Assembly (NCBI RefSeq): GCF_000420765.1
Contig: NZ_ATVO01000003.1
Span: 1-64,000 of the forward strand
From: Sandarakinorhabdus limnophila DSM 17366
Lineage (GTDB): Bacteria; Pseudomonadota; Alphaproteobacteria; Sphingomonadales; Sphingomonadaceae
DNA length: 64,000 bases
Direction: 5' to 3'
This document shows positions 1 to 64,000 of the stretch, piece by piece. The notes beneath the pieces are model-generated. The model ran no database searches. It worked only from the letters and a program-made list of their open reading frames with translations, and was not told where the DNA came from. Position numbers and translations under genes: made by a program. The first letter of the stretch is position 1, and each line of letters begins with the position of its first letter.

Positions 1-3000
1 GGCACCGCTGGCGGCCTTGCGAACAACTATGCGCTGACGGGTTCGCGGACGGCGACGATCACGCAGGCAGCTGTTACGGTCACCACCAGCGATGTTGTGA
101 AGACCTATGACGGCACGCTGAGTGTTGCGGGCGCCACGACGGCGGCATCGCCGATTGTTCTGGCGGGCAGCAACACGCAGATGTTCGGCGGCGATACGCT
201 GAGCGGCGGCAGCTATGCCTTTACGAACGCCAATGCGGGCAGCAGCAATCGTACGGTCACTGTTGCGGGCGTAAGCATCAACGATGGCAACAGTGGCGCG
301 AACTATGCGGTCACCTATGCCAGCAACACGACAAGCACGATTGATCCCGCGGCGATTACGGTTAGCACCAGCAACGTCGTCAAGACCTATGACGGAACGA
401 CCACGGCGCTTGGCACGCCTGTCGCGATTGCGGGCAGCTTGTTCACCAATGTCAGCAACGGCAATACAGCCGACAGCCTGAGCGGCGGCAGCTATGCCTT
501 TGTTGGCGCCAATGTAAGCCGCCAAGGCGGCGTTGCCTCGGGTGCCGTGCTGAATGACAAGGTCGTGACCGTTGCGGGTGTGACGGTCAACGACGGCAAT
601 AGCGGCGGCAACTACACCGTCACCTTTGCAAGCAACACCACAAGCACGATCGATCCCTATACGGTCAATCTGACTGGCTCGCGCGTTTACGACGGCGGTA
701 CGGCCGCCGAGGCTGGCATCTTCACATTGAGCCAACTCGTCGGCCAAGAAAGCCTGAGCCTTTCCGGGACAGGAAGTGTCAGCAATGCGCACGTGACGCT
801 GGTGGGCCAGCAGCCACAGGCTCAATCTCTTGGCGCGCTCGGGACGCTCGATCTGGTTGATGGCGTTGGAGCCAGTGCCGGGCTGGCGCTCAATTACAAA
901 CTTGCGGGCGGAGCGCACAACGTCACGGTCACGCCGCGTCCGCTGACCTTCTCTGCGTCGGTGCCTGATAAGATCTATGACGGCAATACGACGATCCAGG
1001 TTTCCAGCCTTTCGATCCAAAACCAGGTGCAGGGTGAGCAGCTTGATCTGGTCTTCAATCCATTTGCGAATTTCAGTGACAAGGGGGCTGGACAGAACAA
1101 AACGGTGACTATCTCCAGCATTCGTGTGCAAAGTTCGCCGACGGCGCTGAGTACAGATTACATACAACTGCCAATGAATTATCAGACGACTGCAACAATT
1201 TTTAAGAAGGACGTCACCGTTGTTGGTGTTGTCGCGATGGACAAGATCTATGATGGGACAACGACGAACATCATTAACACAAGGGTTTCCGCCCTTGCGG
1301 GGCTTATCGGCGGCGACCAACTTAGCATTTCTGGCTTGACTGGAACTTTTGCGACTAAGAATGTCGGCAGCAATATTTCGGTTATCGGTAGTGCCGTTAC
1401 GTTCAGCGGCGCGGATGCGGGTAACTATAACCTGATCCAGCCCACGGGCTTGACCGCGAATATTATGCCACGGACGCTCGTGGTGGCAGCATCAGGCATC
1501 AGTCGTGCCTATAACGGGACAATCGATGCTGGGATCAATCTAACCGACAATCGTGTCGCAGGCGATGCCATTGACTTCGGTTACACTGCATCATTCCTCG
1601 ACAAGAACGTCGGTACCAACAAATTTATAAGCATCTCAATCTCCAGCTTGGGCGGGACCGATGGCAGCAATTACGTCCTGTCTGCCAATCCATCGGCTTT
1701 TGCTGATGTTACGCGCGCTGTGTTGAGCTTCACGCCGATCGTTACAACCAAGACCTATGATGGACTGGCGGATGCGACGGTAAGTCTTGCCACCAACGTC
1801 GCCGCTGGCGATCCGATCTCGGTGAATTTCTCCGACGCGCGCTTTGACACTGCCAATGCCGGCACAGGAAAGACGGTTACCGTTACCGGCATTTCGGTCA
1901 CGGGTGACCTGTCGAACTATCAGTTCCTGCCATCGGCAACGACAGCCACCGGCTCGGGCACCATCACGCCGTTCGTGGTCGATCTGACAGGCTCGCGGGT
2001 TTATGACGGCAGCACGGCTGTCGATGCCTCCGCGCTGCGGATCGGTAACTTGCCTGGGAACCAGACGCTCAGCCTTTCGGGCACAGGCGCCATCGCCAAC
2101 CGCAATGTTGGAACCGGCAAGCTGGTGAATGCGAGCGGGCTGACGTTGGTCGACGGCGCAGGGGCCAATGCTGGCCTCGCCTCCAATTACACGCTTGTCG
2201 GCGGCAACCAGGTGGTTGACGTCACGCCGGCCAGCCTGGTGATCACAGCATCCAACGCGGTGAAGACGTATGATGGCACGACATCTGTCGCCGGTGCTGT
2301 TCAGGCACCTCAGGCGATCGTCCAGGCAAGCAGCGGCACACAGCTCTTCGGGGCCGACAGCCTGAATGGCGGAACGTTCGCTTTTGCCGACGCCAATGTT
2401 AGCCGTGACGCTGGCAATAACATCGTCAGCAACAAGGTCGTCACGGTCTCATCGGTAACTGTGAACGACGGCAATAATGGCGCGAACTATAGGGTCAGTT
2501 ATGGTGACAATACCACGAGCACCATCAACCCCTATGCGATGACCATCACGGCCCTGCAGCAGACTAAGGTGTATGATGCCTCGATCGCTGCAGGCACCTC
2601 TGCCTTCTCCGTTGGACCAATGATTGGATCCGATGCGATCGCTTCGGTGACACTGGTTTACGCTGACAAGAATGCCAGCCAAGGGAACAAGCTGATCACC
2701 CCGAGCGCTGCGATCAGTGCTCCGGGTACCATCCTCGGCAACTATGCAATCAGTTACATCGCCGATACTGGCAGCAGCATTACGCCTGCGACACTTGCGG
2801 GCGTCTCGAGCATCGTCGTCGCCGACAAACTCTATGATGGAACAACTGCTGCAAACGTGTCCTCTGCGACATTCAACGGCATCTATGACGGGGACGATGT
2901 CAGCGTTGCGATCTCGGTTGGTTCCTTTGACAGCAAGGATGTCGGCGTTCGGGCCGTCGCAATTGCAAGCTTGACCCTGGGTGGTTCGGATGGGGGCAAC

Positions 3001-5214
3001 TACCTCCTGCTGAGCAGCACGGGAACGGCAACCGGCCGGATCTTGCCAACACCGCTGACGATTTCGGCTTTGGCGCAGACGAAGGTTTACGACGGTACGA
3101 CGTTGGTGCCGAGCCTGACGCTTGGAACGGGTTACGGCGTTTCGGGCCTGGTGGGCAGCGAAAGCCTGTCGAGTGTGACGCTGGCATATGCCAATGCCAA
3201 CGTCAGCCGTAATGGCACCGGCGCTGTCCTCAGTGACAAGGTGATTACGGCCAATAGTGCCGTTGCAGCAGCTGGTACCGATCTTGCCAACTATGCGGTC
3301 AGCTATGTTGGCAACACCGCAAGCACGATTACACCTTACGCGGTGAGCCTGACGGGCGGGCGGGTCTATGATGCAACGACGGCCGTGAATGCCTCGGTGT
3401 TGACCGTCGGCACGCTGGTGGGCAGCGAAGGGCTCAGCCTGTCTGGCGCGGGTGTCCTGGCCAACAAGGACGTTGGCACGGGCAAGGTTGTCGGCCTTGG
3501 TTCGCTGAACCTGGTTAACGGCACCGGCTTGGCGAGCAACTATACGCTGGTTGGCGGGTCCATTCTGGCCGACGTTACGCCTGCTTCTTTGACCGTAACG
3601 ACGTCTGACGTGGTCAAGACCTATGATGGCAATCTGAGTGTTGCGGGCGCCACGGTTTTGCCAACGCCGGTTGTAAAGGCCGGCAGCAACACGCAGCTGT
3701 TCGGCAACGACACGTTGAACGGTGGCAGCTATGCTTTCACCAACTCCAATGCTGGCAGCGGTAACCGCACGGTAACCGTTTCTGGCGTGGTCGCGAATGA
3801 TGGCAACAGCGGCGCCAATTACATCATCAGCTACGCATCAAACACGACCAGCACGATCAACCCGGCTGCGCTGACGATTTCGGCTTTGGCGCAGACGAAG
3901 GTTTACGACGGTACGACGTTGGTGCCGAGCCTGACGCTTGGAACGGGTTACGGCGTTTCGGGCCTGGTGGGCAGCGAAAGACTGTCGAGTGTGACGCTGG
4001 CTTATGCCAATGCCAACGTCAGCCGCAATGGCGCCGGCGCTGTCCTCAGTGACAAGGTGATTACGGCCAACGGTGCCGTTGCAGCCGCTGGTACCGACCT
4101 TGCCAACTATGCGGTCAGCTATGTTGGCAACACCGCTAGCACGATTACACCTGCGCCGCTGAAGGTCACTTTGCTGGATATCATCAAGGCTTACGACAGC
4201 ATGACGGCGGCGACCGGCACACCAATTGTGGTCGCAGACGGGACGACGCGCCTGATCGGTTCAAACACGCTGTCGGGCGGTACATTCGCCTATGTCAACC
4301 CGGATGCAGGCACGAACAAGACGGTCCAAGTATCGAATGTGACCATCAACGATGGTAATAGCGGCGGAAATTACGCCATAGCATATGTGTCCAATACCAA
4401 CAGTGCGATCACGCCACGTCTTGTGTCGTTGTCGGCAACCAAGATCTTTGACGGCACTACGGACCTGGCGGGCTTGGTGGCCATCCAAACCGGCGTTCCC
4501 GGCCAGACGCTCGGCTACACTGGGGCGCGGGCATTTTCTGCCGACATCATGGCACTGGCCAATTACATTAGCGAAATCGCACTCTCCGATAGCTTGAGTG
4601 CAAAGGCATCCAACTATAGGTTGCCCATCCTCAATGCAGTAAACGCGCCGGTAACAATTGTCCTTCCTCCGGCCAGCATGATCACCAATCCCGCGATGTA
4701 CGATAAGATATCGGTCACGGCTTCGCAGCCAGTGACCAGTCTGACAACCAATCCTGGGGCCGTCACAACCTCGGGTGGTTCTGTGAATACAGGCGTACCC
4801 GGCACGACGTCGACCGGCACGACCGCTGTCGCGACTGGAGCCAGTGCTGACGCTGTGCCTGGCGGGACGAGCCAAGCATCCGCAGGTGGCGCTTCCACTG
4901 GTTCCGTTGGGCAATCTGCGGGCTTCATTTCTGCAGACATTCTGGCCCCACCCGCAATAGAAGGCGGCGCAAAATTCGAAGTGGCGGTGCCTGTGACGGC
5001 GTTCCGCCACACGGATGAGAATGCAAAAATTGCTCTGAGGGCTGAACTGGCTGACGGCGGTCCGCTGCCTGACTGGATCAACTTTGATCCAGTTTCCAAT
5101 AAACTGTCTGGCACCGCGCCAACGGGTGTGTCGGTCTTGGCTGTGGTTGTGATCGCGACGGACGAGCGCGGCGGCGAGCTCAAGGCGCCGATAAATCTTC
5201 AATTTGCACAATGA
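1..5214 (+). CDS. Giant YDG-repeat surface/adhesin-like protein (5' end outside the window)
   Basis: The frame is open from base 1 and runs 1737 residues to TGA, so the N-terminus (export signal and any haemagglutination domain) lies upstream. The visible part is about 17 tandem units of roughly 70-110 residues, each opening with a K/R-x-Y-D-G-T-type motif and often closing with S-N-T-T-S-T-I-x-P. This is the pattern of YDG/MBG repeats in filamentous-haemagglutinin-like adhesins. A Gly/Thr/Ser-rich linker (about 4720-4920) precedes a terminal domain with D-W-I-N-F-D and L-S-G-T-A-P, typical of cadherin/dystroglycan-type Ig folds. Likely extracellular, for adhesion or matrix formation. Residues are mostly small and polar with almost no Cys. 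The stop overlaps the start region of the next gene. The substrate or ligand cannot be read from the sequence. Confidence 0.88.
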   Translation, partial: GTAGGLANNYALTGSRTATITQAAVTVTTSDVVKTYDGTLSVAGATTAASPIVLAGSNTQMFGGDTLSGGSYAFTNANAGSSNRTVTVAGVSINDGNSGANYAVTYASNTTSTIDPAAITVSTSNVVKTYDGTTTALGTPVAIAGSLFTNVSNGNTADSLSGGSYAFVGANVSRQGGVASGAVLNDKVVTVAGVTVNDGNSGGNYTVTFASNTTSTIDPYTVNLTGSRVYDGGTAAEAGIFTLSQLVGQESLSLSGTGSVSNAHVTLVGQQPQAQSLGALGTLDLVDGVGASAGLALNYKLAGGAHNVTVTPRPLTFSASVPDKIYDGNTTIQVSSLSIQNQVQGEQLDLVFNPFANFSDKGAGQNKTVTISSIRVQSSPTALSTDYIQLPMNYQTTATIFKKDVTVVGVVAMDKIYDGTTTNIINTRVSALAGLIGGDQLSISGLTGTFATKNVGSNISVIGSAVTFSGADAGNYNLIQPTGLTANIMPRTLVVAASGISRAYNGTIDAGINLTDNRVAGDAIDFGYTASFLDKNVGTNKFISISISSLGGTDGSNYVLSANPSAFADVTRAVLSFTPIVTTKTYDGLADATVSLATNVAAGDPISVNFSDARFDTANAGTGKTVTVTGISVTGDLSNYQFLPSATTATGSGTITPFVVDLTGSRVYDGSTAVDASALRIGNLPGNQTLSLSGTGAIANRNVGTGKLVNASGLTLVDGAGANAGLASNYTLVGGNQVVDVTPASLVITASNAVKTYDGTTSVAGAVQAPQAIVQASSGTQLFGADSLNGGTFAFADANVSRDAGNNIVSNKVVTVSSVTVNDGNNGANYRVSYGDNTTSTINPYAMTITALQQTKVYDASIAAGTSAFSVGPMIGSDAIASVTLVYADKNASQGNKLITPSAAISAPGTILGNYAISYIADTGSSITPATLAGVSSIVVADKLYDGTTAANVSSATFNGIYDGDDVSVAISVGSFDSKDVGVRAVAIASLTLGGSDGGNYLLLSSTGTATGRILPTPLTISALAQTKVYDGTTLVPSLTLGTGYGVSGLVGSESLSSVTLAYANANVSRNGTGAVLSDKVITANSAVAAAGTDLANYAVSYVGNTASTITPYAVSLTGGRVYDATTAVNASVLTVGTLVGSEGLSLSGAGVLANKDVGTGKVVGLGSLNLVNGTGLASNYTLVGGSILADVTPASLTVTTSDVVKTYDGNLSVAGATVLPTPVVKAGSNTQLFGNDTLNGGSYAFTNSNAGSGNRTVTVSGVVANDGNSGANYIISYASNTTSTINPAALTISALAQTKVYDGTTLVPSLTLGTGYGVSGLVGSERLSSVTLAYANANVSRNGAGAVLSDKVITANGAVAAAGTDLANYAVSYVGNTASTITPAPLKVTLLDIIKAYDSMTAATGTPIVVADGTTRLIGSNTLSGGTFAYVNPDAGTNKTVQVSNVTINDGNSGGNYAIAYVSNTNSAITPRLVSLSATKIFDGTTDLAGLVAIQTGVPGQTLGYTGARAFSADIMALANYISEIALSDSLSAKASNYRLPILNAVNAPVTIVLPPASMITNPAMYDKISVTASQPVTSLTTNPGAVTTSGGSVNTGVPGTTSTGTTAVATGASADAVPGGTSQASAGGASTGSVGQSAGFISADILAPPAIEGGAKFEVAVPVTAFRHTDENAKIALRAELADGGPLPDWINFDPVSNKLSGTAPTGVSVLAVVVIATDERGGELKAPINLQFAQ
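3055..3336 (+). repeat. 282-bp internal repeat, copy 1 (of 2)
   Basis: This stretch inside the YDG-repeat gene recurs at 3871-4152, an offset of exactly 816 bases (272 codons). About the first 100 bases are identical and only around ten scattered substitutions appear across the whole length. Other units of the gene diverge strongly at DNA level, so these two copies were probably duplicated or homogenised recently. Confidence 0.9.
3871..4152 (+). repeat. 282-bp internal repeat, copy 2 (of 2)
   Basis: Second copy of the near-identical unit at 3055-3336. It encodes the same YDG domain (K-V-Y-D-G-T-T-L-V-P onward) with a few substitutions, for example S-to-R just after the G-S-E motif. Recombination between the copies would delete or add 272 residues in frame, changing the length of the surface protein. 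Confidence 0.9.
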
Positions 5215-5228
5215 AAAAGGGAATGAGC

Positions 5229-5801
5229 ATGACCAAATCATCGACCGGTGTTTTGCTTGCGGTGTGCTCCGCTGCCGCGCTGGTAGCGACCCCGCTGCAT
5301 GCAGCGAAGCCGAAGGTCTCTGAAGCAGCAGTCCCCCCACTGGCCACCAACGCGCCCGAAGCGCGCGCGCCGCAATGGACGCTCAAGGGCACCTACGGCC
5401 AGTGGGGTGTTCTGTGCAATCCATCGAGCCCAAGTGAGTGCCGCGCTGCGCAAACACAGAAATCTGTCGATGAGAAGAACCCGGGCACGCTTTTGCAAGT
5501 CTTGTTCGCCGCGGAAAAAGGCAAGATGTTCGGGGTGTTTACGCTGCCATTCGGCGTTGATCTGCGCGCCGGCATTGCGGTGCGGATCGACGAGGGCGAA
5601 GAGGTCAAGGGCAGCTTCATGACCTGCATGCCTGATGGATGCCAGTCGATCACTGAGATCAACGAGACATTGTTGGCGCAGATCCGGAAAGGAAAGGTCC
5701 TGAAAGTTGGATTTCGTTCTTGGGGCGGCGGAGACAAGACCTTAGTGGTCGATGTTCCTCTAGAGGGCGCAGGGCAAGCCATCGCGGCTTCGAACCCCTG
5801 A
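5229..5801 (+). CDS. IalB-family (invasion-associated locus B) exported protein
   Basis: Small secreted or periplasmic protein of the invasion-associated locus B family. An N-terminal signal peptide (hydrophobic L-L-A-V-C-S-A-A-A-L-V-A, cleavage after an A-x-A-like site) is followed by the family core: a W-x-x-x-C-N segment, conserved Cys pairs (C-R-A near the start, C-M-P-D-G-C in the middle) and the K-V-x-F-R-S-W pattern. The ATG at 5229 is preferred because AAGGGA lies at proper distance upstream; in-frame ATGs at 5211 and 5223 are possible. The 5211 start would overlap the adhesin stop (ATGA), so the two genes are probably translationally linked. IalB proteins are linked to host-cell interaction in Bartonella, but in free-living bacteria their role is unknown. 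Confidence 0.8.
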   Translation: MTKSSTGVLLAVCSAAALVATPLHAAKPKVSEAAVPPLATNAPEARAPQWTLKGTYGQWGVLCNPSSPSECRAAQTQKSVDEKNPGTLLQVLFAAEKGKMFGVFTLPFGVDLRAGIAVRIDEGEEVKGSFMTCMPDGCQSITEINETLLAQIRKGKVLKVGFRSWGGGDKTLVVDVPLEGAGQAIAASNP

Positions 5802-6021
5802 ACATCGAGCCGAAGCGGTCGCCTTTGCTGCTGTGAGGGCCGGAAAGGACTGGATGACGTCCAGCCGGGCGGTCGAGGAACGGGGACCAGGTCATCAAAG
5901 CAAGGGACCCTACTTCTGAACGGTAACAATCAGGGGTGCACGTCACCGGTCATTTCAATCAACCTGCTCAATTTGAATTCAGGAGCTAACGCCTCCGGCA
6001 AACCCGGCGCGGTTCACGGCG

Positions 6022-7194
6022 CTATTCGATGCGGTTCTCGATCGTACCCATTTGATCCACGCGGATTGCCACGACATCGCCCGGCTGCAGATAGCCGCCA
6101 GAGGCGCGGTCATCCGTGATTGTCCGCTCGATGATCGCGGAAACCGGACTGCCTTGGCCGAACTTCGCCACCCAATCGAACGCACCACGCACGAACGTCG
6201 CTGGACCCGGGCCCTGGAAGACCGTCCCTGCCGGTGTTCCCGCCAGAACCAGCGTGCGATCGGGCAGGACACCATCCGTGTTGACTGGAAGTTGCGCGCT
6301 TCCTTCACGCCAGGTCCAACTGACGCCGCTTCTCTTGGCTGTTTCGAGCAGCAAACGGTCAAGATCCCAAATCCAACTGGTTACACGGGTGTGCTGCCGC
6401 TCCTCGCCATTGACGGAGAGATGCAGCTCAAGCGGCTCGACAAAGGCCTTGAGGTCGCGCGGCACGACAAACAGCTCCCCGACAGGCAAGAAACCGGCCC
6501 CGCTCTTGCCATCGGTAAAGCCCTTGCCTGATGCGATGTCGCCAATGTCGGCGCCGCGTAGCAGCGCTGCGCGATCGGTAACATCGTTGCACAGGATCAA
6601 TCCGCCCTTGGCACCAGCGTTGGCAGGCAATGCCGAAAGTGTGACGAGGCAAAGCTCAACCTCATAATCGAGCAGGCCTTTGCTTGCCGGAATCGTGGCG
6701 CGTGACGAAGTTGGCTGGGCAACCTTCGCAAACATGAAGGGTCCGCCCTCCACCTTGGCTTCATCGGCATGCTCGGGATAATTCGTGGCCGCGGCAGCGT
6801 GCAAAGCGCGCAAATTGACCGGTACGGCGAGGGTTGCGGCATCAAGGCTAACGCGGGTCTTTGCCGAGGCAACGAACGTGGTGAGCGCATTATAGCCGAG
6901 GCGGTTATACGCTGCGATCGCATCTTCCCCGGGCAGCATTAGCGGCGTCAGGTCGACTCCAGTCACAACGCCATCCTGATAGCGGGTGACGACAATGGTC
7001 TGCGCGGCGACGCCCCGGCCAGAGCGGGCGAAGGTGAGCGCCTTGTCCGTCGGCGCTATGGCAATCGTTGCCCGCAACGGCGTAGCCGGGGCAGGCCGAA
7101 CCGGTACGCGCACTGGCTGCGGTCGTAGCCCGACAAAAGCCGCCACCGCTATGGCAAGCAAAAGCCCGATAGCTGCGAAAGAAAAGACACGCAT
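6022..7194 (-). CDS. Fumarylacetoacetate-hydrolase (FAH) family protein with N-terminal membrane anchor
   Basis: 390 residues. The last 260 or so match the FAH fold, which hydrolyses C-C bonds in beta-diketo acids or acts as a decarboxylase/isomerase. Metal-site signatures are visible: L-D-Y-E-V-E-L (E178, E180), C-N-D-V-T-D-R (about 202-208), K-G-F-T-D-G (about 224-229) and G-T-P-A-G-T (319-324). Residues 4-22 form a hydrophobic helix followed by a Pro-rich linker, so the enzyme is probably exported or tethered in the inner membrane, unlike the usual cytosolic FAH proteins. The ATG at 7194 fits this signal anchor; an in-frame start farther upstream (7245) would overlap the preceding gene. 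The gap to the upstream C-C hydrolase gene is only 8 bases, so they are co-transcribed. The substrate is unknown. Confidence 0.8.
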   Translation of the reverse strand: MRVFSFAAIGLLLAIAVAAFVGLRPQPVRVPVRPAPATPLRATIAIAPTDKALTFARSGRGVAAQTIVVTRYQDGVVTGVDLTPLMLPGEDAIAAYNRLGYNALTTFVASAKTRVSLDAATLAVPVNLRALHAAAATNYPEHADEAKVEGGPFMFAKVAQPTSSRATIPASKGLLDYEVELCLVTLSALPANAGAKGGLILCNDVTDRAALLRGADIGDIASGKGFTDGKSGAGFLPVGELFVVPRDLKAFVEPLELHLSVNGEERQHTRVTSWIWDLDRLLLETAKRSGVSWTWREGSAQLPVNTDGVLPDRTLVLAGTPAGTVFQGPGPATFVRGAFDWVAKFGQGSPVSAIIERTITDDRASGGYLQPGDVVAIRVDQMGTIENRIE

Positions 7195-7202
7195 TGCCGG
7201 AC

Positions 7203-8066
7203 CTATACTATTTGGGGAACGATGACGGCATCGGCCCCACCACAATGGCTGAACTCACCATGCAATGCCGGCAAAAAACCTGCCAGATGCGGCATTTCTT
7301 CCGCACAATGAACCAGTAGCGCGCGTGCATCGTTTTCGGTCAGCCGCTGCACCAGCTTGGCGATCGGCACCGCCAGGCTGCCCACCAAATTGCGCCCGGC
7401 GACATGGCGTCCTCCCATCCAGAAGCGCGAGCGCATCTCGCTGCCACCGGGAACGGCGCGAACATGATGGGCCAAATAGCCGATATCGATCGGAGCATCG
7501 CCAAGCCCGATGCGGGCGCAAACAATGGTCGCCTGGCGATCATCTTCGAGGCTGCGATCGCTGAACCCTAGCGACGCGGGCGGCACAAAGCGAATAGCGC
7601 CGCGGATCAGCGTGCTGCCGATATACTCGTCGACTATTGAAGTCTGGCCAACATAAAGCGCGCGGCCGGTCGTACCGGAAGGCGGCGTCTCGCGCCAACC
7701 GACGTGAACATGCGCCTGCGGATGCCAGAGCTTGTATTTGGCAGGCGTGTCGCCATGCCAACCGAACCACCAGTCGATCATGGCCGGGGTCACGCCGGGC
7801 ATGGCGGTGCGCACGCTCACTCGCATCCCGCCGTCAGGCAGGAGGACATAGCCATCCTCAAGCACGTCGCCGCCGCCGAACAGGTTCTCTGCCGCATCCT
7901 CAAATCCGGGCAGCAGCGGCGCCGGCACACCGCCGCGATCAAGCGCTGCGGTGACATGCGGCGCCACCGGCGCCATATGAGGATTGAAAAAGTGCGCAAA
8001 GGATTGGGCAGTGTCGGCGGCTTGATAGCCCAGATAGCGGCCGGCGATCGGCTTGCTGCTCTTCAT
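7203..8066 (-). CDS. DAPG/phloretin hydrolase family C-C hydrolase
   Basis: 287 residues resembling 2,4-diacetylphloroglucinol hydrolase (PhlG) and phloretin hydrolase, zinc enzymes that cleave the C-C bond between an acyl group and a phenolic ring. The expected metal ligands are recognisable by spacing: a His in L-W-H-P-Q-A-H (H115 or H119), E148 in V-D-E-Y-I-G, and the H253-x3-E257 pair in H-C-A-E-E. PhlG uses H129, E160, H270 and E274, a comparable layout. The start overlaps the end of the upstream oxidase by four bases (ATGA), and the gene sits between that oxidase and an FAH-family hydrolase. I infer that it cleaves an acylphenol-type intermediate; the exact compound cannot be told from sequence. 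Confidence 0.8.
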   Translation of the reverse strand: MKSSKPIAGRYLGYQAADTAQSFAHFFNPHMAPVAPHVTAALDRGGVPAPLLPGFEDAAENLFGGGDVLEDGYVLLPDGGMRVSVRTAMPGVTPAMIDWWFGWHGDTPAKYKLWHPQAHVHVGWRETPPSGTTGRALYVGQTSIVDEYIGSTLIRGAIRFVPPASLGFSDRSLEDDRQATIVCARIGLGDAPIDIGYLAHHVRAVPGGSEMRSRFWMGGRHVAGRNLVGSLAVPIAKLVQRLTENDARALLVHCAEEMPHLAGFLPALHGEFSHCGGADAVIVPQIV

Positions 8067-9406
8067 GGAACGCGCCCCATATAGGGATTGAAGAGCCCGT
8101 CCGGGTCGTAGCGCACGCGCAGCGCGTCCAGCCGGACGAGATTGGCCGGCGCCATGAACGGCGCCGGGCGGCGACCGAGATTTTCATCGGCCAACTGAAT
8201 GCCGACGCTGTGGTCCTGCATGGCGCGCATCTGATCGGTCGCCCAACTTTCATCGGCCGGGTTTGCCGTGTCGCTGCGCAACCCGCCGTACAGCGCGAGA
8301 TAGGTTCGCGCTTCGAGCGAAAAGGCCATGTCGGGGCGTGTTGCTGGGCCATTCCAGTTGAGCCAGAGCACATGACTGGGGGACGCCGGCTGGGTATCGG
8401 CAATCCGTCGCATCGCCGGCAACAATGGGTCTATAGGCGTGTTCATCCACATGCTGTCGGCCGTCCAGCGCGTGTTGGGCAGGAACAGGGTGTTTTCGCC
8501 GCCCTTCATCATCATGTTCAACGAGACAGGCAACAGCGGCAGAGTGAAGCTTGCAAGCTTGCGGATCGGGCTGTTGTCGATGAAGGCTACCGCTGCGCGC
8601 GCCTCTGCCCAGCTGTTGGCGAGAACCGGCGTGAGTACTTGGATACCATGAGCAAATATCCCAAGTGCTTTGCGATCGAGGACGAGCTGAAATTCGGCGT
8701 TGGGGGCCACCGACGGCCCGACGCGATCCGCCCACGCCATCACGGCTTCAAGGTGGCGGATGCGAAAGACCTGCACCTTCATGCCGACGAATTTTGGGCG
8801 CACTTGAAGCTTCAGATGAAACCGCACGACGACGCCGAAAAAGCCGGGGCCGGCCCCACGCGCGGCCCAGAGCAGTTCAGGATTTTCGGTTTCGCTGGCA
8901 TGTACCAGAGTGCCATCGGCAAGAACGACGTCGATGCCGGTAACGCTTTGGCAGGCCATTCCGGATGCGCGGCTATTCCAGCCAAAGCCGCCCTGCAGCA
9001 GAAAGCCGCCCATCCCGACCGTATAGGCATGCGCCACCGGGAAGAAGAGATTGTGTTTCGAAAGGGCAGCGTTGAGATCGCCGGCGAGACAGCCGGGACC
9101 GATCCTTGCCGTGCCATCGGCGGCGTTGATGGTGATGCTGTCGAGGCGCGACAGGTCAATCAACATGCCGCTGTCGCGAATATGGTTCTGCGCCCAGCTG
9201 TGCCCGCCCGAACAGATGCCGATGGTCAGGCCTTGGTCTTTCGCTTGCCGAACGGCGGCCACAACATCGGTGTCGTCATTGGCCTGGACAATGAGCGCCG
9301 GGCGGCGGCCCGGGTCCTGCGCGTTGAAACTGGTGCCCAGCACCGCCGCATCAAAGCCGGCCTCCCCATTTGCGATGATCCGGCCCTTGCCGGCACTTCG
9401 CTTCAT
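8063..9406 (-). CDS. FAD-linked oxidase, berberine-bridge-enzyme (BBE) type
   Basis: 447 residues. It has an N-terminal FAD-binding-4 (PCMH/VAO) domain and a C-terminal BBE element ending in Y-D-P-D-G-L-F-N-P-Y. S-G-G-H-S-W (H69) is the histidine that carries 8-alpha-linked FAD. The cysteine that gives bicovalent flavin in plant BBE is missing: the aligned stretch reads A-H-A-Y-T-V-G-M-G-G, with Ala127 at the Cys position. A single covalent link is therefore expected. Such enzymes oxidise alcohols, sugars or phenolics with oxygen. The start overlaps the end of the TetR gene by four bases, and the stop overlaps the C-C hydrolase gene. In this context it probably performs the oxidation before or between the two C-C hydrolysis steps. 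Confidence 0.85.
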   Translation of the reverse strand: MKRSAGKGRIIANGEAGFDAAVLGTSFNAQDPGRRPALIVQANDDTDVVAAVRQAKDQGLTIGICSGGHSWAQNHIRDSGMLIDLSRLDSITINAADGTARIGPGCLAGDLNAALSKHNLFFPVAHAYTVGMGGFLLQGGFGWNSRASGMACQSVTGIDVVLADGTLVHASETENPELLWAARGAGPGFFGVVVRFHLKLQVRPKFVGMKVQVFRIRHLEAVMAWADRVGPSVAPNAEFQLVLDRKALGIFAHGIQVLTPVLANSWAEARAAVAFIDNSPIRKLASFTLPLLPVSLNMMMKGGENTLFLPNTRWTADSMWMNTPIDPLLPAMRRIADTQPASPSHVLWLNWNGPATRPDMAFSLEARTYLALYGGLRSDTANPADESWATDQMRAMQDHSVGIQLADENLGRRPAPFMAPANLVRLDALRVRYDPDGLFNPYMGRVP

Positions 9407-10092
9407 GGAACTGAGCCAGCAGGAGGCCTGATCGGCGGCAGCGCCAGCCAGCGCATCGGCAATGCTGGGGTGAGCGGAAATGGAATCGGTTCATGGCCCA
9501 GTGCTGCCGCGACAGCCGGATCAAGCCCGAGCAGTTCGAGCAAACGCGTCGTTGCAGCTTCGATGGCAGTCAACGGCAAGATGCCTCGATGCAGGTCGAG
9601 CGCGAGGCCGCTGATCGCTCCCGAGACCATGCTGGTGGTCAGGTCGAGGTCCGAAAGATTGAAGCGGCCAAGCTGCATGCCTTCAGCAAGATCAAGTTTC
9701 AGCCGCAGCCGAAGTTCCGAGACAAGGCTGTCGGCGGGCAGGCCGACATCAAAGATCAGGCGGCCAAAGCCAGGCTCTTTAGCCACCATTCGCAGCGTCT
9801 GGCGGGTTATGCGGGCAAAGCGTAGCGCCGGATCCGCCAACGCTTGATTGAAGCCGGCCATGGCCGCGGCGTGGTTGGCGCCGAGAAGCTCGCCAAGATC
9901 GGCAACCAGAGCGGCAACATCCGGATAGTAGTTGTAGAATGTCCCATGCACCACGCCGGCATGATCGGTGATCTGCCGAATGCCGAGCGCCGCCGCCGTA
10001 TGCGTCATCAAAAGCGATTGCGCCGCCGCCAGCAGCTGGTCACGTGTTCGGGCGCGTTTGGAACTGCGCAAAGGACTGGTTTCGAGAAGCAC
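9403..10092 (-). CDS. TetR/AcrR-family transcriptional regulator of the C-C hydrolase operon
   Basis: About 229 residues. The N-terminal helix-turn-helix (R-T-R-D-Q-L-L-A-A-A-Q, then I-R-Q-I-T-D-H-A-G-V-V-H-G-T-F-Y-N-Y-Y) is typical of TetR, with a long helical ligand-binding C-terminus and a Pro-rich tail. The start is uncertain. A TTG at 10110 lies inside the palindrome at 10093-10130; a GTG at 10092 sits exactly at the edge of that palindrome and is chosen here; neither has a good ribosome-binding site. It is the first gene of a leftward operon (oxidase, C-C hydrolase, FAH hydrolase) and probably represses it until a substrate or intermediate binds. Confidence 0.82.
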   Translation of the reverse strand: MLLETSPLRSSKRARTRDQLLAAAQSLLMTHTAAALGIRQITDHAGVVHGTFYNYYPDVAALVADLGELLGANHAAAMAGFNQALADPALRFARITRQTLRMVAKEPGFGRLIFDVGLPADSLVSELRLRLKLDLAEGMQLGRFNLSDLDLTTSMVSGAISGLALDLHRGILPLTAIEAATTRLLELLGLDPAVAAALGHEPIPFPLTPALPMRWLALPPIRPPAGSVP

Positions 10093-10130
10093 AATTTGAC
10101 GTAATCTCAAATTTGAAATTTCGTCAAATT
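10093..10130. promoter_or_regulatory. Concentric palindromic operator upstream of the TetR-led catabolic operon
   Basis: Perfect 9-bp arms AATTTGACG (10093-10101) and CGTCAAATT (10122-10130) flank a second perfect palindrome TCAAATTTGA (10107-10116). Both share the same centre between bases 10111 and 10112. The site abuts the regulator's likely start codon, the expected place for autorepression by a TetR dimer. It lies between the regulator and the converging end of the acyl-CoA ligase gene. Confidence 0.7.
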
Positions 10131-10276
10131 AAATCTTGAGAGCTGATCCCTTACCCGTCCCCTTGCGTACCCCGCGAGCGGCCTCCCAAGACACGCGCCG
10201 CTTATGGAGTTGCTCCGATGGCTTTGCGCGCTGTCAACTGGGTGCGCAGACCTGTCGCCTATGTGCCTTTGCATTT

Positions 10277-11827
10277 TCAGGCAATCTTGCTCGAGCGACC
10301 CGCCCAATAAGGGTCGCGCAGCTGGCGCTTGTAGAGCTTGCCAGTCGGTAAGCGTGGCAATTGTTCGGTGAAGTCGATCGAGCGCGGGCATTTGATGTGC
10401 GCCAGATGCTCCCGGCAAAACGCTATCAGTTCGGCGGCAAGTTCAGCATCTGCCAGTACGCCCGGCGCGGCTTGCACCACAGCCTTCACTTCTTCGCCCA
10501 GATCCTCGTTGGGTACACCAAACACGGCAACATCGGTCACCTTGGGATGGGTGATCAGCAGGTTTTCGCACTCCTGCGGATAGATGTTCATGCCGCCGGA
10601 AATGATCATGAACGTCTTACGGTCAGTGAGGTGAAGGAAGCCATCAGCATCGAGATAGCCGACATCGCCAACGGTGGTTTTCGTCCCGTCGGCAGAACGG
10701 CTTTCGTTTGTCTTGTCAGCGTTCTCGAAATACTCGAACGGCGTCGCGGTCGTGAACCAGATGGTGCCAGGCTCCCCCTCGGATGCCGGCTGCATCTCGT
10801 CATCGAGGATGTGGATGTCACCGAGCATCACACGCCCCACGGTGCCCTTGTGAGCCAACCATTCGGCTGAATCGCAAGCTGTGAAGCCCAGTGCTTCGGT
10901 GGCGCCATAATATTCGTGGATGATCGGCCCCCACCAAGCAATCATCGCCTCCTTCACCGACACCGGACAGGGGGCGGCACCATGGACGGCGACTTCCAGT
11001 GAGCTGAGGTCGTAGCAGGTGCGAACATCCTCCGGCAGCTTCAGCATTCGTGAAAACATCGTCGGCACCAGCTGGGTGTGGGTGACGCGGTAGCGTTCGA
11101 CCAATTGCAGATAGGCTTCGGGATTGAAGCTCTCCATGATTACGGCGGTGCCACCAGCTTGGATTGCCAGCGCCACGGCTGCCTGCGGCGCGGAGTGATA
11201 TAGTGGCGCGGGCGACAGATAGATCATGCTGTCGCGGTAGCGCCACAGTTGGGTTAGAAACGTGTAGAGCGGCAAGCCGACGTCGGGTGTCACTTTTGGT
11301 AGAGGCCGCAAAATGCCTTTGGGCTGGCCAGTGGTGCCCGAGGAGTAAAGCATGGCAGCGCCCAGCCATTCATCGGAAATCGGCGTGGCGGGCATGCCGG
11401 CAACTGCGGCATCGAGCTCGCGGATATTGTCGCCATCTCCCGCACCATCGACCACGAGGCAGAGCGCGACACCGGGTGCAAGCGCCATGGCTGCGCGTGC
11501 GACGTCCAGCTTGGCCGTTGACGTGATCAGTATCTTCGACCGGCTGTTGCTGAGGACATAGGCCAGTTCGTCGACGCCCAGATAGCTGTTGATCGGCGTG
11601 AAATAGAGCCCGGCACGCGCACCCGCGCCGCAGCACTCCACATAGCGCGCGTTGTTTTCCATGTAGATCGCGTAATGGTCGAGGCGGTTCAGGCCCTGTT
11701 GGCGAAACAGATGCGCCAACTTGTTGGTGCGCTTTTCGAGCTCGCCATAACTGATGGCCTCGCCTGATCCTGCCATAATGACGGCAATCCGGTTTGGGTC
11801 GCTTGTTGCGATCGCGCCTGGTAACAT
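10277..11827 (-). CDS. AMP-forming acyl/aryl-CoA ligase (ANL superfamily)
   Basis: 516 residues of the ANL adenylate-forming family, which activates a carboxylic acid as acyl-AMP and then the CoA thioester. Signatures: Y-S-S-G-T-T-G-Q-P-K-G at 161-171 (P-loop), Y-Y-G-A-T-E (adenine/substrate contact), G-D-V-G-Y-L-D and D-R-K-T-F-M-I-I-S-G-G (hinge), and the C-terminal catalytic lysine in P-T-G-K (about K497). The ATG at 11827 has GGGGA just upstream and begins 20 bases after the stop of the TetR gene at 11847-12440, giving a two-gene operon. Substrate choice (medium-chain, aromatic or steroid acid) cannot be read. Context suggests it activates the acid released by the neighbouring C-C hydrolases. 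Confidence 0.88.
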   Translation of the reverse strand: MLPGAIATSDPNRIAVIMAGSGEAISYGELEKRTNKLAHLFRQQGLNRLDHYAIYMENNARYVECCGAGARAGLYFTPINSYLGVDELAYVLSNSRSKILITSTAKLDVARAAMALAPGVALCLVVDGAGDGDNIRELDAAVAGMPATPISDEWLGAAMLYSSGTTGQPKGILRPLPKVTPDVGLPLYTFLTQLWRYRDSMIYLSPAPLYHSAPQAAVALAIQAGGTAVIMESFNPEAYLQLVERYRVTHTQLVPTMFSRMLKLPEDVRTCYDLSSLEVAVHGAAPCPVSVKEAMIAWWGPIIHEYYGATEALGFTACDSAEWLAHKGTVGRVMLGDIHILDDEMQPASEGEPGTIWFTTATPFEYFENADKTNESRSADGTKTTVGDVGYLDADGFLHLTDRKTFMIISGGMNIYPQECENLLITHPKVTDVAVFGVPNEDLGEEVKAVVQAAPGVLADAELAAELIAFCREHLAHIKCPRSIDFTEQLPRLPTGKLYKRQLRDPYWAGRSSKIA

Positions 11828-11846
11828 TAGTTCCCCATCTTTGGCG

Positions 11847-12440
11847 TTAAACTGACAGCACCGATTGGCGGGGTGCGGTTTGCAGCAGACGAAGCGCCGT
11901 GTCGATTGCCTCGCGGATTTGACGGTCTGGGAGTTTGCGGCGGCTAGCCACTCGCACGCCTTCATTCACCAGCATGAGGTAGGCGGCGTATTCGGTGGCG
12001 CGTGCCGGAGAGTAGCCAGCTTCGCGCAGGCACTCGTCGAGCAGTGCCTGCAATTTCGACAGCCATGCGCTGGCCGCCACGGCCAGTTCGTCATCTACGC
12101 CTGCAAGCTCGATGACGGTGTTGACTACCATGCACCCGAGCCCTGCCTTCGATACTTCAGCATGGTTCAGGCTATGTTCCAGGAAATACCTTATGGCATC
12201 CATCGGCGGGTATTTGTCCCTGGCCTTCTGGACAATGACAAAGGTTCGCTCCGCGAAAAGGTTGAGGCACTCGATGTACAGGCGCCGCTTATCTCTGAAC
12301 GCAGCGTAGAAACTGCCGCGGCCAATCTTCATTTCAACCAAGAGATCCGAAAGGGATGACGCCTGGTAGCCGTTGCGCCAGAAGAGCTTCAATGCGCTCT
12401 CCCTCGCGGTCATGATGTCAAACTCGATCGGACGTGCCAT
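11847..12440 (-). CDS. TetR/AcrR-family repressor (NemR/AcrR-like subgroup)
   Basis: 197 residues. N-terminal HTH of the subgroup starting M-A-R-P-x-E-F-D: A-L-K-L-F-W-R-N-G-Y-Q-A-S-S-L-S-D-L-L, then G-R-G-S-F-Y-A-A-F-R-D-K. The C-terminal domain carries the A-G-L-G-C-M-V-V-N-T pattern common in this group, including a Cys that in NemR-type proteins can sense electrophiles. It is transcribed with the acyl-CoA ligase and is divergent from the nitronate-monooxygenase-like gene. The palindrome GACCGTTCGGTC just upstream of its start is a typical operator for this subgroup and could control both directions. Confidence 0.87.
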   Translation of the reverse strand: MARPIEFDIMTARESALKLFWRNGYQASSLSDLLVEMKIGRGSFYAAFRDKRRLYIECLNLFAERTFVIVQKARDKYPPMDAIRYFLEHSLNHAEVSKAGLGCMVVNTVIELAGVDDELAVAASAWLSKLQALLDECLREAGYSPARATEYAAYLMLVNEGVRVASRRKLPDRQIREAIDTALRLLQTAPRQSVLSV

Positions 12441-12442
12441 AG

Positions 12443-13504
<1,062 letters not shown>

Positions 13505-13655
13505 CACAGTATCGACCGACACGTCACGGCGCTTGCGGTACGGGATGCTGTCACCACCCTGAACTTGCTGTTGATATTGAACAGGCTGTCGAGCGCTTCG
13601 GCGAAAAGCGGCGCTCCCGCGAAAAACAACGAAAAAGAGAAACGAGGAAAAGCGC

Positions 13656-15338
13656 ATGAAGAGTTTGTCTTTGATCGTTGTTGTGGGCCTGGCGCTCACG
13701 TCTGTTGAAGCGATCGTGGCACCGCTGACGCCGTCACTGCTGACGGGTGTCGTCAAGGACAGCCATGGCATGCCGCTCAACGGTGTCATGGTTAGGGTGA
13801 GCGACGATGCGTCGGGCCTGGCGGACAATGTTTTCACGGATGCAGAGGGGAAGTATGCGCTGTCAACGCGCCTCTCAGGGGATGTCGTGGTCAGGTTCCG
13901 CCTGCCGTATTACCAGGACGAGACGCGCAAGCTGACGCTTGCCGCGAGGCGGCCTGTCGAGCAGGCGGCGACCCTCAAGCGCATGACGGTCTCGGCTGAC
14001 ATTTCCGAAAGCCTGCCATCCGCCTATCACTTCGGGAACCTTGCCTTCGACAAGGACCCGACGGCGATTTTAAGCCGCGGAAACGTGCAGCGCGACTGTG
14101 CGGGCTGCCATGCGCTGGGCAATACTGTGTCACGTGCGCCGCGGCCGCTTGAGCAGTGGGTCGAGGTGGTCAAGCTCATGCAGGGTTATCTTGGCAACCC
14201 GGATCCAAAGCTGATCGAGAGCCGGGCTGCGCTGCTGTCCGCCGGCTTCCGGGGGCAGGCGCCGAACGTGCGGCCGGTGTTTCCCGTCGACGCTGAACTC
14301 CACACCGCCGTGATCCACGAATACAAGCTCGAGAGCACCCTGTTCCCGCATGACGGTGACATCAGCGCTGTCGATGGCCTGATGTATACGGTCGACCGCA
14401 CTGGCAACCAGATGGTGGTGACGGACCTTGTTACCGGCAAGTCTGTGTATATCGAGCAGCCTCCATCGACGCGTCCTGCCGTCGAAGGCGGGAACAGCTA
14501 TTCCGCACGCTCCACGGATCCAGGTCCGCATTCGCTGGTGCTCGGGAAGACCGGCTACTGGTACACGACGAACGCCGGGTCCGACGAGATTGGCGTGTTC
14601 GATCCGAAGACACGGAAGTGGAAGGATTCGTTCGTGCTGCCAGAGCCGGCACGCTATCCGCATACGATACGGGCAGGAAGCGATGGCATCATCTGGTTCA
14701 CGCTGGCGGCGTCGTCGCAGGTGGGCCGGCTTGATCCAATCAGCGGGGACATCAAACTGATCAATCTGCCAAAGCTCAAGCCGCTTGGCGGTGCGGGCGG
14801 CTCGCTTCCTTACGGCATCGATGTAAGCCCAGTTGACGGGCGCGTCTGGTATGCACGCCTGTGGGGCGACAAGCTTGGCGCCATTGATCCAAAGACGCTT
14901 GAGGTGACGGAATTCGACTCGCCGGTTGAAGGGCCGCGTCGCCTGCGCTTCGATGAGAGCGGTGCGCTTTGGTTGACAGGATACAGCGAAGGCATGATCG
15001 CGCGTGTTGATACCGCGAGCATGAAAAGCGAGGTCTATCCAATGCCCGAGTTTGCTCCGGGGTATAGACCTGGCCCATATGCGCTTGCGATCCATCCGGT
15101 CACGCAGGAGGTCTGGATAAACGAGACCTCGACGGATCGCGTGTATCGTTTCCTACCGAAGGAGAAGCGATTCATCGTGTATCCGATGCCGTTGCGCGGG
15201 ACCTTTACACGTGACTTTGCTTTCACGGCGTCGGGGTGGGCTTGCACGTCGAACAGCCCGATCCTGAACGCCGCGCTGGAAGGAAACGAAACGGAGTTGC
15301 TCTGCATTGATCCCAACGGAGCGGGGCCGCGCAAGTGA
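13656..15338 (+). CDS. Exported Vgb-type beta-propeller protein with carboxypeptidase-regulatory domain and haem c motif
   Basis: 560 residues, with three recognisable parts. After a signal peptide (about 1-22) there is a carboxypeptidase-regulatory-like beta-sandwich (L-T-G-V-V-K-D-S-H-G-M-P-L-N-G-V, F-T-D-A-E-G-K-Y). Next comes a C-A-G-C-H haem-binding motif (C148-H152) in a short cytochrome-like segment. From about residue 220 to the end is a streptogramin-lyase (Vgb)-like propeller with repeated I-W-F-T, V-W-Y-A-R-L-W-G-D-K-L-G and L-W-L-T-G-Y motifs. It should act in the periplasm. The SD GAGGAAAAG supports the ATG at 13656. The next gene, a membrane protein, starts within its stop (GTGA), so the two products probably work together, perhaps as a redox or sensor pair. 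Function is unknown. Confidence 0.75.
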   Translation: MKSLSLIVVVGLALTSVEAIVAPLTPSLLTGVVKDSHGMPLNGVMVRVSDDASGLADNVFTDAEGKYALSTRLSGDVVVRFRLPYYQDETRKLTLAARRPVEQAATLKRMTVSADISESLPSAYHFGNLAFDKDPTAILSRGNVQRDCAGCHALGNTVSRAPRPLEQWVEVVKLMQGYLGNPDPKLIESRAALLSAGFRGQAPNVRPVFPVDAELHTAVIHEYKLESTLFPHDGDISAVDGLMYTVDRTGNQMVVTDLVTGKSVYIEQPPSTRPAVEGGNSYSARSTDPGPHSLVLGKTGYWYTTNAGSDEIGVFDPKTRKWKDSFVLPEPARYPHTIRAGSDGIIWFTLAASSQVGRLDPISGDIKLINLPKLKPLGGAGGSLPYGIDVSPVDGRVWYARLWGDKLGAIDPKTLEVTEFDSPVEGPRRLRFDESGALWLTGYSEGMIARVDTASMKSEVYPMPEFAPGYRPGPYALAIHPVTQEVWINETSTDRVYRFLPKEKRFIVYPMPLRGTFTRDFAFTASGWACTSNSPILNAALEGNETELLCIDPNGAGPRK

Positions 15339-16003
15339 CCGTGCTGCTTGATGCGTCGCTCTATTCCGTCATTTCGCTGATTGGATTGGCCTGGACGCTG
15401 CTGACGTTTTTCCTGATGTTCTCCGCTCAGGGACAGCGTTGGCAGTCCAATCCGCTTAGTATCGCCATCGCTGCGGCGGCGCTGGCGCCTTCGCTCTGGC
15501 TGGTGACGTTACAGATCAAGGTGCTGACAGATCTTGCGGGAGGGATCCCGCCGCTGGACGTGCAGTTCGGCTATAGCCAGCAGCAGATTGCGCAGTTTGC
15601 TGACGCACTGGGCGAGGACGGTCGCAAGGCTTATGCGCAGTTCCAGCTGGGGACTGATACGCTGGCGCCTCCTGCGTTCTGTTGCTTCCTGATGAGTGTG
15701 TACCGCTCGACGGTGAGGTCTGTGGCCGTGCGTGCCTATTGCATGGCGCTGGCCTTTGTCTATCTGGTCTCCGTGCTGATCGCGAACACGTTCATGCCGG
15801 TGATTATCCTCAACTATCCGTCTCAGGACGGATCCATGCTGTCGACGCTGTATTGGCTCGTCCCGATCTGTGACATGGTGAAGTACTCCGTGCACGGCCT
15901 GGCTTGGTTCATCATCGTGACCACTTGGCTCTGGCAGCTTGCGGGCATGCTGACGACCCGCAAGTCGTCGCGACCTTTTCCCCCTGCAGCATCCCATGAC
16001 TGA
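15335..16003 (+). CDS. Four-helix membrane protein of unknown function
   Basis: 222 residues starting at a GTG that overlaps the previous stop by four bases. Four clear hydrophobic helices: about 8-30, 42-64, 128-155 and 185-208. A polar loop of some 60 residues lies between helices 2 and 3 and contains P-P-L-D-V-Q-F-G-Y-S-Q-Q-Q-I. No family is recognised. Tight coupling to the haem-motif propeller protein suggests a membrane partner, possibly an electron acceptor or anchor, but no redox motif is obvious. The stop (16001-16003) runs directly into a same-frame crotonase fragment, marking a deletion scar. Confidence 0.6.
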   Translation: MTVLLDASLYSVISLIGLAWTLLTFFLMFSAQGQRWQSNPLSIAIAAAALAPSLWLVTLQIKVLTDLAGGIPPLDVQFGYSQQQIAQFADALGEDGRKAYAQFQLGTDTLAPPAFCCFLMSVYRSTVRSVAVRAYCMALAFVYLVSVLIANTFMPVIILNYPSQDGSMLSTLYWLVPICDMVKYSVHGLAWFIIVTTWLWQLAGMLTTRKSSRPFPPAASHD

Positions 16004-16126
16004 CAGCGACGCTTGTACGCTGTCGACGAAGGCGTTGCGACGATTTCGTTCAACAGGCCTGACAAGCTGAACGCGATGAAGCCTGCGATGCTTCAGAAGT
16101 TTTTCGCGAAAGTCGACGCAGACTGA
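16004..16126 (+). pseudogene. Enoyl-CoA hydratase/isomerase (crotonase) N-terminal remnant
   Basis: Translated in the same frame as the preceding gene, right after its stop, this stretch reads ...L-Y-A-V-D-E-G-V-A-T-I-S-F-N-R-P-D-K-L-N and continues A-M-K-P-A-M before ending at TGA 16124-16126. That is the first beta-strand pair and the N-R-P-x-x-x-N-A-M motif of crotonases, but only about 37 of the usual 260 residues exist. The CoA-binding oxyanion-hole glycines and the active site are absent. It is the scar of a beta-oxidation gene that once followed here, consistent with a degraded catabolic locus. Confidence 0.75.
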
Positions 16127-16167
16127 CCCGCCACCCGAAGGTTTTTCGACATAAAAGGACATTCACT

Positions 16168-16779
16168 ATGCTCAAGCTTCATTTTGCCCCTAACTCGCGC
16201 GCCGGCCGGATCGTCTGGTTGCTAGAAGAGCTTGGGCTGCCTTATGAGATCAACAAGATGGCGTTCCATCCCAGTGCGCTGAAATCGGATGAACATCGCG
16301 CACGTCATCCACTTGGCCGTGTCCCGGTGCTTGAAGATGGCGATGTTTCAATTTTTGAGTCAGGCGCAATCGTCGACTATATTCTTGAACGCCATAAGAA
16401 TGGCGGGCTTAAACCCGCAGTGTCCGATCAGCGATTTCCGGCCTATCTGCAATGGTTCCATTATTGCGAGGGGATGATCATGCCGCCGATCAACACCATT
16501 GTGGTACATACACTGATCTTGCCCGAAGAACGACGCGATGCAACCGTGTTGGGGCAAGCAAAGCGGTTGCTGACCAACGCGCTGGCGCCGGTTGATGAGG
16601 CTTTGGTCGGCAAAGACTACCTGATCAGCGAATTTTCGGGGGCCGACATTATGCTCGGCCACGCCTGTTTCATGAGCAATCGGGTTGGCTGCGTCCCCGA
16701 TGAAATGGCAAACCTCAAGGCCTATGTTGCCCGCATCGCAGCACGTCCCGACTTCCAGACTGCGATCAGGATGCAATAG
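16168..16779 (+). CDS. Glutathione S-transferase family protein
   Basis: 203 residues with the two-domain GST layout. The thioredoxin-like N-terminus has M-L-K-L-H-F-A-P-N-S-R-A-G-R, the cis-Pro signature G-R-V-P-V-L-E-D-G and the glutathione-binding E-S-G-A-I. The helical C-terminal domain carries the Y-L-I-S-E-F-S-G-A-D-I-M-L-G motif around residue 151-163. Ser12 near the N-terminus is a candidate activating residue. An SD-like AAAAGGA lies upstream of the ATG. It stands alone after the crotonase remnant and could conjugate or detoxify electrophilic intermediates of the nearby catabolic genes. Confidence 0.88.
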   Translation: MLKLHFAPNSRAGRIVWLLEELGLPYEINKMAFHPSALKSDEHRARHPLGRVPVLEDGDVSIFESGAIVDYILERHKNGGLKPAVSDQRFPAYLQWFHYCEGMIMPPINTIVVHTLILPEERRDATVLGQAKRLLTNALAPVDEALVGKDYLISEFSGADIMLGHACFMSNRVGCVPDEMANLKAYVARIAARPDFQTAIRMQ

Positions 16780-17121
16780 GCTGGAGCGATTTGGTGGCCG
16801 CGTCGCTCGAAGGGCCGGACTCTAATCGATCGTGGAGGAAAATCAGGGGGTCAGGTCACGGCCATCCCAATTGATAAGTTGCAAGCGTCATAGCCCCGGA
16901 TCCCAGTCTCTGAGGGTGACCATCAGAGTGAGAGCTGAGCGGTAGAATTTGACTATGAACGTGGGCTAGCAGCTAGGTAGGGGTGTTACCCGGATCCGAA
17001 AGAGCCGCATCCAAATGGTGACACCAAATGAGCGCAAAATCCAAATTTGGTACTAAATTTGGTAACGCGATCGCTCTGATCAACAAAAACGCTTAAAAAT
17101 CAATAACGTATGATCTAGCGC
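16780..17121. other. Gene-free AT-richer stretch next to tRNA-Gln; possible relic of an integration site
   Basis: 342 bases with no credible coding region. The last hundred bases are AT-rich and hold short repeats: the palindrome GGTGACACC near 17018, and AAATTTGGTA twice (17043-17052 and 17055-17064) with a 12-base period. These lie about 60 bases from the encoded CCA end of tRNA-Gln. Arm-type recombinase sites and integrase promoters are often found in this position, but no integrase gene remains, so this is inference. Confidence 0.4.
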
Positions 17122-17195
17122 TGGATGCCCCGCGAGGATTCGAACCTCGATTAACGGTGTCAGAGACCGGAGTCTTACCTTTAGACGACAGGGCA
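17122..17195 (-). tRNA. tRNA-Gln (anticodon CTG)
   Basis: 74 bases including an encoded CCA. On the minus strand: acceptor TGCCCTG pairs with CGGGGCA (one G-U), the D-arm is closed by GTC/GAC, the anticodon loop CTCTGAC gives CTG, and the T-arm is CGAGG-TTCGAAT-CCTCG. The first anticodon-stem pair (27:43) is a C-U mismatch. The 3' end faces the low-GC accessory region, the orientation expected for an island integrated at the tRNA 3' end. Confidence 0.9.
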
Positions 17196-17293
17196 ACAGC
17201 CAGCTAAGGCCGGCGTTTACCGGCTGGGGCGGCCACGGTCAACCGTCTGATGTGGTCCAAAAGCGCCAGTGTCCACAGCTGTGGCCGAGGTAG

Positions 17294-17314
17294 CGGATGA
17301 TTTGCCATCATCCG
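17294..17314. repeat. Inverted repeat (hairpin) upstream of ppx
   Basis: CGGATGAT and ATCATCCG form a perfect 8-bp stem with a TTGCC loop. No T-tract follows on either strand, so it is not a classical terminator. It sits in the 212-base gap between tRNA-Gln and the Ppx/GppA gene and may be a protein-binding site or a processed RNA hairpin. Confidence 0.45.
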
Positions 17315-17407
17315 ATGAATTGGCTAGCGTGTTTTCAGGTTCCGCTGCGGCGGCGTCCCTTGGGGGCGCATGGTTAAGGCGGTATGTGAATGTGACTGGA
17401 CTTGCCG

Positions 17408-18469
17408 ATGCCGGCCCCGCTTGAATCTGCTGACGGCCCCCGCCGCGGCACCGCCGCCCGAAGCCGGATGCACCCATCCCAGCAGCGTCGCGCGCCAGCC
17501 TATGGCGCGCTTGATCTGGGCACCAACAATTGCCGATTGCTGATCGCCCGACCATCGCCCGATGGCTTCACCGTGGTGGATGCCTATAGCCGCGTGGTGC
17601 GGTTGGGGGAGGGTCTGCTGGAAGCCGGTCGGCTGTCCGATGCCGCGATGGACCGCACGTTGGCCGCACTTTCGGCCTGCTCCGAAAAACTGGCACGCCG
17701 TGATGTACGGTTAACCCGCAATGTCGCCACCGAAGCCTGCCGACGCGCCAGCAATGGCCTGGCCTTCGTGGAGCGAGTCTATCAGGAAACCGGCATCGCG
17801 CTGGATGTGATCAGCGCTGCGGAAGAGGCGCGGCTGGCGGTGCTGGGCTGCCATGTGCTGATCGATGGCGATGGCCCGCCGGCGCTGGTGTTCGATATTG
17901 GCGGCGGCTCAACCGAATTGATGCTGGTGGCGCCGTCGGGGGTTGGCGACGCGCCGCCGGCTATCATCGAGTGGATTTCGATGCCGTGGGGCGTGGTGTC
18001 CCTGGCGGAAACCGAACCGCAATGGCCACAGGTGGCCGACCGCGTTGACGCTTATGATCGGATGCTCGCGGAAATGTGGCCCTGGCTTGACCGATTTGCT
18101 TTGAAGCTGGCCGCGCGGGGCGTGAACGAAGTGCAGTTACTGGGCACATCCGGCACCATCACAACGCTGGCCAGCGTGCAACTGGGCCTGCCCGGCTATG
18201 ATCGGCGGCGGGTGGATGGCTGCGCGGTAGATACGACAGCGCTGGCGGCGTTGTGCCGATCGATCGGGCACAGCAGCGTGGCTGAACGCGCCCGCATCGC
18301 CTGCGTTGGGCCAGACCGCGCCGAACTGATCGTGGCGGGATGTGCCATCCTGGAAGCCATCCTTACCCGCTGGCCGGGCGGACAGGTGCGGGTGGCCGAT
18401 CGCGGCATCCGCGAAGGCATCTTGCGCACATTGATGACCCGCGACGGCGTATGGGCGGCTGGCAAATGA
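17408..18469 (+). CDS. Ppx/GppA family exopolyphosphatase / pppGpp phosphatase
   Basis: About 353 residues of the actin-like ASKHA fold. The phosphate-binding loops are clear: G-A-L-D-L-G-T-N-N-C-R-L-L near the N-terminus, F-D-I-G-G-G-S-T-E-L (about 160-170) and L-G-T-S-G-T-I-T-T-L. The family removes terminal phosphate from polyphosphate or converts pppGpp to ppGpp. This is the short form lacking the C-terminal HD-like domains of E. coli Ppx, as is usual in sphingomonads. The ATG at 17408 is chosen over an upstream TTG. The stop overlaps the rlmE start by four bases (ATGA), so they form an operon. Confidence 0.88.
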   Translation: MPAPLESADGPRRGTAARSRMHPSQQRRAPAYGALDLGTNNCRLLIARPSPDGFTVVDAYSRVVRLGEGLLEAGRLSDAAMDRTLAALSACSEKLARRDVRLTRNVATEACRRASNGLAFVERVYQETGIALDVISAAEEARLAVLGCHVLIDGDGPPALVFDIGGGSTELMLVAPSGVGDAPPAIIEWISMPWGVVSLAETEPQWPQVADRVDAYDRMLAEMWPWLDRFALKLAARGVNEVQLLGTSGTITTLASVQLGLPGYDRRRVDGCAVDTTALAALCRSIGHSSVAERARIACVGPDRAELIVAGCAILEAILTRWPGGQVRVADRGIREGILRTLMTRDGVWAAGK

Positions 18470-19170
18470 GTGGTGCAGGACCTTCCGGCCCCGGCGGCCG
18501 GTCGCGTGGCGGCAAGGTGCGGGTGAAAACCGCGCGCAAACGCTCGCCGCAATCGGCGGCCTGGCTGGAACGGCACCTGAACGATCCCTATGTCGCGGCC
18601 GCCAAGGCCCAGGGCTATCGCAGCCGCGCCGCCTTCAAGCTGAAGGAACTGGATGAACAGTTCGGCCTGCTGGCCGGCGTTGATCGCGTCGTCGATCTTG
18701 GCGCTGCGCCTGGCGGCTGGTGCCAGGTGGTGAAGCAGAAACGGCCAAAGGCGCGGGTGGTGGGCATGGATCTGCTGGCGATCGAGCCGCTGGCCGGCGT
18801 CGATCTGTTCCAGAAGGACATCACCGATGATGATAGCGAGGCGCTGATCCTTTCAACGCTTGGCGGCCCGGCCGATCTGGTGATGAGCGACATGGCCGCC
18901 AACACCGTTGGCCACAAGCAGACCGACCATCTGCGCACCATGGGCCTGATCGAGGTTGGGCTGGACATGGCCACGCGGCTGCTGCGGCCGGGCGGCAGTT
19001 TCCTGGCCAAGGTGCTGGCCGGCGGCGGCGATGGCCAGTTGACGGCGCTGTTGAAACGCCATTTCACCACGGTGAAACATGTGAAGCCACCGGCCAGCCG
19101 CAAGGGATCGAGCGAATGGTATGTGGTGGCGCAGGGTTTCAAACCACCCGCGAGTGCAAGCCCTGACTGA
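18466..19170 (+). CDS. rlmE: 23S rRNA (uridine-2'-O)-methyltransferase RlmE (FtsJ/RrmJ)
   Basis: 234 residues. It methylates the 2'-OH of U2552 in the ribosomal A-loop, using SAM. The SAM motif D-L-G-A-A-P-G-G-W sits at 77-85, and the K-D-K-E catalytic tetrad is present: K58 (A-F-K-L), D142 (M-S-D-M-A), K182 (L-A-K-V) and E217 (S-S-E-W-Y). A basic, Gly-rich N-terminal extension (residues 1-25) probably helps RNA binding and is common in alphaproteobacteria. It overlaps ppx by four bases. Confidence 0.95.
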   Translation: MSGAGPSGPGGRSRGGKVRVKTARKRSPQSAAWLERHLNDPYVAAAKAQGYRSRAAFKLKELDEQFGLLAGVDRVVDLGAAPGGWCQVVKQKRPKARVVGMDLLAIEPLAGVDLFQKDITDDDSEALILSTLGGPADLVMSDMAANTVGHKQTDHLRTMGLIEVGLDMATRLLRPGGSFLAKVLAGGGDGQLTALLKRHFTTVKHVKPPASRKGSSEWYVVAQGFKPPASASPD

Positions 19171-19311
19171 GGGCAAGGGCCGCACTTCGCAGTTGCCAGC
19201 ACCAAAATTGGCTGGCAATCAATCGTCACAGCAACAGGTTAGGCCGGTTCATCCCCGCGACTGCAAGGCGAGGTATGAGTGGGCTATGGCAAGTGGGAGC
19301 GTGGGAACGAC

Positions 19312-20286
19312 ATGACGGCGCGACAACCCGCAGAATGGGCTGCCCACGCCGCCACCTGGACGGCGTTTCCGTCCCACGCTGAGCTGTGGGAGGATGATCT
19401 CGCCGCGGCACAAGCGGAAGTCGCCGAGATGGTGCGCGCCATTGCCAAAGGCGAGCGCGTCGAACTGCTGGTGGCCAATGATAAAGCCATGGCTGTGGCC
19501 CGCGACATGCTGGGCGATGTGGATGTGCGGCTGCATGCCTATGGCTTTGGCGATATCTGGCTGCGCGATACCGGGCCGTTGTTCCTGCAATCGCCACACG
19601 GCATGGCGGCGGCCGGATTTAGCTTCAATTTCTGGGGCGGCAAATATGATCTGCCCGGCGATGAGGGTGTTGCCGCCTTTGTTGCCAATATGACGAAAAC
19701 GCCGCTGGCAAAGCACGGCTGGGTCCTCGAAGGCGGCGCCATCGATGTGGATGGCACTGGCCTGGTGGTGACTACCGAGCAATGTCTGCTCAATCCCAAT
19801 CGCAACCCCAAGATGGATCGGGTGGAAGTGGAAAGCCATCTGCGCCGCGATCTTGGCCTGGATCGAGTGTTGTGGCTGGGCGAGGGTCTGCTGAACGATC
19901 ACACCGATGGCCATGTCGACAATCTGGCGCGCTTCGTCGCGCCGGGCCGGTTGGCGCTTCCGGTAGCGGCGGGCAAGGATGATCCAAATAAAGATGTCTA
20001 CGAAGACGCGTGGGAACGCGCCCGCGATTTCGGGCTGGAGATCGTGCCGATCCCGTCGCCGGGCAAGGTGCTGCGCGATGGCGAGATTATCCCGGCCAGC
20101 CACATGAATTTCTACATCGCCAATGCCGTGGTTGTGGTGCCGCTTTATGGTGCCGCCAGCGATGATGACGCGGTGAAGGCCATCGCCGCGCTGTTCCCCG
20201 ATCGAGAGGTGATTGGCATGCGCGCCGACCATATCCTTACCGGCGGCGGCAGCTTCCACTGCATCACCCAGCAGCAGCCGAAATAG
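19312..20286 (+). CDS. aguA: Agmatine deiminase
   Basis: 324 residues, peptidyl-arginine-deiminase-like fold. It hydrolyses agmatine to N-carbamoylputrescine and ammonia, the first step of the arginine-decarboxylase route to putrescine. Diagnostic features: W-L-R-D-T-G-P (D86), D-G-H-V-D (H201), and the nucleophile C317 in the terminal G-G-G-S-F-H-C-I-T-Q-Q-x-P motif. The ATG at 19312 is chosen; longer upstream in-frame starts add residues with no family similarity. The next gene, 45 bases downstream, encodes the second pathway enzyme, N-carbamoylputrescine amidase. Confidence 0.95.
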   Translation: MTARQPAEWAAHAATWTAFPSHAELWEDDLAAAQAEVAEMVRAIAKGERVELLVANDKAMAVARDMLGDVDVRLHAYGFGDIWLRDTGPLFLQSPHGMAAAGFSFNFWGGKYDLPGDEGVAAFVANMTKTPLAKHGWVLEGGAIDVDGTGLVVTTEQCLLNPNRNPKMDRVEVESHLRRDLGLDRVLWLGEGLLNDHTDGHVDNLARFVAPGRLALPVAAGKDDPNKDVYEDAWERARDFGLEIVPIPSPGKVLRDGEIIPASHMNFYIANAVVVVPLYGAASDDDAVKAIAALFPDREVIGMRADHILTGGGSFHCITQQQPK

Positions 20287-20331
20287 AGCCGCATCTTTCG
20301 CCCGCCACATTCGTGCGCTAGGGGCGAAATC

Positions 20332-21195
20332 ATGACCCGCACCATCACCGTCGCCGGCCTGCAGCTGGCCTTTTCCGGCAATCGCGATGCCGATATCGCC
20401 ATGACCGCCGCCGCTGCCCGCGCCGCTGCTGACGGCGTCGATGTCGTGCTGCCGCCGGAATTGTTCGAAGGCCATTATTTCTGCAGGCACGAAGACGAAG
20501 GCCTGTTCGTCAACGCCCTGCCGCTGGACAAGCATCCGGCCGTCGCCGCAATGCGCGAAGTGGCGCTGGAAACGAAGACCTACATCCCCTGTTCCTTCTT
20601 CGAGAAGGACGGCCACCATCATTACAACAGCCTGGCCATGATCGACGATGGCGGCAACGTGATGGGCGTCTATCGCAAGAGCCATATCCCTGACGGGCCG
20701 GGCTATGAGGAAAAATTCTATTTCCGCCCGGGCAACACCGGCTTCAAGGTGTGGAACACCAAGAAGGGTGTGATCGGCGTCGGCATCTGCTGGGACCAAT
20801 GGTATCCCGAAACCGCCCGCGCGATGATGCTGATGGGCGCCGAAGTGCTGCTCTATCCGACCGCCATCGGCACCGAGCCGCATGATCCCGACCTCGACAC
20901 ACGCCGGTTGTGGCGCCGGGCGATGGTGGGCCATGCCGTATCGAACGTCGTGCCGGTGCTGGCCTGCAACCGCATCGGCACCGAAGAGGCTGGCACGCCG
21001 CACGCGCAGACCTTTTACGGCACCAGCTTTGCCTGCGATCAGCGTGGCGACATTGTCGATGATCTGGATGACGTGACGCCCGGCGTGGTGAAGGCGACCT
21101 TCAATCTCGACCTCGCCGCCCGCCACCGCGCCGCCTTCGGCTTCTTCCGCGACCGCCGGCCCGAACTCTATGGACGGCTGGCGCAGGACATCTGA
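20332..21195 (+). CDS. aguB: N-carbamoylputrescine amidase
   Basis: 287 residues of the nitrilase/amidase superfamily. It converts N-carbamoylputrescine to putrescine, CO2 and ammonia, completing the AguA-AguB pathway in the cytoplasm. The catalytic E-K-C triad is visible: E43 (L-P-P-E-L-F), K116 (Y-R-K-S-H-I-P) and C153 (G-V-G-I-C-W-D-Q-W-Y-P-E). Length and the H-Y-F-C ... S-H-I-P-D-G-P-G-Y-x-E-K-F-Y-F pattern match the plant/bacterial AguB subgroup. It is directly downstream of aguA on the same strand. Confidence 0.95.
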   Translation: MTRTITVAGLQLAFSGNRDADIAMTAAAARAAADGVDVVLPPELFEGHYFCRHEDEGLFVNALPLDKHPAVAAMREVALETKTYIPCSFFEKDGHHHYNSLAMIDDGGNVMGVYRKSHIPDGPGYEEKFYFRPGNTGFKVWNTKKGVIGVGICWDQWYPETARAMMLMGAEVLLYPTAIGTEPHDPDLDTRRLWRRAMVGHAVSNVVPVLACNRIGTEEAGTPHAQTFYGTSFACDQRGDIVDDLDDVTPGVVKATFNLDLAARHRAAFGFFRDRRPELYGRLAQDI

Positions 21196-21198
21196 AGG

Positions 21199-21834
21199 TC
21201 AGGCTCTGTAGGCGAGGGTCGCTTCGAGCGCGGCCTTGAACATGTCCGGCGTCAGTAAGCCGGTGTTGGTGTTCAGCCGGCTGCAATGGTAGCTGTCCAT
21301 CAGCACCACGCCCGAAGGCAGCTTGTGCGCCACGCCGTGGCCGAAGCGATACTTGGGCAGCTTGCCGCCGACCGCCTTGATCGCGGCCTGGTGTGCGGTT
21401 TCGCCCAAAGCCACCACCACTTTCAAGGCGGGCAGTGCGGCCAGTTGTTCTGCGAGGAATGACCGGCAGTTATGCTTTTCCGCCGTCTCTGGCAGGTTGC
21501 CGGGCGGGGCGCAGGCCACCGCGTTGGTGATGAACAGGCCGGGCGCATCCCAGCCATCGGGCGTTTCGGTGGCCAGGCCCAGTTCGGCCAGCATGCCAAA
21601 CAGCATCTTGCCGGCTTCATCACCGTGGAAGGGCTTGCCGGTGCGGTTGGCGCCCTTCAGGCCGGGCGCGAGACCGACGATGGCGAGCCAAGCCGAGGCA
21701 TCACCAAGCGGCGGCACTGGGGCGTTCCACCAGCCGGAATGGCGCGCCATCTGCTCGGTGCGATAGGCGGCCAGGCGCGGGCACAAGGCGCAATCCTTTG
21801 GCGGGGTTCCGGGGTGCAGGGTCTCGTCAGTCAT
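21199..21834 (-). CDS. Family 5 uracil-DNA glycosylase (UdgB-type)
   Basis: 211 residues. It removes uracil (and often hypoxanthine or xanthine) from DNA. The family 5 signature V-G-L-A-P-G-x-x-G-A-N-R-T-G-K-P-F (53-69) lacks the acidic residue of family 4. Four cysteines, C15, C18, C108 and C123, have the spacing of the [4Fe-4S] cluster. A late H-C-S-R-L-N-T-N-T-G motif provides the second active-site loop. The start is ATG 21834, with a GTG immediately before it also possible. It is divergent from folK with only 29 bases between starts, and convergent with aguB, stopping three bases from it. Confidence 0.9.
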   Translation of the reverse strand: MTDETLHPGTPPKDCALCPRLAAYRTEQMARHSGWWNAPVPPLGDASAWLAIVGLAPGLKGANRTGKPFHGDEAGKMLFGMLAELGLATETPDGWDAPGLFITNAVACAPPGNLPETAEKHNCRSFLAEQLAALPALKVVVALGETAHQAAIKAVGGKLPKYRFGHGVAHKLPSGVVLMDSYHCSRLNTNTGLLTPDMFKAALEATLAYRA

Positions 21835-21863
21835 CACCCATGCCTGTAGGGGCTCAGGATAAT

Positions 21864-22352
21864 ATGGCAATCATACTTGTCGCGCTGGGATCGAACCGCT
21901 GCCACGGCCGCCATGGCCGGCCGGCGGGCGTGGTGCGCGCAGCGCTGGTGGCATTGGCGGGGCTGGGCCTGGTGGAGCGCGTATCGCCCATCTTCGCGAC
22001 GGCTCCGATCGGCCCGGGCAGCCGCCGTTATGCCAATGCGGTGGCGGCTTTGGAGTGGGGTGGCAGCCTGCCTGATCTTCTGCGTGCGCTGAAAGATATC
22101 GAGCGGGACTTTGGCCGCAGGCGCGGACAACGCTGGGGTGATCGGGTGCTGGATCTCGATATTCTTGCCGCCGGCGCTACTCAACTGCGTCTGCCCGCTC
22201 TTGCCGTGCCGCACCCGCGCCTTGCTGAACGGCGTTTCGTGCTTGATCCTCTGGTGATGGTCGCACCCGATTGGCGGCATCCGGTGACAGGGCATAGTGC
22301 AAGACAGTTGCACGCCCGCGCGCTTCGCCCTAAAGGCCTGCCCCGCGCCTGA
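21864..22352 (+). CDS. folK: 2-amino-4-hydroxy-6-hydroxymethyldihydropteridine diphosphokinase (HPPK)
   Basis: 162 residues. It transfers pyrophosphate from ATP to 6-hydroxymethyl-7,8-dihydropterin in folate synthesis. Family marks: the V-A-L-G-S-N N-terminus, the R-R-Y-x-N-A-V segment, and the metal and ATP site R-W-G-x-R-V-L-D-L-D-I-L (about 91-102) followed by P-H-P-R-L-x-E-R-R-F-V-L-x-P-L. The start ATG 21864 has CAGGA eight bases upstream. The C-terminus is short. It is divergent from the UDG gene and lies 30 bases before tRNA-Lys. Confidence 0.95.
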   Translation: MAIILVALGSNRCHGRHGRPAGVVRAALVALAGLGLVERVSPIFATAPIGPGSRRYANAVAALEWGGSLPDLLRALKDIERDFGRRRGQRWGDRVLDLDILAAGATQLRLPALAVPHPRLAERRFVLDPLVMVAPDWRHPVTGHSARQLHARALRPKGLPRA

Positions 22353-22382
22353 TGCGCGCCCAATGCTGCCAGCGGCTTTTGG

Positions 22383-22459
22383 GGGTCCTTAGCTCAATCG
22401 GTTAGAGCGCCCGCCTTTTAAGCGGTAGGTTTCGGGTTCAAGTCCCGAAGGACCCACCA
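22383..22459 (+). tRNA. tRNA-Lys (anticodon TTT)
   Basis: 77 bases with encoded CCA. Acceptor GGGTCCT pairs with AGGACCC, the D-arm is GCTC/GAGC, the anticodon loop CTTTTAA gives TTT, and the T-arm is TCGGG-TTCAAGT-CCCGA. Pair 27:43 is a C-U mismatch, as in the tRNA-Gln of this window. Confidence 0.95.
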
Positions 22460-22480
22460 AGCCGCAGTACGGCTTGGTGG
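22454..22480 (+). terminator. Strong hairpin at the tRNA-Lys 3' end (terminator-like, no T-tract)
   Basis: CCACCAAGCCG (22454-22464) and CGGCTTGGTGG (22470-22480) form a perfect 11-bp stem with a CAGTA loop. The 5' arm includes the tRNA discriminator and CCA, so folding of the precursor could compete with the mature 3' end. It may act in termination or 3' processing, but the usual run of T is missing. Confidence 0.5.
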
Positions 22481-22590
22481 CTGTGGGAGGCGCAAACGCC
22501 AGAGCTCGCGCAAGGCCGGCCGCGCCCGTCACGACCGCGCCTTGCCAACCTGCAGCCCCCATCGCACTGTCCGAACAGGGGGAACCAGCC

Positions 22591-23382
22591 ATGCCATTAT
22601 CCGATTACAGCCTCACCGATTTCACCGCCGGCCCGTACACCCGCCCCGTTTATCGCCGCGGCAGCGGCCCCGCCGTGATCGTTATCCACGAAGTTCCCGC
22701 CCTGCACACGCTGGTGATCGAATTCGCCGACCGGCTGGCGGCATCGGGCATGACGGTGATCTGCCCCAGCCTGTTCGGCACGCCCGGTTCGGTGCCCACG
22801 AAATCCGCGGCGGCCAAGCAGTTGTTCCTCAACATCTGCATAAGGCGGGAGTTTTCGGCCTGGAACGATGGCCGCTCCAGCCCGATTGTCGATTGGCTGC
22901 GGGCGCTGGCCAAGCAGGCGCATGCAGAATGCGGCGGGCCGGGCGTGGGGGCGGTGGGCATGTGCTTCGCCGGCGGTTTTGCGCTGGCGATGATGACGGA
23001 ACCCAGCGTCATCGCCCCGGTCCTGAGCCAGCCCAGCCTGCCCATCCGCGGCGCCAAGACTGGCGGCATCGATGCGACCCCGGCCGAGATCGCCTGCGCG
23101 CGGGCGCGGTTCGAGAAGGAGGATCTGTCGCTCCTTGCGCTGCGCTACCGGTCTGATGCGCTGGTGCCCGATGCCCGCTTCCGCCGTTATGAGCGCGAGT
23201 TCCCCGGTCGGGTCGAAACCATCGAACTGGCTGATGAACATGCCCGAAGCGGCACCGGCATGGCCCCGCACAGCGTGCTGACCGTGCATCTGCCCGATGA
23301 TGGCCCCGGCAAGGCGGCGGAAACCCGGGTGATTGGCTTTCTGCGACAGCGACTTGGGATTGGTGACGCTGTGCCCTCTTGA
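22591..23382 (+). CDS. Dienelactone hydrolase family protein
   Basis: 263 residues, alpha/beta-hydrolase of the DLH family. The nucleophile is C125 in G-M-C-F-A-G-G, replacing the Ser of usual hydrolases, with a late His (H227 in A-P-H-S-V-L) completing the triad. The N-terminal I-V-I-H-E-V-P-A-L-H segment is the oxyanion region. DLH opens dienelactones in aromatic ring cleavage, but many members are generic esterases. No aromatic pathway genes are adjacent, so the substrate is unknown. The start ATG 22591 has GGGGGA upstream. Confidence 0.85.
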   Translation: MPLSDYSLTDFTAGPYTRPVYRRGSGPAVIVIHEVPALHTLVIEFADRLAASGMTVICPSLFGTPGSVPTKSAAAKQLFLNICIRREFSAWNDGRSSPIVDWLRALAKQAHAECGGPGVGAVGMCFAGGFALAMMTEPSVIAPVLSQPSLPIRGAKTGGIDATPAEIACARARFEKEDLSLLALRYRSDALVPDARFRRYEREFPGRVETIELADEHARSGTGMAPHSVLTVHLPDDGPGKAAETRVIGFLRQRLGIGDAVPS

Positions 23383-23438
23383 TTGCCAGCGCAACTGCGG
23401 CCACATCGCTGTTGCACTGCAACTACAGGAATTTTCCC

Positions 23439-23861
23439 ATGTCTGCCGCCTCTATTGCCGCTCTGGCTGCCTCTGTCGCTACCATGACGGCCACCACCGC
23501 CGCCGCCCAACAGGCAGTGCTGCCCGGGGGCACCAGGGTAACCGAGGTCAAGGCCGGTAGCGGCGCCCTTGCCGAACCGGGCCGTGCCGTGGCGGTGCAT
23601 TACACCGGCTGGCTTTATGTGGACGGCGGTAAGGGCGCGAAATTCGATTCCTCACGCGATCGTGGCCAGCCCTTCATCTTCACGCTGGGCCTGGGCGAAG
23701 TGATCATGGGCTGGGATGAAGGCGTGGCCGGCATGAAGGTTGGCGGCCAGCGTACGCTGATCGTGCCGCCGGAAGCCGGCTATGGCGAGCGCGGTGCCGG
23801 CGGCGTGATCCCGCCCGGCGCGACGCTGATGTTCGACGTTGAACTGCTGGCGGTGCAATAA
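23439..23861 (+). CDS. FKBP-type peptidyl-prolyl cis-trans isomerase, exported
   Basis: 140 residues: a signal peptide (M-S-A-A-S-I-A-A-L-A-A-S-V ending in A-A-A-Q) followed by one FKBP domain with V-H-Y-T-G-W-L, F-D-S-S-R-D-R-G-Q-P-F, V-I-M-G-W-D-E-G-V-A-G-M-K-V-G-G and G-Y-G-E-R-G-A-G-G-V-I-P-P. It should assist proline isomerisation of periplasmic proteins. The start ATG 23439 has AGGA upstream. The stop TAA shares its last base with the next ATG (TAATG), giving tight coupling to the metal-dependent hydrolase gene. Confidence 0.92.
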   Translation: MSAASIAALAASVATMTATTAAAQQAVLPGGTRVTEVKAGSGALAEPGRAVAVHYTGWLYVDGGKGAKFDSSRDRGQPFIFTLGLGEVIMGWDEGVAGMKVGGQRTLIVPPEAGYGERGAGGVIPPGATLMFDVELLAVQ

Positions 23862-24700
23862 TGGCTTCCGCAGCACCGGCTGATCTGGCCATCACTCCGC
23901 GCAACCTGCGCTTTGGTCGCGATGAAGTGCGCGGCCGCTGGTGGCTGGGCGGCGATGCTGTTGCCACTGCCTGGCACAATTCGCTTTCGGCCAGTTTCCC
24001 GGCCGGCGAAGCCTTTTTCATCGAAACCGTGCGGCGGTTCCGGGATCAGGTGCCAGCGGAGCTTGCCGCGCAGATCGACCAATTCGTGAAACAGGAAGCC
24101 CATCACACTCGCGAGCATGTTGCCTTCAACCGGCAGGTGACGGGTGCCGGCTACGACATCGCCGCCATCGACAAGCGCATCGCCGATAGCCTGGTGCAGG
24201 CGCGCACCACGCATCCGGTCGCTCAACTTCTGGTGACGGTGAGCCTGGAGCATTTCACCGCCATCTTCGCCCACGCCATGCTGGCGCGCGCCGGCCAGCA
24301 GTTCGACGGCGCGTCGGCTGAAACCCGCGCGATGTGGATCTGGCACGCCATCGAAGAGATTGAGCACAAGGGGGTTGCCTTCGATACCTACATGCACATC
24401 ACCCGCAGCCTGAAGCCGGCGAAACGCTGGGCGATCCGCAGCCTGGTATTCTTCCGCGTCTCGCGCAATTTCATCGCGAACCGGGTGAATGATGCGCTGG
24501 CCCTGCTGGCGCAAGACGGCATCACCGGATGGCGGGCCAAGGCGCGGCTGTGGTGGTATCTGCTGGGCACGCCCGGCGTACTGCGCCAGGTGGCGCTGCC
24601 ATGGGCCAGCTATTTCCGCCCCGGTTTCCATCCGTGGGATCATGATGATCGCGCGCTGATCGCTGCATACGAAACGGCGCCGACGCCAGTTCCGGCCTGA
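23861..24700 (+). CDS. Predicted metal-dependent hydrolase (ferritin-like diiron, PF10118 type)
   Basis: 279 residues. Helical protein with metal ligands spaced as in ferritin-like di-metal enzymes: K-Q-E-A-H-H-T-R-E-H (about 84-93), S-L-E-H-F-T-A (about 129-135) and I-E-E-I-E-H-K-G-V-A-F-D (about 166-177). The family is annotated as predicted metal-dependent hydrolase and has no established substrate. It is translationally coupled to the FKBP gene upstream (one-base overlap) and precedes a patatin-like lipase, a neighbourhood that hints at lipid handling, which is only inference. Confidence 0.82.
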   Translation: MASAAPADLAITPRNLRFGRDEVRGRWWLGGDAVATAWHNSLSASFPAGEAFFIETVRRFRDQVPAELAAQIDQFVKQEAHHTREHVAFNRQVTGAGYDIAAIDKRIADSLVQARTTHPVAQLLVTVSLEHFTAIFAHAMLARAGQQFDGASAETRAMWIWHAIEEIEHKGVAFDTYMHITRSLKPAKRWAIRSLVFFRVSRNFIANRVNDALALLAQDGITGWRAKARLWWYLLGTPGVLRQVALPWASYFRPGFHPWDHDDRALIAAYETAPTPVPA

Positions 24701-24709
24701 TCCGCAGGC

Positions 24710-25837
24710 ATGGCAACCATCCCCGCCCATATCGCTTCACTGCCCGGTATGCCGGTGCTGGTGCTGCAGGGTGGCGGCGCGATGGGCAGCTATCAGGCGG
24801 GCGTGTTCGCGGCGCTGGATGAGGCCGGATACTGCCCAGAGGTCGTTGCCGGTATTTCCATTGGTGCGATCAACGGGGCGCTGATCGCCGGTAATCCGCC
24901 CGAACGCCGTCGCGAACGACTGATGACGTTCTGGGAACGCATCACCGGCAGCCCGGCCCTGAGCTGGGTGGCCAGCGATGTGGGCGGTAACCAGCAGGCC
25001 GAAGGCTTGCGCCACCAGTGGGCCGCAGCGGCAACTGCGCTCGCGGGCGCGCCAGGCTTTTTCCGGCCGCGCTGGCCTTGGCTGCCCAATTGGTGGCCAG
25101 GGCAGGTCGCACTTTATGACACCGGCGCGTTGAAGGCGACGCTGGAGGAACTGGTCGATTGGGATCTGCTCAACAGCGGTGCGGTGCGGTTTGCGGTTGG
25201 TGCGGTCAATGTCGAAACCGGCAACTTCACCTATTTCTGCTCTGAACAGCAGCGGCTGGACGTGCGCCACGTGATGGCTTCGGGCGCATTGCCGCCGGGG
25301 CTGCCACCGGTGGAGATCGATGGCCAATTGTGGTGGGATGGTGGCCTTGTTTCCAACACGCCGCTCGATCATGTGCTCGATCACGACGATGATGATGATC
25401 TCACCATCTTCCAGGTCGATCTGTTCCCGGCCCGGGGCGCGCGGCCCAACACGTTGGAGGAGGTGGAGGAGCGTGCCGCCGATATCCGCTTTTCCAGCCG
25501 CACCCGTTTCACCACCGATGCCCAGGCGCGGCTGAACGCTCCGCGCCGGGCCTGGGCGCGGCTGGCGGCCAAGCTGCCACCCGAACTGCGCGAGAGTGCC
25601 GAAGCCCAGTTGCTGGACAGGCTGGCGCGGGGCCGCCGGGCGGTGGTGGCCCAACTCGTCTATCGCGATCAGCCATGGCAGGGCACCGCCAAGGGCCGTG
25701 AATTCAGCCGTGCCACCATGATGATGCACTGGCGTCATGGCGAGGCCGACGTGGCCGCCATGCTGGAGCGCGGCGGTTGGGCCAAGCTGCCCGACGGGCC
25801 GGGTGTGTGGAGCTTTGACGCCACCGCGCAGCCCTGA
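24710..25837 (+). CDS. Patatin-like phospholipase family protein
   Basis: 375 residues. Ser-Asp dyad lipase: oxyanion loop G-G-G-A-M-G-S-Y (21-28), nucleophile S50 in G-I-S-I-G, and D210 in W-W-D-G-G-L. The domain hydrolyses acyl chains from phospholipids or related esters. No signal peptide is apparent, so it is probably cytoplasmic or peripherally membrane-bound. The C-terminal third (after about 250) is of the DUF3734-like type often attached in proteobacteria. It follows the PF10118 gene by nine bases in the same direction. Confidence 0.9.
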   Translation: MATIPAHIASLPGMPVLVLQGGGAMGSYQAGVFAALDEAGYCPEVVAGISIGAINGALIAGNPPERRRERLMTFWERITGSPALSWVASDVGGNQQAEGLRHQWAAAATALAGAPGFFRPRWPWLPNWWPGQVALYDTGALKATLEELVDWDLLNSGAVRFAVGAVNVETGNFTYFCSEQQRLDVRHVMASGALPPGLPPVEIDGQLWWDGGLVSNTPLDHVLDHDDDDDLTIFQVDLFPARGARPNTLEEVEERAADIRFSSRTRFTTDAQARLNAPRRAWARLAAKLPPELRESAEAQLLDRLARGRRAVVAQLVYRDQPWQGTAKGREFSRATMMMHWRHGEADVAAMLERGGWAKLPDGPGVWSFDATAQP

Positions 25838-25956
25838 ATCTGCGGCCTCTTTGCCGCCGCCATATTTCTGATACGCTCACCCCTGCGCGGCGATGTGCTG
25901 TGCGGGAACGAGGCTGGCGCCACGCAGCGACTGGCCCGCACCGGGGGAGAACGTGC

Positions 25957-27315
25957 ATGGGCGCTTGTGATCATGTCGATCTGAATGGCTTCATAGCAGG
26001 GGTGAAACGGCGCAATCCGGGCCAGGATGAATTCGTGCAGGCCGTCACCGAAGTGGCGGAGGATATCTTTGACTTCATTGGCGACAAACCGAAATATCAC
26101 GAAGCCCAGATCCTGCGCCGCATCGCCGAGCCTGATCGTGTTGTGTCGTTCCGGGTGTGCTGGGAGGATGACAACAACAATATTCGCGTGCAGCGCGGCT
26201 GGCGGGTGCAGAACAACAACGCCATCGGCCCCTACAAGGGCGGCATCCGGTTTCACCCATCGGTCACCGAGAGCGTGCTGAAGTTCCTGGCGTTCGAGCA
26301 GACCTTCAAGAATGCGCTCACCGGCCTGCCGATGGGTGGCGGCAAGGGCGGTTCCAACTTCAACCCCAAGGGCAAGAGCGTGAATGAAATCATGCGCTTC
26401 TGCCAGAGCTTCATGACCGAGCTGTATCGCCACATCGGCGCCGATGTTGACGTGCCGGCCGGCGATATCGGCGTGGGCGGCCGCGAGATCGGCTTCATGT
26501 TTGGGCAGTACAAGCGCATCACCAACCATTTCACCGGCGTGCTCACCGGCAAGGGGCTGGAATGGGGAGGCAGCCTGATCCGCACCGAGGCCACCGGCTA
26601 TGGCGCGGTCTATTTCCTGCAGAACATGCTGAAATCAAAAGGCATGGACGTGGCCGGCAAGACCGCGGTGATCTCCGGCTCCGGCAACGTGGCGACGCAC
26701 GCCGCCGAAAAGATCGTGCAGCTGGGCGGCAAGGTGCTCACCCTGTCAGACAGTGAGGGCTTCATTCACGATCCCGATGGCATCACCCAGGAAAAGATCG
26801 ACTGGGTGAAAACCCACAAGACCCACCGCCGCGGCCGCATTTCGGAATATGCGACGGAGTTCAAGGGCTCCACCTTCCACGGTGGCGGCGCCCGGCCGTG
26901 GGGCGTGCCCTGCGATCTGGCGCTGCCCTGCGCCACCCAGAATGAACTCAATGGCGCGGAGGCGAAACTGCTGCTGCAAAATGGCTGCATCGCCGTGGCC
27001 GAAGGCGCCAACATGCCCACCGATCTGGATGGCGTGCACATCTTCAAGGCAGCGCGCATCCTCTACGCCCCCGGCAAGGCGTCCAACGCTGGCGGGGTTG
27101 CCGTGTCTGGCCTTGAAATGAGCCAGAATTCCGCGCGCATGAGTTGGAAGGAAGAGGAACTGCAGGCGATGCTGAAGGACATTATGTCCGGCATCCATGA
27201 TCGCTGCCTGGAATATGGCCGCTCCGCCGATGGCCACACCGATTATGTGAAGGGTGCCAACATCGCCGGTTTCAAGAAGGTCGCCGATGCGATGCTGGCC
27301 TTCGGCGTGGTCTGA
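25957..27315 (+). CDS. gdhA: NADP-type glutamate dehydrogenase
   Basis: 452 residues, the hexameric GdhA class. It aminates 2-oxoglutarate to glutamate with NADPH. Family marks: V-S-F-R-V-C-W-E-D-D, G-P-Y-K-G-G-I-R-F-H-P-S-V, L-P-M-G-G-G-K-G-G-S with the catalytic lysines, P-A-G-D-I-G-V-G-G-R-E-I-G, the nucleotide loop S-G-S-G-N-V-A-T-H-A-A and N-A-G-G-V-A-V-S-G-L-E-M-S-Q-N. The start ATG 25957 lies after GGGGGAGA. The stop TGA shares its last base with the next gene's ATG, so a DUF4188 protein is co-translated, and an acetolactate-synthase-like gene follows. Confidence 0.96.
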   Translation: MGACDHVDLNGFIAGVKRRNPGQDEFVQAVTEVAEDIFDFIGDKPKYHEAQILRRIAEPDRVVSFRVCWEDDNNNIRVQRGWRVQNNNAIGPYKGGIRFHPSVTESVLKFLAFEQTFKNALTGLPMGGGKGGSNFNPKGKSVNEIMRFCQSFMTELYRHIGADVDVPAGDIGVGGREIGFMFGQYKRITNHFTGVLTGKGLEWGGSLIRTEATGYGAVYFLQNMLKSKGMDVAGKTAVISGSGNVATHAAEKIVQLGGKVLTLSDSEGFIHDPDGITQEKIDWVKTHKTHRRGRISEYATEFKGSTFHGGGARPWGVPCDLALPCATQNELNGAEAKLLLQNGCIAVAEGANMPTDLDGVHIFKAARILYAPGKASNAGGVAVSGLEMSQNSARMSWKEEELQAMLKDIMSGIHDRCLEYGRSADGHTDYVKGANIAGFKKVADAMLAFGVV

Positions 27316-27803
27316 TGGCTGGCATCATCGATCGCCGCATCTGCGCCGAAATCGACGGCTCGTTCGTGCTGTTCCTGATCGGGATCCGCATCAACCGCTT
27401 GTGGAAAGTGGGCAGCTGGGGGCCGACGTTCAGCGCGATGGGGCCGATGATCGCCGAACTGTCGCGAAAGCCAGAACTTGGCCTGCTGCACAACCGCACC
27501 CACTTCGGCTTTCCCGCCACGATGCTGGTGCAATATTGGCGCAGCCTCGATCATCTGCAGGCCTTTGCGACGTCGCGCGATCAGCTGCACCTGCCGGCGT
27601 GGACGCGCTTCAACAAGGCGGTGGGCAGCAACGGCGATGTCGGCATCTGGCACGAGACTTATCTGATCGAGCCGGGCCAGTATGAGAATGTCTACAACAA
27701 CATGCCGGCCTATGGCCTGGCAGCGGCGGGCACGATCCACGATGCCATCGGCCCGCGCGCCCGTGCCGATGGCCGCCGCGAGGCACAGATTTCAGGAGTG
27801 TGA
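27315..27803 (+). CDS. DUF4188 domain protein (monooxygenase-like fold)
   Basis: 162 residues of the DUF4188 family, dimeric ferredoxin-like proteins related to haem-containing phenylacetaldoxime dehydratase and ABM-type monooxygenases. Conserved pieces: F-L-I-G-I-R-I-N-R-L-W-K, Q-Y-W-R-S-L-D-H-L, A-W-x-R-F-N-K-A and V-G-I-W-H-E-T-Y. H at I-W-H-E-T is a candidate haem ligand. No specific function is known. It starts on the last base of the gdhA stop and ends three bases before the acetolactate-synthase-like gene. Confidence 0.8.
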   Translation: MAGIIDRRICAEIDGSFVLFLIGIRINRLWKVGSWGPTFSAMGPMIAELSRKPELGLLHNRTHFGFPATMLVQYWRSLDHLQAFATSRDQLHLPAWTRFNKAVGSNGDVGIWHETYLIEPGQYENVYNNMPAYGLAAAGTIHDAIGPRARADGRREAQISGV

Positions 27804-27806
27804 GCG

Positions 27807-29453
27807 ATGACCAAGGCCTCTGATCTGCTGGTGCAATGCCTTGAGGCTGAGGGCTGCGAATATGTGTTCGGCGTGCCCGGCGAGGAGAATCTGGATTTTC
27901 TCGACAGCCTGCAACGATCGACCAAGATCCGCCTGATTCTGACCCGCCACGAACAGGGCGCCGGCTTCATGGCCGCCACCTATGGCCGCCATACCGGCAA
28001 GGCGGGCGTGTGCCTCGCCACGCTCGGGCCAGGCGCGACCAATTTCGTCACCGCGGCGGCCTATGCCTTTCTGGGCGGCATGCCGATGCTGATGATCACC
28101 GGCCAGAAACCCATCAAGAAATCGAAGCAGGGCCGGTTCCAGATCCTCGATGTGGTCGACATGATGCGGCCGATCACCAAATACACCCACCAATTGGCCA
28201 GCGCCGACAATATCCCGGCCCGCACCCGCGAAGCCTTCCGGCTGGCGCAGGAGGAGAAGCCCGGTGCCACCCATCTGGAGCTGCCGGAGGATATCGCCCA
28301 TGATCCCACCGATGCCGTGCCCTTCAAGCCAAGCTATGCCCGCCGGCCGCTGGCGGATTCAAAGGCCGTGTTGGCCGCCGTGCGCGCCATCGAGGCGGCG
28401 AAATCGCCGATCTTGGTGATCGGTGCCGGCGCCAACCGCACGATGACCAGCAAGATGCTGCTGGAACTTATTGAAAAGACAGGCATTCCGTTCCTGACAA
28501 CGCAATTGGGCAAGGGCGTGATCGACGAACGCCACCCGCAGTTCCTCGGTTGCGCGGCGCTTTCGGCCGGGGATTTCGTCCATGCTGCGATTCGCCGGGC
28601 GGACGTGATCGTCAATATCGGTCACGATGTGATTGAAAAACCGCCCTTCTTCATGGCGGGCGATGCGACCACCGTGATCCACATGAGTTTCCGTTCGGCG
28701 GAGGTGGACCCGGTCTATTATCCGCAAATCGAGGTGATCGGCGATATCGCCAATGCGGTGTGGCAGTTGAAAGAGGCGATCCGTGTCCAGCCGCACTGGG
28801 ATTTTGCTGCCATGCTGGCTGCGCGTGCCGCCGAAGTGGCCCACCGTGACGCCGCGGTGGCGGATTCGCGCTTCCCGATCTACCCGCAGTATCTGGTGAG
28901 CGAGATCAGGAAGGTGATGCCGGACGATGGCATCATCGCGCTCGACAATGGCGTCTACAAGATCTGGTTCGCCCGCAACTACACCGCCTATCACCCCAAC
29001 ACCGTGCTGCTTGATAACGCGCTGGCCACGATGGGTGCCGGCCTGCCCAGCGCGATGGCGTCGAACATGGTCTATCCGGATCGCAAGGTGATGGCGATCT
29101 GCGGCGACGGCGGCTTCATGATGAACAGCCAGGAGATGGAGACCGCGGTTCGCCTCGGCCTCAACCTCACCGTGCTGATCCTCAACGACGGCAGCTACGG
29201 CATGATCCGCTGGAAACAGGCCAACATGGGCTTCAAGGATTGGGGCCTGGAATATGGCAATCCGGATTTCGTCAAATATGCCGAATCCTATGGCGCCCAC
29301 GGCCACCGGGTGACCAGTGCGGAGATGCTCCCAGGCCTGATGGCGCATTGCCTGAACACGCCGGGCGTCCACCTGATCGATTGCCCGGTGGATTATAGCG
29401 ACAACGACCGCATATTGAACAAGGACATCAAGGAACTGAGCGCCAAGCTGTAA
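27807..29453 (+). CDS. Acetolactate synthase large-subunit-like TPP enzyme
   Basis: 548 residues. Three-domain thiamine-diphosphate enzyme: N-terminal PYR domain with E49 (R-H-E-Q-G-A), a central Rossmann-like domain, and a C-terminal PP domain with the TPP/Mg motif G-D-G-G-F-M-M-N-S ... N-D. The R-H-E-Q-G-A-G-F-M-A pattern and the absence of a neighbouring small-subunit (ilvN) gene point to the catabolic, FAD-independent type that condenses two pyruvates, or to another 2-keto acid carboligase. It follows gdhA and DUF4188 without spacing, suggesting control together with nitrogen/carbon overflow metabolism. Confidence 0.85.
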   Translation: MTKASDLLVQCLEAEGCEYVFGVPGEENLDFLDSLQRSTKIRLILTRHEQGAGFMAATYGRHTGKAGVCLATLGPGATNFVTAAAYAFLGGMPMLMITGQKPIKKSKQGRFQILDVVDMMRPITKYTHQLASADNIPARTREAFRLAQEEKPGATHLELPEDIAHDPTDAVPFKPSYARRPLADSKAVLAAVRAIEAAKSPILVIGAGANRTMTSKMLLELIEKTGIPFLTTQLGKGVIDERHPQFLGCAALSAGDFVHAAIRRADVIVNIGHDVIEKPPFFMAGDATTVIHMSFRSAEVDPVYYPQIEVIGDIANAVWQLKEAIRVQPHWDFAAMLAARAAEVAHRDAAVADSRFPIYPQYLVSEIRKVMPDDGIIALDNGVYKIWFARNYTAYHPNTVLLDNALATMGAGLPSAMASNMVYPDRKVMAICGDGGFMMNSQEMETAVRLGLNLTVLILNDGSYGMIRWKQANMGFKDWGLEYGNPDFVKYAESYGAHGHRVTSAEMLPGLMAHCLNTPGVHLIDCPVDYSDNDRILNKDIKELSAKL

Positions 29454-29523
29454 TGGCCTGGAAAACTTCCCTGCGTAACAACACCCCGTTGACCGCTCTG
29501 CCGCCACTGGGCACGGCAGATCA

Positions 29524-30369
29524 ATGGAGCCCGCGCCGCACCCGCCCGAACCTGCCCGCCCATTGGGCCGGGTGTGGCTGGTGGCCAACCGCGCCAGCCG
29601 TTCCACCGATGAAGGCCGTATCGCCGCGTTGGAGGCGGCCTTGCAGTCAGCTGGCGCAACCATCGCCGGCAGCAGCAATTTCCCGCTTGAGCCAGCTCCG
29701 GAAGCTGCCGATTTGGCCGGCATCGACACGCTGGTGGTCATGGGCGGCGATGGCACGCTGGGCGCGGCCAGTGCGGCGGCCAAGGGCTGGGATGGCCAGT
29801 TTCTTGCCATACCAGGCGGCACCATGAACTTGTTGTCCAAGGCGCTGCACGGCGACGCCAGCCTTGAGGCCATCGTGGCGGTGGCCGGGCAGGGGGTGCT
29901 TGCCCATGCGCCGGTGGTGCGCGCCGCTGGTCACACCAGTTACTGCCGGATCATCATCGGGCCGCTCACCCGCTGGGCACTGGCGCGGGAAAATGCCCGC
30001 CATGGCCGCATCTGGCGGGTGTTGCAGGCGGTGCGGTTGTCGCTGGCGCGGGGGTTTTTGGGCGGGGTGAAGGTGGCCGGTCAGCCCGGCCGCAACCCCG
30101 GTGTGCTGGTGATGCCGGGCGATCAGGGCCTGGAAGTGGCGCTGTTTTCCGGCCGCGGGCTGGCCGATGCGATGGCAGTGGCAGTGAACTGGCTGCTGAA
30201 TGATTGGCGCGCCGCTGCCAGCGTGACGGCGTTCACGGCGCCTGAATTGGTGGTGGGCCGCCGTCGCACGGTGCGATGCCTGTTCGATGGCGAGCTGCGC
30301 CGCCTGCCGCCGCCCGTCCGCTTCGTGCCTGGCTGGTCCGATCTGCGCTACATCCGCACCTTGGCCTAG
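29524..30369 (+). CDS. Diacylglycerol kinase family lipid kinase
   Basis: 281 residues of the DAGK catalytic family. N-terminal V-A-N-R-A-S-R, nucleotide loop V-V-M-G-G-D-G-T-L-G, and P-G-G-T-M-N-L-L-S-K-A-L are conserved; the beta-sandwich C-terminal half includes V-R-C-L-F-D-G-E. Such enzymes phosphorylate diacylglycerol, sphingosine-like or other lipids. Sphingomonads carry sphingolipids, so a sphingoid substrate is possible but not shown. The stop overlaps the convergent oxidoreductase stop (both TAG share CTAG). Confidence 0.85.
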   Translation: MEPAPHPPEPARPLGRVWLVANRASRSTDEGRIAALEAALQSAGATIAGSSNFPLEPAPEAADLAGIDTLVVMGGDGTLGAASAAAKGWDGQFLAIPGGTMNLLSKALHGDASLEAIVAVAGQGVLAHAPVVRAAGHTSYCRIIIGPLTRWALARENARHGRIWRVLQAVRLSLARGFLGGVKVAGQPGRNPGVLVMPGDQGLEVALFSGRGLADAMAVAVNWLLNDWRAAASVTAFTAPELVVGRRRTVRCLFDGELRRLPPPVRFVPGWSDLRYIRTLA

Positions 30370-30950
30370 CCGGCCAACTTGCGTGCCTCTGCGAAGAAAC
30401 TTTCGATTCGCGCCGGCGTCGCATCGCGGATGGTGCCAACCACTTTCATGTGCGTCACCTTCAGGCCGACGAAATCCAGGATCTGCCTGCGCAGCACATT
30501 CAGCCAGCCGTTGCGATAGCCCAGCCACAGATACCAGGGCGGTGTATCGGCGGTGATCAGCACGCGGGCGGTGCGGCCTTCAAAAAGCTTTTTGGGGAAA
30601 TGCCCGTCGCCTTCATAGGCAAAGGCGATGCCGGGCAGGAAAACACGGTCGATCAGGCCCTTCAGTTTGGCCGGCGCAGCGCCCCACCACAGCGGGTGCA
30701 CCAGGATGAGCGTGTCGCACCAACGCACGGCATCAAGAAATAACTGCAGGTCAGGCTCATGGTCTTGCCGTTGCTTGTAGCCGTGGGCGAGATTGGGATC
30801 GAACTGCATTGCCGACAGGTGCAGCAGCTTCACCTCTGCGCCGCGCGCCCGCGCCGTTTCGGCGGCGGCAGAGGCCAGCGCGCTGCACAGGGATGTGCCG
30901 TCGGGGTGACCATCCAGCACCAGCACGCGCGAACTTGGGGCGGCCATCAT
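30366..30950 (-). CDS. Flavodoxin-fold NAD(P)H dehydrogenase (quinone) family protein
   Basis: 194 residues. V-L-V-L-D-G-H-P-D-G-T-S near the N-terminus binds the FMN/FAD phosphate, L-V-H-P-L-W-W-G-A-A-P-A-K-L-K-G is the second flavin loop, and D-R-V-F-L-P-G-I-A-F-A-Y is typical of the KefF/MdaB/NQO1-like group. It reduces quinones by two electrons, protecting against redox cycling. The end overlaps the convergent lipid kinase stop. It stands upstream of moaE on the same strand, with 27 bases between them. Confidence 0.87.
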   Translation of the reverse strand: MMAAPSSRVLVLDGHPDGTSLCSALASAAAETARARGAEVKLLHLSAMQFDPNLAHGYKQRQDHEPDLQLFLDAVRWCDTLILVHPLWWGAAPAKLKGLIDRVFLPGIAFAYEGDGHFPKKLFEGRTARVLITADTPPWYLWLGYRNGWLNVLRRQILDFVGLKVTHMKVVGTIRDATPARIESFFAEARKLAG

Positions 30951-30977
30951 CGATCCTTTTGAAATTGCCCGGGGTCT

Positions 30978-31421
30978 CTACCAGCGTTCCGCGGCGGCGT
31001 CGTCGATGCCTTTTGCCTCAACCCAGCGCGTCGTGCCGTCGGCCCATTCCTCGCGCTTCCAGAACGGGGCCTTGGTTTTCAGCCAGTCCATCAGGAACTG
31101 CGCGGCGGCGAAGGCGTGGGCGCGGTGGGGGGAGGCGGTGACGACCAGCACGATGCTATCGCCGGGCAAGAGGCGCCCGTGGCGGTGGATGATGGTGCCA
31201 ATGGTATCGGGCCAGCGGCCGGCGGCATCGGCGGCGATGGCCTGCATCTGGGCCAGCGTCATTGCCGGATAATGTTCAAGGGTCAGGGCAACAAGGCCCT
31301 CATCGGCGCGCACCAGCCCGATGAAAGCGACAGCGGCGCCGAGATCGGTGCGGCCGGCCAGCAGCGCGGTCTGTACGATGGCGGAGTCGAAGGGCTCGCT
31401 CTGGAGCCGCGCGGCAATCAT
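30978..31421 (-). CDS. moaE: Molybdopterin synthase catalytic subunit MoaE
   Basis: 147 residues. Large subunit of molybdopterin synthase, which inserts two sulfurs into cyclic pyranopterin monophosphate. Visible marks: A-A-V-A-F-I-G-L-V-R near residue 30 (the usual G-x-V-R loop), L-E-H-Y-P-A-M, H-R-H-G-R-L-x-P-G-D, and the active-site K-x-K-A-P-F-W-K-x-E. The ATG at 31421 overlaps the moaD stop by four bases. The order pgsA-moaD-moaE gives one overlapping leftward operon. Confidence 0.95.
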   Translation of the reverse strand: MIAARLQSEPFDSAIVQTALLAGRTDLGAAVAFIGLVRADEGLVALTLEHYPAMTLAQMQAIAADAAGRWPDTIGTIIHRHGRLLPGDSIVLVVTASPHRAHAFAAAQFLMDWLKTKAPFWKREEWADGTTRWVEAKGIDDAAAERW

Positions 31422-31675
31422 CCGCCTGTCACCGGCGGGAAGATGGCAATTTCGCGCGGGTTGTTCAGCGGCGTGGCGGCGGTGGCGAAGGCCTGATCCA
31501 CGGCGATGCGGATCCGGCTGCGATCGGCCAGGGCGGCGGCATGGCCGGGGCTGCGGGCGGCGAGCCAATCGAGCAGGGCGGCAACCGTGGTGAGTTCGGT
31601 GGGCAGGGTGATCGTCTCGCTGTCCGTGCCCACCATCTCGCGCACCCAGGCAAAATACAGCAAGTGCACCATCAC
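31418..31675 (-). CDS. moaD: Molybdopterin synthase sulfur-carrier subunit MoaD
   Basis: 85 residues, ubiquitin-like beta-grasp protein ending in the required Gly-Gly (P-P-V-T-G-G), whose terminal carboxylate becomes a thiocarboxylate and donates sulfur within the MoaD-MoaE complex. L-L-Y-F-A-W-V-R-E-M is the typical N-terminal strand. Overlaps pgsA upstream and moaE downstream by four bases each. Confidence 0.93.
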   Translation of the reverse strand: MMVHLLYFAWVREMVGTDSETITLPTELTTVAALLDWLAARSPGHAAALADRSRIRIAVDQAFATAATPLNNPREIAIFPPVTGG

Positions 31676-32226
31676 ATGTGCTTCAGGCCGACACGCAGAT
31701 AATCATAGCCGGTGATGAGCGTGAGGATGGCGGCGATCCAAAGCGTGACAAGCCCGATGATCTCGGCTGGCAGCCAGGGCAGGATCGGCACTGCGCCAAC
31801 CAGGATCAGCGCCCCCAGTGCCACCAGTTGGGCCGTGGTCTTCCACTTGGCGAGCTGGCTGACGGGCACCGAGACCTGCACCCCGGCCAGATATTCGCGC
31901 AGGCCCGAAACGAACATCTCCCGAAGCAGGATGATCAGGCCGGCAATCACGCTCCACCCATGCAATATCTGGGCATCGACCAGCATCAGGATGACGGCGG
32001 CCACCATGATCTTGTCCGCAATCGGATCAAGAAACTGGCCGATTTTCGAGACCGTGCCCCACGACCGCGCCAGATAGCCATCGAAATAATCCGTTATCGC
32101 CGCCAGCGTGTAGAGCCCGAACGCTGCCAGCCATTCCCAAGGGTTGGGCCCCCACATCAAGGCAACAAGGCCGGGCACCGCGAGGATGCGCGACAGGGTG
32201 AGCAGATTGGGGAGGCTGGACAACAC
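31672..32226 (-). CDS. pgsA: CDP-diacylglycerol-glycerol-3-phosphate 3-phosphatidyltransferase
   Basis: 184 residues, integral membrane. It makes phosphatidylglycerophosphate, the precursor of phosphatidylglycerol and cardiolipin. The CDP-alcohol transferase motif D-x2-D-G-x2-A-R-x8-G-x3-D-x3-D is complete (I-T-D-Y-F-D-G-Y-L-A-R onward to F-L-D-P-I-A-D). About five hydrophobic helices follow. The N-terminus M-L-S-S-L-P-N-L-L-T-L-S-R-I is typical. It is divergent from the nitroreductase gene and overlaps moaD. Confidence 0.95.
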   Translation of the reverse strand: MLSSLPNLLTLSRILAVPGLVALMWGPNPWEWLAAFGLYTLAAITDYFDGYLARSWGTVSKIGQFLDPIADKIMVAAVILMLVDAQILHGWSVIAGLIILLREMFVSGLREYLAGVQVSVPVSQLAKWKTTAQLVALGALILVGAVPILPWLPAEIIGLVTLWIAAILTLITGYDYLRVGLKHM

Positions 32227-32280
32227 CCGCCCTTCATAGGCAATCCAGCGCCAAGTGCAAAGTTACCGAAAGGCTTGCTC

Positions 32281-32952
32281 ATGAAGGTTTCTGATGCCGT
32301 GCTGTCGCGCCGTTCGGTGCGGGGCTTTTTGCCGACGCCAGTCGGTGGTGACGTGATCCGCCGGGTGGTGGAAAAGGCGGCGTGGGCGCCATCGGGCGGC
32401 AATCTCCAGCCCTGGCATATCGATGTGGTCGGCGGCGAGAAGCTGGACGAATTGAAGCGCATCATGTTGGGCAAGCTGATGGGCGGCGGCGGCATGGAGC
32501 CGACAGAATATGATATCTATCCCAAGGAACTGCCGGAACCGCACAACAGCTACCGTTTTGCGGTCGGGGAGGAACTCTACAGCCGGCTCGGCATCCCGCG
32601 GGAAGACAAGGCCGGGCGCCGCATGTGGTTCGCGCGCAATTTCCAGTTCTTCGGCGCACCCGTCGCGCTGTTCTGCAGTGTGGACCGCCGCATGGGGCCG
32701 CCGCAGTGGAGCGACCTTGGCATGTATCTGCAAACGCTGATGCTGCTGCTGAAGGAAGAGGGGCTGGATTCGTGCCCGCAGGAATGTTGGGCGATCTATC
32801 CCAAGACCATCGGGGAGTTCATCGGCATCCCGCCCGAACGCATGTTGTTCACCGGCATGGCGATCGGTTTCATCGATCCGGACGACAAGGCCAATCTCGC
32901 CCGTCCAAGCCGCGCCCCGATGAGCGACTGGGCGGCCTTCCACGGGATTTGA
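32281..32952 (+). CDS. Nitroreductase family protein
   Basis: 223 residues. FMN-dependent, oxygen-insensitive nitroreductase fold: S-R-R-S-V-R-G-F-L-P-T-P at 9-20 binds the FMN phosphate, A-P-S-G-G-N-L-Q-P-W-H follows, and the C-terminal half has G-M-Y-L-Q-T-L-M-L-L and F-T-G-M-A-I-G. It would use NAD(P)H to reduce quinones or nitro compounds; the physiological substrate is unknown. It starts 54 bases after the divergent pgsA. Confidence 0.9.
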   Translation: MKVSDAVLSRRSVRGFLPTPVGGDVIRRVVEKAAWAPSGGNLQPWHIDVVGGEKLDELKRIMLGKLMGGGGMEPTEYDIYPKELPEPHNSYRFAVGEELYSRLGIPREDKAGRRMWFARNFQFFGAPVALFCSVDRRMGPPQWSDLGMYLQTLMLLLKEEGLDSCPQECWAIYPKTIGEFIGIPPERMLFTGMAIGFIDPDDKANLARPSRAPMSDWAAFHGI

Positions 32953-32963
32953 GGTTCTGCCCC

Positions 32964-33413
32964 GTGCCAGTCGATCCAACTAAGCTTTCTGAAGAGCAAC
33001 TTCTTCGTCTCCTTCTGAATTGCATCAAGAAATCGATTGTTGATGGCGACCCTGCAGCCAAGGAAATGGCCGAAAGTTGCATTGCCGTCATGGACGCGCG
33101 CTCTGCTGGCTCGGTAGGGGAACCAGTGTTGCGGCGCGTCGGTTATCGGGCAGGGGCACAGGGCCTTCGCTGGCATGACCGAAAGTTCTTGCTCGACTAC
33201 ATTCTGGAACAACCGCTGCCAGTCCGTGCACATTGGTCGGGCGATTGGGGGCAGCCAGGTTCACGTCAGCGATACGCTAAATTGCGCAAGACATTGTTGC
33301 TTTATGTGCAGCGTTTTGGTGGTGTCCCCGAAATGTTGCATGCGGAAACCAATTGGCAGCACGATGCGGAATATGTGCGCAAGTGCTGGCAACAGAAAAC
33401 AAAAATTCAGTAA
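32964..33413 (+). CDS. Hypothetical protein
   Basis: 149 residues from a GTG at 32964, 11 bases after the nitroreductase stop. No family is recognised. The sequence is protein-like: an amphipathic N-terminal helix (L-S-E-E-Q-L-L-R-L-L-L-N), a middle section V-L-R-R-V-G-Y-R-A-G, and several Trp-containing segments with many basic residues at the end (V-R-K-C-W-Q-Q-K-T-K). Base composition is visibly lower in GC than both neighbours, with many T-ending codons, which suggests recent acquisition. Confidence 0.55.
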   Translation: MPVDPTKLSEEQLLRLLLNCIKKSIVDGDPAAKEMAESCIAVMDARSAGSVGEPVLRRVGYRAGAQGLRWHDRKFLLDYILEQPLPVRAHWSGDWGQPGSRQRYAKLRKTLLLYVQRFGGVPEMLHAETNWQHDAEYVRKCWQQKTKIQ

Positions 33414-33429
33414 TTGCTTGGGCTTCTCG

Positions 33430-34116
33430 TTACGCTTCCCTGGGCCCGATCCCCATCAGCTTGCGGGTGCGGGCGATGAAATCGCTGTTGTCGCCGCCGT
33501 CCTTCACCGGCGAAACGTCTGGCACCTTCAACCCGCGCTGTACGGCGGGGCGGGCCGCAATTGCGTCGACCCAGCGGGACAGGTGCGGTAAGGGCGCCAG
33601 GTCCACCCCGGTCCAACTCGCGGTGCGCACCCAGCAGAAATGCGCGATGTCGGCGATGCTGTATGCGCCGGCCAGATAGTCGCGATCCGCCAGCCGGGCA
33701 TCGAGAATGGTGAAAAGCCGCTTCACCTCGCCCAGGTAACGCGCCTGCACCGCCGGCAGTTTTTCCGGCCAATAATGGCCGAACAGATTGGCCTGGCCCA
33801 TCATCGGCCCCAGCCCACCAACCTGCAGCATCAGCCATTGCAGGGCTTCGGAGCGGCCACGCGGATCGGCGGGCAGCAACTGGCCGGATTTTTCTGCCAG
33901 CCAGACGAGGATGGCACCCGATTCCATCACGGCGAAATCATCGTCGATCAGGCATGGCACCTTGCCGTTGGGGTTCAATTTCAGGAACTCGGCCCGCTTC
34001 TGCTCGCCCTTGGTCAGATCGAGCGGCTGCACGGTATAGCCCAGGCCCATCTCCTCCAGCGCGATGGAAACCTTGTAGCCATCGGGCGTGGGCGCGGTGA
34101 AGAGGATCAGGCTCAT
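33430..34116 (-). CDS. Glutathione S-transferase (Ure2p/YfcG-like)
   Basis: 228 residues. N-terminal thioredoxin domain: [12 protein letters not shown], then N-P-N-G-K-V-P-C-L and [10 protein letters not shown]. The C-terminal helical domain has the G-P-M-M-G-Q-A motif and Y-S-I-A-D-I-A. The T-P-D-G/N-G-K-V-P pattern resembles the disulfide-reductase-type YfcG/YghU/Ure2p GSTs rather than classical conjugating enzymes. It starts 17 bases after the uvrC stop on the same strand. Confidence 0.9.
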
Positions 34117-34133
34117 GGACGCAGCCTACGCGG

Positions 34134-36050
34134 CTAACCGTTCGGGTGGAAGTGCTGCCAGATCGCCAGCGCCATCTGGCTGGAAATGCCGGGCGCGCGT
34201 TCCAGATCCTCCAGCGTGGCACCCTTCACGGCGCGGCTGGTGCCGAAGTGCATCAGCAGCGCCTTCTTGCGGGCCGGGCCGATGCCGGGCACTTCGTCGA
34301 GCGGGCTTTGCGTGATGGATTTGGCGCGCTTCGCCCGGTGCGCGCCGATTGCAAACCTGTGCGCCTCGTCGCGCAGGCGCTGCAGGAAGAACATCACCGG
34401 GGCATTTGGCGGCAGCGTGAACTCACGGCCCGACGGCAGATAGAAGGTCTCGCGGCCGGCGTTGCGGTCAGGTCCCTTGGCGACGCCGACGATCGGCACA
34501 TCCACGCCCAGCTCAGCCAATGCGCTCATCACCGCCGAAACCTGGCCCTTGCCACCGTCGATCAGGCACAGATCGGGCCATGTGCCGCTCTCGCGGTCAG
34601 GGTCTTCGGCTTCCAGCCGGGCAAAGCGCCGGTGCAGCATCGCCTTCATCATGGCGAAATCGTCGCCCGGCGTGATGCTTTCATCCTTCATGTTGAACTT
34701 GCGATACTGGCCCTTCTGGAAACCGTCCGGCCCGGCGACGACCACGGCGCCCAGCGCATTCGTGCCCTGGATATGGCTGTTGTCGTAAATCTCGATTCGC
34801 GCCGGCGGGGCATCGAGTTCGAAGATCTCCGCCAGTTCCCGCAGCAGCTTGCCCTGCGTCGTCGTTTCGGCGCGGCGGCGCTGGATGGCTTCCTCGGCAT
34901 TGCGCTGCGCCTGTTCCACCAGCTTCCTTGCCGGCCCGCGCTGGGCGTGGCGCAGGCTGACCTTGCGCCCGGCCTTCACGCTGAGCGCCAGCGCCAGCAG
35001 TTCCGCTTCCGGCAATGTCCGATCGAGCAACAGTTCGCGCGGCGGCGGCAGCTCCTCGTACAGCTGGGCGAGGAAGCTCTGGAGCACTTCGGCCTCATCC
35101 ACGCCTTCGGTGTGGCCGGGGAAGAAGCTGCGGTGGCCCCAGTTCTGGCCGCCGCGGATGAAGAAGATCTGCACGCACATGGCGCCGCCATCGGTGGCCA
35201 TGGCGATCACGTCGGCTTCACTGGTGGTGCCTTCGGCGTTGATGGCCTGGCTGCCCTGAATGAAGGTCAGCGCTTTCAGCCGGTCACGCAGCACCGCCGC
35301 TGTCTCGAAGTCCATGGCTTCCGCCGCCGATTGCATCGCCTCGGCCAGCTTCTTCTGCGCCTCTTGCGTGCGGCCCGACAGGAAGCCCTTGGCGTCCTCC
35401 ACCAGCTCTGCGTAGCCGACGTCATCGATGCGGCCCACACACGGCGCCGAGCAGCGCTTGATCTGGTAGAGCAGGCAGGGCCGCGAACGATTGGCGAAGA
35501 AGCTGTCCGTACAGCTCCTGAGCAGGAACACCTTCTGCAGCGCGTTCAGCGTGGCATTCACCGCGCCGGCGCTGGCGAACGGGCCATAATAGCTGCCCTT
35601 GGCCGCCCGCGCGCCGCGATGCTTGGAAATGCGAGGGAAGTCATGATCTTCGCGCAGCAGGATGAAGGGGAAACTCTTGTCGTCGCGCAGCAGCACGTTG
35701 TACGCCGGGCGATAGCGCTTGATCAGCTGGGCTTCCAGCAACAGCGCTTCGGCTTCGCTGTTGGTGGTCACGATCTCCATGGCGCGGGTCTGCGCCACCA
35801 TGCGCTGCAAGCGGCGGGGCAGGCGGGTGACCTGGGTATAGTTGGTCACCCGCTGCTTCAGCGTGCGCGCCTTGCCAACATAGAGCACATCGCCACTGGC
35901 ATCGAGCATGCGATAGACGCCGGGCTTCAGTGGCAGGGTTTTCACCACGCGGCGGATGGTGGCGACACCCAGATCAAGATCAGGCGCCTCCGTGCCGCGC
36001 ACCGTGTAGGTCTGCGCTTCCTCGGAAAAACGGTCGGGGGTGTCGGTCAT
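34134..36050 (-). CDS. uvrC: Excinuclease ABC subunit C
   Basis: 638 residues. Dual-incision nuclease of nucleotide excision repair, recruited by UvrB to damaged DNA. Domain order: GIY-YIG nuclease (P-G-V-Y-R-M ... V-L-Y-V-G-K-A, about 44-63), a Cys cluster (C-L-L-Y-Q-I-K-R-C-S-A-P-C), a UVR domain that contacts UvrB (M-D-F-E-T-A-A-V-L-R-D), the RNase H-like nuclease (Y-D-N-S-H-I-Q-G ... L-I-D-G-G-K-G-Q) and a C-terminal helix-hairpin-helix (V-P-G-I-G-P-A-R). Full length for the family. Confidence 0.97.
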   Translation of the reverse strand: MTDTPDRFSEEAQTYTVRGTEAPDLDLGVATIRRVVKTLPLKPGVYRMLDASGDVLYVGKARTLKQRVTNYTQVTRLPRRLQRMVAQTRAMEIVTTNSEAEALLLEAQLIKRYRPAYNVLLRDDKSFPFILLREDHDFPRISKHRGARAAKGSYYGPFASAGAVNATLNALQKVFLLRSCTDSFFANRSRPCLLYQIKRCSAPCVGRIDDVGYAELVEDAKGFLSGRTQEAQKKLAEAMQSAAEAMDFETAAVLRDRLKALTFIQGSQAINAEGTTSEADVIAMATDGGAMCVQIFFIRGGQNWGHRSFFPGHTEGVDEAEVLQSFLAQLYEELPPPRELLLDRTLPEAELLALALSVKAGRKVSLRHAQRGPARKLVEQAQRNAEEAIQRRRAETTTQGKLLRELAEIFELDAPPARIEIYDNSHIQGTNALGAVVVAGPDGFQKGQYRKFNMKDESITPGDDFAMMKAMLHRRFARLEAEDPDRESGTWPDLCLIDGGKGQVSAVMSALAELGVDVPIVGVAKGPDRNAGRETFYLPSGREFTLPPNAPVMFFLQRLRDEAHRFAIGAHRAKRAKSITQSPLDEVPGIGPARKKALLMHFGTSRAVKGATLEDLERAPGISSQMALAIWQHFHPNG

Positions 36051-36118
36051 GCTGTGCAGCCGATAGCCGCGGCGGGCCTGTCATGGCAAATGCCCACAAG
36101 GCTGCTATCGATCAGGTC

Positions 36119-37366
36119 ATGTCGATTCTACGCTTCTTCGCCGGCCTCCTGGCCCTTGCCCTGTCTGCCTGCGCGTCGAACACCCCGCCGCCGGCAACCG
36201 CCGCCGCCGTGAAACGGCCCGCGCATCCGGTCATCCTCATCTCCGTCGATGGCCTGCGCGCCGATTATCTGCGCCGCGGGGTGAGCCCCAACATCACGGC
36301 GCTGGCAGCGCGCGGTGTCACTACCAACGCGATGCGACCAAGCTTCCCGTCGCTCACCTTCCCCAATCACTATACGCTGGTGACAGGCCTGCGCCCGGAT
36401 CGCCACGGCGTCGTCAACAACAATATGCGGGACGCCGAGCTTGGCGCCTTTTCGATGGGGATCCGCAGCGCGGTGGAGGATGGCCGCTGGTGGAACGATG
36501 CCGAACCGATCTGGGTGACCGCTGAACAGGCCGGCATCCCCACCGCCACCATGTTCTGGCCGGGCAGCGAAGCGGCGGTGCGCGGTGTGCGCCCGTATCG
36601 CTGGCTGAAGTTCGATGGCGACATGCCGGAAGCGGCGCGAGTCGATCAGTTGCTGGCCTGGCTGGATGAACGGTCCCAAGAACGGCCAAGCCTTGGCTTT
36701 GCCACGCTCTATTTCGACACTGTTGATCACGATGGCCATGAATTTGGTCCGGATTCGCCGCAGGTGAACACGGCACTGGCCCGGGTTGATGCCCAGATCG
36801 GCCGGCTGCTGGCTGGCCTGCAGCAGCGCGGTATCGAAGCCAACATCGTGCTGGTGGCCGATCATGGCATGGCTCAGGTGAGCAATGATCGCCGTATCCT
36901 GCTCGATGCGCTGCTCGATCCGGCCTCGGTGCAACTCGTGGCCGGCGGCGCCATCGCCAGCCTGAACCCGCAGCCGGGGCAAGAGGTGGCCGTGAAGGCT
37001 GCCCTGCTGCGGCCGCACCCGCACATGGCCTGCCACGAAAAGGCCAATCTGCCCGCCCGTCTGCATTATGGCCGCCACCGCCGGGTACCGGCGATCATCT
37101 GCATTGCCGAAGCCGGCTGGATGATCTGGCAGTCGGCGCCGCCGGCCAGCCAGACGCAGCGGCCGCTGGGCGGTATGCACGGCTATGATCCAGCCCATCC
37201 CGATATGGCCGCGAGCTTCGTCGCCGCCGGGCCGGCCTTCCGCGCCGGGGTGGTCCTGCCGCCGTTCGACAATGTCGATGTCCACCCGCTGCTGCTGCGC
37301 CTGCTCGGCCTGCCGGCGATGGCAACCGACGGCGACGGCAAAGTGCTGGCAAAGGCCCTGCGCTGA
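36119..37366 (+). CDS. Ectonucleotide pyrophosphatase/phosphodiesterase (NPP) family lipoprotein
   Basis: 415 residues. A lipobox L-S-A-C (C18) predicts a lipid-anchored periplasmic or outer-membrane protein. The alkaline-phosphatase-fold NPP site is complete: D44 (S-V-D-G), nucleophile T80 in S-L-T-F-P-N-H-Y, D-T-V-D-H-D-G-H, A-D-H-G-M, and the late G-M-H-G-Y-D. It should hydrolyse nucleotide or lipid phosphodiesters outside the cytoplasm, releasing nucleoside monophosphates. The start ATG 36119 gives a proper signal peptide; an ATG at 36083 is in frame. It is divergent from uvrC. Confidence 0.9.
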   Translation: MSILRFFAGLLALALSACASNTPPPATAAAVKRPAHPVILISVDGLRADYLRRGVSPNITALAARGVTTNAMRPSFPSLTFPNHYTLVTGLRPDRHGVVNNNMRDAELGAFSMGIRSAVEDGRWWNDAEPIWVTAEQAGIPTATMFWPGSEAAVRGVRPYRWLKFDGDMPEAARVDQLLAWLDERSQERPSLGFATLYFDTVDHDGHEFGPDSPQVNTALARVDAQIGRLLAGLQQRGIEANIVLVADHGMAQVSNDRRILLDALLDPASVQLVAGGAIASLNPQPGQEVAVKAALLRPHPHMACHEKANLPARLHYGRHRRVPAIICIAEAGWMIWQSAPPASQTQRPLGGMHGYDPAHPDMAASFVAAGPAFRAGVVLPPFDNVDVHPLLLRLLGLPAMATDGDGKVLAKALR

Positions 37367-37412
37367 ACTGCACGTTGCGCAGCCGCCCGCAAAGGCTTAT
37401 GCGGCGCCCATC

Positions 37413-38174
37413 ATGACGGGCCTGCCTAAACGAACAGCCATCATCACCGGTGGTGCCAAGCGCATTGGCGGCGCCATCACGCGTGCACTCGCCGCCGATG
37501 GCTGGCATGTGCTGATCCATTGCAACCAGAGCCGTGCCGAAGCCGAAGCATTGGCCACCGAGCTTGGAAATGCCAGCGTGGTCGCGGCCGATCTGGCCAA
37601 TCCGGCTGCGGCGGACATCATCATGGCTGCCTGCGCCAGCCTGCCGCCGGCCCGACTGCTGGTGAACAGCGCCAGCCGTTTCGTTTATGACCGGATCGAG
37701 GATTTCAGCCCCGCCGATTTCGACATCCACATGGCGGTGAACCTGCGCGCGCCGGCGCTGCTCAGCCGCGCCTTTGCCGCCGGGTTGCCCGATACGCTCG
37801 ATGATCCGGCACTGGTGGTCAACTTGCTCGATGCCAAGCTGGCCAGCCTCAACCCGGATTACTTCACCTACACCTTGTCCAAGATCGGATTCGAGGGGCT
37901 GACCGAGCTGACCGCGCGCTCCTATGCGCCGCGCTTGCGTTGTGTGGGCATTGCGCCGGCGGTGACGCTGGTATCGGGGCCACAGACGCGCGAAAATTTC
38001 GAAGCCGTGCACGGGCTCAACCCGCTGGGCCGCGGCGTGACGGTGGATGATATCGTCACCGCGCTGCGCTTCATCATCGTCACCCCCACCTTCAACGCGC
38101 AAACCATCGTCCTGGATGGTGGGCAGCGCCTGCTCGGCCTGCCCCGCGACGTTGCCCACATGGTAGAAAAATGA
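37413..38174 (+). CDS. SDR-family reductase, probably pterin-related (FolM-like)
   Basis: 253 residues. Short-chain dehydrogenase: the nucleotide loop T-G-G-A-K-R-I-G-G-A (with Lys-Arg after Gly-Gly-Ala, an NADPH preference also seen in pteridine reductases), N-S-A-S at about 98, and catalytic Y-x3-K in Y-T-L-S-K. The stop overlaps the start of a FolB-family gene by four bases, and the pairing SDR + FolB suggests a dihydropteridine/dihydromonapterin reductase-type role in folate or pterin metabolism. This is inference from context and the cofactor loop. Confidence 0.8.
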   Translation: MTGLPKRTAIITGGAKRIGGAITRALAADGWHVLIHCNQSRAEAEALATELGNASVVAADLANPAAADIIMAACASLPPARLLVNSASRFVYDRIEDFSPADFDIHMAVNLRAPALLSRAFAAGLPDTLDDPALVVNLLDAKLASLNPDYFTYTLSKIGFEGLTELTARSYAPRLRCVGIAPAVTLVSGPQTRENFEAVHGLNPLGRGVTVDDIVTALRFIIVTPTFNAQTIVLDGGQRLLGLPRDVAHMVEK

Positions 38175-38599
38175 TGCCCGATAACGTGCCGCCGCCCACC
38201 TTCATCGAACCGATGGCGCCCGGCATGGTGCCGCGTCATCTGGCGATCCGCTCCCGCAAGCTGTTTCTGCAGGATTTCGATCTGCCAGTGGATATCGGCT
38301 TCCACGCCTTTGAAGTCGGCAGTCCGCAAACGCTGCGCCTGAATATCGAAGTGTGGGTGGATGCCGATCATTTTCCGCGCTGCGACACGGTCGCCGAAGC
38401 CTGGGACTATGACTTCCTGCGCAATGCCGTGCTTGGCCTGGTGGAGGGTCGTCGCTTCAACCTGCAGGAAACCGTGGCGCACGCCATTTACGATATGGTG
38501 GCCGCGCGCGCCGGCGTGGTGGGCCTGCGCGTTTCGACGCGCAAGCCGGACGTCTATCCGGATTGCGAAGCTGTCGGCGTGGAGCTGTCCAGCTTCTAG
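38171..38599 (+). CDS. Dihydroneopterin aldolase family protein (FolB)
   Basis: 142 residues. FolB/FolX tunnelling-fold protein, which cleaves or epimerises 7,8-dihydroneopterin in folate synthesis. R-K-L-F-L-Q-D-F-D-L-P-V-D-I-G-F-H-A-F-E matches the usual I-G-x-x-x-x-E segment, with the conserved Glu binding pterin; Y-D-F-L-R-N and the R-K-P motif late are also typical. An N-terminal extension of about 25 residues is unusual. Translationally coupled to the SDR gene upstream. Confidence 0.85.
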   Translation: MMPDNVPPPTFIEPMAPGMVPRHLAIRSRKLFLQDFDLPVDIGFHAFEVGSPQTLRLNIEVWVDADHFPRCDTVAEAWDYDFLRNAVLGLVEGRRFNLQETVAHAIYDMVAARAGVVGLRVSTRKPDVYPDCEAVGVELSSF

Positions 38600-39411
38600 T
38601 TGGTCTTGCCGCAGGGGCCCAGGCTGGCCAGCGCATCGCGCCAGTCCTTGGCCAGCGCCGGATCAGCGCCGCCGGCTGAGGCGGGCAGGCGGGCGGGGAG
38701 GAAGCAGGCCAGGCGGTACCAGAGCAGGGTGCCCGGCCGCACCCGCTCAGCTGATTCGTCGATGATGTCGCCGCGCGCCACCAGCACCCGCTGCACCTCG
38801 CCGGGCCGATTCTGCACCACCAGGGTCGCGGGCTTGCCATCGGTCGTGGCAAGGAAGAACTGGCTCTCGCTTTCACCCGGCAGCGTGCCATCGGCGCGAA
38901 AGCCATTGGAAACGCTGCGGATAATCGGCACCTTGCCGGATCGCTGCTCGGCCACGACGGCGCGCACCGTGTCAGCCAGCGCCGAATCCCATGGCTGCTG
39001 GGCGCGGCGCGAGATCAGCCTGGTGCTGCCGGTTTCTTTCATCGAATCAAGAAAGGCCAATATATCCAGGCCCTTGGCCTGAGGTGCCCGCCCGCGCGAA
39101 TCCAGCGGGGCATCCCACAGATATTGCAAGGTGCCGCCCAAAGCGCCGGGAGCAACCAGCACATTGGACACGCTGGCGGTCACCAACAGCCGTGCCCGGC
39201 CGGCCGCGACATCAGGTGCAGCCTTGCCAGAAAGTCGGGTGGCGCGGGTGATGGTGGCACGCACAATCACCGGGGCAGCCAGGGTCAGTTCGGCGGTATC
39301 GGCAAAGCCTGCAAGGCGGTCGTTCGGGATCGTTGTTGGGGCCGGTGCCTGTGCAGCAGCCGGCGCAATAATTACCAGAATCAGGCAGATGGTCAGAATC
39401 GAACGTGTCAT
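38596..39411 (-). CDS. Hypothetical exported protein
   Basis: 271 residues from the ATG at 39411 (another at 39420). Signal peptide M-T-R-S-I-L-T-I-C-L-I-L-V-I-I-A-P-A-A-A, cleaved near A-A-A-Q-A. The mature part is beta-rich, with V-I-V-R-A-T-I and R-L-L-V-T-A-S-V-S, and a Cys-containing C-terminal segment (L-A-C-F-L-P ... L-G-P-C). No catalytic motif or family is recognised. The stop overlaps the convergent folB-like gene by four bases. Likely periplasmic. Confidence 0.7.
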   Translation of the reverse strand: MTRSILTICLILVIIAPAAAQAPAPTTIPNDRLAGFADTAELTLAAPVIVRATITRATRLSGKAAPDVAAGRARLLVTASVSNVLVAPGALGGTLQYLWDAPLDSRGRAPQAKGLDILAFLDSMKETGSTRLISRRAQQPWDSALADTVRAVVAEQRSGKVPIIRSVSNGFRADGTLPGESESQFFLATTDGKPATLVVQNRPGEVQRVLVARGDIIDESAERVRPGTLLWYRLACFLPARLPASAGGADPALAKDWRDALASLGPCGKTN

Positions 39412-39678
39412 GGCCGTCATCGTACGGGCGAGCGGCCCGTGCCGGCAACCCGCTGTAGGGTCACACGGCCATCCCAGGCAAAATGGCAGGGAACAAACCC
39501 GGATTCTGAGGTGGGGAAACAACGTATCAAAACCGAATTCGGCGGGATTGTGGCAAAAAGCCGGTTGCGGGGCCAAGCGGCTTGCGGCTAGAGGAGCACT
39601 CCGAGGGTTCGGCGCAGGGTTTGAGGGGGGTCCTCTGCTCGCGGCGTTCCACAGATTTTAGGGAGTGCCAAACCAGCC

Positions 39679-40326
39679 ATGTCTTACATGGACGCACCTG
39701 CGATGAGCAAGAATCGGCAGATCGCGCTGGTCTCGGTCGCCATTCTGCACGTCCTGCTCGGCTATGCCATCGTGTCCGGTTTCGCCATTTCGGTGGTGAA
39801 GAAGATCGTTGAGCCACTCGAAGCGGTCAACGTGAAGGAAGAAGCACCGCCGCCGGACGAACCGCCGCCGCCGCCGCCAAAGGAAATCGAGATCCCGCCG
39901 TACGTGCCGCCGCCCGAAGTTTCGGTCGCGTCGGATGCGCCTACGAACTCGATCACCACGCAGTCGACCGTGGCTCGGCCGGATCCGCCCGTAGTGGCTC
40001 CCCCGGCGCCAGCCCCGCCGGCCCCGCCTGCTGTGGCACCGTCGCCGGCAACACCGCGCGGCCGTGGCAACGTCTTCTCGGATGATGATTATCCCAGCGC
40101 CAGCCGCGCTGCCGAGGAAGAAGGCGTGACCCGTGTGTCCTATGTGGTGGGCACCGATGGCCGCGTAACCCAGTGCGAGGTCGTGCAGTCTAGCGGCTTC
40201 AAGCGTCTTGATGATGCGACCTGCTCCATCATCCAACGTCGTTTCCGTTTCAATCCGGCGACTCGTGACGGGCAGCCGGTGCCGGAACGCAAGACCCAGC
40301 CGGTGCGCTGGCGCCTGACCAACTGA
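39679..40326 (+). CDS. tonB: TonB-family energy transducer
   Basis: 215 residues. It transmits proton-motive force from ExbB/ExbD to outer-membrane TonB-dependent receptors. An N-terminal anchor (about 12-38), a long Pro-rich spacer (runs of E-A-P-P-P-D-E-P-P-P-P-P-P and V-A-P-P-A-P-A-P-P) and a C-terminal TonB domain with V-S-Y-V-V-G-T-D-G-R-V-T and the paired Cys at C-E-V and T-C-S-I. First gene of a tonB-exbB-exbD-exbD operon ending at a strong terminator. Confidence 0.93.
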   Translation: MSYMDAPAMSKNRQIALVSVAILHVLLGYAIVSGFAISVVKKIVEPLEAVNVKEEAPPPDEPPPPPPKEIEIPPYVPPPEVSVASDAPTNSITTQSTVARPDPPVVAPPAPAPPAPPAVAPSPATPRGRGNVFSDDDYPSASRAAEEEGVTRVSYVVGTDGRVTQCEVVQSSGFKRLDDATCSIIQRRFRFNPATRDGQPVPERKTQPVRWRLTN

Positions 40327-40393
40327 TCAACTCATCAATCTGGGTCTGGCCTTGGTGCCAGGGTCCCGCAACGATAACCGAGGGAAAAAGACA

Positions 40394-41119
40394 ATGCAGA
40401 CCGAAGCCGCAGAAAACCCCTATGGCCTGATGGCCGCTCTGGAGCAGGGGGGCATCATCGCCTGGGCCGTGTTTGGCCTCCTGGTGTTCATGTCGCTGTA
40501 CAGCTGGTTCATCATCATCACCAAATATCTGGACCAGAAGAAGATCATGGCGGAAGCCGTTGAACTGGAAAAGAAGTTCTGGACCGCCAGCGATCTGAAG
40601 ACCGGTGCCGCGAAGCTCGAAAAGAATTCGCCGTTCCGTCAGATCGTTGATGACGGCCTGCGCGCTTCGGATCACCACGAGGGCCGCCTGACCGACAAGA
40701 TCGACCAGCACGAGTGGGTGACGATGGCTCTGAACCGTTCGGTCGGCCTGATCAACGGCAAGCTGACCACCGGCTTCTCGTTCCTCGCTTCGGTCGGTTC
40801 GACCTCGCCGTTCGTCGGCCTGTTCGGCACCGTCGTCGGCATCTATCGCGCTCTGATCAACATCGGCCTCGCTGGCCAGGCTTCGATCGACAAGGTCGCC
40901 GGTCCGGTCGGTGAAGCACTGATTATGACCGCGCTGGGTCTGGCCGTGGCCGTGCCCGCCGTGCTCGGCTACAACTGGCTGATCAGCCGCAACAAGGACA
41001 TCGCCACCCGCCTGAACAATTTCACGTCTGACGTGCATGGTGCTCTGGTGTCTGGCTCCCGCATCCAGCGTCCGGTTGCTGCTGCTCCGGCTGCCGCTGC
41101 TCCTGCCGTCAAGAAGTAA
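40394..41119 (+). CDS. exbB: ExbB/TolQ-family proton channel subunit
   Basis: 241 residues, MotA/TolQ/ExbB family. Three helices: about 18-42, 134-158 and 175-198, the last two forming the pore bundle (L-A-S-V-G-S-T-S-P-F-V-G-L-F-G-T-V-V-G-I and I-M-T-A-L-G-L-A-V-A-V-P-A). A Pro/Ala-rich cytoplasmic tail ends the protein. It forms the pentameric motor around ExbD. It lies downstream of tonB with an SD-like AGGGAAAAAG before the start. Confidence 0.94.
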   Translation: MQTEAAENPYGLMAALEQGGIIAWAVFGLLVFMSLYSWFIIITKYLDQKKIMAEAVELEKKFWTASDLKTGAAKLEKNSPFRQIVDDGLRASDHHEGRLTDKIDQHEWVTMALNRSVGLINGKLTTGFSFLASVGSTSPFVGLFGTVVGIYRALINIGLAGQASIDKVAGPVGEALIMTALGLAVAVPAVLGYNWLISRNKDIATRLNNFTSDVHGALVSGSRIQRPVAAAPAAAAPAVKK

Positions 41120-41151
41120 TCGGTCTGATCGCCGCATAGGGAGATAGACCG

Positions 41152-41625
41152 ATGGGAATGAGTATCGGCAAGGACACGTCGGACGAAAACGCGCCGATGA
41201 ACGAGATCAACACGACGCCGCTCGTCGACGTCATGTTGGTGCTGCTCATCATCTTCCTGATCACGGTGCCTGTTGTCATCCAGACCGTGCCGCTCACGCT
41301 GCCGACGGTGACCAACGTTCCCACAACCACCAAGCCGGAAAACGTGCTGATATCGGTGGATGGGAACTGCGACACCTACTGGGGCCAGACCCGGGTGGAC
41401 ACGAAGCAGGAACTGCTCGACCGCGGCGTGAAGGCACTGAAGGACGAGATCAAGCGCCAGGAAGCCCTGGGCGGCAAGATCGAACTGCCGGAAGTGCATA
41501 TCCGTGGCGACAAGGACGTCGCCTATCGTTGCGTTGGTGGGGTTGTCTTCACCATGCAGCGGGCTGGGTTCCTGAAGGTTGGGTTCATCTCCGAACCGGT
41601 TCCAGGGTTCGTCACGCGCGATTGA
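41152..41625 (+). CDS. exbD: ExbD/TolR-family protein, copy 1
   Basis: 157 residues. One N-terminal transmembrane helix (about 21-45) with the proton-carrying Asp in N-T-T-P-L-V-D-V-M-L-V, then a periplasmic domain. This copy has two Cys in the periplasmic part (N-C-D-T-Y-W and Y-R-C-V-G-G), absent from copy 2. AGGGAG lies upstream of the ATG. Confidence 0.93.
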   Translation: MGMSIGKDTSDENAPMNEINTTPLVDVMLVLLIIFLITVPVVIQTVPLTLPTVTNVPTTTKPENVLISVDGNCDTYWGQTRVDTKQELLDRGVKALKDEIKRQEALGGKIELPEVHIRGDKDVAYRCVGGVVFTMQRAGFLKVGFISEPVPGFVTRD

Positions 41626-41699
41626 TCAGGCAATGATGGTGGTCGGTTCCTCCCCGCAGGGTAACGATCCGGCCCCATCCGATAACGGGAGTTTGGCCT

Positions 41700-42122
41700 A
41701 TGGCCATGTCAGTTGGTAAAGAGGGTGGTGACGACAACCCGATGGTGGAAATGAACACGACGCCGTTGATCGACGTCATGCTCGTTCTGCTCATCATGTT
41801 CATCATCACCATCCCGGTGCAGACCCACGCTGTGAAGCTGGACCTGCCGCCGCCGAATCCGAACCCGAGCAATGTTGATCCGGTGTTCAACCAGATCGAT
41901 ATCGATTTTCTCGGCAACATCTACTGGAACAAGACCGAAGTCGATATGCCCACGCTGAAGGGGTACCTGAAGCAGGCATCGGCGTTGCCGGAACAGCCGG
42001 AGCTGCGCATGCGTCCGGAAGCGGAAGCCAAGTATGTCATCGTCGACCAGGTGATGGCTGCCGCCCAGCAGGCTGGCATCGAAAAGATGGGCTTTGTCGG
42101 GAACGAGGCTTACGCGAACTGA
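41700..42122 (+). CDS. exbD: ExbD/TolR-family protein, copy 2
   Basis: 140 residues, same layout as the first ExbD: N-T-T-P-L-I-D-V-M-L-V in the single helix and a short periplasmic domain ending Y-V-I-V-D-Q-V-M-A-A-A-Q. It lacks the Cys pair of copy 1, so the two are not redundant in detail and could form a mixed dimer in the ExbB pore. Two exbD genes after exbB are common in sphingomonads and Xanthomonas. The operon ends 73 bases later at a terminator. Confidence 0.93.
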   Translation: MAMSVGKEGGDDNPMVEMNTTPLIDVMLVLLIMFIITIPVQTHAVKLDLPPPNPNPSNVDPVFNQIDIDFLGNIYWNKTEVDMPTLKGYLKQASALPEQPELRMRPEAEAKYVIVDQVMAAAQQAGIEKMGFVGNEAYAN

Positions 42123-42194
42123 TCGCAGCGGGGCGCGTGCATAACGCTGAGCGTTATTCACCGCCTCCGCAAAGATCGGCCAGCAGGAAGAAAA

Positions 42195-42223
42195 GGGCGG
42201 CCTCAACAGGCCGCCCTTTTTTT
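42195..42223 (+). terminator. Rho-independent terminator of the tonB-exbBDD operon
   Basis: GGGCGGCCT (42195-42203) and AGGCCGCCC (42208-42216) form a perfect 9-bp GC-rich stem with a CAAC loop, followed by seven T. It sits 73 bases after the second exbD stop and is preceded by an A-run, so it could also work in the other direction. Confidence 0.93.
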
Positions 42224-42386
42224 GCCTGTCTGACAGCGTGGCTCCGCCGCCGGCCGCGCCCAATGGGCTGCCGCCTCAGACCGCCCGGCGCCTCGACAAA
42301 CGAGATATTCAACACCCCGCAATCCCCCCAGTATCGCTGCCTCCCGAACCAGCCTAGCCTCTTCGCAATCAGGAGAGGATCACGAC

Positions 42387-43151
42387 ATGGCACGACTTTC
42401 AGGCAAGGTGGCTCTGGTTACAGGTGCGGCTTCGGGTTTGGGCGCGGCAACCGCGCGGCGGCTGGCCAAGGATGGCGCGGCGGTATTGTTGACCGATCGT
42501 GATCTGGCCGGCGAGGATATTGCTGCCAGCATCACGGCCGCTGGCGGTCAGGCCGCATTCCGCCTGCACGACGTGACCAGCCATCCCGATTGGGCCGCCG
42601 CTGTTGAGCATGCCGTTCATGATTTCGGCCGGCTTGATATCCTGGTCAACAATGCCGGTGTGGCCGGCGGCCGTCACGAACTGATGGACCACAGCTATGA
42701 TGCCTGGCGTCAGATCCTCGCCGTCAATCTCGATGGCGTGTTCCTCGGCTTGCGCCACGCCGGCCCGCGCATTGCCGCGTCAGGCGGTGGCAGCGTGATC
42801 AACCTCAGTTCCATCCTCGGCAAGGTCGGGATGGCCGGGGCCGCGGCCTATTGTGCGTCAAAGGGTGGGGTAACGTTGCTCACCAAGGCGGCGGCGTTGG
42901 AATGGGCGCCGTTGGGCATCAGGGTGAACAGCGTGCATCCCGGCTTCATCGACACGCCGATGGTGAGCAATGCGCTGGCCGATCGGGAAGATGGCAACGA
43001 GATGCGCGTGGCGCTGATGAACGCCCATCCGATCGGCCGCTTTGGCGTGCCGCGCGAGATTGCCGATGCCATCGCTTTCCTTGCCAGCGATGATGCCAGT
43101 TTCATCACCGGCGCCGAACTGGTGGTGGACGGCGGCTTTACCGCCCAATAA
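42387..43151 (+). CDS. SDR-family oxidoreductase (classical type)
   Basis: 254 residues. NAD(P)-binding T-G-A-A-S-G-L-G at 13-20, N-N-A-G-V-A-G at about 88-94, N-L-S-S then Y-x3-K in Y-C-A-S-K (about 154-158), and a C-terminal S-F-I-T-G-A-E-L-V-V-D-G-G. This is the glucose-1-dehydrogenase-like or cyclopentanol-dehydrogenase-like SDR group, where family alone does not fix the substrate. An AGGAG precedes the start. The terminator of the TonB operon lies upstream, so it has its own promoter. Confidence 0.88.
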   Translation: MARLSGKVALVTGAASGLGAATARRLAKDGAAVLLTDRDLAGEDIAASITAAGGQAAFRLHDVTSHPDWAAAVEHAVHDFGRLDILVNNAGVAGGRHELMDHSYDAWRQILAVNLDGVFLGLRHAGPRIAASGGGSVINLSSILGKVGMAGAAAYCASKGGVTLLTKAAALEWAPLGIRVNSVHPGFIDTPMVSNALADREDGNEMRVALMNAHPIGRFGVPREIADAIAFLASDDASFITGAELVVDGGFTAQ

Positions 43152-43157
43152 CGCGCC

Positions 43158-44948
43158 TCAAGCCGCCAACTGGTCGAACTGCAGCCGGGCAAGGCGCGCA
43201 TAGAGCCCGCCGCCGGCCATCAGGCTGTCGTGCGTGCCCTCGGCGACAATCCGGCCCTTGTCGAGCACAACGATGCGATCGGCATCGCGCACGGTGGCGA
43301 GACGGTGGGCAATCACCAGCGTGGTTCGCTGCTTCATAAGCCCGTCGAGCGCTTCCTGCACCAGCTGCTCGCTTTCGGCATCGAGCGCGCTGGTGGCTTC
43401 ATCGAGCAGCAGGATTGGCGCGTTGCGCAAGATGGCGCGCGCGATGGCCACGCGCTGGCGCTGGCCGCCGGAAAGCCTGGTACCGCTTTCGCCCAGGAAG
43501 CTGTGGATGCCTTCGGGCAGGTCTTTCAGGAAGCCATCGGCATGGGCGGCTTCGGCCGCGGCCCACACTTCGGCTTCGGTCGCCTCCGGGCGGCCATAGC
43601 GGATATTTTCCAGTGCGCTGGTGGCAAAGATCACCGTTTCCTGGGGGACCACGGCGATGCGTTCGCGGATCTGGTGCGGATCCGCGTCGCGATAGGCAAC
43701 GCCGTCGATCCGCAACTCGCCGGCTTCCGGATCATAGAAACGCTGCACCAGCTGAAACAGGGTGGACTTGCCTGCGCCCGAGGGGCCGACGACGGCCACC
43801 GTTTCGCCAGGCGCCACCTTAAGGGTGAAGCCATTCAGCGCCGGGGCATCGGGTTTGGACGGATAATGGAAATGCACATCCACCAGTTCCAGTTCACCCC
43901 GCGATGCGGGCAGGGCGACCGGATCGGCCGGGGCGCGGATCAGCGGCCGCGCGGCGAGCAGTTCCTCCATGCGGCCGGATGCGCCGGCCGCGCGCATGAA
44001 ATCGCCATACACCTCGGTCAGTGTGCCGAACGCGCCGGCAACAATGGCGGCAGCGAACACGAAGGCGGCGATGGCGCCGCCCGAAAGCCGGCCCGAAATC
44101 ACGTCGAGCGCGCCTTGCCACAGCACCAGCGTGATCGCGCCGAACACGAGGGTGATTACCAGCGCCGTCATCACCGCACGCAGGCGGATGCGGCGCTTGG
44201 CGGTATCGAAGCTGCTTTCCACCGCGGCGCCGAAGCGCTTCGCTTCGCGGCCTTCCTGGGTGAAGGCCTGCACGATACGGATGGCGCCCAGCACTTCGGA
44301 AACCATCGTGCCCATATCGGCGACCCGATCCTGGCTGGTGCGGCTGATTTCGCGCACCTTGCGGCCGAGCACGAAGATCGGAACGATGGTGAGTGGGATC
44401 ACCAGCAGCATCATCAAGGTGAGGCGCGGGCTGACCCAGAACATATAACCAATGCCGCCGATGCCCATCACCGTGTTGCGCAGCGCCAGGCTGGCCGAGG
44501 TGCCGACCACCTGTTCGATGATCGCGGTGTCAGACGTGATGCGGCTGGCGATTTCGGCTGGGCGGTTTTCTTCGAAGAACACCGGATCAAGGGTGACGAG
44601 GTGGCGCTGCACGGCGGTGCGCAGATCGGCCACCACGCGCTCGCCGATCCACGAGACGAAGAAGAAACGGACGGCCGTCGCCAACCCGAGCAGCAGGACG
44701 AGCCCGAGGAAGCCCACGAAGAAGGGCGCGATATCGGTGGGATCACTGCCACGGGCGAAGCCATTGTCCACCACGGTTTTCAGCCCCTGGGGGATGGCCA
44801 GCGTGGTCAGCGCGGCGACGCACAGCGCGGCGAGCGCTGCCGATAGCTGCAGCGGATAGGCGCGGGCAAACCGCCACAGCAAGGCGAGGCGGGAAAGCTT
44901 GCGCTCGGCGGGCGGGGGCAGTGGCGGTTTGGGCGGTCTGGAAGCCAT
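43158..44948 (-). CDS. ABC exporter, fused membrane and ATPase domains (MsbA-like)
   Basis: 596 residues. Six transmembrane helices (about 25-320), then an ATPase domain with Walker A G-P-S-G-A-G-K-S-T, Q-loop, signature L-S-G-G-Q-R-Q-R and Walker B I-L-L-L-D-E-A-T-S-A-L-D plus the switch His (I-A-H-R). It is a half-transporter that would dimerise and export a lipid, drug or other hydrophobic compound. A Pro-rich cytoplasmic N-terminus P-P-K-P-P-L-P-P-P precedes helix 1. The ATG at 44948 is preferred over a GTG ten codons upstream. Confidence 0.92.
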   Translation of the reverse strand: MASRPPKPPLPPPAERKLSRLALLWRFARAYPLQLSAALAALCVAALTTLAIPQGLKTVVDNGFARGSDPTDIAPFFVGFLGLVLLLGLATAVRFFFVSWIGERVVADLRTAVQRHLVTLDPVFFEENRPAEIASRITSDTAIIEQVVGTSASLALRNTVMGIGGIGYMFWVSPRLTLMMLLVIPLTIVPIFVLGRKVREISRTSQDRVADMGTMVSEVLGAIRIVQAFTQEGREAKRFGAAVESSFDTAKRRIRLRAVMTALVITLVFGAITLVLWQGALDVISGRLSGGAIAAFVFAAAIVAGAFGTLTEVYGDFMRAAGASGRMEELLAARPLIRAPADPVALPASRGELELVDVHFHYPSKPDAPALNGFTLKVAPGETVAVVGPSGAGKSTLFQLVQRFYDPEAGELRIDGVAYRDADPHQIRERIAVVPQETVIFATSALENIRYGRPEATEAEVWAAAEAAHADGFLKDLPEGIHSFLGESGTRLSGGQRQRVAIARAILRNAPILLLDEATSALDAESEQLVQEALDGLMKQRTTLVIAHRLATVRDADRIVVLDKGRIVAEGTHDSLMAGGGLYARLARLQFDQLAA

Positions 44949-45025
44949 GCGGGCTGATAGCAGGGCCTTGAGCCGCACTCAATGGCAAGCACCTGCGACA
45001 GTTCCGGCGGCTACGGCCGTTACAA

Positions 45026-45108
45026 AAATGGTGCATTGCAGCAGATTCATTCACCGCGGCGCTCATTTACGGTTTATGCTGCATGTGCGATATGGCAGTG
45101 CACCATTT
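45026..45108. promoter_or_regulatory. TGC-rich inverted repeats upstream of phaZ; candidate PhaR sites
   Basis: Arms AAATGGTGCATTGC (45026-45039) and GCAGTGCACCATTT (45095-45108) are complementary in 13 of 14 positions. Inside lie TGCAGCA (45037-45043) and TGCTGCA (45077-45083), also inverted. TGC/GCA-rich palindromes of this kind are bound by the PHB-responsive repressor PhaR in other alphaproteobacteria. Located 27 bases before the depolymerase start. Confidence 0.55.
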
Positions 45109-45134
45109 GCGCAGCCGCGCCGGAAGGATGTTTG

Positions 45135-46430
45135 ATGCTGTACACTGCCTTTGAGATGCAGAAAGCCTGGCTGGCGGGGATGGGCCTGGCGGCCCAATCC
45201 AGTTCCGATTGGTTGCTCAGCTTTGCCAACCCGGTGGCCTGGTCGCGCACGGCGCCATCGATGGCGCGGGCGTTGGAAGTGTTTGCCCACACCGTGGAAG
45301 TGCGCGGCAAGCCGGCATTTGATCTGCATACCACCATCGTTGATGGCGTATCGGTGTCGGTGAGTGAAACCGTGGTGCTGAGGAAGCCCTTTGGCCAGCT
45401 CAAGTATTTTCAGCGCGACGTGACCGGAAGGCGTGATCCGCGCATCCTGATTGTGGCGCCAATGTCGGGCCATTATGCCACGCTGCTGCGCGGCACGGTG
45501 GAGCGGTTGCTGCCTGATCACGAGGTATACATCACCGATTGGCGCGACGCCCGCTTGGTACCGACCAGTGAAGGCCGCTTCGACCTCAACGACTATGTCG
45601 ATTATCTGATCGAGTTCCTCGAAGCACTGGGCCCGGATACGCACATGCTGGCGGTGTGCCAGCCGTCGGTACCGGCGCTGGCCGCCGTGGCGCTGATGAA
45701 CGAGGATGATCATCCCTGCACCCCGCCCAGCCTGACCATGATGGGCGGGCCGGTAGATGTGCGCAAGGCGCCGACATCGGTGAACGATCTGGCCTTCAAA
45801 CGGCCGTTTGCCTGGTTCGAACAGACGGTGATACAGGACGTGCCGGCCATCTACCCGGGTGCAGGCCGCAAGGTTTATCCCGGCTATCTGCAATTGTCAG
45901 GCTTCATGTCGATGAATCTCGCCAACCACATGAAATCGCACTGGGAAATGTTCAAGCATCTGGTGGATGGCGACGAAGAATCCGCCGATGCCAGCAAGGC
46001 GTTCTATGACGAATATCGCGCCGTTTGCGACATGACCGCCGAATTCTATCTGCAGACGATCGATCTGGTGTTCCAGCGCCAGGCCCTGGCCACCGGCCAG
46101 TTCGAACATCGCGGCCGCATCGCCGATCCGGGCAAGATCACCCGCACGGCGCTGCTGGCCATCGAAGGTGAGCGCGACGATATTTCGGGCATCGGCCAGA
46201 CACGGGCGGCGCTGGATCTGGCGGTGAACCTGCCCGACGCCAAGAAGCAATATTACATGGCCGTTGGCGCCGGCCATTATGGCATCTTCAACGGCCGCAA
46301 GTGGCGCGAAGTGATTGCGCCGGTGATGGAACAGTTCGTGCGCACGCACGATACGCGCGCCGTGGCCCCGGCCCCGCTGCGGGTTGTGTTGCCCAGCCAT
46401 ATCGAATCGGATGTGCCGCCGGGCGTTTAA
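45135..46430 (+). CDS. phaZ: Intracellular polyhydroxybutyrate depolymerase
   Basis: 431 residues of the i-PhaZ family, which mobilises intracellular PHB granules to 3-hydroxybutyrate units. The nucleophile is Cys175 in H-M-L-A-V-C-Q-P-S-V-P, as in Ralstonia PhaZa1, and a late H in V-G-A-G-H-Y-G-I-F completes the triad. M-L-Y-x-A-F-E-M-Q-K at the N-terminus is typical. The start ATG 45135 has GGAAGGA upstream. The TGC-rich repeats in its promoter point to control by granule-associated PhaR. It is divergent from the ABC exporter. Confidence 0.94.
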   Translation: MLYTAFEMQKAWLAGMGLAAQSSSDWLLSFANPVAWSRTAPSMARALEVFAHTVEVRGKPAFDLHTTIVDGVSVSVSETVVLRKPFGQLKYFQRDVTGRRDPRILIVAPMSGHYATLLRGTVERLLPDHEVYITDWRDARLVPTSEGRFDLNDYVDYLIEFLEALGPDTHMLAVCQPSVPALAAVALMNEDDHPCTPPSLTMMGGPVDVRKAPTSVNDLAFKRPFAWFEQTVIQDVPAIYPGAGRKVYPGYLQLSGFMSMNLANHMKSHWEMFKHLVDGDEESADASKAFYDEYRAVCDMTAEFYLQTIDLVFQRQALATGQFEHRGRIADPGKITRTALLAIEGERDDISGIGQTRAALDLAVNLPDAKKQYYMAVGAGHYGIFNGRKWREVIAPVMEQFVRTHDTRAVAPAPLRVVLPSHIESDVPPGV

Positions 46431-46466
46431 GTCGCTTGAGATGGAGCTTGCTGGCCGGCTGCCGCT

Positions 46467-48254
46467 TCAGCCTGCCAGCTGCTCTTCCATCTGCGCCAAT
46501 TCCAGCCAGCGCAGTTCCGCGGCTTCCAGTGTTTCGCGTAAGGAATCCAGTTCGGTGGTGAGCGCGGCAAAACGCGGCGGGTTCTTCGCGTAGAGATCGG
46601 GATCGGCCAGCGCCGTCTCGCGAGCGGCGATATCCTTGCCCAACGCAGCGATGCGGTCAGGCAGTTCGGCCAGTTCGCGGGCGTCCTTGTAACTGAGCTT
46701 GCCGGCCTTGCGGGGCGCGCTGGCTGGGGTTGCGGCGCTGATCCGGCCGCCCTTGGTTGCTGCCGCTGCCGGTGCCTGACGTGCCACCCAGTCGCTCCAG
46801 CCGCCCACGCTCACTTCGACCTTGCCGGTGCCATCGAGCGCAACAATCATCGTTACCACCCGATCCAGGAAAGCGCGATCGTGGCTGACCAGCACCACGG
46901 TGCCGGCATAATCGCCGATCACCTCCTCGATCAGATCGAGCGTTTCCATGTCGAGATCGTTGGTCGGCTCATCGAGCACCATCAGGTTCGATGGCGTGGC
47001 GAACTCGCGTGCCAGCAACAGGCGGGACTGTTCGCCGCCTGACAGGGTTTCGGCCGCCGCATCAATCACGCCGGGATCGAACAGATATTCCTTCAGATAG
47101 CCGGCGATATGCTTTTTGGAACCGTTCACCTCGATCCACTCGCCGCCATCGGCCAGCACTTCGCGCACGGTGCGGCCTTTCAACCGCTGGCGATGCTGAT
47201 CGATGATGGTGGGAGCCAGCGCGGCGCTGCGGGTTATGGTGCCGCTGTCGGGTGCGATCTGCCCGAGCAGCAGCTTGATCAGGGTGGATTTGCCGGCACC
47301 GTTGGGGCCGACGATGCCGATGCGATCACCCTTGCGGATGCGCAAGGAGAAATCATTGAGGATGGCGCGATCACCGAACGCCAGCGATATGCCCTTGGCG
47401 TCGATCAGGATCTTTGAGCCGGGATCGCTGGATTCGGTGGCGATCCGCGCTGATGTCGGCCCACGATCCAGGCTGCGGCGGGTTTCGCGCAGGTCCATCA
47501 ACTTGGAAAGCCGGCCCATGTTGCGCTTGCGCCGGGCGGTCACGCCGCGCTGCAGCCAATGTTCTTCGGCGCGCAATTTCGTGTCGAGCCGCTGGGCGGT
47601 GCGCTCTTCCTCGGCGGCCACCGCTTCGGACCAGGCATCGAACCCACCAAAACCCACTTCGGCGCGGCGCAGCATGCCGCGATCAAGCCACAGGCAATTC
47701 TTCGTCAACCGGGTGAGGAAGGCGCGATCATGGCTGATGACGACCAGTGCGCAACGGCTGCGATCAAGCCAGTTTTCCAGCCATTCGATGGCGCCGATAT
47801 CCAGATGGTTGGTCGGCTCATCCAAGAGCAGCAGGTCGGGCGCTTCGGCCAGCACACGCACCAGCGCGGCGCGGCGACGTTCGCCGCCCGATGCCGTAGC
47901 AGCGGGGCGGGCGAGATCGAGCCCGATCTGATCGGCCAGCGCCGCCACTTCGTGCGGTTGCGCGCCGCCGGCCAGCACATAGTCTTCCAGGGCTTCGAAA
48001 TCGCCCATCGGCGGATCCTGTTCCAGCCGGCCGATCTTCAGCCGGCTGGCGAGGGCGCGCCGGCCCTGATCCGGCTCGATACTGCCGTCGATGATCTTCA
48101 GCAGCGTGGATTTGCCGGCGCCGTTGCGGCCGATCAGGGCGACACGGTCGCGTGCATCAAGGGTGAGCGACAGGCCTTGGAACAGCCAACCGGCGCCGTT
48201 CTTCAGTCCGATCGATTCAAGAGTGAAAATGGGTTCGGGCCGGGGAGGGGACAT
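46467..48254 (-). CDS. ABC-F family ATPase (Uup/EttA-like)
   Basis: 595 residues: two ABC domains in one chain without membrane helices. Walker A appears as G-R-N-G-A-G-K-S-T and G-P-N-G-A-G-K-S-T; signatures A-S-G-G-E-R-R-R and L-S-G-G-E-Q-S-R; Walker B L-L-L-D-E-P-T-N-H-L-D and M-V-L-D-E-P-T-N-D-L-D. The charged linker and the coiled-coil C-terminus (after about 510, L-P-D-R-I-A-A-L-G-K-D-I-A) fit the Uup type, which acts on ribosomes or DNA. The start ATG 48254 follows the usual short N-terminus. Confidence 0.92.
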   Translation of the reverse strand: MSPPRPEPIFTLESIGLKNGAGWLFQGLSLTLDARDRVALIGRNGAGKSTLLKIIDGSIEPDQGRRALASRLKIGRLEQDPPMGDFEALEDYVLAGGAQPHEVAALADQIGLDLARPAATASGGERRRAALVRVLAEAPDLLLLDEPTNHLDIGAIEWLENWLDRSRCALVVISHDRAFLTRLTKNCLWLDRGMLRRAEVGFGGFDAWSEAVAAEEERTAQRLDTKLRAEEHWLQRGVTARRKRNMGRLSKLMDLRETRRSLDRGPTSARIATESSDPGSKILIDAKGISLAFGDRAILNDFSLRIRKGDRIGIVGPNGAGKSTLIKLLLGQIAPDSGTITRSAALAPTIIDQHRQRLKGRTVREVLADGGEWIEVNGSKKHIAGYLKEYLFDPGVIDAAAETLSGGEQSRLLLAREFATPSNLMVLDEPTNDLDMETLDLIEEVIGDYAGTVVLVSHDRAFLDRVVTMIVALDGTGKVEVSVGGWSDWVARQAPAAAATKGGRISAATPASAPRKAGKLSYKDARELAELPDRIAALGKDIAARETALADPDLYAKNPPRFAALTTELDSLRETLEAAELRWLELAQMEEQLAG

Positions 48255-48415
48255 GGGGGAGGCAGTGGCCTGTCCCGCAGCGGCTGGCAAGAGGCAGCGG
48301 TTGCACTGATGGCGGCGATGCGGCACAAGATCACCAGATGCGGTCGGCCAGAATCCTGTTCATGTTCAGGGCGGGTTCAATCGGCAGCGGGCAGATGGGT
48401 GTTGTCGGAACCGGC

Positions 48416-48432
48416 GCTGAAGCCTGTTCAGC
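48416..48432. promoter_or_regulatory. Inverted repeat and TGTTCA direct repeats upstream of the PepSY gene
   Basis: GCTGAA (48416-48421) and TTCAGC (48427-48432) form an inverted repeat 19 bases before the start codon. TGTTCA occurs at 48357-48362, 48363-48368 and 48425-48430, with a GGTTCA variant between. Repeated hexamers of this kind are typical of OmpR-type response-regulator binding, here probably the regulator encoded two genes downstream. Confidence 0.4.
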
Positions 48433-48451
48433 GCGGTTGATAAACGGGATC

Positions 48452-48742
48452 ATGCGTGTGCGTAACCTCTTGTTCTTCTTGTCAGGCTTGGCCCTGTTGG
48501 CTGCGGCACCGGCCTTCGCTGGCCCCAACGACGTGCACAACATGGTGCGGGCCGGGGAGATCATGCCGCTGGAACCGATCCAGCGCCGCGTGATGCAGGA
48601 AAACCGGGGTGAGTATGTTGGCGTTCAGTTTGATCAGTCCAGCCGCACGTACCGGTTCCGGTTCTTGAAGGATGGCAATCTGATCAATGTTGATGTGGAT
48701 GCCCGTACTGGCGCCCCCGTTCGGCGCCGGCAGAGTTTTTGA
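48452..48742 (+). CDS. Small periplasmic PepSY-like protein
   Basis: 96 residues. Signal peptide R-V-R-N-L-L-F-F-L-S-G-L-A-L-L-A-A-A-P-A-F-A, then a short mature domain resembling one PepSY unit: Y-V-G-V-Q-F-D, Y-R-F-R-F-L-K-D-G-N-L-I-N-V-D-V-D-A-R-T-G. PepSY units next to a two-component system often modulate the histidine kinase from the periplasm. The response regulator follows 84 bases downstream in the same direction. Confidence 0.8.
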   Translation: MRVRNLLFFLSGLALLAAAPAFAGPNDVHNMVRAGEIMPLEPIQRRVMQENRGEYVGVQFDQSSRTYRFRFLKDGNLINVDVDARTGAPVRRRQSF

Positions 48743-48826
48743 GAACCGCCAGGGAGGCGCGGGCAGCGCCGCCAACCGGACAGGAGCCGGTTTGATCGTG
48801 CCAAGCATTTTCGTGGACAGGGGCCA

Positions 48827-49489
48827 ATGCGAATACTGATCGTCGAAGACGAACCCAATCTGCGTCGCCAGCTGAAGAATGCGCTGGAACAGGCAGGCTA
48901 TGCCGTGGACGCCGCCGGTGATGGCGAGGAGGGCCATTATCTGGGCGCCAACGAAGCCTATGACGCGGTGATCCTCGATCTCGGCCTGCCGGGCCTTGAC
49001 GGGTTGACTGTGCTTGACCGCTGGCGCCGCGAAGGCCGGGTGATGCCCGTTCTGGTGCTGACCGCGCGCGACAGCTGGTCAGACAAGGTGGCCGGGCTGG
49101 ATGCCGGCGCCGATGACTATCTGGCCAAGCCCTTCCAGATCGAGGAACTGGTCGCCCGGCTGCGGGCCATCATCCGGCGGGCGGCAGGGCAGGCGACGTC
49201 GGAATTGACTGCGGGCGGCGTGCGCCTGGATGGCCGCTCGGGCCGGGTGACGCTGAACGGCGAACCGGTCAAGTTGACCGCGCAGGAATTCAAGGTGCTG
49301 TCCTACCTGATGCACCACAAGGGCAAGGTGGTGAGCCGCACCGAACTGATCGAACATATCTATGACCAGGATTTCGATCGCGATTCCAACACGATCGAAG
49401 TGTTCATCACCCGCATCCGCAAGAAACTGGGTGCCGATCTGATCATGACCACGCGCGGCCTTGGCTACAGTCTCAACGATCAGCTCTGA
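48827..49489 (+). CDS. OmpR/PhoP-family response regulator
   Basis: 220 residues. Receiver domain with acidic pocket E-D-E (7-9), phospho-acceptor D51 (L-D-L-G-L-P-G), and K in Y-L-A-K-P-F. C-terminal winged helix of the OmpR type: L-T-A-Q-E-F-K-V-L-S-Y-L-M and D-S-N-T-I-E-V-F-I-T-R-I-R-K-K. The QseB/PhoP-like pattern pairs with the following histidine kinase. The kinase GTG starts 10 bases after its stop. Confidence 0.95.
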   Translation: MRILIVEDEPNLRRQLKNALEQAGYAVDAAGDGEEGHYLGANEAYDAVILDLGLPGLDGLTVLDRWRREGRVMPVLVLTARDSWSDKVAGLDAGADDYLAKPFQIEELVARLRAIIRRAAGQATSELTAGGVRLDGRSGRVTLNGEPVKLTAQEFKVLSYLMHHKGKVVSRTELIEHIYDQDFDRDSNTIEVFITRIRKKLGADLIMTTRGLGYSLNDQL

Positions 49490-49499
49490 GCCGGCAGCG

Positions 49500-50843
49500 G
49501 TGAGCACGCGCCGCTCGTTGCAGCGGCGCATGGTGCTGATCGCTGCGGTGTGGATCACCATGTTGTTGGGTGTGGGCGGTCTGGCACTGGTGCAGGTGCT
49601 GGATGATACGCTCACCGCCAGCTTCGACGAGCAGCTGGCCAATAACCTCGATGCGATGATCAATGCGGCCGAGCTGGACGAAGTGGGCGATGTGCGCCTG
49701 CTACGTCCGCTGGGCGATCAGCGGTTTGCGGAGCCTTATTCCGGGCTTTACTGGCAGGTATCGGGCGGCGGCCATGCGCCGTTTCCATCGCGCAGCCTGT
49801 GGGATCGCCAGCTGACGCTGCCGCCGGGCAATCAGGATTGCCGCACGCCCTGCAAGTTTGAAAGCACGCAGTTCCCCAGCGAGACGCTGCGGGTAATAGC
49901 GCGCAGCGTGCGTCTGCCCGGCGCCGCGCAACCCTTCCTGTTCCAGGTGGCCCAGTCCAGCCGCGATCTCGATCGGCAGAAGGCGCGTACCCGCACCGTT
50001 GTCGGCTGGAGCTTGGGGGTGCTGGGCATCGGCCTGATTGTCATGGTCGGCCTCCAATCCATCTATGGCCTGGCGCCGCTCCGGCGGGTGTCAAAGGCGA
50101 TTGCCGCCATCCGTTCCGGCGAGGCGCGGCGGGTTGAAGCGCAATTCCCGGTGGAGGTGGAACCGCTGGTGGCGGAAATCAACGAGTTGCTGGCGCATGG
50201 CGAAGCCCAGTCGGAAGCGGCGCGCCGCCATGCCGGCAATCTTGCCCATGCGCTGAAAACGCCGATGAGCGTGCTGATCGGCGAAGCGCGTGGCCGCGAT
50301 GATCCGCTGGCCCGCACCATCGAAGCCCAGGTGCAGGTGATGCGCCGCCATGTTGATCATCAGCTGGCCCGCGCCCGCGCCGCTGGCCGTCGCGCCGCCT
50401 CTACTGCCCGCACGCCCGTGTGGCCGTCGCTGGAAGCCATCGCGCGCACCGTGGGGCGCATCCACCAGGGCAAGGTGCTGATCGATCTGGCCGGCGACCG
50501 CGAGGCATCCTTTCGCGGTGAACAGCAGGACCTTGAGGAAATGCTGGGCAATCTGATCGACAATGCCGCCCTGCATGGCGGCGGCCGGGTGTTCATCACC
50601 GTGGAGGCCAACGCCGATCAGGTGCGGGTGCTGGTGGAAGATGACGGCAAGGGCATCGCACCCGAGCAGCGCAGCCGGCTGTTCGAGCGCGGCGAGCGGC
50701 TGGACACCGATAAGCCGGGCACTGGCCTGGGCCTTGCCATCGTCAAGGATGTCGCCGAACTTTATGGCGGCAGCGTTGCGCTCGACAGTTCGGAGGATTT
50801 GGGTGGTCTGTTGGTGACGCTCACCCTGCCGCTTGCCGCCTGA
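49500..50843 (+). CDS. Sensor histidine kinase (PhoQ/QseC-like)
   Basis: 447 residues from a GTG. Two transmembrane helices (about 12-33 and 168-190) bracket a periplasmic sensor domain of about 130 residues that holds a possible disulfide pair (D-C-R-T-P-C). HAMP, then the H-box N-L-A-H-A-L-K-T-P with H250, the N-box N-L-I-D-N-A, and G1/G2 boxes D-D-G-K-G-I-A and G-T-G-L-G-L-A-I-V. The H-x-L-K-T-P variant fits the PhoQ-like group. The signal is unknown; PepSY association suggests a periplasmic or envelope cue. Confidence 0.93.
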   Translation: MSTRRSLQRRMVLIAAVWITMLLGVGGLALVQVLDDTLTASFDEQLANNLDAMINAAELDEVGDVRLLRPLGDQRFAEPYSGLYWQVSGGGHAPFPSRSLWDRQLTLPPGNQDCRTPCKFESTQFPSETLRVIARSVRLPGAAQPFLFQVAQSSRDLDRQKARTRTVVGWSLGVLGIGLIVMVGLQSIYGLAPLRRVSKAIAAIRSGEARRVEAQFPVEVEPLVAEINELLAHGEAQSEAARRHAGNLAHALKTPMSVLIGEARGRDDPLARTIEAQVQVMRRHVDHQLARARAAGRRAASTARTPVWPSLEAIARTVGRIHQGKVLIDLAGDREASFRGEQQDLEEMLGNLIDNAALHGGGRVFITVEANADQVRVLVEDDGKGIAPEQRSRLFERGERLDTDKPGTGLGLAIVKDVAELYGGSVALDSSEDLGGLLVTLTLPLAA

Positions 50844-50850
50844 GCCGGCG

Positions 50851-51129
50851 TCAGGCCCGCGCCGCCTGATGGTGGCGGATCACCTCGTCGATGACGAAGC
50901 GCAGGAATTTCTCGGAAAACTCTGGATCCAGATTGGCGCTGGCGGCGAGCGCACGCAGGCGGGCAATCTGCTCGGTCTCGCGGCCGGGATCGGCGGGCGG
51001 CAAGCCGGTTTCCGCCTTGTAGCGGCCTACTGACTGGGTGATCTTGAAGCGTTCGGCCAGCATGAACACCAGGGCGGCATCGATATTGTCGATGCTTTCA
51101 CGATAAGCCTGCAACACCGGATCGCTCAC
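50851..51129 (-). CDS. Chorismate mutase, AroQ type
   Basis: 92 residues, all-helical monofunctional AroQ. It converts chorismate to prephenate for Phe/Tyr synthesis. Typical features: Y-R-E-S-I-D-N-I-D-A-A-L at the N-terminus with the active-site Arg, R-F-K-I-T-Q-S-V-G-R-Y-K, and R-E-T-E-Q-I-A-R-L-R later. The GTG at 51129 has GGGGGA just upstream. It is divergent from the polyprenyl synthase gene. Confidence 0.9.
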   Translation of the reverse strand: MSDPVLQAYRESIDNIDAALVFMLAERFKITQSVGRYKAETGLPPADPGRETEQIARLRALAASANLDPEFSEKFLRFVIDEVIRHHQAARA

Positions 51130-51239
51130 GCTGTGTCCCCCATCTGGCCCGTAATGGCCACATTGTCCTTTTGCGGCACAGCAGCGCGGGGAGCAAGGCC
51201 GCGCTTGCACGAGCCGTTACTTGCGTTAAGGAAAACGGC

Positions 51240-52247
51240 GTGACAGCCACCGTCCATACCCTCCGCCGCGAGCCGTCGATCCAGGCGTTGATGAACCTGA
51301 CCGCGCCGGGTCTCAACGCTGTAAATCATGTGATCCTCGATCGCATGCAATCGCCAGTGGCGCTGATTCCGGAACTGGCCGGCCACCTGATTGCCGGCGG
51401 GGGCAAGCGGCTGCGGCCGATGCTCACCCTGGGCTGCGCCAGCCTGCTGGGGTATGAAGGCACCCGCCATTACAAGCTGGCGGCCGCTGTCGAGTTCATC
51501 CACACCGCAACGTTGCTGCATGATGATGTGGTTGATGCGTCAGGGCTTCGGCGCGGCAAGGTCACGGCCAATTCGCTCTATGGCAATCCGGCCAGCGTGC
51601 TGGTGGGCGATTTCCTGTTCAGCCGCGCGTTTGAACTCATGGTCGAAGATGGGTCGCTCAGGGTGCTCAAGATCCTTTCGCGTGCATCAGCCGTGATTGC
51701 GGAAGGCGAGGTGGCCCAGCTCACCGCCGCGCGCGATGTGACCACCACTGAAGATCGTTACCTCGACATCATCAGTGCCAAGACGGCCGCGTTGTTCGCC
51801 GCCGCCTGTCAGATTGCCGGCGTGGTTGCCGAGCGTGATGAAAAGGGCGAGGAGGCACTGGCCAGCTATGGCCGCTATCTCGGCATCGCGTTCCAGCTGG
51901 TGGACGACGCCATCGATTATGTGTCGGACGCCGAAACCATGGGCAAGAATGCCGGCGATGATTTCCGCGATGGCAAGATCACCCTGCCGGTGATCCTGGC
52001 CTACGCCCGCGGCAACGAGGATGATCGCGAATTCTGGCGCCGTGCCATGACCGGTAGAGCCAATGGTGATGCGGAACTGGCCCGCGCCGGCGAATTGCTG
52101 CGCACCACCAACGCCGTGGCCGATACCATGGCCCGCGCCCGCCATTATGGCCAGCGCGCCATCGATGTGCTGGGCAGTTTTGCCAAGGGCCCGGCGCGCG
52201 ACGCGCTCACCGAAACGGTCGAGTTCGCGATCCACCGCGCCTATTGA
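51240..52247 (+). CDS. ispB: Polyprenyl diphosphate synthase (octaprenyl-type, quinone side chain)
   Basis: 335 residues of the trans-isoprenyl synthase fold. First Asp-rich motif L-L-H-D-D-V-V-D (D95, D96, D99) with G-G-G-K-R-L-R-P before it, second Asp-rich motif Q-L-V-D-D-A-I-D-Y. Small residues before the first motif suit a long-chain product for ubiquinone. The GTG at 51240 is preferred because AAGGA lies upstream. Confidence 0.92.
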   Translation: MTATVHTLRREPSIQALMNLTAPGLNAVNHVILDRMQSPVALIPELAGHLIAGGGKRLRPMLTLGCASLLGYEGTRHYKLAAAVEFIHTATLLHDDVVDASGLRRGKVTANSLYGNPASVLVGDFLFSRAFELMVEDGSLRVLKILSRASAVIAEGEVAQLTAARDVTTTEDRYLDIISAKTAALFAAACQIAGVVAERDEKGEEALASYGRYLGIAFQLVDDAIDYVSDAETMGKNAGDDFRDGKITLPVILAYARGNEDDREFWRRAMTGRANGDAELARAGELLRTTNAVADTMARARHYGQRAIDVLGSFAKGPARDALTETVEFAIHRAY

Positions 52248-52249
52248 CC

Positions 52250-52546
52250 TCAGGCCGATTCGGCCTCGCCTTCCACCAGCTCCAGGTTCCGTTCCGTGAT
52301 GCCGAGTACGGCAAACTGCGACCGCCATTGCGCCAGGTGCGGCATGGCGAAATGCGCCGCCAGCGCCGCGCGGTCGCGCCAGCGTTCGACAACGTGGATC
52401 AGCGCCGGATCAAGCAGGTCCTGCGCATAGGCGTATGCGATGCAGCCCGGTTCGGCGCGGCTGGCAGCCATCATCGCAGACATGGCGGGCAGGGCGCGTG
52501 CCAAGCCATCGGCGGGGAGTCTGAAGGTTCCAGTCACCATGATCAT
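52250..52546 (-). CDS. Antibiotic-biosynthesis-monooxygenase (ABM/YgiN-like) protein
   Basis: 98 residues with the dimeric ferredoxin-like ABM fold: V-T-G-T-F-R-L, A-S-R-A-E-P-G-C-I-A-Y-A-Y and V-V-E-R-W-R-D-R-A-A-L-A-A-H. Members are quinol oxidases or haem-degrading/monooxygenase proteins of varied function. GAGGGAAGC precedes the ATG at 52546. It is convergent with ispB (two bases apart) and divergent from the NDUFS4-like gene. Confidence 0.8.
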   Translation of the reverse strand: MIMVTGTFRLPADGLARALPAMSAMMAASRAEPGCIAYAYAQDLLDPALIHVVERWRDRAALAAHFAMPHLAQWRSQFAVLGITERNLELVEGEAESA

Positions 52547-52591
52547 GCTTCCCTCTTGCCTGCGGCGGCCGGTCGCGGCAAGGAGGGGCGC

Positions 52592-52870
52592 ATGCACGCC
52601 CGCCTCTATCAGCGCCCCAAGCCTGCCACCCAGTCCGGCCGTGCCCACACCGGTGAATGGCTGCTGGAATTCGAACGCGATGATCGCATGCGCGCCGATC
52701 CGCTGACCGGCTGGACCGGCAGCGGCTTCACTGCCGGCCAGGTGCAACTGCGCTTTGCCAGCCAGGATGCGGCGTTGGCCTATGCCAAGGCCAATGGGCT
52801 TGAGGTGGAGATCCTGCCGTTGGGGCCGCGCCGACTGAAGATCCAGGCTTACGCCGACAATTTCCGCTGA
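52592..52870 (+). CDS. NADH dehydrogenase (complex I) NDUFS4-like accessory subunit
   Basis: 92 residues, the alphaproteobacterial homologue of mitochondrial complex I 18-kDa subunit (PF04800). Conserved pieces: M-x-A-R-L-Y-Q-R-P-K, W-L-L-E-F-E, D-P-L-x-G-W-x-G-S, Q-V-x-L-x-F, A-x-x-Y-A-K-A-N-G and the C-terminal K-I-Q-A-Y-A-D-N-F-R. A strong AAGGAGGGG precedes the start. The last base of TGA is the first base of the next small gene, so both are coupled. Confidence 0.93.
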   Translation: MHARLYQRPKPATQSGRAHTGEWLLEFERDDRMRADPLTGWTGSGFTAGQVQLRFASQDAALAYAKANGLEVEILPLGPRRLKIQAYADNFR

Positions 52871-53067
52871 TGCGTTCGACCTTCGCCACGGCGACGGTGC
52901 GACTCTATCGGCTTGATGACGGCGATCCGGTGGCCGAAACCCTGTTTTATGGCCCGCTTGATGAAGCACTGGCCATCGCTGCCGCCCAGAGCGACGACTT
53001 GCAGGCCAGCCTGTGGATCGCCACCGATAACGACGTCGCCCCCTATCTTGATCTGGCGGACGAGTAA
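52870..53067 (+). CDS. Small hypothetical protein coupled to the NDUFS4-like gene
   Basis: 65 residues, acidic C-terminus (Y-L-D-L-A-D-E), with a beta-alpha-beta-like pattern: T-A-T-V-R-L-Y-R-L-D-D-G-D, L-D-E-A-L-A-I-A-A-A-Q and L-W-I-A-T-D-N-D. No family is recognised. It starts on the last base of the previous stop (TGATG), so its translation depends on the complex I accessory gene and its role may be linked. Confidence 0.6.
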   Translation: MRSTFATATVRLYRLDDGDPVAETLFYGPLDEALAIAAAQSDDLQASLWIATDNDVAPYLDLADE

Positions 53068-53108
53068 CGCTGGATTTTCCCGGATTTCCGCTGCATTTGC
53101 AGCGCCAC

Positions 53109-53185
53109 GCGCCCGTAGCTCAACTGGATAGAGCACGTGATTTCTACTCTCGGGGTTGCAGGTTCGAGTCCTGCCGGGCGCGCCA
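53109..53185 (+). tRNA. tRNA-Arg (anticodon TCT)
   Basis: 77 bases with encoded CCA. Acceptor GCGCCCG pairs with CGGGCGC, the D-arm is GCTC/GAGC, the anticodon loop TTTCTAC gives TCT, and the T-arm is GCAGG-TTCGAGT-CCTGC. One T-T mismatch in the anticodon stem. A GCTGCA-TT-TGCAGC palindrome (53090-53103) sits just upstream. Confidence 0.93.
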
Positions 53186-53253
53186 ACATCATGTTCCCAG
53201 CCCCCGTCATCCAGTACAAAGGCGCTGCCACACGGCACGCGGGCCAGCAATAG

Positions 53254-53970
53254 CCCGCTGTTGGCATTGGTTCGCCGGCCGGTCTGGCAGGTGAAGATCA
53301 GGCTGCTGTCCATGCCCATGCCCATGCCAATCATCTGGTTGGTGGCCACTGGTTGCGCGAAAAGACCGGCGCACCGCTGGTGATCGGTGCCCGAATCGGG
53401 GACGTGCAGCGCGTGTTTGCGCCGCGCTTTGCCATGGATGATCTGGCCACCGATGGCCGCCAGTTCGACAAGCTGTTGGAGGAAGGGGCGACTCTGCCGC
53501 TGGGCAATCTCACCATCCGTGTGCTGCACACGCCAGGACATACGCCGGCTTGTGTAACCTATCTGATCGGCGATGCGGCCTTCGTGGGCGATACGCTGCT
53601 CATGCCGGATTATGGCTCGGCGCGCTGCGATTTCCCCGGTGGCGACGCGGCGATGCTGCACGCTTCCATCCAGAAGATCCTGGCGCTGCCGCCGTAAATC
53701 CGCATCTTTGTTGGCCACGATTATCTGCCCGCCGGCCGCAGCGACTATGCCTGCGAAACCAATGTGGCCGCGCAGAAGGCCGGCAACATCCACGTGCATG
53801 ATGGCGTTTCGGCAGACGATTTCATCGCCATGCGCGGTGCCCGCGATGCCACGCTGGCACCGCCGCTGCTGATCCTGCCCAGCCTGCAGGTGAATATCGC
53901 TGCCGGTGAACTGCCGCCCGCCGATGCGAAAGGCCGCCGTTTCCTGCGCATGCCGTTGCAGGGGGTTTAA
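53254..53970 (+). pseudogene. Metallo-beta-lactamase-fold hydrolase (persulfide-dioxygenase/Blh-like), decayed
   Basis: Read in one frame, 53254-53970 matches the ETHE1/Blh-type MBL proteins: H-W-L-R-E-K-T-G-A-P, V-L-H-T-P-G-H-T-P-A-C, A-F-V-G-D-T-L-L, then after a stop R-I-F-V-G-H-D-Y-L-P. Three defects are seen. An in-frame TAA at 53695-53697 splits the gene. The metal motif H-x-H-x-D-H has become H-A-H-A-N-H (Asp to Asn). About 60-80 N-terminal residues are missing, with a TAG at 53251. The downstream part (to 53970) remains open. It is probably inactive. Confidence 0.75.
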
Positions 53971-54022
53971 GCGTGGCACTGCAGCCACTGGCCGGCGACT
54001 GTGGCCAGGCTATGCTGCGGCC

Positions 54023-54709
54023 ATGATCCGTCGCTCCATCATCGCTGCCGCGCTTGCCGGCTTGTCGCTGCCCCTGTCCGCGCAGGAGGCGGCGCCACCA
54101 CCGTCGCCGCCTGTCGAACCGGCGACAGTGAAGGTGGTGATGACCACCGAACTTGGCCCGATCACCATAGCGCTGGAAACCGAGCGCGCGCCGGTCACTG
54201 CCGGCTATATCCTCAAACATGTCGATGAAAAGCGGCTCGATGGCGCTGCCTTCTATCGGGCCTACAAGATTACGCCCGATGGCAGCATTGGCCTGGTGCA
54301 AGCTGGCATCCAGGATGGCCGCAAGCTGCTGCCGCCGGTGGCCCATGAACCGACGACGACCACCGGTCTCACTCATGATGAAGGCGCTGTCAGCCTCGCC
54401 CGCGCGGCGCCCGGCACAGCGCAGGCGCAATTCTTCTTTATCCTCGGCAACTTGAAGGCGCTGGATGCCAATCCGGCCGGGCCAGGGGACAATCTGGGTT
54501 TTGCCGTGTTCGGCCGCGTCACCGACGGCATGGACGTGGTGCGCAAGATCTTGAATGTGCCCATCTCCGCCACCAAGGGCGAAGGCGTGATGAAAGGGCA
54601 GATGATCGAGACGCCGGTGAAGATCATCAGCGTCAATCGGCTGATTCCACTGCCGCCGAAACCCGCAGCCAAGCCCGCCGCGAAGAAGCCGCTGCCGAAG
54701 CGGCGTTAA
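54023..54709 (+). CDS. Cyclophilin-type peptidyl-prolyl cis-trans isomerase, exported
   Basis: 228 residues. Signal peptide M-I-R-R-S-I-I-A-A-A-L-A-G-L-S-L-P-L-S-A-Q, then a cyclophilin domain with V-V-M-T-T-E-L-G-P-I-T-I-A-L, A-F-Y-R-A-Y, Q-A-Q-F-F-F-I-L-G and F-A-V-F-G-R-V-T-D-G-M. The usual catalytic R-x-x-P/F-M-x-Q-G segment is altered to R-A-Y-K-I with no Phe-Met, so activity may differ. The C-terminus is a Lys/Pro-rich tail (P-P-K-P-A-A-K-P-A-A-K-K). The stop overlaps the convergent map stop. Confidence 0.87.
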   Translation: MIRRSIIAAALAGLSLPLSAQEAAPPPSPPVEPATVKVVMTTELGPITIALETERAPVTAGYILKHVDEKRLDGAAFYRAYKITPDGSIGLVQAGIQDGRKLLPPVAHEPTTTTGLTHDEGAVSLARAAPGTAQAQFFFILGNLKALDANPAGPGDNLGFAVFGRVTDGMDVVRKILNVPISATKGEGVMKGQMIETPVKIISVNRLIPLPPKPAAKPAAKKPLPKRR

Positions 54710-55539
54710 GCGTACGGCGGCGCGTGCCAGCCCTTGGGCGACGCGGTGAAGATCTCGCAGCCGGTTTCGGTGATGCCGATGCTGTGTTCAAACTGGGCCG
54801 AAAGTGAACGGTCACGCGTCACCGCCGTCCAGCCATCATCCAGCACCTTCACCGCCGGGCCGCCACCATTGATCATCGGTTCGATGGTGAAGAACATGCC
54901 GGGCTTCAGCACGACACCGCGCCCCGGCTTGCCGACATGAACCACGTTGGGCGCCGTGTGGAAATCCTGGCCCAGCCCGTGCCCGCAGAAATCGCGCACC
55001 ACGCTGAAACGGTTCCGCTCAGCATGGGTCTGGATGGCGTGGCCCACGTCGCCCAGCGTCTTACCGGGACGGGCCTGCTCGATGCCCATCATCAAGCATT
55101 CATGCGTCACTTCCACCAGCTTGCGCGCCTTCAATGGCACATCGCCCACCAGGAACATGCGGCTGGTGTCGCCATACCAGCCGTCCACCACCACGGTCAC
55201 ATCGATGTTGACGATGTCGCCGCTCTTCAACTTCTTTGGCCCAGGAATGCCGTGGCACACGACATGGTTCACGCTGGTGCACAGCGAGTGCGAGAAGCCG
55301 CGATAGAAAACGGTGGCTGAGGCGGCTCCCGCGGCGCGCACGAACTCCCACGCCATTGTGTCGAGATCGATGGTCGCCACTTCGGGCAATACATGCGGGG
55401 TCAGATGGTCCAGCACCTCGGCGGCCAGCCGGCCAGCCTTGCGCATCCCTTCAAAGGCCGCCGGCCCATGCAGGCGCAGTTGGCCCTCGTGTGGGTCCAT
55501 CACCGTGGTATAGAGCGCTTGCGTCATATCCACGCCCAT
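54706..55539 (-). CDS. map: Type I methionine aminopeptidase
   Basis: 277 residues. Removes initiator Met from nascent proteins. The five metal ligands are present: D in I-D-V-T-V, D in Y-G-D-T-S, H in C-G-H-G-L-G-Q-D-F-H, E in F-T-I-E-P, and E in F-E-H-S. N-terminal segments F-E-G-M-R-K-A-G-R and H-G-I-P are typical. The start is ATG 55539 or 55527 (M-T-Q-A-L), undecided. Convergent with the cyclophilin. Confidence 0.94.
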   Translation of the reverse strand: MGVDMTQALYTTVMDPHEGQLRLHGPAAFEGMRKAGRLAAEVLDHLTPHVLPEVATIDLDTMAWEFVRAAGAASATVFYRGFSHSLCTSVNHVVCHGIPGPKKLKSGDIVNIDVTVVVDGWYGDTSRMFLVGDVPLKARKLVEVTHECLMMGIEQARPGKTLGDVGHAIQTHAERNRFSVVRDFCGHGLGQDFHTAPNVVHVGKPGRGVVLKPGMFFTIEPMINGGGPAVKVLDDGWTAVTRDRSLSAQFEHSIGITETGCEIFTASPKGWHAPPYA

Positions 55540-55608
55540 AGGGTTTCAGGCCGGCAGAGTCCATCTTCACCATGGTCACGGCCGCCGCCCTGCGCTAAGT
55601 CCGGGCGC

Positions 55609-56379
55609 ATGAACGAACCGAGTCACACGCAGGCGGGGCGCATCTACACCGCCGCTCTCGTCATCATCGGCGACGAGATATTGTCCGGCCGCACGCAGGA
55701 CGCCAACACCGCCTATCTGGCGAAATGGCTGGGCGTGCAGGGCATCCGCCTGAAGGAAGTGCGCGTTGTCGCCGACGAGATGGATGCCATTGCCGATGCG
55801 GTGAACGCCCTGCGGGTGATGCACGACTATCTGTTCACCACCGGCGGCATCGGCCCGACGCACGACGATATCACCGTGGATGCCATCGCCGCCGCGCTGG
55901 GTCTTGACGTCATCATCCACCCCGATGCCCGCGCCATTCTGGCCGCGCACTATGGCGACCAGCTCACCGATGCCCGCCTGCGCATGGCCCGCACGCCGGC
56001 TGGTGCCAGCCTGATCGAGAACCCGCGCACCAAGGCGCCGGGTATCCGCGTGGAGAATATCTTCATCATGGCCGGTGTGCCGATGATCACGCAAGGGATG
56101 CTGGCCTGGCTGGATGGCCAGTTACCGGGCGGCGCACCGGTGCTGTCGCGCAGTGTTGGCGCCTGGACGCAGGAGAGCAAGGCCGCCGAGATCTTGAAGC
56201 GCACCGAGAAGGAAAATCCCGGCGTGCAGATCGGTTCCTACCCGTTCTGGCGCGAAGGCAAGACCGGCGCCAATTTCGTCATGCGCTCCACCAGTGATGC
56301 GCAACTGGCCGAGGTGGCGCAAAAGCTGATGGCAGCCCTGTCGGAAGCTGGTATCACCTCGGTTGACGGAGAGCTGTGA
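55609..56379 (+). CDS. CinA-like molybdopterin-binding domain protein
   Basis: 256 residues. MoCF-biosynthesis-fold domain of the CinA N-terminal kind: A-A-L-V-I-I-G-D-E-I-L-S-G-R-T-Q-D-A-N, T-T-G-G-I-G-P-T-H-D-D-I-T and R-T-P-A-G-A. The C-terminal nicotinamide-mononucleotide deamidase domain of full CinA is absent. Function is uncertain (ADP-ribose pyrophosphatase activity is known for related COG1058 proteins). The stop overlaps a GTG of the next gene, the first of a long rightward gene chain. Confidence 0.9.
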   Translation: MNEPSHTQAGRIYTAALVIIGDEILSGRTQDANTAYLAKWLGVQGIRLKEVRVVADEMDAIADAVNALRVMHDYLFTTGGIGPTHDDITVDAIAAALGLDVIIHPDARAILAAHYGDQLTDARLRMARTPAGASLIENPRTKAPGIRVENIFIMAGVPMITQGMLAWLDGQLPGGAPVLSRSVGAWTQESKAAEILKRTEKENPGVQIGSYPFWREGKTGANFVMRSTSDAQLAEVAQKLMAALSEAGITSVDGEL

Positions 56380-56387
56380 GGGTCAAC

Positions 56388-56669
56388 ATGGCAATCGTTC
56401 GCTGGGTCTTTCTCGCCGTGATGGCGGTGTTGTTCATCTTGTTGGCGGTGTCCAACTGGACACTCGTCGATTTCGTTCTGCCCGATGGCACGCCTGCGGC
56501 GCTGCCGTTGCCGCTGCTGCTCGGCATCGCCTTCCTTGCCGGCGTGATCCCCACATGGATCTGGCACGTGTTGCTGCGGCCCTTGGCTGAAAGCCGGCGC
56601 GTGCGCCCGGCCCGGGTCGAGCAGGCGCAGGTGGCCGCCCCGGTTACTTCCCCCGCCAGCGGAGCCTGA
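56388..56669 (+). CDS. LapA/DUF1049-like small membrane protein
   Basis: 93 residues with two helices (about 4-23 and 39-62), pattern W-V-F-L-A-V-M-A-V-L-F-I-L-L-A-V-S-N and L-P-L-P-L-L-L-G-I-A-F-L-A-G-V-I-P-T-W, as in LapA (lipopolysaccharide assembly) relatives. GAGGG before ATG 56388 supports this start; a GTG at 56376 overlaps the previous stop. The cytoplasmic tail is basic and then Ala-rich. It lies immediately before pyrF. Confidence 0.8.
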   Translation: MAIVRWVFLAVMAVLFILLAVSNWTLVDFVLPDGTPAALPLPLLLGIAFLAGVIPTWIWHVLLRPLAESRRVRPARVEQAQVAAPVTSPASGA

Positions 56670-56673
56670 CGCC

Positions 56674-57351
56674 ATGAGCAATCCGGTGTTCGTGGCGGTC
56701 GATACGCCCGATGTCGCTGCTGCGCGCGCGCTGGTCGCTGCTGTTGCGCCGCATGTTGGCGGGGTGAAGCTCGGCCTCGAATTCTTCTGCGCCCATGGCC
56801 CGGCCGGCATTGCCGCTGTAATGGAAGGCCAGTCGTTACCGCTGTTCCTCGATCTCAAACTCCACGACATTCCCAACACCGTGGCCGGCGCCGTGCGCAG
56901 CCTCGCGCCGCTGGCCCCGTCCATCCTCACCGTTCACGCCGCCGGGGGCCACGCCATGCTGGCCGCAGCTCGCGCTGCCGCGCTGCCCGGCACGCACGTG
57001 GTGGCCGTCACCGTGCTCACCAGCCTGGATGATGCTGATCTGCTCAGCGCCGGTGTGCCCGATGGTGCTGCCACCCAGGCTGCGCGCCTCGCCCGGTTGA
57101 CGCGCGGGGCAGGGTTGAATGGTATCGTCTGCTCGCCGCATGAAGTCGCCGCCGTGAAGGCTGAATGGGCCGATGGCCTGTTCGTCGTGCCCGGCGTCCG
57201 CCCGGCCGGCAGCGATGCTGGCGATCAGAAGCGCGTGATGACGCCCGCCGAGGCTCTCAAGGCCGGAGCCGGCGTCCTCGTCATCGGCCGTCCGATCACG
57301 GCCGCCGCCGATCCGGCCGCTGCGGCTGCTGCGATCGCAGCCAGCCTGTGA
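56674..57351 (+). CDS. pyrF: Orotidine-5'-phosphate decarboxylase
   Basis: 225 residues. Last step of UMP synthesis. The catalytic D-x-K-x-x-D array is D60-L-K-L-H-D65 (F-L-D-L-K-L-H-D-I-P-N-T), with V-A-V-D at the N-terminus and P-G-V-R-P and I-G-R-P-I-T near the end for phosphate binding. The stop overlaps the trpF GTG start (GTGA). Confidence 0.96.
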   Translation: MSNPVFVAVDTPDVAAARALVAAVAPHVGGVKLGLEFFCAHGPAGIAAVMEGQSLPLFLDLKLHDIPNTVAGAVRSLAPLAPSILTVHAAGGHAMLAAARAAALPGTHVVAVTVLTSLDDADLLSAGVPDGAATQAARLARLTRGAGLNGIVCSPHEVAAVKAEWADGLFVVPGVRPAGSDAGDQKRVMTPAEALKAGAGVLVIGRPITAAADPAAAAAAIAASL

Positions 57352-57980
57352 CGCCCTTCAAGATCTGCGGGCTGTCCACGCCGGAAACCGTGGATGCCTC
57401 GGTTGCAGTTGGCGCGGCGCATCTTGGCTTCAACTTTTTTCCGCCCAGCCCGCGCTTTGTCGAACCGGGCACCGCTGCGTCGCTGATCGCCCGCGTGCCG
57501 TCCGGGGTGGGCCGGGTCGCCGTGCTGGTGGCGCCGGATGATGCGCTGGTGGCCGCCGTGATCGAAGCCGGCGTCACCATATTGCAGCTGCATGATGCCG
57601 GCGCAGAGCGGGTGGGTGAACTGAAATCGCGGTATAATCTGCCGGTGTGGCTGGCGGCGGGGGTGAAGACCCGCGACGATATCCGCAGCGCTGAAAAGGC
57701 CGCAGGCCCGGCTGATCTGTTGCTCCTCGATGCCAAAGCGCCTAACGACGCTCCGCTTCCCGGCGGTAACGGGCTGGCCTTTGATTGGCAGTTGCTGATC
57801 GACACGCGGCCCGGACGGCGCTTTGGCCTGGCCGGCGGGCTTGGTATCGGCAATGTCGCAGATGCCATCCGCCGGGTGGCGCCGGCGCTGGTGGATGTGG
57901 CATCAGGTGTGGAAGAGAGTGCAGGGGTGAAATCGGTGGACAAGATCAGGGCTTTTGCCAACGCCGTGAGGGCCTCATGA
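57348..57980 (+). CDS. trpF: Phosphoribosylanthranilate isomerase
   Basis: 210 residues, TIM barrel. K-I-C-G-L-S at 5-10 supplies the catalytic Cys, [10 protein letters not shown] is the phosphate-side loop, L-L-L-L-D-A-K carries the catalytic Asp, and G-L-A-G-G-L binds phosphate. GTG start overlapping pyrF; the stop overlaps the trpB start (ATGA). Confidence 0.95.
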
Positions 57981-59191
57981 ACGCCCCGACAGGCTCCCTG
58001 CGCGCCGGCCCCGATGCGAACGGCCATTTCGGTGAATTCGGCGGGCGCTATGTCGCCGAAACGTTGATGCCGCTGATCCTGGAACTGGAACAGGCCTATA
58101 TCGCCGCCAAGGCCGATCCGGCCTTTCAGGCCGAGCTGGACGATCTGCTCAAGCACTATGTGGGCCGCCCCAGCCCGCTCTATTTCGCGGAGCGGCTGAC
58201 CGATGAACTGGGGGGCGCAAAGATCTACCTCAAGCGCGACGAGCTGAATCACACCGGCGCGCACAAGATCAACAATTGCATCGGCCAGATCCTGCTCGCC
58301 CGCCGCATGGGCAAGACGCGCATCATCGCCGAAACCGGCGCCGGCCAGCATGGTGTCGCCACTGCCACCGTGGCCGCGCGTTTTGGCCTACCGTGCACCA
58401 TCTTCATGGGCGCCCGCGATATCGAGCGCCAGGCGCCGAACGTGTTCCGCATGAAACTGCTGGGTGCCGAGGTGAAAGCCGTGGAAAGCGGCAGTCGCAC
58501 GCTGAAGGACGCGATGAACGAGGCGCTGCGTGATTGGGTGACCAACGTGCACGACACCTTCTACATCATCGGCACCGCCGCCGGCCCACACCCCTATCCG
58601 GAACTTGTGCGCGATTTCCAGACGGTGATCGGCAAGGAAGCCCGCTCCCAGATTCTCGAGCGGGAAGGGCGCTTGCCCGATCTGCTGGTCGCCTCCATCG
58701 GCGGCGGTTCCAACGCTATCGGCTTGTTCCACCCATTCTTGGATGACAAGGATGTGCGCATTGTCGGCATCGAAGCGTCGGGCAAGGGCCTGACCACGCA
58801 CGAGCACGCCGCTTCGCTGGCCGGTGGTCGCGCCGGGGTGCTGCACGGCAACAAGACCATGCTGCTGCAGGATGAGGACGGCCAGATCACCGAAGCGCAC
58901 AGCATTTCGGCCGGCCTGGATTATCCCGGCATCGGGCCCGAACATGCCTGGCTGCACGCCATTGGCCGCGTCGAATATCAAAGCGCCACCGACACCGAGG
59001 CGCTGGAAGGCTTCCAGCTGCTGTGTCGCACCGAAGGCATCATCCCGGCGCTGGAACCGGCCCACGCCATCGCTGCCGTGGCCCGCATCGCGCCGACAAT
59101 GGCCAAGGATCAGATCATCATCGCCAATCTGTGTGGCCGCGGCGACAAGGATATCTTCACCGTCGCCGCCGCGCTGGGAGTGACGATGTGA
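57977..59191 (+). CDS. trpB: Tryptophan synthase beta chain
   Basis: 404 residues. PLP enzyme joining indole and serine. K97 in N-H-T-G-A-H-K-I-N binds [11 protein letters not shown] holds the catalytic Glu, G-G-G-S-N-A is the phosphate loop, and H-G-N-K-T and S-A-G-L-D-Y-P-G are also diagnostic. It forms the alpha2-beta2 complex with the adjacent trpA. Overlaps trpF and trpA. Confidence 0.97.
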
Positions 59192-60021
59192 GCGGGGATC
59201 GTCTTTCCACCCGCTTTGCCGCCTGCGCCGCGCAAGGCCGCGCTGCACTGGTGACGTTCGTGACGGCGGGCGATCCCGATCTGGCGACATCTGCCGAAAT
59301 CCTGGCCGCGCTGCCCGGCGCTGGGGCAGACGTGATCGAAATTGGCATGCCGTTCACCGATCCGATGGCCGATGGCCCGGCGATCCAGCGTGGCAATCTG
59401 CGCAGCCTTGCTGCCGGCACGACGCTGCGCAAGGTGCTGGCGATGGTGACGGCGTTCCGTGAGACTGACAACGCCACACCGGTCGTGCTGATGGGTTATT
59501 TCAACCCGCTCCTCGCCTTTGGCCCCGAACGCTTTGCCGCTGCCGCCAAAGCGGCCGGCATCGATGGCTGCATCGTCGTCGACCTGCCGCCTGAAGAAGG
59601 CGGTGAACTTGCCCCCGCGCTGGCCGCCCGTGGCCTGCACCTGGTGCGGCTGGCGACACCCACGACCGATGCCCATCGCCTTCCGACTGTGCTCAACGGC
59701 GCGTCGGGATTCCTTTATTATGTTGCGGTCGCCGGCGTCACCGGTGCCAACAGCGCAGCGGCGACCGATGTTGCCGAAGCCGTCGCCCGCCTGAAGGCGT
59801 CGACCAGCCTGCCGATCGCGGTCGGCTTTGGCGTGCGTACCCCCGATCAGGCCGCTGCCATCGCCACCCACGCCGATGCGGTGGTGGTGGGCAGCGCTAT
59901 CGTCGATGCCATTGGTGCCGCCGCTGAAGAGCGCGCCAATGATATTCCCGCCCGCGTTGCGGCCCAGGTGGCAGCGCTGGCCCAGGCGGTGCGCACCGCC
60001 CGTACGGAGAAAGCCGCATGA
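59188..60021 (+). CDS. trpA: Tryptophan synthase alpha chain
   Basis: 277 residues from a GTG that overlaps the trpB end. Cleaves indole-3-glycerol phosphate to indole, channelled to TrpB. E51 and D62 in [14 protein letters not shown] are the catalytic pair; V-A-V-A-G-V-T-G and G-F-G-V-R-T-P bind phosphate. Ends with a four-base overlap into accD. Confidence 0.97.
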
Positions 60022-60884
60022 GCTGGATCACCCGCACCCGCCAACAATTGACTGGGTTCCTCGCCCGCCGCGACACGCCGGACAATCTGTGGACCAAGTG
60101 CAAGAATTGCGGCGCCATGGTCTACACCAAGGAATGGGAAGACAATGGCAGCGTCTGCCCGCGCTGTGATCATCATGATCGGATCGGGCCCAACGCGCGC
60201 TTCACCCAATTGTTTGACGGCGATTATCGTGTGCTGCCGGCGGCGAAGGTCGCGGAAGATCCGTTGAAGTTCAAGGATCAGAAGAAATACACCGATCGCC
60301 TGAAGGCCGCCCGCACCGCCACCGGTGAACCCGAAGCCATGATGATCGGCGATGGCCAGATCATGGGCCAGCGCGCCATTGTGGGCGTGCAGGATTTCGC
60401 CTTCATGGGCGGATCGATGGGCATGGGCGTGGGGGAGGCGTTCCTGTCCGGCGTGGATGCCGCGCTGGCCGCCAAGGCGCCCTATATCGTGTTCACCGCC
60501 GCCGGCGGCGCCCGCATGCAGGAAGGCATATTGTCCCTCATGCAGATGCCGCGCTCCACCGTGGGCATCCAGATGCTGAGCGAAGCCGGGCTGCCCTATA
60601 TCGTGGTGCTCACTGATCCGACCACCGGCGGCGTGACCGCCAGCTATGCCATGCTGGGCGATATCCAGATTGCCGAGCCGAACGCGCTCATTGGCTTCGC
60701 CGGCCAGCGCGTGATCGAACAAACGATTCGCGAGAAACTGCCCGAGGGCTTCCAGCGCGCCGAATATCTGCTCGAACATGGCATGCTCGACATGGTGGTG
60801 CACCGCCGCGACCTGAAGGAAACCCTGGGTCGCCTTATCACCCTGCTGATGGCGCGCCCGAAAAAGGTTAGCGGCGCCGCGTGA
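60018..60884 (+). CDS. accD: Acetyl-CoA carboxylase carboxyltransferase subunit beta
   Basis: 288 residues. Transfers carboxyl from biotin to acetyl-CoA with AccA in fatty-acid synthesis. Zinc finger C28-x2-C31...C47-x2-C50 (W-T-K-C-K-N-C and C-P-R-C), then the crotonase-like core with [14 protein letters not shown] and D-P-T-T-G-G-V. Overlaps trpA and folC by four bases, the usual alphaproteobacterial order. Confidence 0.97.
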
Positions 60885-62233
60885 GCCTGCCGCCCCCTCC
60901 ACCCGGCGCGCGCATGCCGCCGGCGCGATCTGACAATCCGCGCCTGGATGCCTTGCTCCGCAAGGCGCACGATCTGCATCCTACCGAGATCGATCTTACG
61001 CTCGGTCGCCTCGAACGCCTGCTCGGCGCGCTCGGCAATCCGCACCACCGCTTGCCACCGGTGTTCCATGTCGCCGGCACCAACGGCAAGGGCAGCACCT
61101 GCGCCATGCTGCGCGCCTGCCTGGAAGCTGAAGGCCGGCGCGTGCATGTCTATTCCAGCCCGCACCTTGTCCGCTTCAACGAGCGGATCCGCCTTGCCGG
61201 CCAATTGATCGACGATGATGCGCTGATCGTGCTGTTGAACGATGTGATCCAGCGCAACGGCGAAGCGCCAATCACCTTCTTCGAACTCACCACGGCCGCC
61301 GCCTTCCTCGCATTCGCCACGGTGGAAGCCGATGCCTGCATCATCGAGGTGGGCCTGGGCGGGCGCATGGACGCCACCAACATCATCCCCACCGCACTGG
61401 TTTCCGGCATCGCGCAACTGGGGTTGGACCACACGCAATGGCTCGGCCCGACCATTCTCGACATCGCCCGCGAAAAGGCTGGCATTGCCTGCAAGGGCGT
61501 GCCGCTGGTGACGGGCCGTCACCCGGCCGCCGTCACCGCCCGCATCGCCGAAGTCGCTGGCCTTGCCGGTGCCAAGCTGCTGATCCGCGGGCAGGATTGG
61601 GATGCGGCCACCTATGAGGGCCAGCTGCATTACCGCGACGAAGCCGGCAAGCTGGCCGTGTCATTGCCGCGCCTTGTGGGCATCCACCAGCACGACAATG
61701 CCGCGCTCGCCATCGCGATGCTGCGTGCGCAGACGGCGCTGCCGGTGAAGGATGCCGCCTATCGCGCCGGCATGGGCTGGGTGGAATGGCCAGCGCGCCT
61801 GCAGAAACTGGAAAGCGGGCCCTTGTGGGCATTGCTGCCAGCGGGCAGCAGCTTGTGGGTCGATGGCGGCCACAATCCCGCCGCCGGCCGTGCCCTGGCC
61901 GAAAGCGTGCGACCCTTGCTGCAATCCGGCCAGCGCCTGCTGTTGGTGACCGGCATGCTGGCCGCCAAGGATGCCGAAGGCTTCCTGAAGAGCTTTGCCG
62001 GCATGGCATCGGCGCTCTATGCCGTGCCGGTGCCGGGCCATGCCGCCCATGATCCCGCCCGGCTCGCCGCGACTGCATCGGCCATGGGCATGGCCGCCAT
62101 GACCGCGCCTGATCTGACCAAAGCCCTGCGTGCCATCGCGCGCAACAGTGAAAGCCCGCCGCTGGTGCTGGTCACCGGATCGTTGCACCTAGCTGGCCGG
62201 GCGCTGGAACTGAACGGCAATCTGCCGAACTGA
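60881..62233 (+). CDS. folC: Folylpolyglutamate synthase / dihydrofolate synthase
   Basis: 450 residues from a GTG overlapping the accD stop. Adds glutamate to dihydropteroate or folates. ATP loop [33 protein letters not shown], and a Mur-ligase-type C-terminal domain with V-D-G-G-H-N-P. Last gene of the rightward chain; XRE is convergent at seven bases. Confidence 0.95.
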
Positions 62234-62240
62234 GCTTGGC

Positions 62241-62804
62241 CTAGGGCCGCCGCACCAGCATCGTCACCATCGCCAGCCACGGCACCTCGGCCAGCACCTG
62301 CTGGCGCGCCCCGGGCGTTGTGGGCAGCAGCTGGATGCGACTGCCGTCCACGGCGATCAGGCGGCCAAAGGCGAAACGGCCGGCGGGGCGCGGTGCCAGC
62401 ACATCGCGGTTGATGGCGCGGCCGAACTGCTCTGGGGCCAGGCGTTGCGCCCAGAGTTCGTCACCGCTGCGATAATCGCCCTGGGCTGTTTCCACCACCA
62501 TGCCGATCAGATCGGGTTGCGGCTGCGGCGGCAGCAACGTGCGTGGCCGTTCGGGGGCATCGGCGCCATTGCTGCCGATCAGTGCCGCCACCGGCACGTC
62601 CGCCCGATCGGGCAAGGTGACCAGGCTGGAGGCCGGCACCGCCATCGCGGCAGCGATGCGCTCCAGCCAGTCGATCGATACGGTGCGCATACCGGTTTCC
62701 AGCCGCCCGATGGTTTGCGGCGTGGTGGGCGGATCGCAGGCGGCCGCAACATCGGCCAGCGTAAGGCCGCGCGCCTTTCGAACATCACGGATACGGGTGA
62801 GCAT
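62241..62804 (-). CDS. XRE-family transcriptional regulator
   Basis: 187 residues. N-terminal HTH-3 (R-I-R-D-V-R-K-A-R-G-L-T-L-A-D-V-A-A-A and T-I-G-R-L-E-T-G), then a linker and a C-terminal beta-rich domain (D-L-I-G-M-V-V-E-T ... V-P-W-L-A-M-V-T-M-L) that could bind a ligand or be a peptidase-like remnant, without visible Ser/Lys dyad. The palindrome at 62810-62830 lies five bases before the start, so autoregulation is likely. Divergent from the DUF6456 gene. Confidence 0.83.
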   Translation of the reverse strand: MLTRIRDVRKARGLTLADVAAACDPPTTPQTIGRLETGMRTVSIDWLERIAAAMAVPASSLVTLPDRADVPVAALIGSNGADAPERPRTLLPPQPQPDLIGMVVETAQGDYRSGDELWAQRLAPEQFGRAINRDVLAPRPAGRFAFGRLIAVDGSRIQLLPTTPGARQQVLAEVPWLAMVTMLVRRP

Positions 62805-62809
62805 GGATC

Positions 62810-62830
62810 AAATAACCTCTCTGGTTATTT
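62810..62830. promoter_or_regulatory. Operator palindrome in the XRE/DUF6456 divergent promoter
   Basis: AAATAACC (62810-62817) and GGTTATTT (62823-62830) form perfect 8-bp arms around TCTCT. A second inverted repeat CCTCTC (62843-62848)/GAGAGG (62855-62860) follows, and the strand-swapped sequence AGAGGTTAT/AGAGGTAAT occurs in both, so the regulator may bind two sites. Confidence 0.65.
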
Positions 62831-62897
62831 CTGTCCTACAATCCTCTCCTGTGCGAGAGGTAATCCATCATCAACGTGCCGCAACGGAGAAAAGCCG

Positions 62898-63410
62898 ATG
62901 GCTCGCCATGCACAGGAAATCACCCCGGACATCGCACCGCCGACCGAAAATCGCCTGCGCGCCACCCGCATCCTGCCGGCACCCGATATCATCGATCGCG
63001 CCCGAGTGACGGTGAATCTGGCCGAATCGCCGCTGGCCTGGTTAGCGCGGCGTGGCCATGTCTCGCAGATGCAACTGCTGGCAAGCGAACGGCTGCGCGC
63101 CGATTTCTACAATGCGCAATTGGGCCCGCGCGTGACGATGCGCTGGGATCCGCTGCCTGCAGCCGCGCGCGGGCAGGGCGGTCCACCCGATCTTTCCGGG
63201 GGACAGATCGCCGCCAAACGCCGGTTTGAGGCAGCAGTTGCCGCCTGCGGCCCCGGCCTTTCCGATATCGCCTGGCGGGTGATCTGTCAGGGCGAAGGCC
63301 TAGAAGCGGCCGAACGTGCGCTGGGCTGGCCAGTGCGGGCCGGAAAACTCGTGCTGCAACTGGCGCTTGATCGCCTGGTCAGCCATTATGGGCTTCAATC
63401 ATCGGAGTAA
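62898..63410 (+). CDS. DUF6456 domain protein (putative DNA-binding)
   Basis: 170 residues. DUF6456 family, found mainly in alphaproteobacteria, with L-A-W-L-A-R-R-G, S-E-R-L-R-A-D-F-Y-N-A-Q-L-G-P-R-V-T-M-R-W-D and the C-terminal G-L-E-A-A-E-R-A-L-G-W-P-V-R-A-G-K-L-V-L-Q-L-A-L-D-R-L-V-S-H-Y. The last helices resemble an HTH. Sites of action are unknown. GGAG precedes the ATG by 10 bases. It shares its promoter region with the XRE regulator. Confidence 0.82.
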   Translation: MARHAQEITPDIAPPTENRLRATRILPAPDIIDRARVTVNLAESPLAWLARRGHVSQMQLLASERLRADFYNAQLGPRVTMRWDPLPAAARGQGGPPDLSGGQIAAKRRFEAAVAACGPGLSDIAWRVICQGEGLEAAERALGWPVRAGKLVLQLALDRLVSHYGLQSSE

Positions 63411-63416
63411 GCCACC

Positions 63417-63983
63417 ATGCGCCGCCCCACGCTCTTCTTGCCGCTTCTCGTTCTCGCGGCCTGCGGACCCAAAACAGAATCACTGGGCCGGGTGGGCGGC
63501 GCGCCGCCGTCGCTGATGCTCTCTACCCGCCTGCTTACCGCGGAAGGCAACAGCTTGGGCGAAGTCGAACTGCTCCAGATGGCCGAAGGCGTGCAGCTGA
63601 TCGCCACGGTGAAGGGGCTGCCAGCAGGCCAATATGCCATGCACCTGCACGGCGTGGGCCGCTGTGTTGGCCCGGATTTCACCAGCGCCGGTCCGCATTT
63701 CAACCCGGCGGGCAAGCAACACGGGCGTGACAATCCGATGGGTTCCCATGCCGGCGATCTGCCCAATCTGGCCGTGACCGAAAAGGGTGTGGGCGAAATG
63801 AGCCTGATGCTGCCTGGTCTGCGCTTGGCCGATGGCGATACGCCGCTGCTCGATGCCGATGGCGCGGCGGTCGTGCTGCATGCCAAGGCCGATGATTATC
63901 GCAGCGATCCGGCTGGCAACGCGGGCACGCGCATTGCGTGCGGCGAAGTGCGGAAAACAAGTGGGGCGACTGACGGGGCTTGA
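63417..63983 (+). CDS. sodC: Cu/Zn superoxide dismutase, lipoprotein form
   Basis: 188 residues. Lipobox L-A-A-C (C16) predicts a lipid-anchored periplasmic protein. Copper ligands H76, H78, H94 and H155 are in M-H-L-H-G, H-F-N-P and V-L-H-A; H94, H102, H111 and D114 fit the zinc site; the disulfide is C83-C175. Catalytic Arg is in the late T-R-I-A-C-G. The natural family end is at A-C-G-E-V; the last residues come from reading into a tRNA gene on the other strand. Confidence 0.93.
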   Translation: MRRPTLFLPLLVLAACGPKTESLGRVGGAPPSLMLSTRLLTAEGNSLGEVELLQMAEGVQLIATVKGLPAGQYAMHLHGVGRCVGPDFTSAGPHFNPAGKQHGRDNPMGSHAGDLPNLAVTEKGVGEMSLMLPGLRLADGDTPLLDADGAAVVLHAKADDYRSDPAGNAGTRIACGEVRKTSGATDGA

Positions 63984-64000
63984 ACCCGCGACCTCTGGTA
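63962..64000 (-). tRNA. tRNA, 3' part (probably tRNA-His), cut by the window end
   Basis: The minus strand from the window edge reads an anticodon-stem 3' side, variable loop AGGTC, T-arm GCGGG-TTCAAGC-CCCGT, acceptor CAGTCGC, discriminator C and CCA. C73 is the hallmark of tRNA-His; the anticodon itself lies beyond base 64000, so the identity is tentative. It overlaps the last seven codons of sodC. Confidence 0.6.

What the first reader, a model, noticed from the sequence alone, without database searches (positions are those of the whole stretch)
6022..12440. Undescribed-looking catabolic locus with two different C-C bond hydrolases, a BBE-type oxidase and an acyl-CoA ligase
Seen: a tightly coupled leftward operon TetR - FAD oxidase - DAPG/phloretin-hydrolase-type - FAH-type (4-base overlaps and an 8-base gap), then a second TetR with an acyl-CoA ligase and a divergent NMO-like enzyme. 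Known: PhlG-type enzymes remove acyl groups from phloroglucinols and FAH-type enzymes cut beta-diketones. Inferred: oxidation and two retro-Claisen cleavages of an acylated phenol or polyketide (acylphloroglucinol, chalcone or lichen-type compound), with the acid products turned into CoA esters. I know of no characterised pathway with this combination.
Basis: partly seen in the sequence, partly recalled or inferred. Interest (0 to 1): 0.75.

Follow-up and report, generated by a model that had tools for sequence, protein, structure and literature searches.

The report
Coupled flavin oxidase and C-C hydrolase operon
Four tightly packed genes encode a repressor, a flavin oxidase and two enzymes of carbon-carbon-bond-cleaving families; the oxidase-hydrolase pair recurs with overlapping genes in many freshwater bacteria and mycobacteria, but what it breaks down is unknown.

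Summary
The four-gene leftward operon is real: TetR1 (9403-10092), FAD oxidase (8063-9406), PhlG-type hydrolase (7203-8066), membrane-anchored FAH-type hydrolase (6022-7194), with two 4-base overlaps and an 8-base gap. The acyl-CoA ligase, second TetR and NMO-like gene are not part: DNA homology to relatives stops at the FAH end (6024, G005) and before the ligase (10059-10060, G404 and G026). The core is the oxidase-hydrolase pair: adjacent in 84 of 88 related rows (two misses are contig ends), overlapping at 73 of 73 scored junctions, co-varying distances, and the same five of 396 genomes hold both subfamilies. A 38-bp inverted repeat abuts the TetR1 start; related repeats precede TetR1 in the 15 other loci I aligned. 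The hydrolase keeps zinc and catalytic residues but lacks two recalled phloroglucinol-binding residues and lies outside the DAPG/phloretin hydrolase clade. The acylphloroglucinol reading is thus not supported; oxidation then hydrolytic C-C cleavage of an unknown beta-dicarbonyl-type compound is most likely. The mycobacterial form probably corresponds to M. tuberculosis Rv1774-Rv1775 and lies beside orphan P450 CYP144 in 6 loci. New variant of a known kind.

The parts
6022..7194 (-). FAH-superfamily hydrolase (390 aa) with an N-terminal hydrophobic anchor; optional third enzyme
   Evidence: PF01557 67.9 bits; start by alignment with 8 relatives, one of them (L017) a short interrupted ORF; hydrophobic 19-mer (mean Kyte-Doolittle 1.8-2.9) at the N terminus of all nine sequences; directly downstream in 9 of 85 assessable rows
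7203..8066 (-). PhlG-type zinc C-C hydrolase (287 aa), core enzyme
   Evidence: PF18089 178.5 bits; model pLDDT 93.0, Z 29.8 to phloretin hydrolase 5xe5 over 257 residues; metal and catalytic residues invariant in 32 aligned sequences and in all 88 clade rows
8063..9406 (-). FAD-dependent oxidase (447 aa), EncM-like fold, predicted single covalent His link to FAD; core enzyme
   Evidence: PF01565 106.9 bits; EncM best solved relative, Z 43.8 over 431 residues; His69 present, Ala127 at the place of the second (Cys) link
9403..10092 (-). TetR1 repressor, first gene of the operon (GTG start)
   Evidence: PF00440 and PF21306 over cut-off; homologue with the pair in 47 of 88 rows; distances co-vary with the hydrolase, Mantel r 0.893, n 46
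10093..10130 (.). 38-bp inverted repeat directly before the TetR1 start, probable operator over the promoter
   Evidence: 19-nt arms, 89% complementary, no spacer; its pattern occurs once in the window, 0 expected in shuffles, and once in the genome; related repeat at the same place in the 15 other loci aligned, of 46 other rows with TetR1

Best explanation
This is a small catabolic or detoxifying operon under its own TetR repressor. The shown part: a FAD oxidase and a PhlG-type zinc hydrolase are encoded by overlapping genes and are inherited together across Alphaproteobacteria, Actinomycetota and a few others. The inferred part: the oxidase (EncM-like, without the threonine tied to flavin-N5-oxide chemistry, hence a plain oxidase) turns a hydroxyl or enol of the substrate into a ketone, which makes a beta-dicarbonyl; the hydrolase adds water to that carbonyl with zinc and splits the neighbouring C-C bond (retro-Claisen). 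In a few lineages a membrane-anchored FAH-type enzyme cleaves a product a second time. TetR1 binds the repeat at 10093-10130, which abuts the start of its own gene, and lets go when the substrate or a product binds. The substrate is probably not a standard acylphloroglucinol; a more hydrophobic beta-diketone or polyketide-like compound fits better.
For: Adjacency of oxidase and hydrolase in 84 of 88 rows, two misses being contig ends (L040, L062). Overlapping stop/start at 73 of 73 scored junctions: 41 ATGA, 27 TGATG/TAATG, 5 possible GTGA (not scored: the window itself, three swapped-order rows, seven rows with partial or split oxidase ORFs). Mantel r 0.876 between hydrolase and oxidase distances, n 77, largest of 999 permutations 0.113. 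The same 5 of 396 order genomes hold both subfamilies; in the genus the oxidase subfamily is in 2 of 24 genomes, both with the hydrolase. In G195, G211, G304 and in L077 the order is swapped but the genes still adjoin, so adjacency outlived rearrangement. Zinc and catalytic residues kept in all 88 rows. Operator-like repeat, single site in G000, G026 and G404. EncM Thr139 is Val130 here; a review reports oxidase activity for EncM T139V (PMC7662398, passages seen).
Against: No substrate, product or induction was observed. Oxidation before cleavage is inference; the order could be reverse. Relatives were drawn by similarity to this hydrolase (best 80 of 242), which favours close kin with shared context, and the score limits that define the two subfamilies were set after seeing the scores. 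Two rows (L069, L090) have the hydrolase without an adjacent oxidase. Other PF18089 members have no oxidase beside them within the stretch held (12 'orphan' and 1 Pantoea locus). PMC8562490 (passages seen) says the M. tuberculosis homologue keeps phloroglucinol-recognition residues, which disagrees with my reading of this clade.
Confidence: 0.62

Rival explanations
1. One reading: breakdown of acylphloroglucinols or chalcones (DAPG, phloretin, usnic-acid-like compounds) with the products made into CoA esters by the neighbouring ligase.
For: PF18089 family; best solved relatives are phloretin hydrolase and PhlG; Tyr111 (PhlG Tyr121, recalled role) is kept in all 88 rows. PMC8562490 (passages) reads the M. 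tuberculosis homologue as able to bind a phloroglucinol moiety.
Against: Tree: the 88 rows are one side of a branch (SH-aLRT 91), with DAPG and phloretin hydrolases a separate clade (99). PhlG Asn132 is Val or Ala and Tyr229 is Phe or Met in the 88 rows, while a Pantoea protein annotated as DAPG hydrolase keeps both. NCBIfam PhlG equivalog score 92.6 against cut-off 600. The ligase is not conserved beside the operon.
Confidence: 0.13
2. Detoxification rather than growth: the operon destroys an antibiotic or allelochemical with a polyketide core met in lakes and soils, like PhlG converting DAPG to a less toxic product.
For: Patchy presence (2 of 24 genus genomes), one operator-like site per genome in G000, G026 and G404, no transporter or ring-cleavage gene inside the four-gene block.
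Against: Broad presence in mycobacteria (27 rows of one clade) and recurrent neighbours such as sulfatases and GSTs also fit catabolism.
Confidence: 0.2
3. Tailoring in a biosynthetic pathway (EncM-type oxidative rearrangement followed by chain trimming).
For: Closest solved oxidase is EncM, a biosynthetic enzyme; SorD (sorbicillin) is next.
Against: No polyketide synthase among the ten window proteins scanned; I saw none in the neighbour sequences printed, but most neighbour clusters were not named. EncM Thr139 is replaced by Val in all 29 aligned rows.
Confidence: 0.05

Closest known systems
PhlG (DAPG hydrolase) and phloretin hydrolase Phy, PF18089
   Same: Fold (Z 28.0 to 3hwp and 29.8 to 5xe5), zinc and catalytic residues, hydrolytic C-C cleavage as the likely reaction
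   Different: Separate clade; Asn132 and Tyr229 replaced; coupled to an oxidase in nearly all rows of this clade, whereas the Pantoea DAPG hydrolase locus shows none
EncM (enterocin FAD oxygenase)
   Same: Whole-length fold match, Z 43.8, 27% identity; His of the covalent FAD link
   Different: Val in place of Thr139 and Phe in place of Leu144; no carrier protein or PKS context seen; paired with a hydrolase
Mycobacterium tuberculosis Rv1774-Rv1775 (named in separate papers; sequences not fetched)
   Same: Rv1775 is described as PhlG-like (PMC8562490) and Rv1774 as similar to maize cytokinin oxidase (PMC11925245), passages seen; other mycobacteria in the set carry the same pair with overlapping genes
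   Different: Divergent IclR regulator instead of TetR1 and no FAH in the mycobacterial loci seen; in 6 of 27 rows of that clade a CYP144 gene is near
Fumarylacetoacetate hydrolase family (HpcE, FAHD1)
   Same: PF01557 domain and its conserved acidic and His positions by eye
   Different: N-terminal membrane anchor; far below the cut-offs of the two NCBIfam equivalogs matched
PVA degradation (secondary alcohol oxidase plus beta-diketone hydrolase), recalled
   Same: Logic: oxidise to a beta-diketone, then hydrolyse the C-C bond
   Different: Different protein families (recalled, not tested)

Membership tests
PF18089 DAPG_hydrolase | score over the curated cut-off | tested here: met
   178.5 bits against 22.7
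PhlG/Phy zinc C-C hydrolases | zinc ligands and catalytic His (roles recalled) | tested here: met
   H119, E147, H253, E257 and H200 in all 88 rows
2,4-diacetylphloroglucinol hydrolase (equivalog) | NCBIfam NF047887 cut-off 600 bits | tested here: not met
   92.6 bits
2,4-diacetylphloroglucinol hydrolase (equivalog) | Asn132 and Tyr229 for the phloroglucinol ring (recalled) | tested here: not met
   Val122 and Phe215 in the window; V/A and F/M in the 88 rows; N and Y in Pantoea L105
Phloretin hydrolase | cleaves phloretin | not testable with these tools
   needs an assay; separate clade in the tree
Berberine bridge enzyme (BBE) | C-terminal BBE domain PF08031 | tested here: not met
   only PF01565 at E up to 0.001
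Berberine bridge enzyme (BBE) | second covalent link to FAD through Cys | tested here: not met
   Ala127 in the window; Cys in 45, Ala in 34, undetermined in 4 of 83 sequences, the window included
EncM | His-linked FAD | tested here: met
   His69 in the GGH motif; H in 77, R in 2, gap in 4 of 83 sequences; the covalent bond itself was not tested
EncM | Thr139 linked to N5-oxide chemistry | tested here: not met
   Val130, invariant in 29 rows; T139V gave oxidase activity (PMC7662398, passages)
FAH superfamily PF01557 | score over the curated cut-off | tested here: met
   67.9 bits against 23.9

The most novel reading that the evidence does not exclude
The pair is one widespread, undescribed pathway module for a common class of hydrophobic beta-dicarbonyl or sulfated polyketide-like compounds. 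In mycobacteria the orphan P450 CYP144 works in the same pathway: it hydroxylates the compound, the Rv1774-type oxidase makes the ketone and the Rv1775-type hydrolase splits the chain. In some sphingomonads a sulfatase, coupled to the oxidase gene by an 8-base overlap (G304), frees the hydroxyl first.
Probability: 0.15. Interest if true: 0.75.

Novelty: new variant of a known kind. Interest (0 to 1): 0.5.

Why it matters
A two-enzyme module shared by freshwater Alphaproteobacteria and mycobacteria points to a common natural compound that has not been named. It ties together three tuberculosis genes that the passages I saw treat separately (Rv1774, Rv1775, CYP144A1), turning three orphan functions into one question. 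It can be studied in environmental sphingomonads, where a TetR operator offers a direct route to the inducer and so to the substrate.

Tried and rejected
Ligase, second TetR and NMO-like gene as parts: rejected. The ligase orthologues (85%) in genus-mates G010 and G022 have neither TetR2, NMO nor the operon within the 16-kb stretches taken; ligase relatives appear in 45 of 98 genomes at E up to 1e-100. Among the loci, NMO relatives lie near the pair only in L048 and L049, and one ligase relative (37%) at the edge of L079.

Sulfatase/GST/dehalogenase-like cluster as an obligatory partner: rejected for the window. Near the pair a sulfatase was found in 11 of 86 loci, GST in 16, dehalogenase-like hydrolase in 9, but these include syntenic near-copies and two genomes met twice (L028/L143, L037/L142). 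The handles for the background count (1 to 9 sulfatase matches per genome over 18 genomes, some under the curated cut-off) were chosen knowing that several had one nearby. In this genus the sulfatase SulfB is in 22 of 24 genomes while the oxidase of the pair is in 2 of 24, and here it lies on another contig (C9). What remains is the sulfatase coupled to the oxidase in G304.

FAH as essential: rejected; 9 of 85 rows, 4 changes on the tree.

Defence system: no PADLOC match for the four proteins; no PHROGs match for three. Promoter and terminator scans stayed near the shuffles (2 against 1.8; 10 against 6.6, sd 2.2). A TauD-family check of the own genome led nowhere. Literature: searches showed no paper on this pair as a unit in their listings; the library lacks most subscription journals, and the PhlG structure paper was not held.

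Plasmids: 24 records matched the hydrolase and 4 were opened. The pair is on the M. riyadhense plasmid; Pantoea, Sulfitobacter and Agrobacterium carry hydrolase relatives without an oxidase beside them.

Limits of the co-occurrence count: only 4 candidates per genome were scored; 9 of 396 genomes matched at E up to 1e-80, and four of them (G065, G243, G253, G314; 272 to 438 bits) have no hydrolase hit. Of the 10 hydrolase hits, five (G008, G346, G403, G410, G344; 21 to 162 bits) have no oxidase hit.

Rows dropped: L001, L002, L004, L007 and L012 were removed before (another FAH gene of the own genome, copies of the window, a duplicate of L006); L015, L016 and L104 gave no row. L003/L037, L005/L026 and L008/L028 look like one genome met in two collections, so 88 rows are fewer than 88 genomes. 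In one search the label 'cassette' was given to all rows of the clade, including the four without an adjacent oxidase. Many organism names are MAG labels, some doubtful (for instance Bifidobacterium breve on lake contigs).

Correction made on checking: the DNA match to G005 ends at 10062 because its contig ends 30 bases further; the TetR1-side edge therefore rests on G026 and G404 alone.
Full report
What is there. On the minus strand the window holds TetR1 (9403-10092), an FAD-dependent oxidase (8063-9406), a PhlG-type hydrolase (7203-8066) and an FAH-type hydrolase (6022-7194). Pfam gives PF21306/PF00440, PF01565, PF18089 and PF01557, all over their cut-offs. The first two junctions are ATGA overlaps and the third is an 8-base gap. 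Starts were corrected by alignment: FAH at ATG 7194, TetR1 at GTG 10092. Beyond lie an acyl-CoA ligase (relatives suggest a start near 11827), a second TetR and an NMO-like gene on the other strand.

How far the unit reaches. Against the genus-mate G005 the DNA match runs 6024-10062; on the FAH side 1.2 kb of contig follow without a match, but on the TetR1 side the contig ends 30 bases further, so that edge is not informative there. Against G026 and G404, where long flanks were held, the match runs from the hydrolase (7282 and 7268) to TetR1 (10060 and 10059) and stops; no ligase, TetR2 or NMO relative is in those 16-17 kb stretches. The ligase gives a separate block (10276-11836) in G010 and G022, which lack the operon and the ligase's window neighbours in the 16 kb taken. 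So the operon is a self-contained, patchily distributed block: the oxidase subfamily is in 2 of 24 genus genomes.

The conserved core. The genome-contig scan found 242 relatives of the hydrolase and kept the best 80. With the window, six loci from genome searches and one plasmid this gives 88 rows in one clade. An oxidase of the same subfamily is adjacent on the same strand in 84 of 88; of the others L040 and L062 end at the contig edge and L069 and L090 lack it. Of 73 junctions scored in the order oxidase-hydrolase, 41 are ATGA, 27 TGATG or TAATG, 5 possible GTGA and none shows a gap; the window, three swapped rows and seven rows with partial or split oxidase ORFs were not scored there. In G195, G211, G304 and L077 the order is swapped and the genes still adjoin (an ATGA overlap was read in G304). 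Pairwise distances agree: Mantel r 0.876 (n 77) for hydrolase-oxidase and 0.893 (n 46) for hydrolase-TetR1, with permutation maxima 0.113 and 0.185. In 396 genomes of the order, 10 have a hydrolase relative, of which five (G000, G195, G211, G304, G404) score over 200 bits; nine have an oxidase relative, of which the same five score over 700 bits and the rest 438 or less. These limits were set after seeing the scores. TetR1 relatives are present in 47 of 88 rows; mycobacteria have a divergent IclR gene instead (cluster of 20 loci; one member scanned; annotated so in M. riyadhense).

The hydrolase. Its model (pLDDT 93.0) matches phloretin hydrolase 5xe5 (Z 29.8, rmsd 2.7, 257 residues) and PhlG 3hwp (Z 28.0, rmsd 2.7, 252). 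Mapping by the alignments, and with roles recalled from the PhlG structure paper (not held), the metal ligands H119, E147, H253, E257, the catalytic H200 and Y111 (PhlG Tyr121) are present in all 88 rows, while PhlG Asn132 is Val or Ala and Tyr229 is Phe or Met. A Pantoea protein annotated as DAPG hydrolase keeps Asn and Tyr. Phe at that place is also seen in the 12 relatives without an oxidase, so it marks members other than DAPG and phloretin hydrolases rather than the pair alone. In a quick tree of 103 rows the 88 are one side of a branch (SH-aLRT 91) and the DAPG/phloretin group another (99); long branches make deeper joins unsure. PMC8562490 (passages only) says Rv1775 keeps phloroglucinol-recognition residues but not those for phloretin; I did not see that sequence, and my reading of its relatives differs.

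The oxidase. Its closest solved relatives are EncM (E 2e-40; Z 43.8, rmsd 2.4, 431 residues) and SorD (Z 40.4). No BBE domain was matched. His69 lies in the GGH motif of the covalent link; at the place of a second Cys link the window has Ala, and of 83 sequences (window included) 45 have Cys, 34 Ala and 4 are undetermined, with 3 changes on the hydrolase tree. EncM Thr139 corresponds to Val130, invariant in 29 rows. A review says that EncM T139V showed oxidase activity (PMC7662398, passages), so a plain oxidase is the natural prediction.

The FAH-type enzyme. It directly follows the pair in 9 of 85 assessable rows (window included; one, L017, is a short interrupted ORF), needing 4 changes on the tree. 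All nine have an N-terminal hydrophobic stretch. In the three swapped-order genomes fetched more widely a second, distant group of anchored FAH proteins (35% identical over 203 residues in the one compared) lies within about 2 kb. This repeated pairing suggests a real but optional role. Which side of the membrane it faces was not decided.

Control. Directly before the TetR1 GTG lies an inverted repeat with two 19-nt arms (10093-10130, 89% complementary). Its pattern occurs once in the window with none expected and once in the genome. In 15 other loci that I chose for alignment (of 46 other rows with TetR1) a related double palindrome of the form TTGACATAATGTCAT/TGACATTATGTCAT lies at the same place, degenerate in some. 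That form occurs once each in G026 and G404, at the operon, while the same pattern found nothing in G000 and G005: in G000 the repeat has diverged, and G005's contig ends there. This supports autoregulation of a single operon; binding was not tested.

Mycobacteria. In the mycobacterial clade (27 rows) a P450 gene lies near the pair in 6: it follows, after a divergent TetR gene, in L073, L079, L084, L088 and L093, and lies on the other side in L094. The L088 P450 matches solved CYP144 with E 1.6e-196 and the other five are 71-73% identical to it. Papers seen in passages place Rv1775 as PhlG-like (PMC8562490) and Rv1774 as similar to maize cytokinin oxidase (PMC11925245); section 4 of PMC4880925 gives Rv1777 as CYP144A1, in a region rich in genes of unknown function. 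None of the passages I saw links the three. That Rv1774-Rv1775 is the same pair is inferred from these names; no M. tuberculosis sequence was fetched.

Mechanism. Shown: coupled genes, shared inheritance, kept catalytic residues, conserved repeat. Inferred: oxidation to a beta-dicarbonyl, then zinc-assisted hydrolysis of the C-C bond, optional second cleavage by FAH, release of TetR1 by substrate or product. Unknown: the substrate. Sulfatases and GSTs recur near the pair in several sphingomonad and Caulobacter loci (11 and 16 of 86), and in G304 a sulfatase gene overlaps the oxidase stop by 8 bases, but the sulfatase SulfB of this genus is in 22 of 24 genomes with or without the pair, so it is only a hint.

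Verdict. It is a new variant: known enzyme families joined into a module that I did not find described in searches.

Noticed in passing
window 16168-16779: GST whose homologue (78% identical) lies next to the oxidase gene in G211 (L160:11165-11785); it may serve the same pathway although it is 6 kb away here.
   Followed up: partly
L073, L079, L084, L088, L093, L094: A CYP144 gene (orphan P450) and a TetR gene lie beside the mycobacterial pair.
   Followed up: partly
L164:7290-16796 (G000:C9): The window's genome carries a cluster of two sulfatases, an FGE-type sulfatase-modifying protein, a GST and an alpha/beta-hydrolase; a similar cluster lies next to the operon in L021, L023, L024 and G404.
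   Followed up: partly
L051, L054, L055, L056, L057, L058, L059, L066: In freshwater Actinomycetota a small DUF1330 protein (cluster 22, 8 loci; one member scanned) directly follows the pair.
   Followed up: partly
window 97-5214: Long repetitive protein with 14 YDG-domain stretches (PF18657), followed by an IalB-like gene at 5211-5801.
   Followed up: no
window 17402-19170; L024 and L025: A Ppx/GppA gene and an FtsJ-type methyltransferase gene near the operon here are also a few kb from the operon in L024 and L025, so the site may be shared.
   Followed up: no
L006, L013, L014: A second PF18089 group without adjacent oxidase occurs in the same genus and family.
   Followed up: no
window 13656-15338: Protein with Vgb-lyase-like repeats and a carboxypeptidase-regulatory domain, far below the streptogramin lyase cut-offs.
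   Followed up: no
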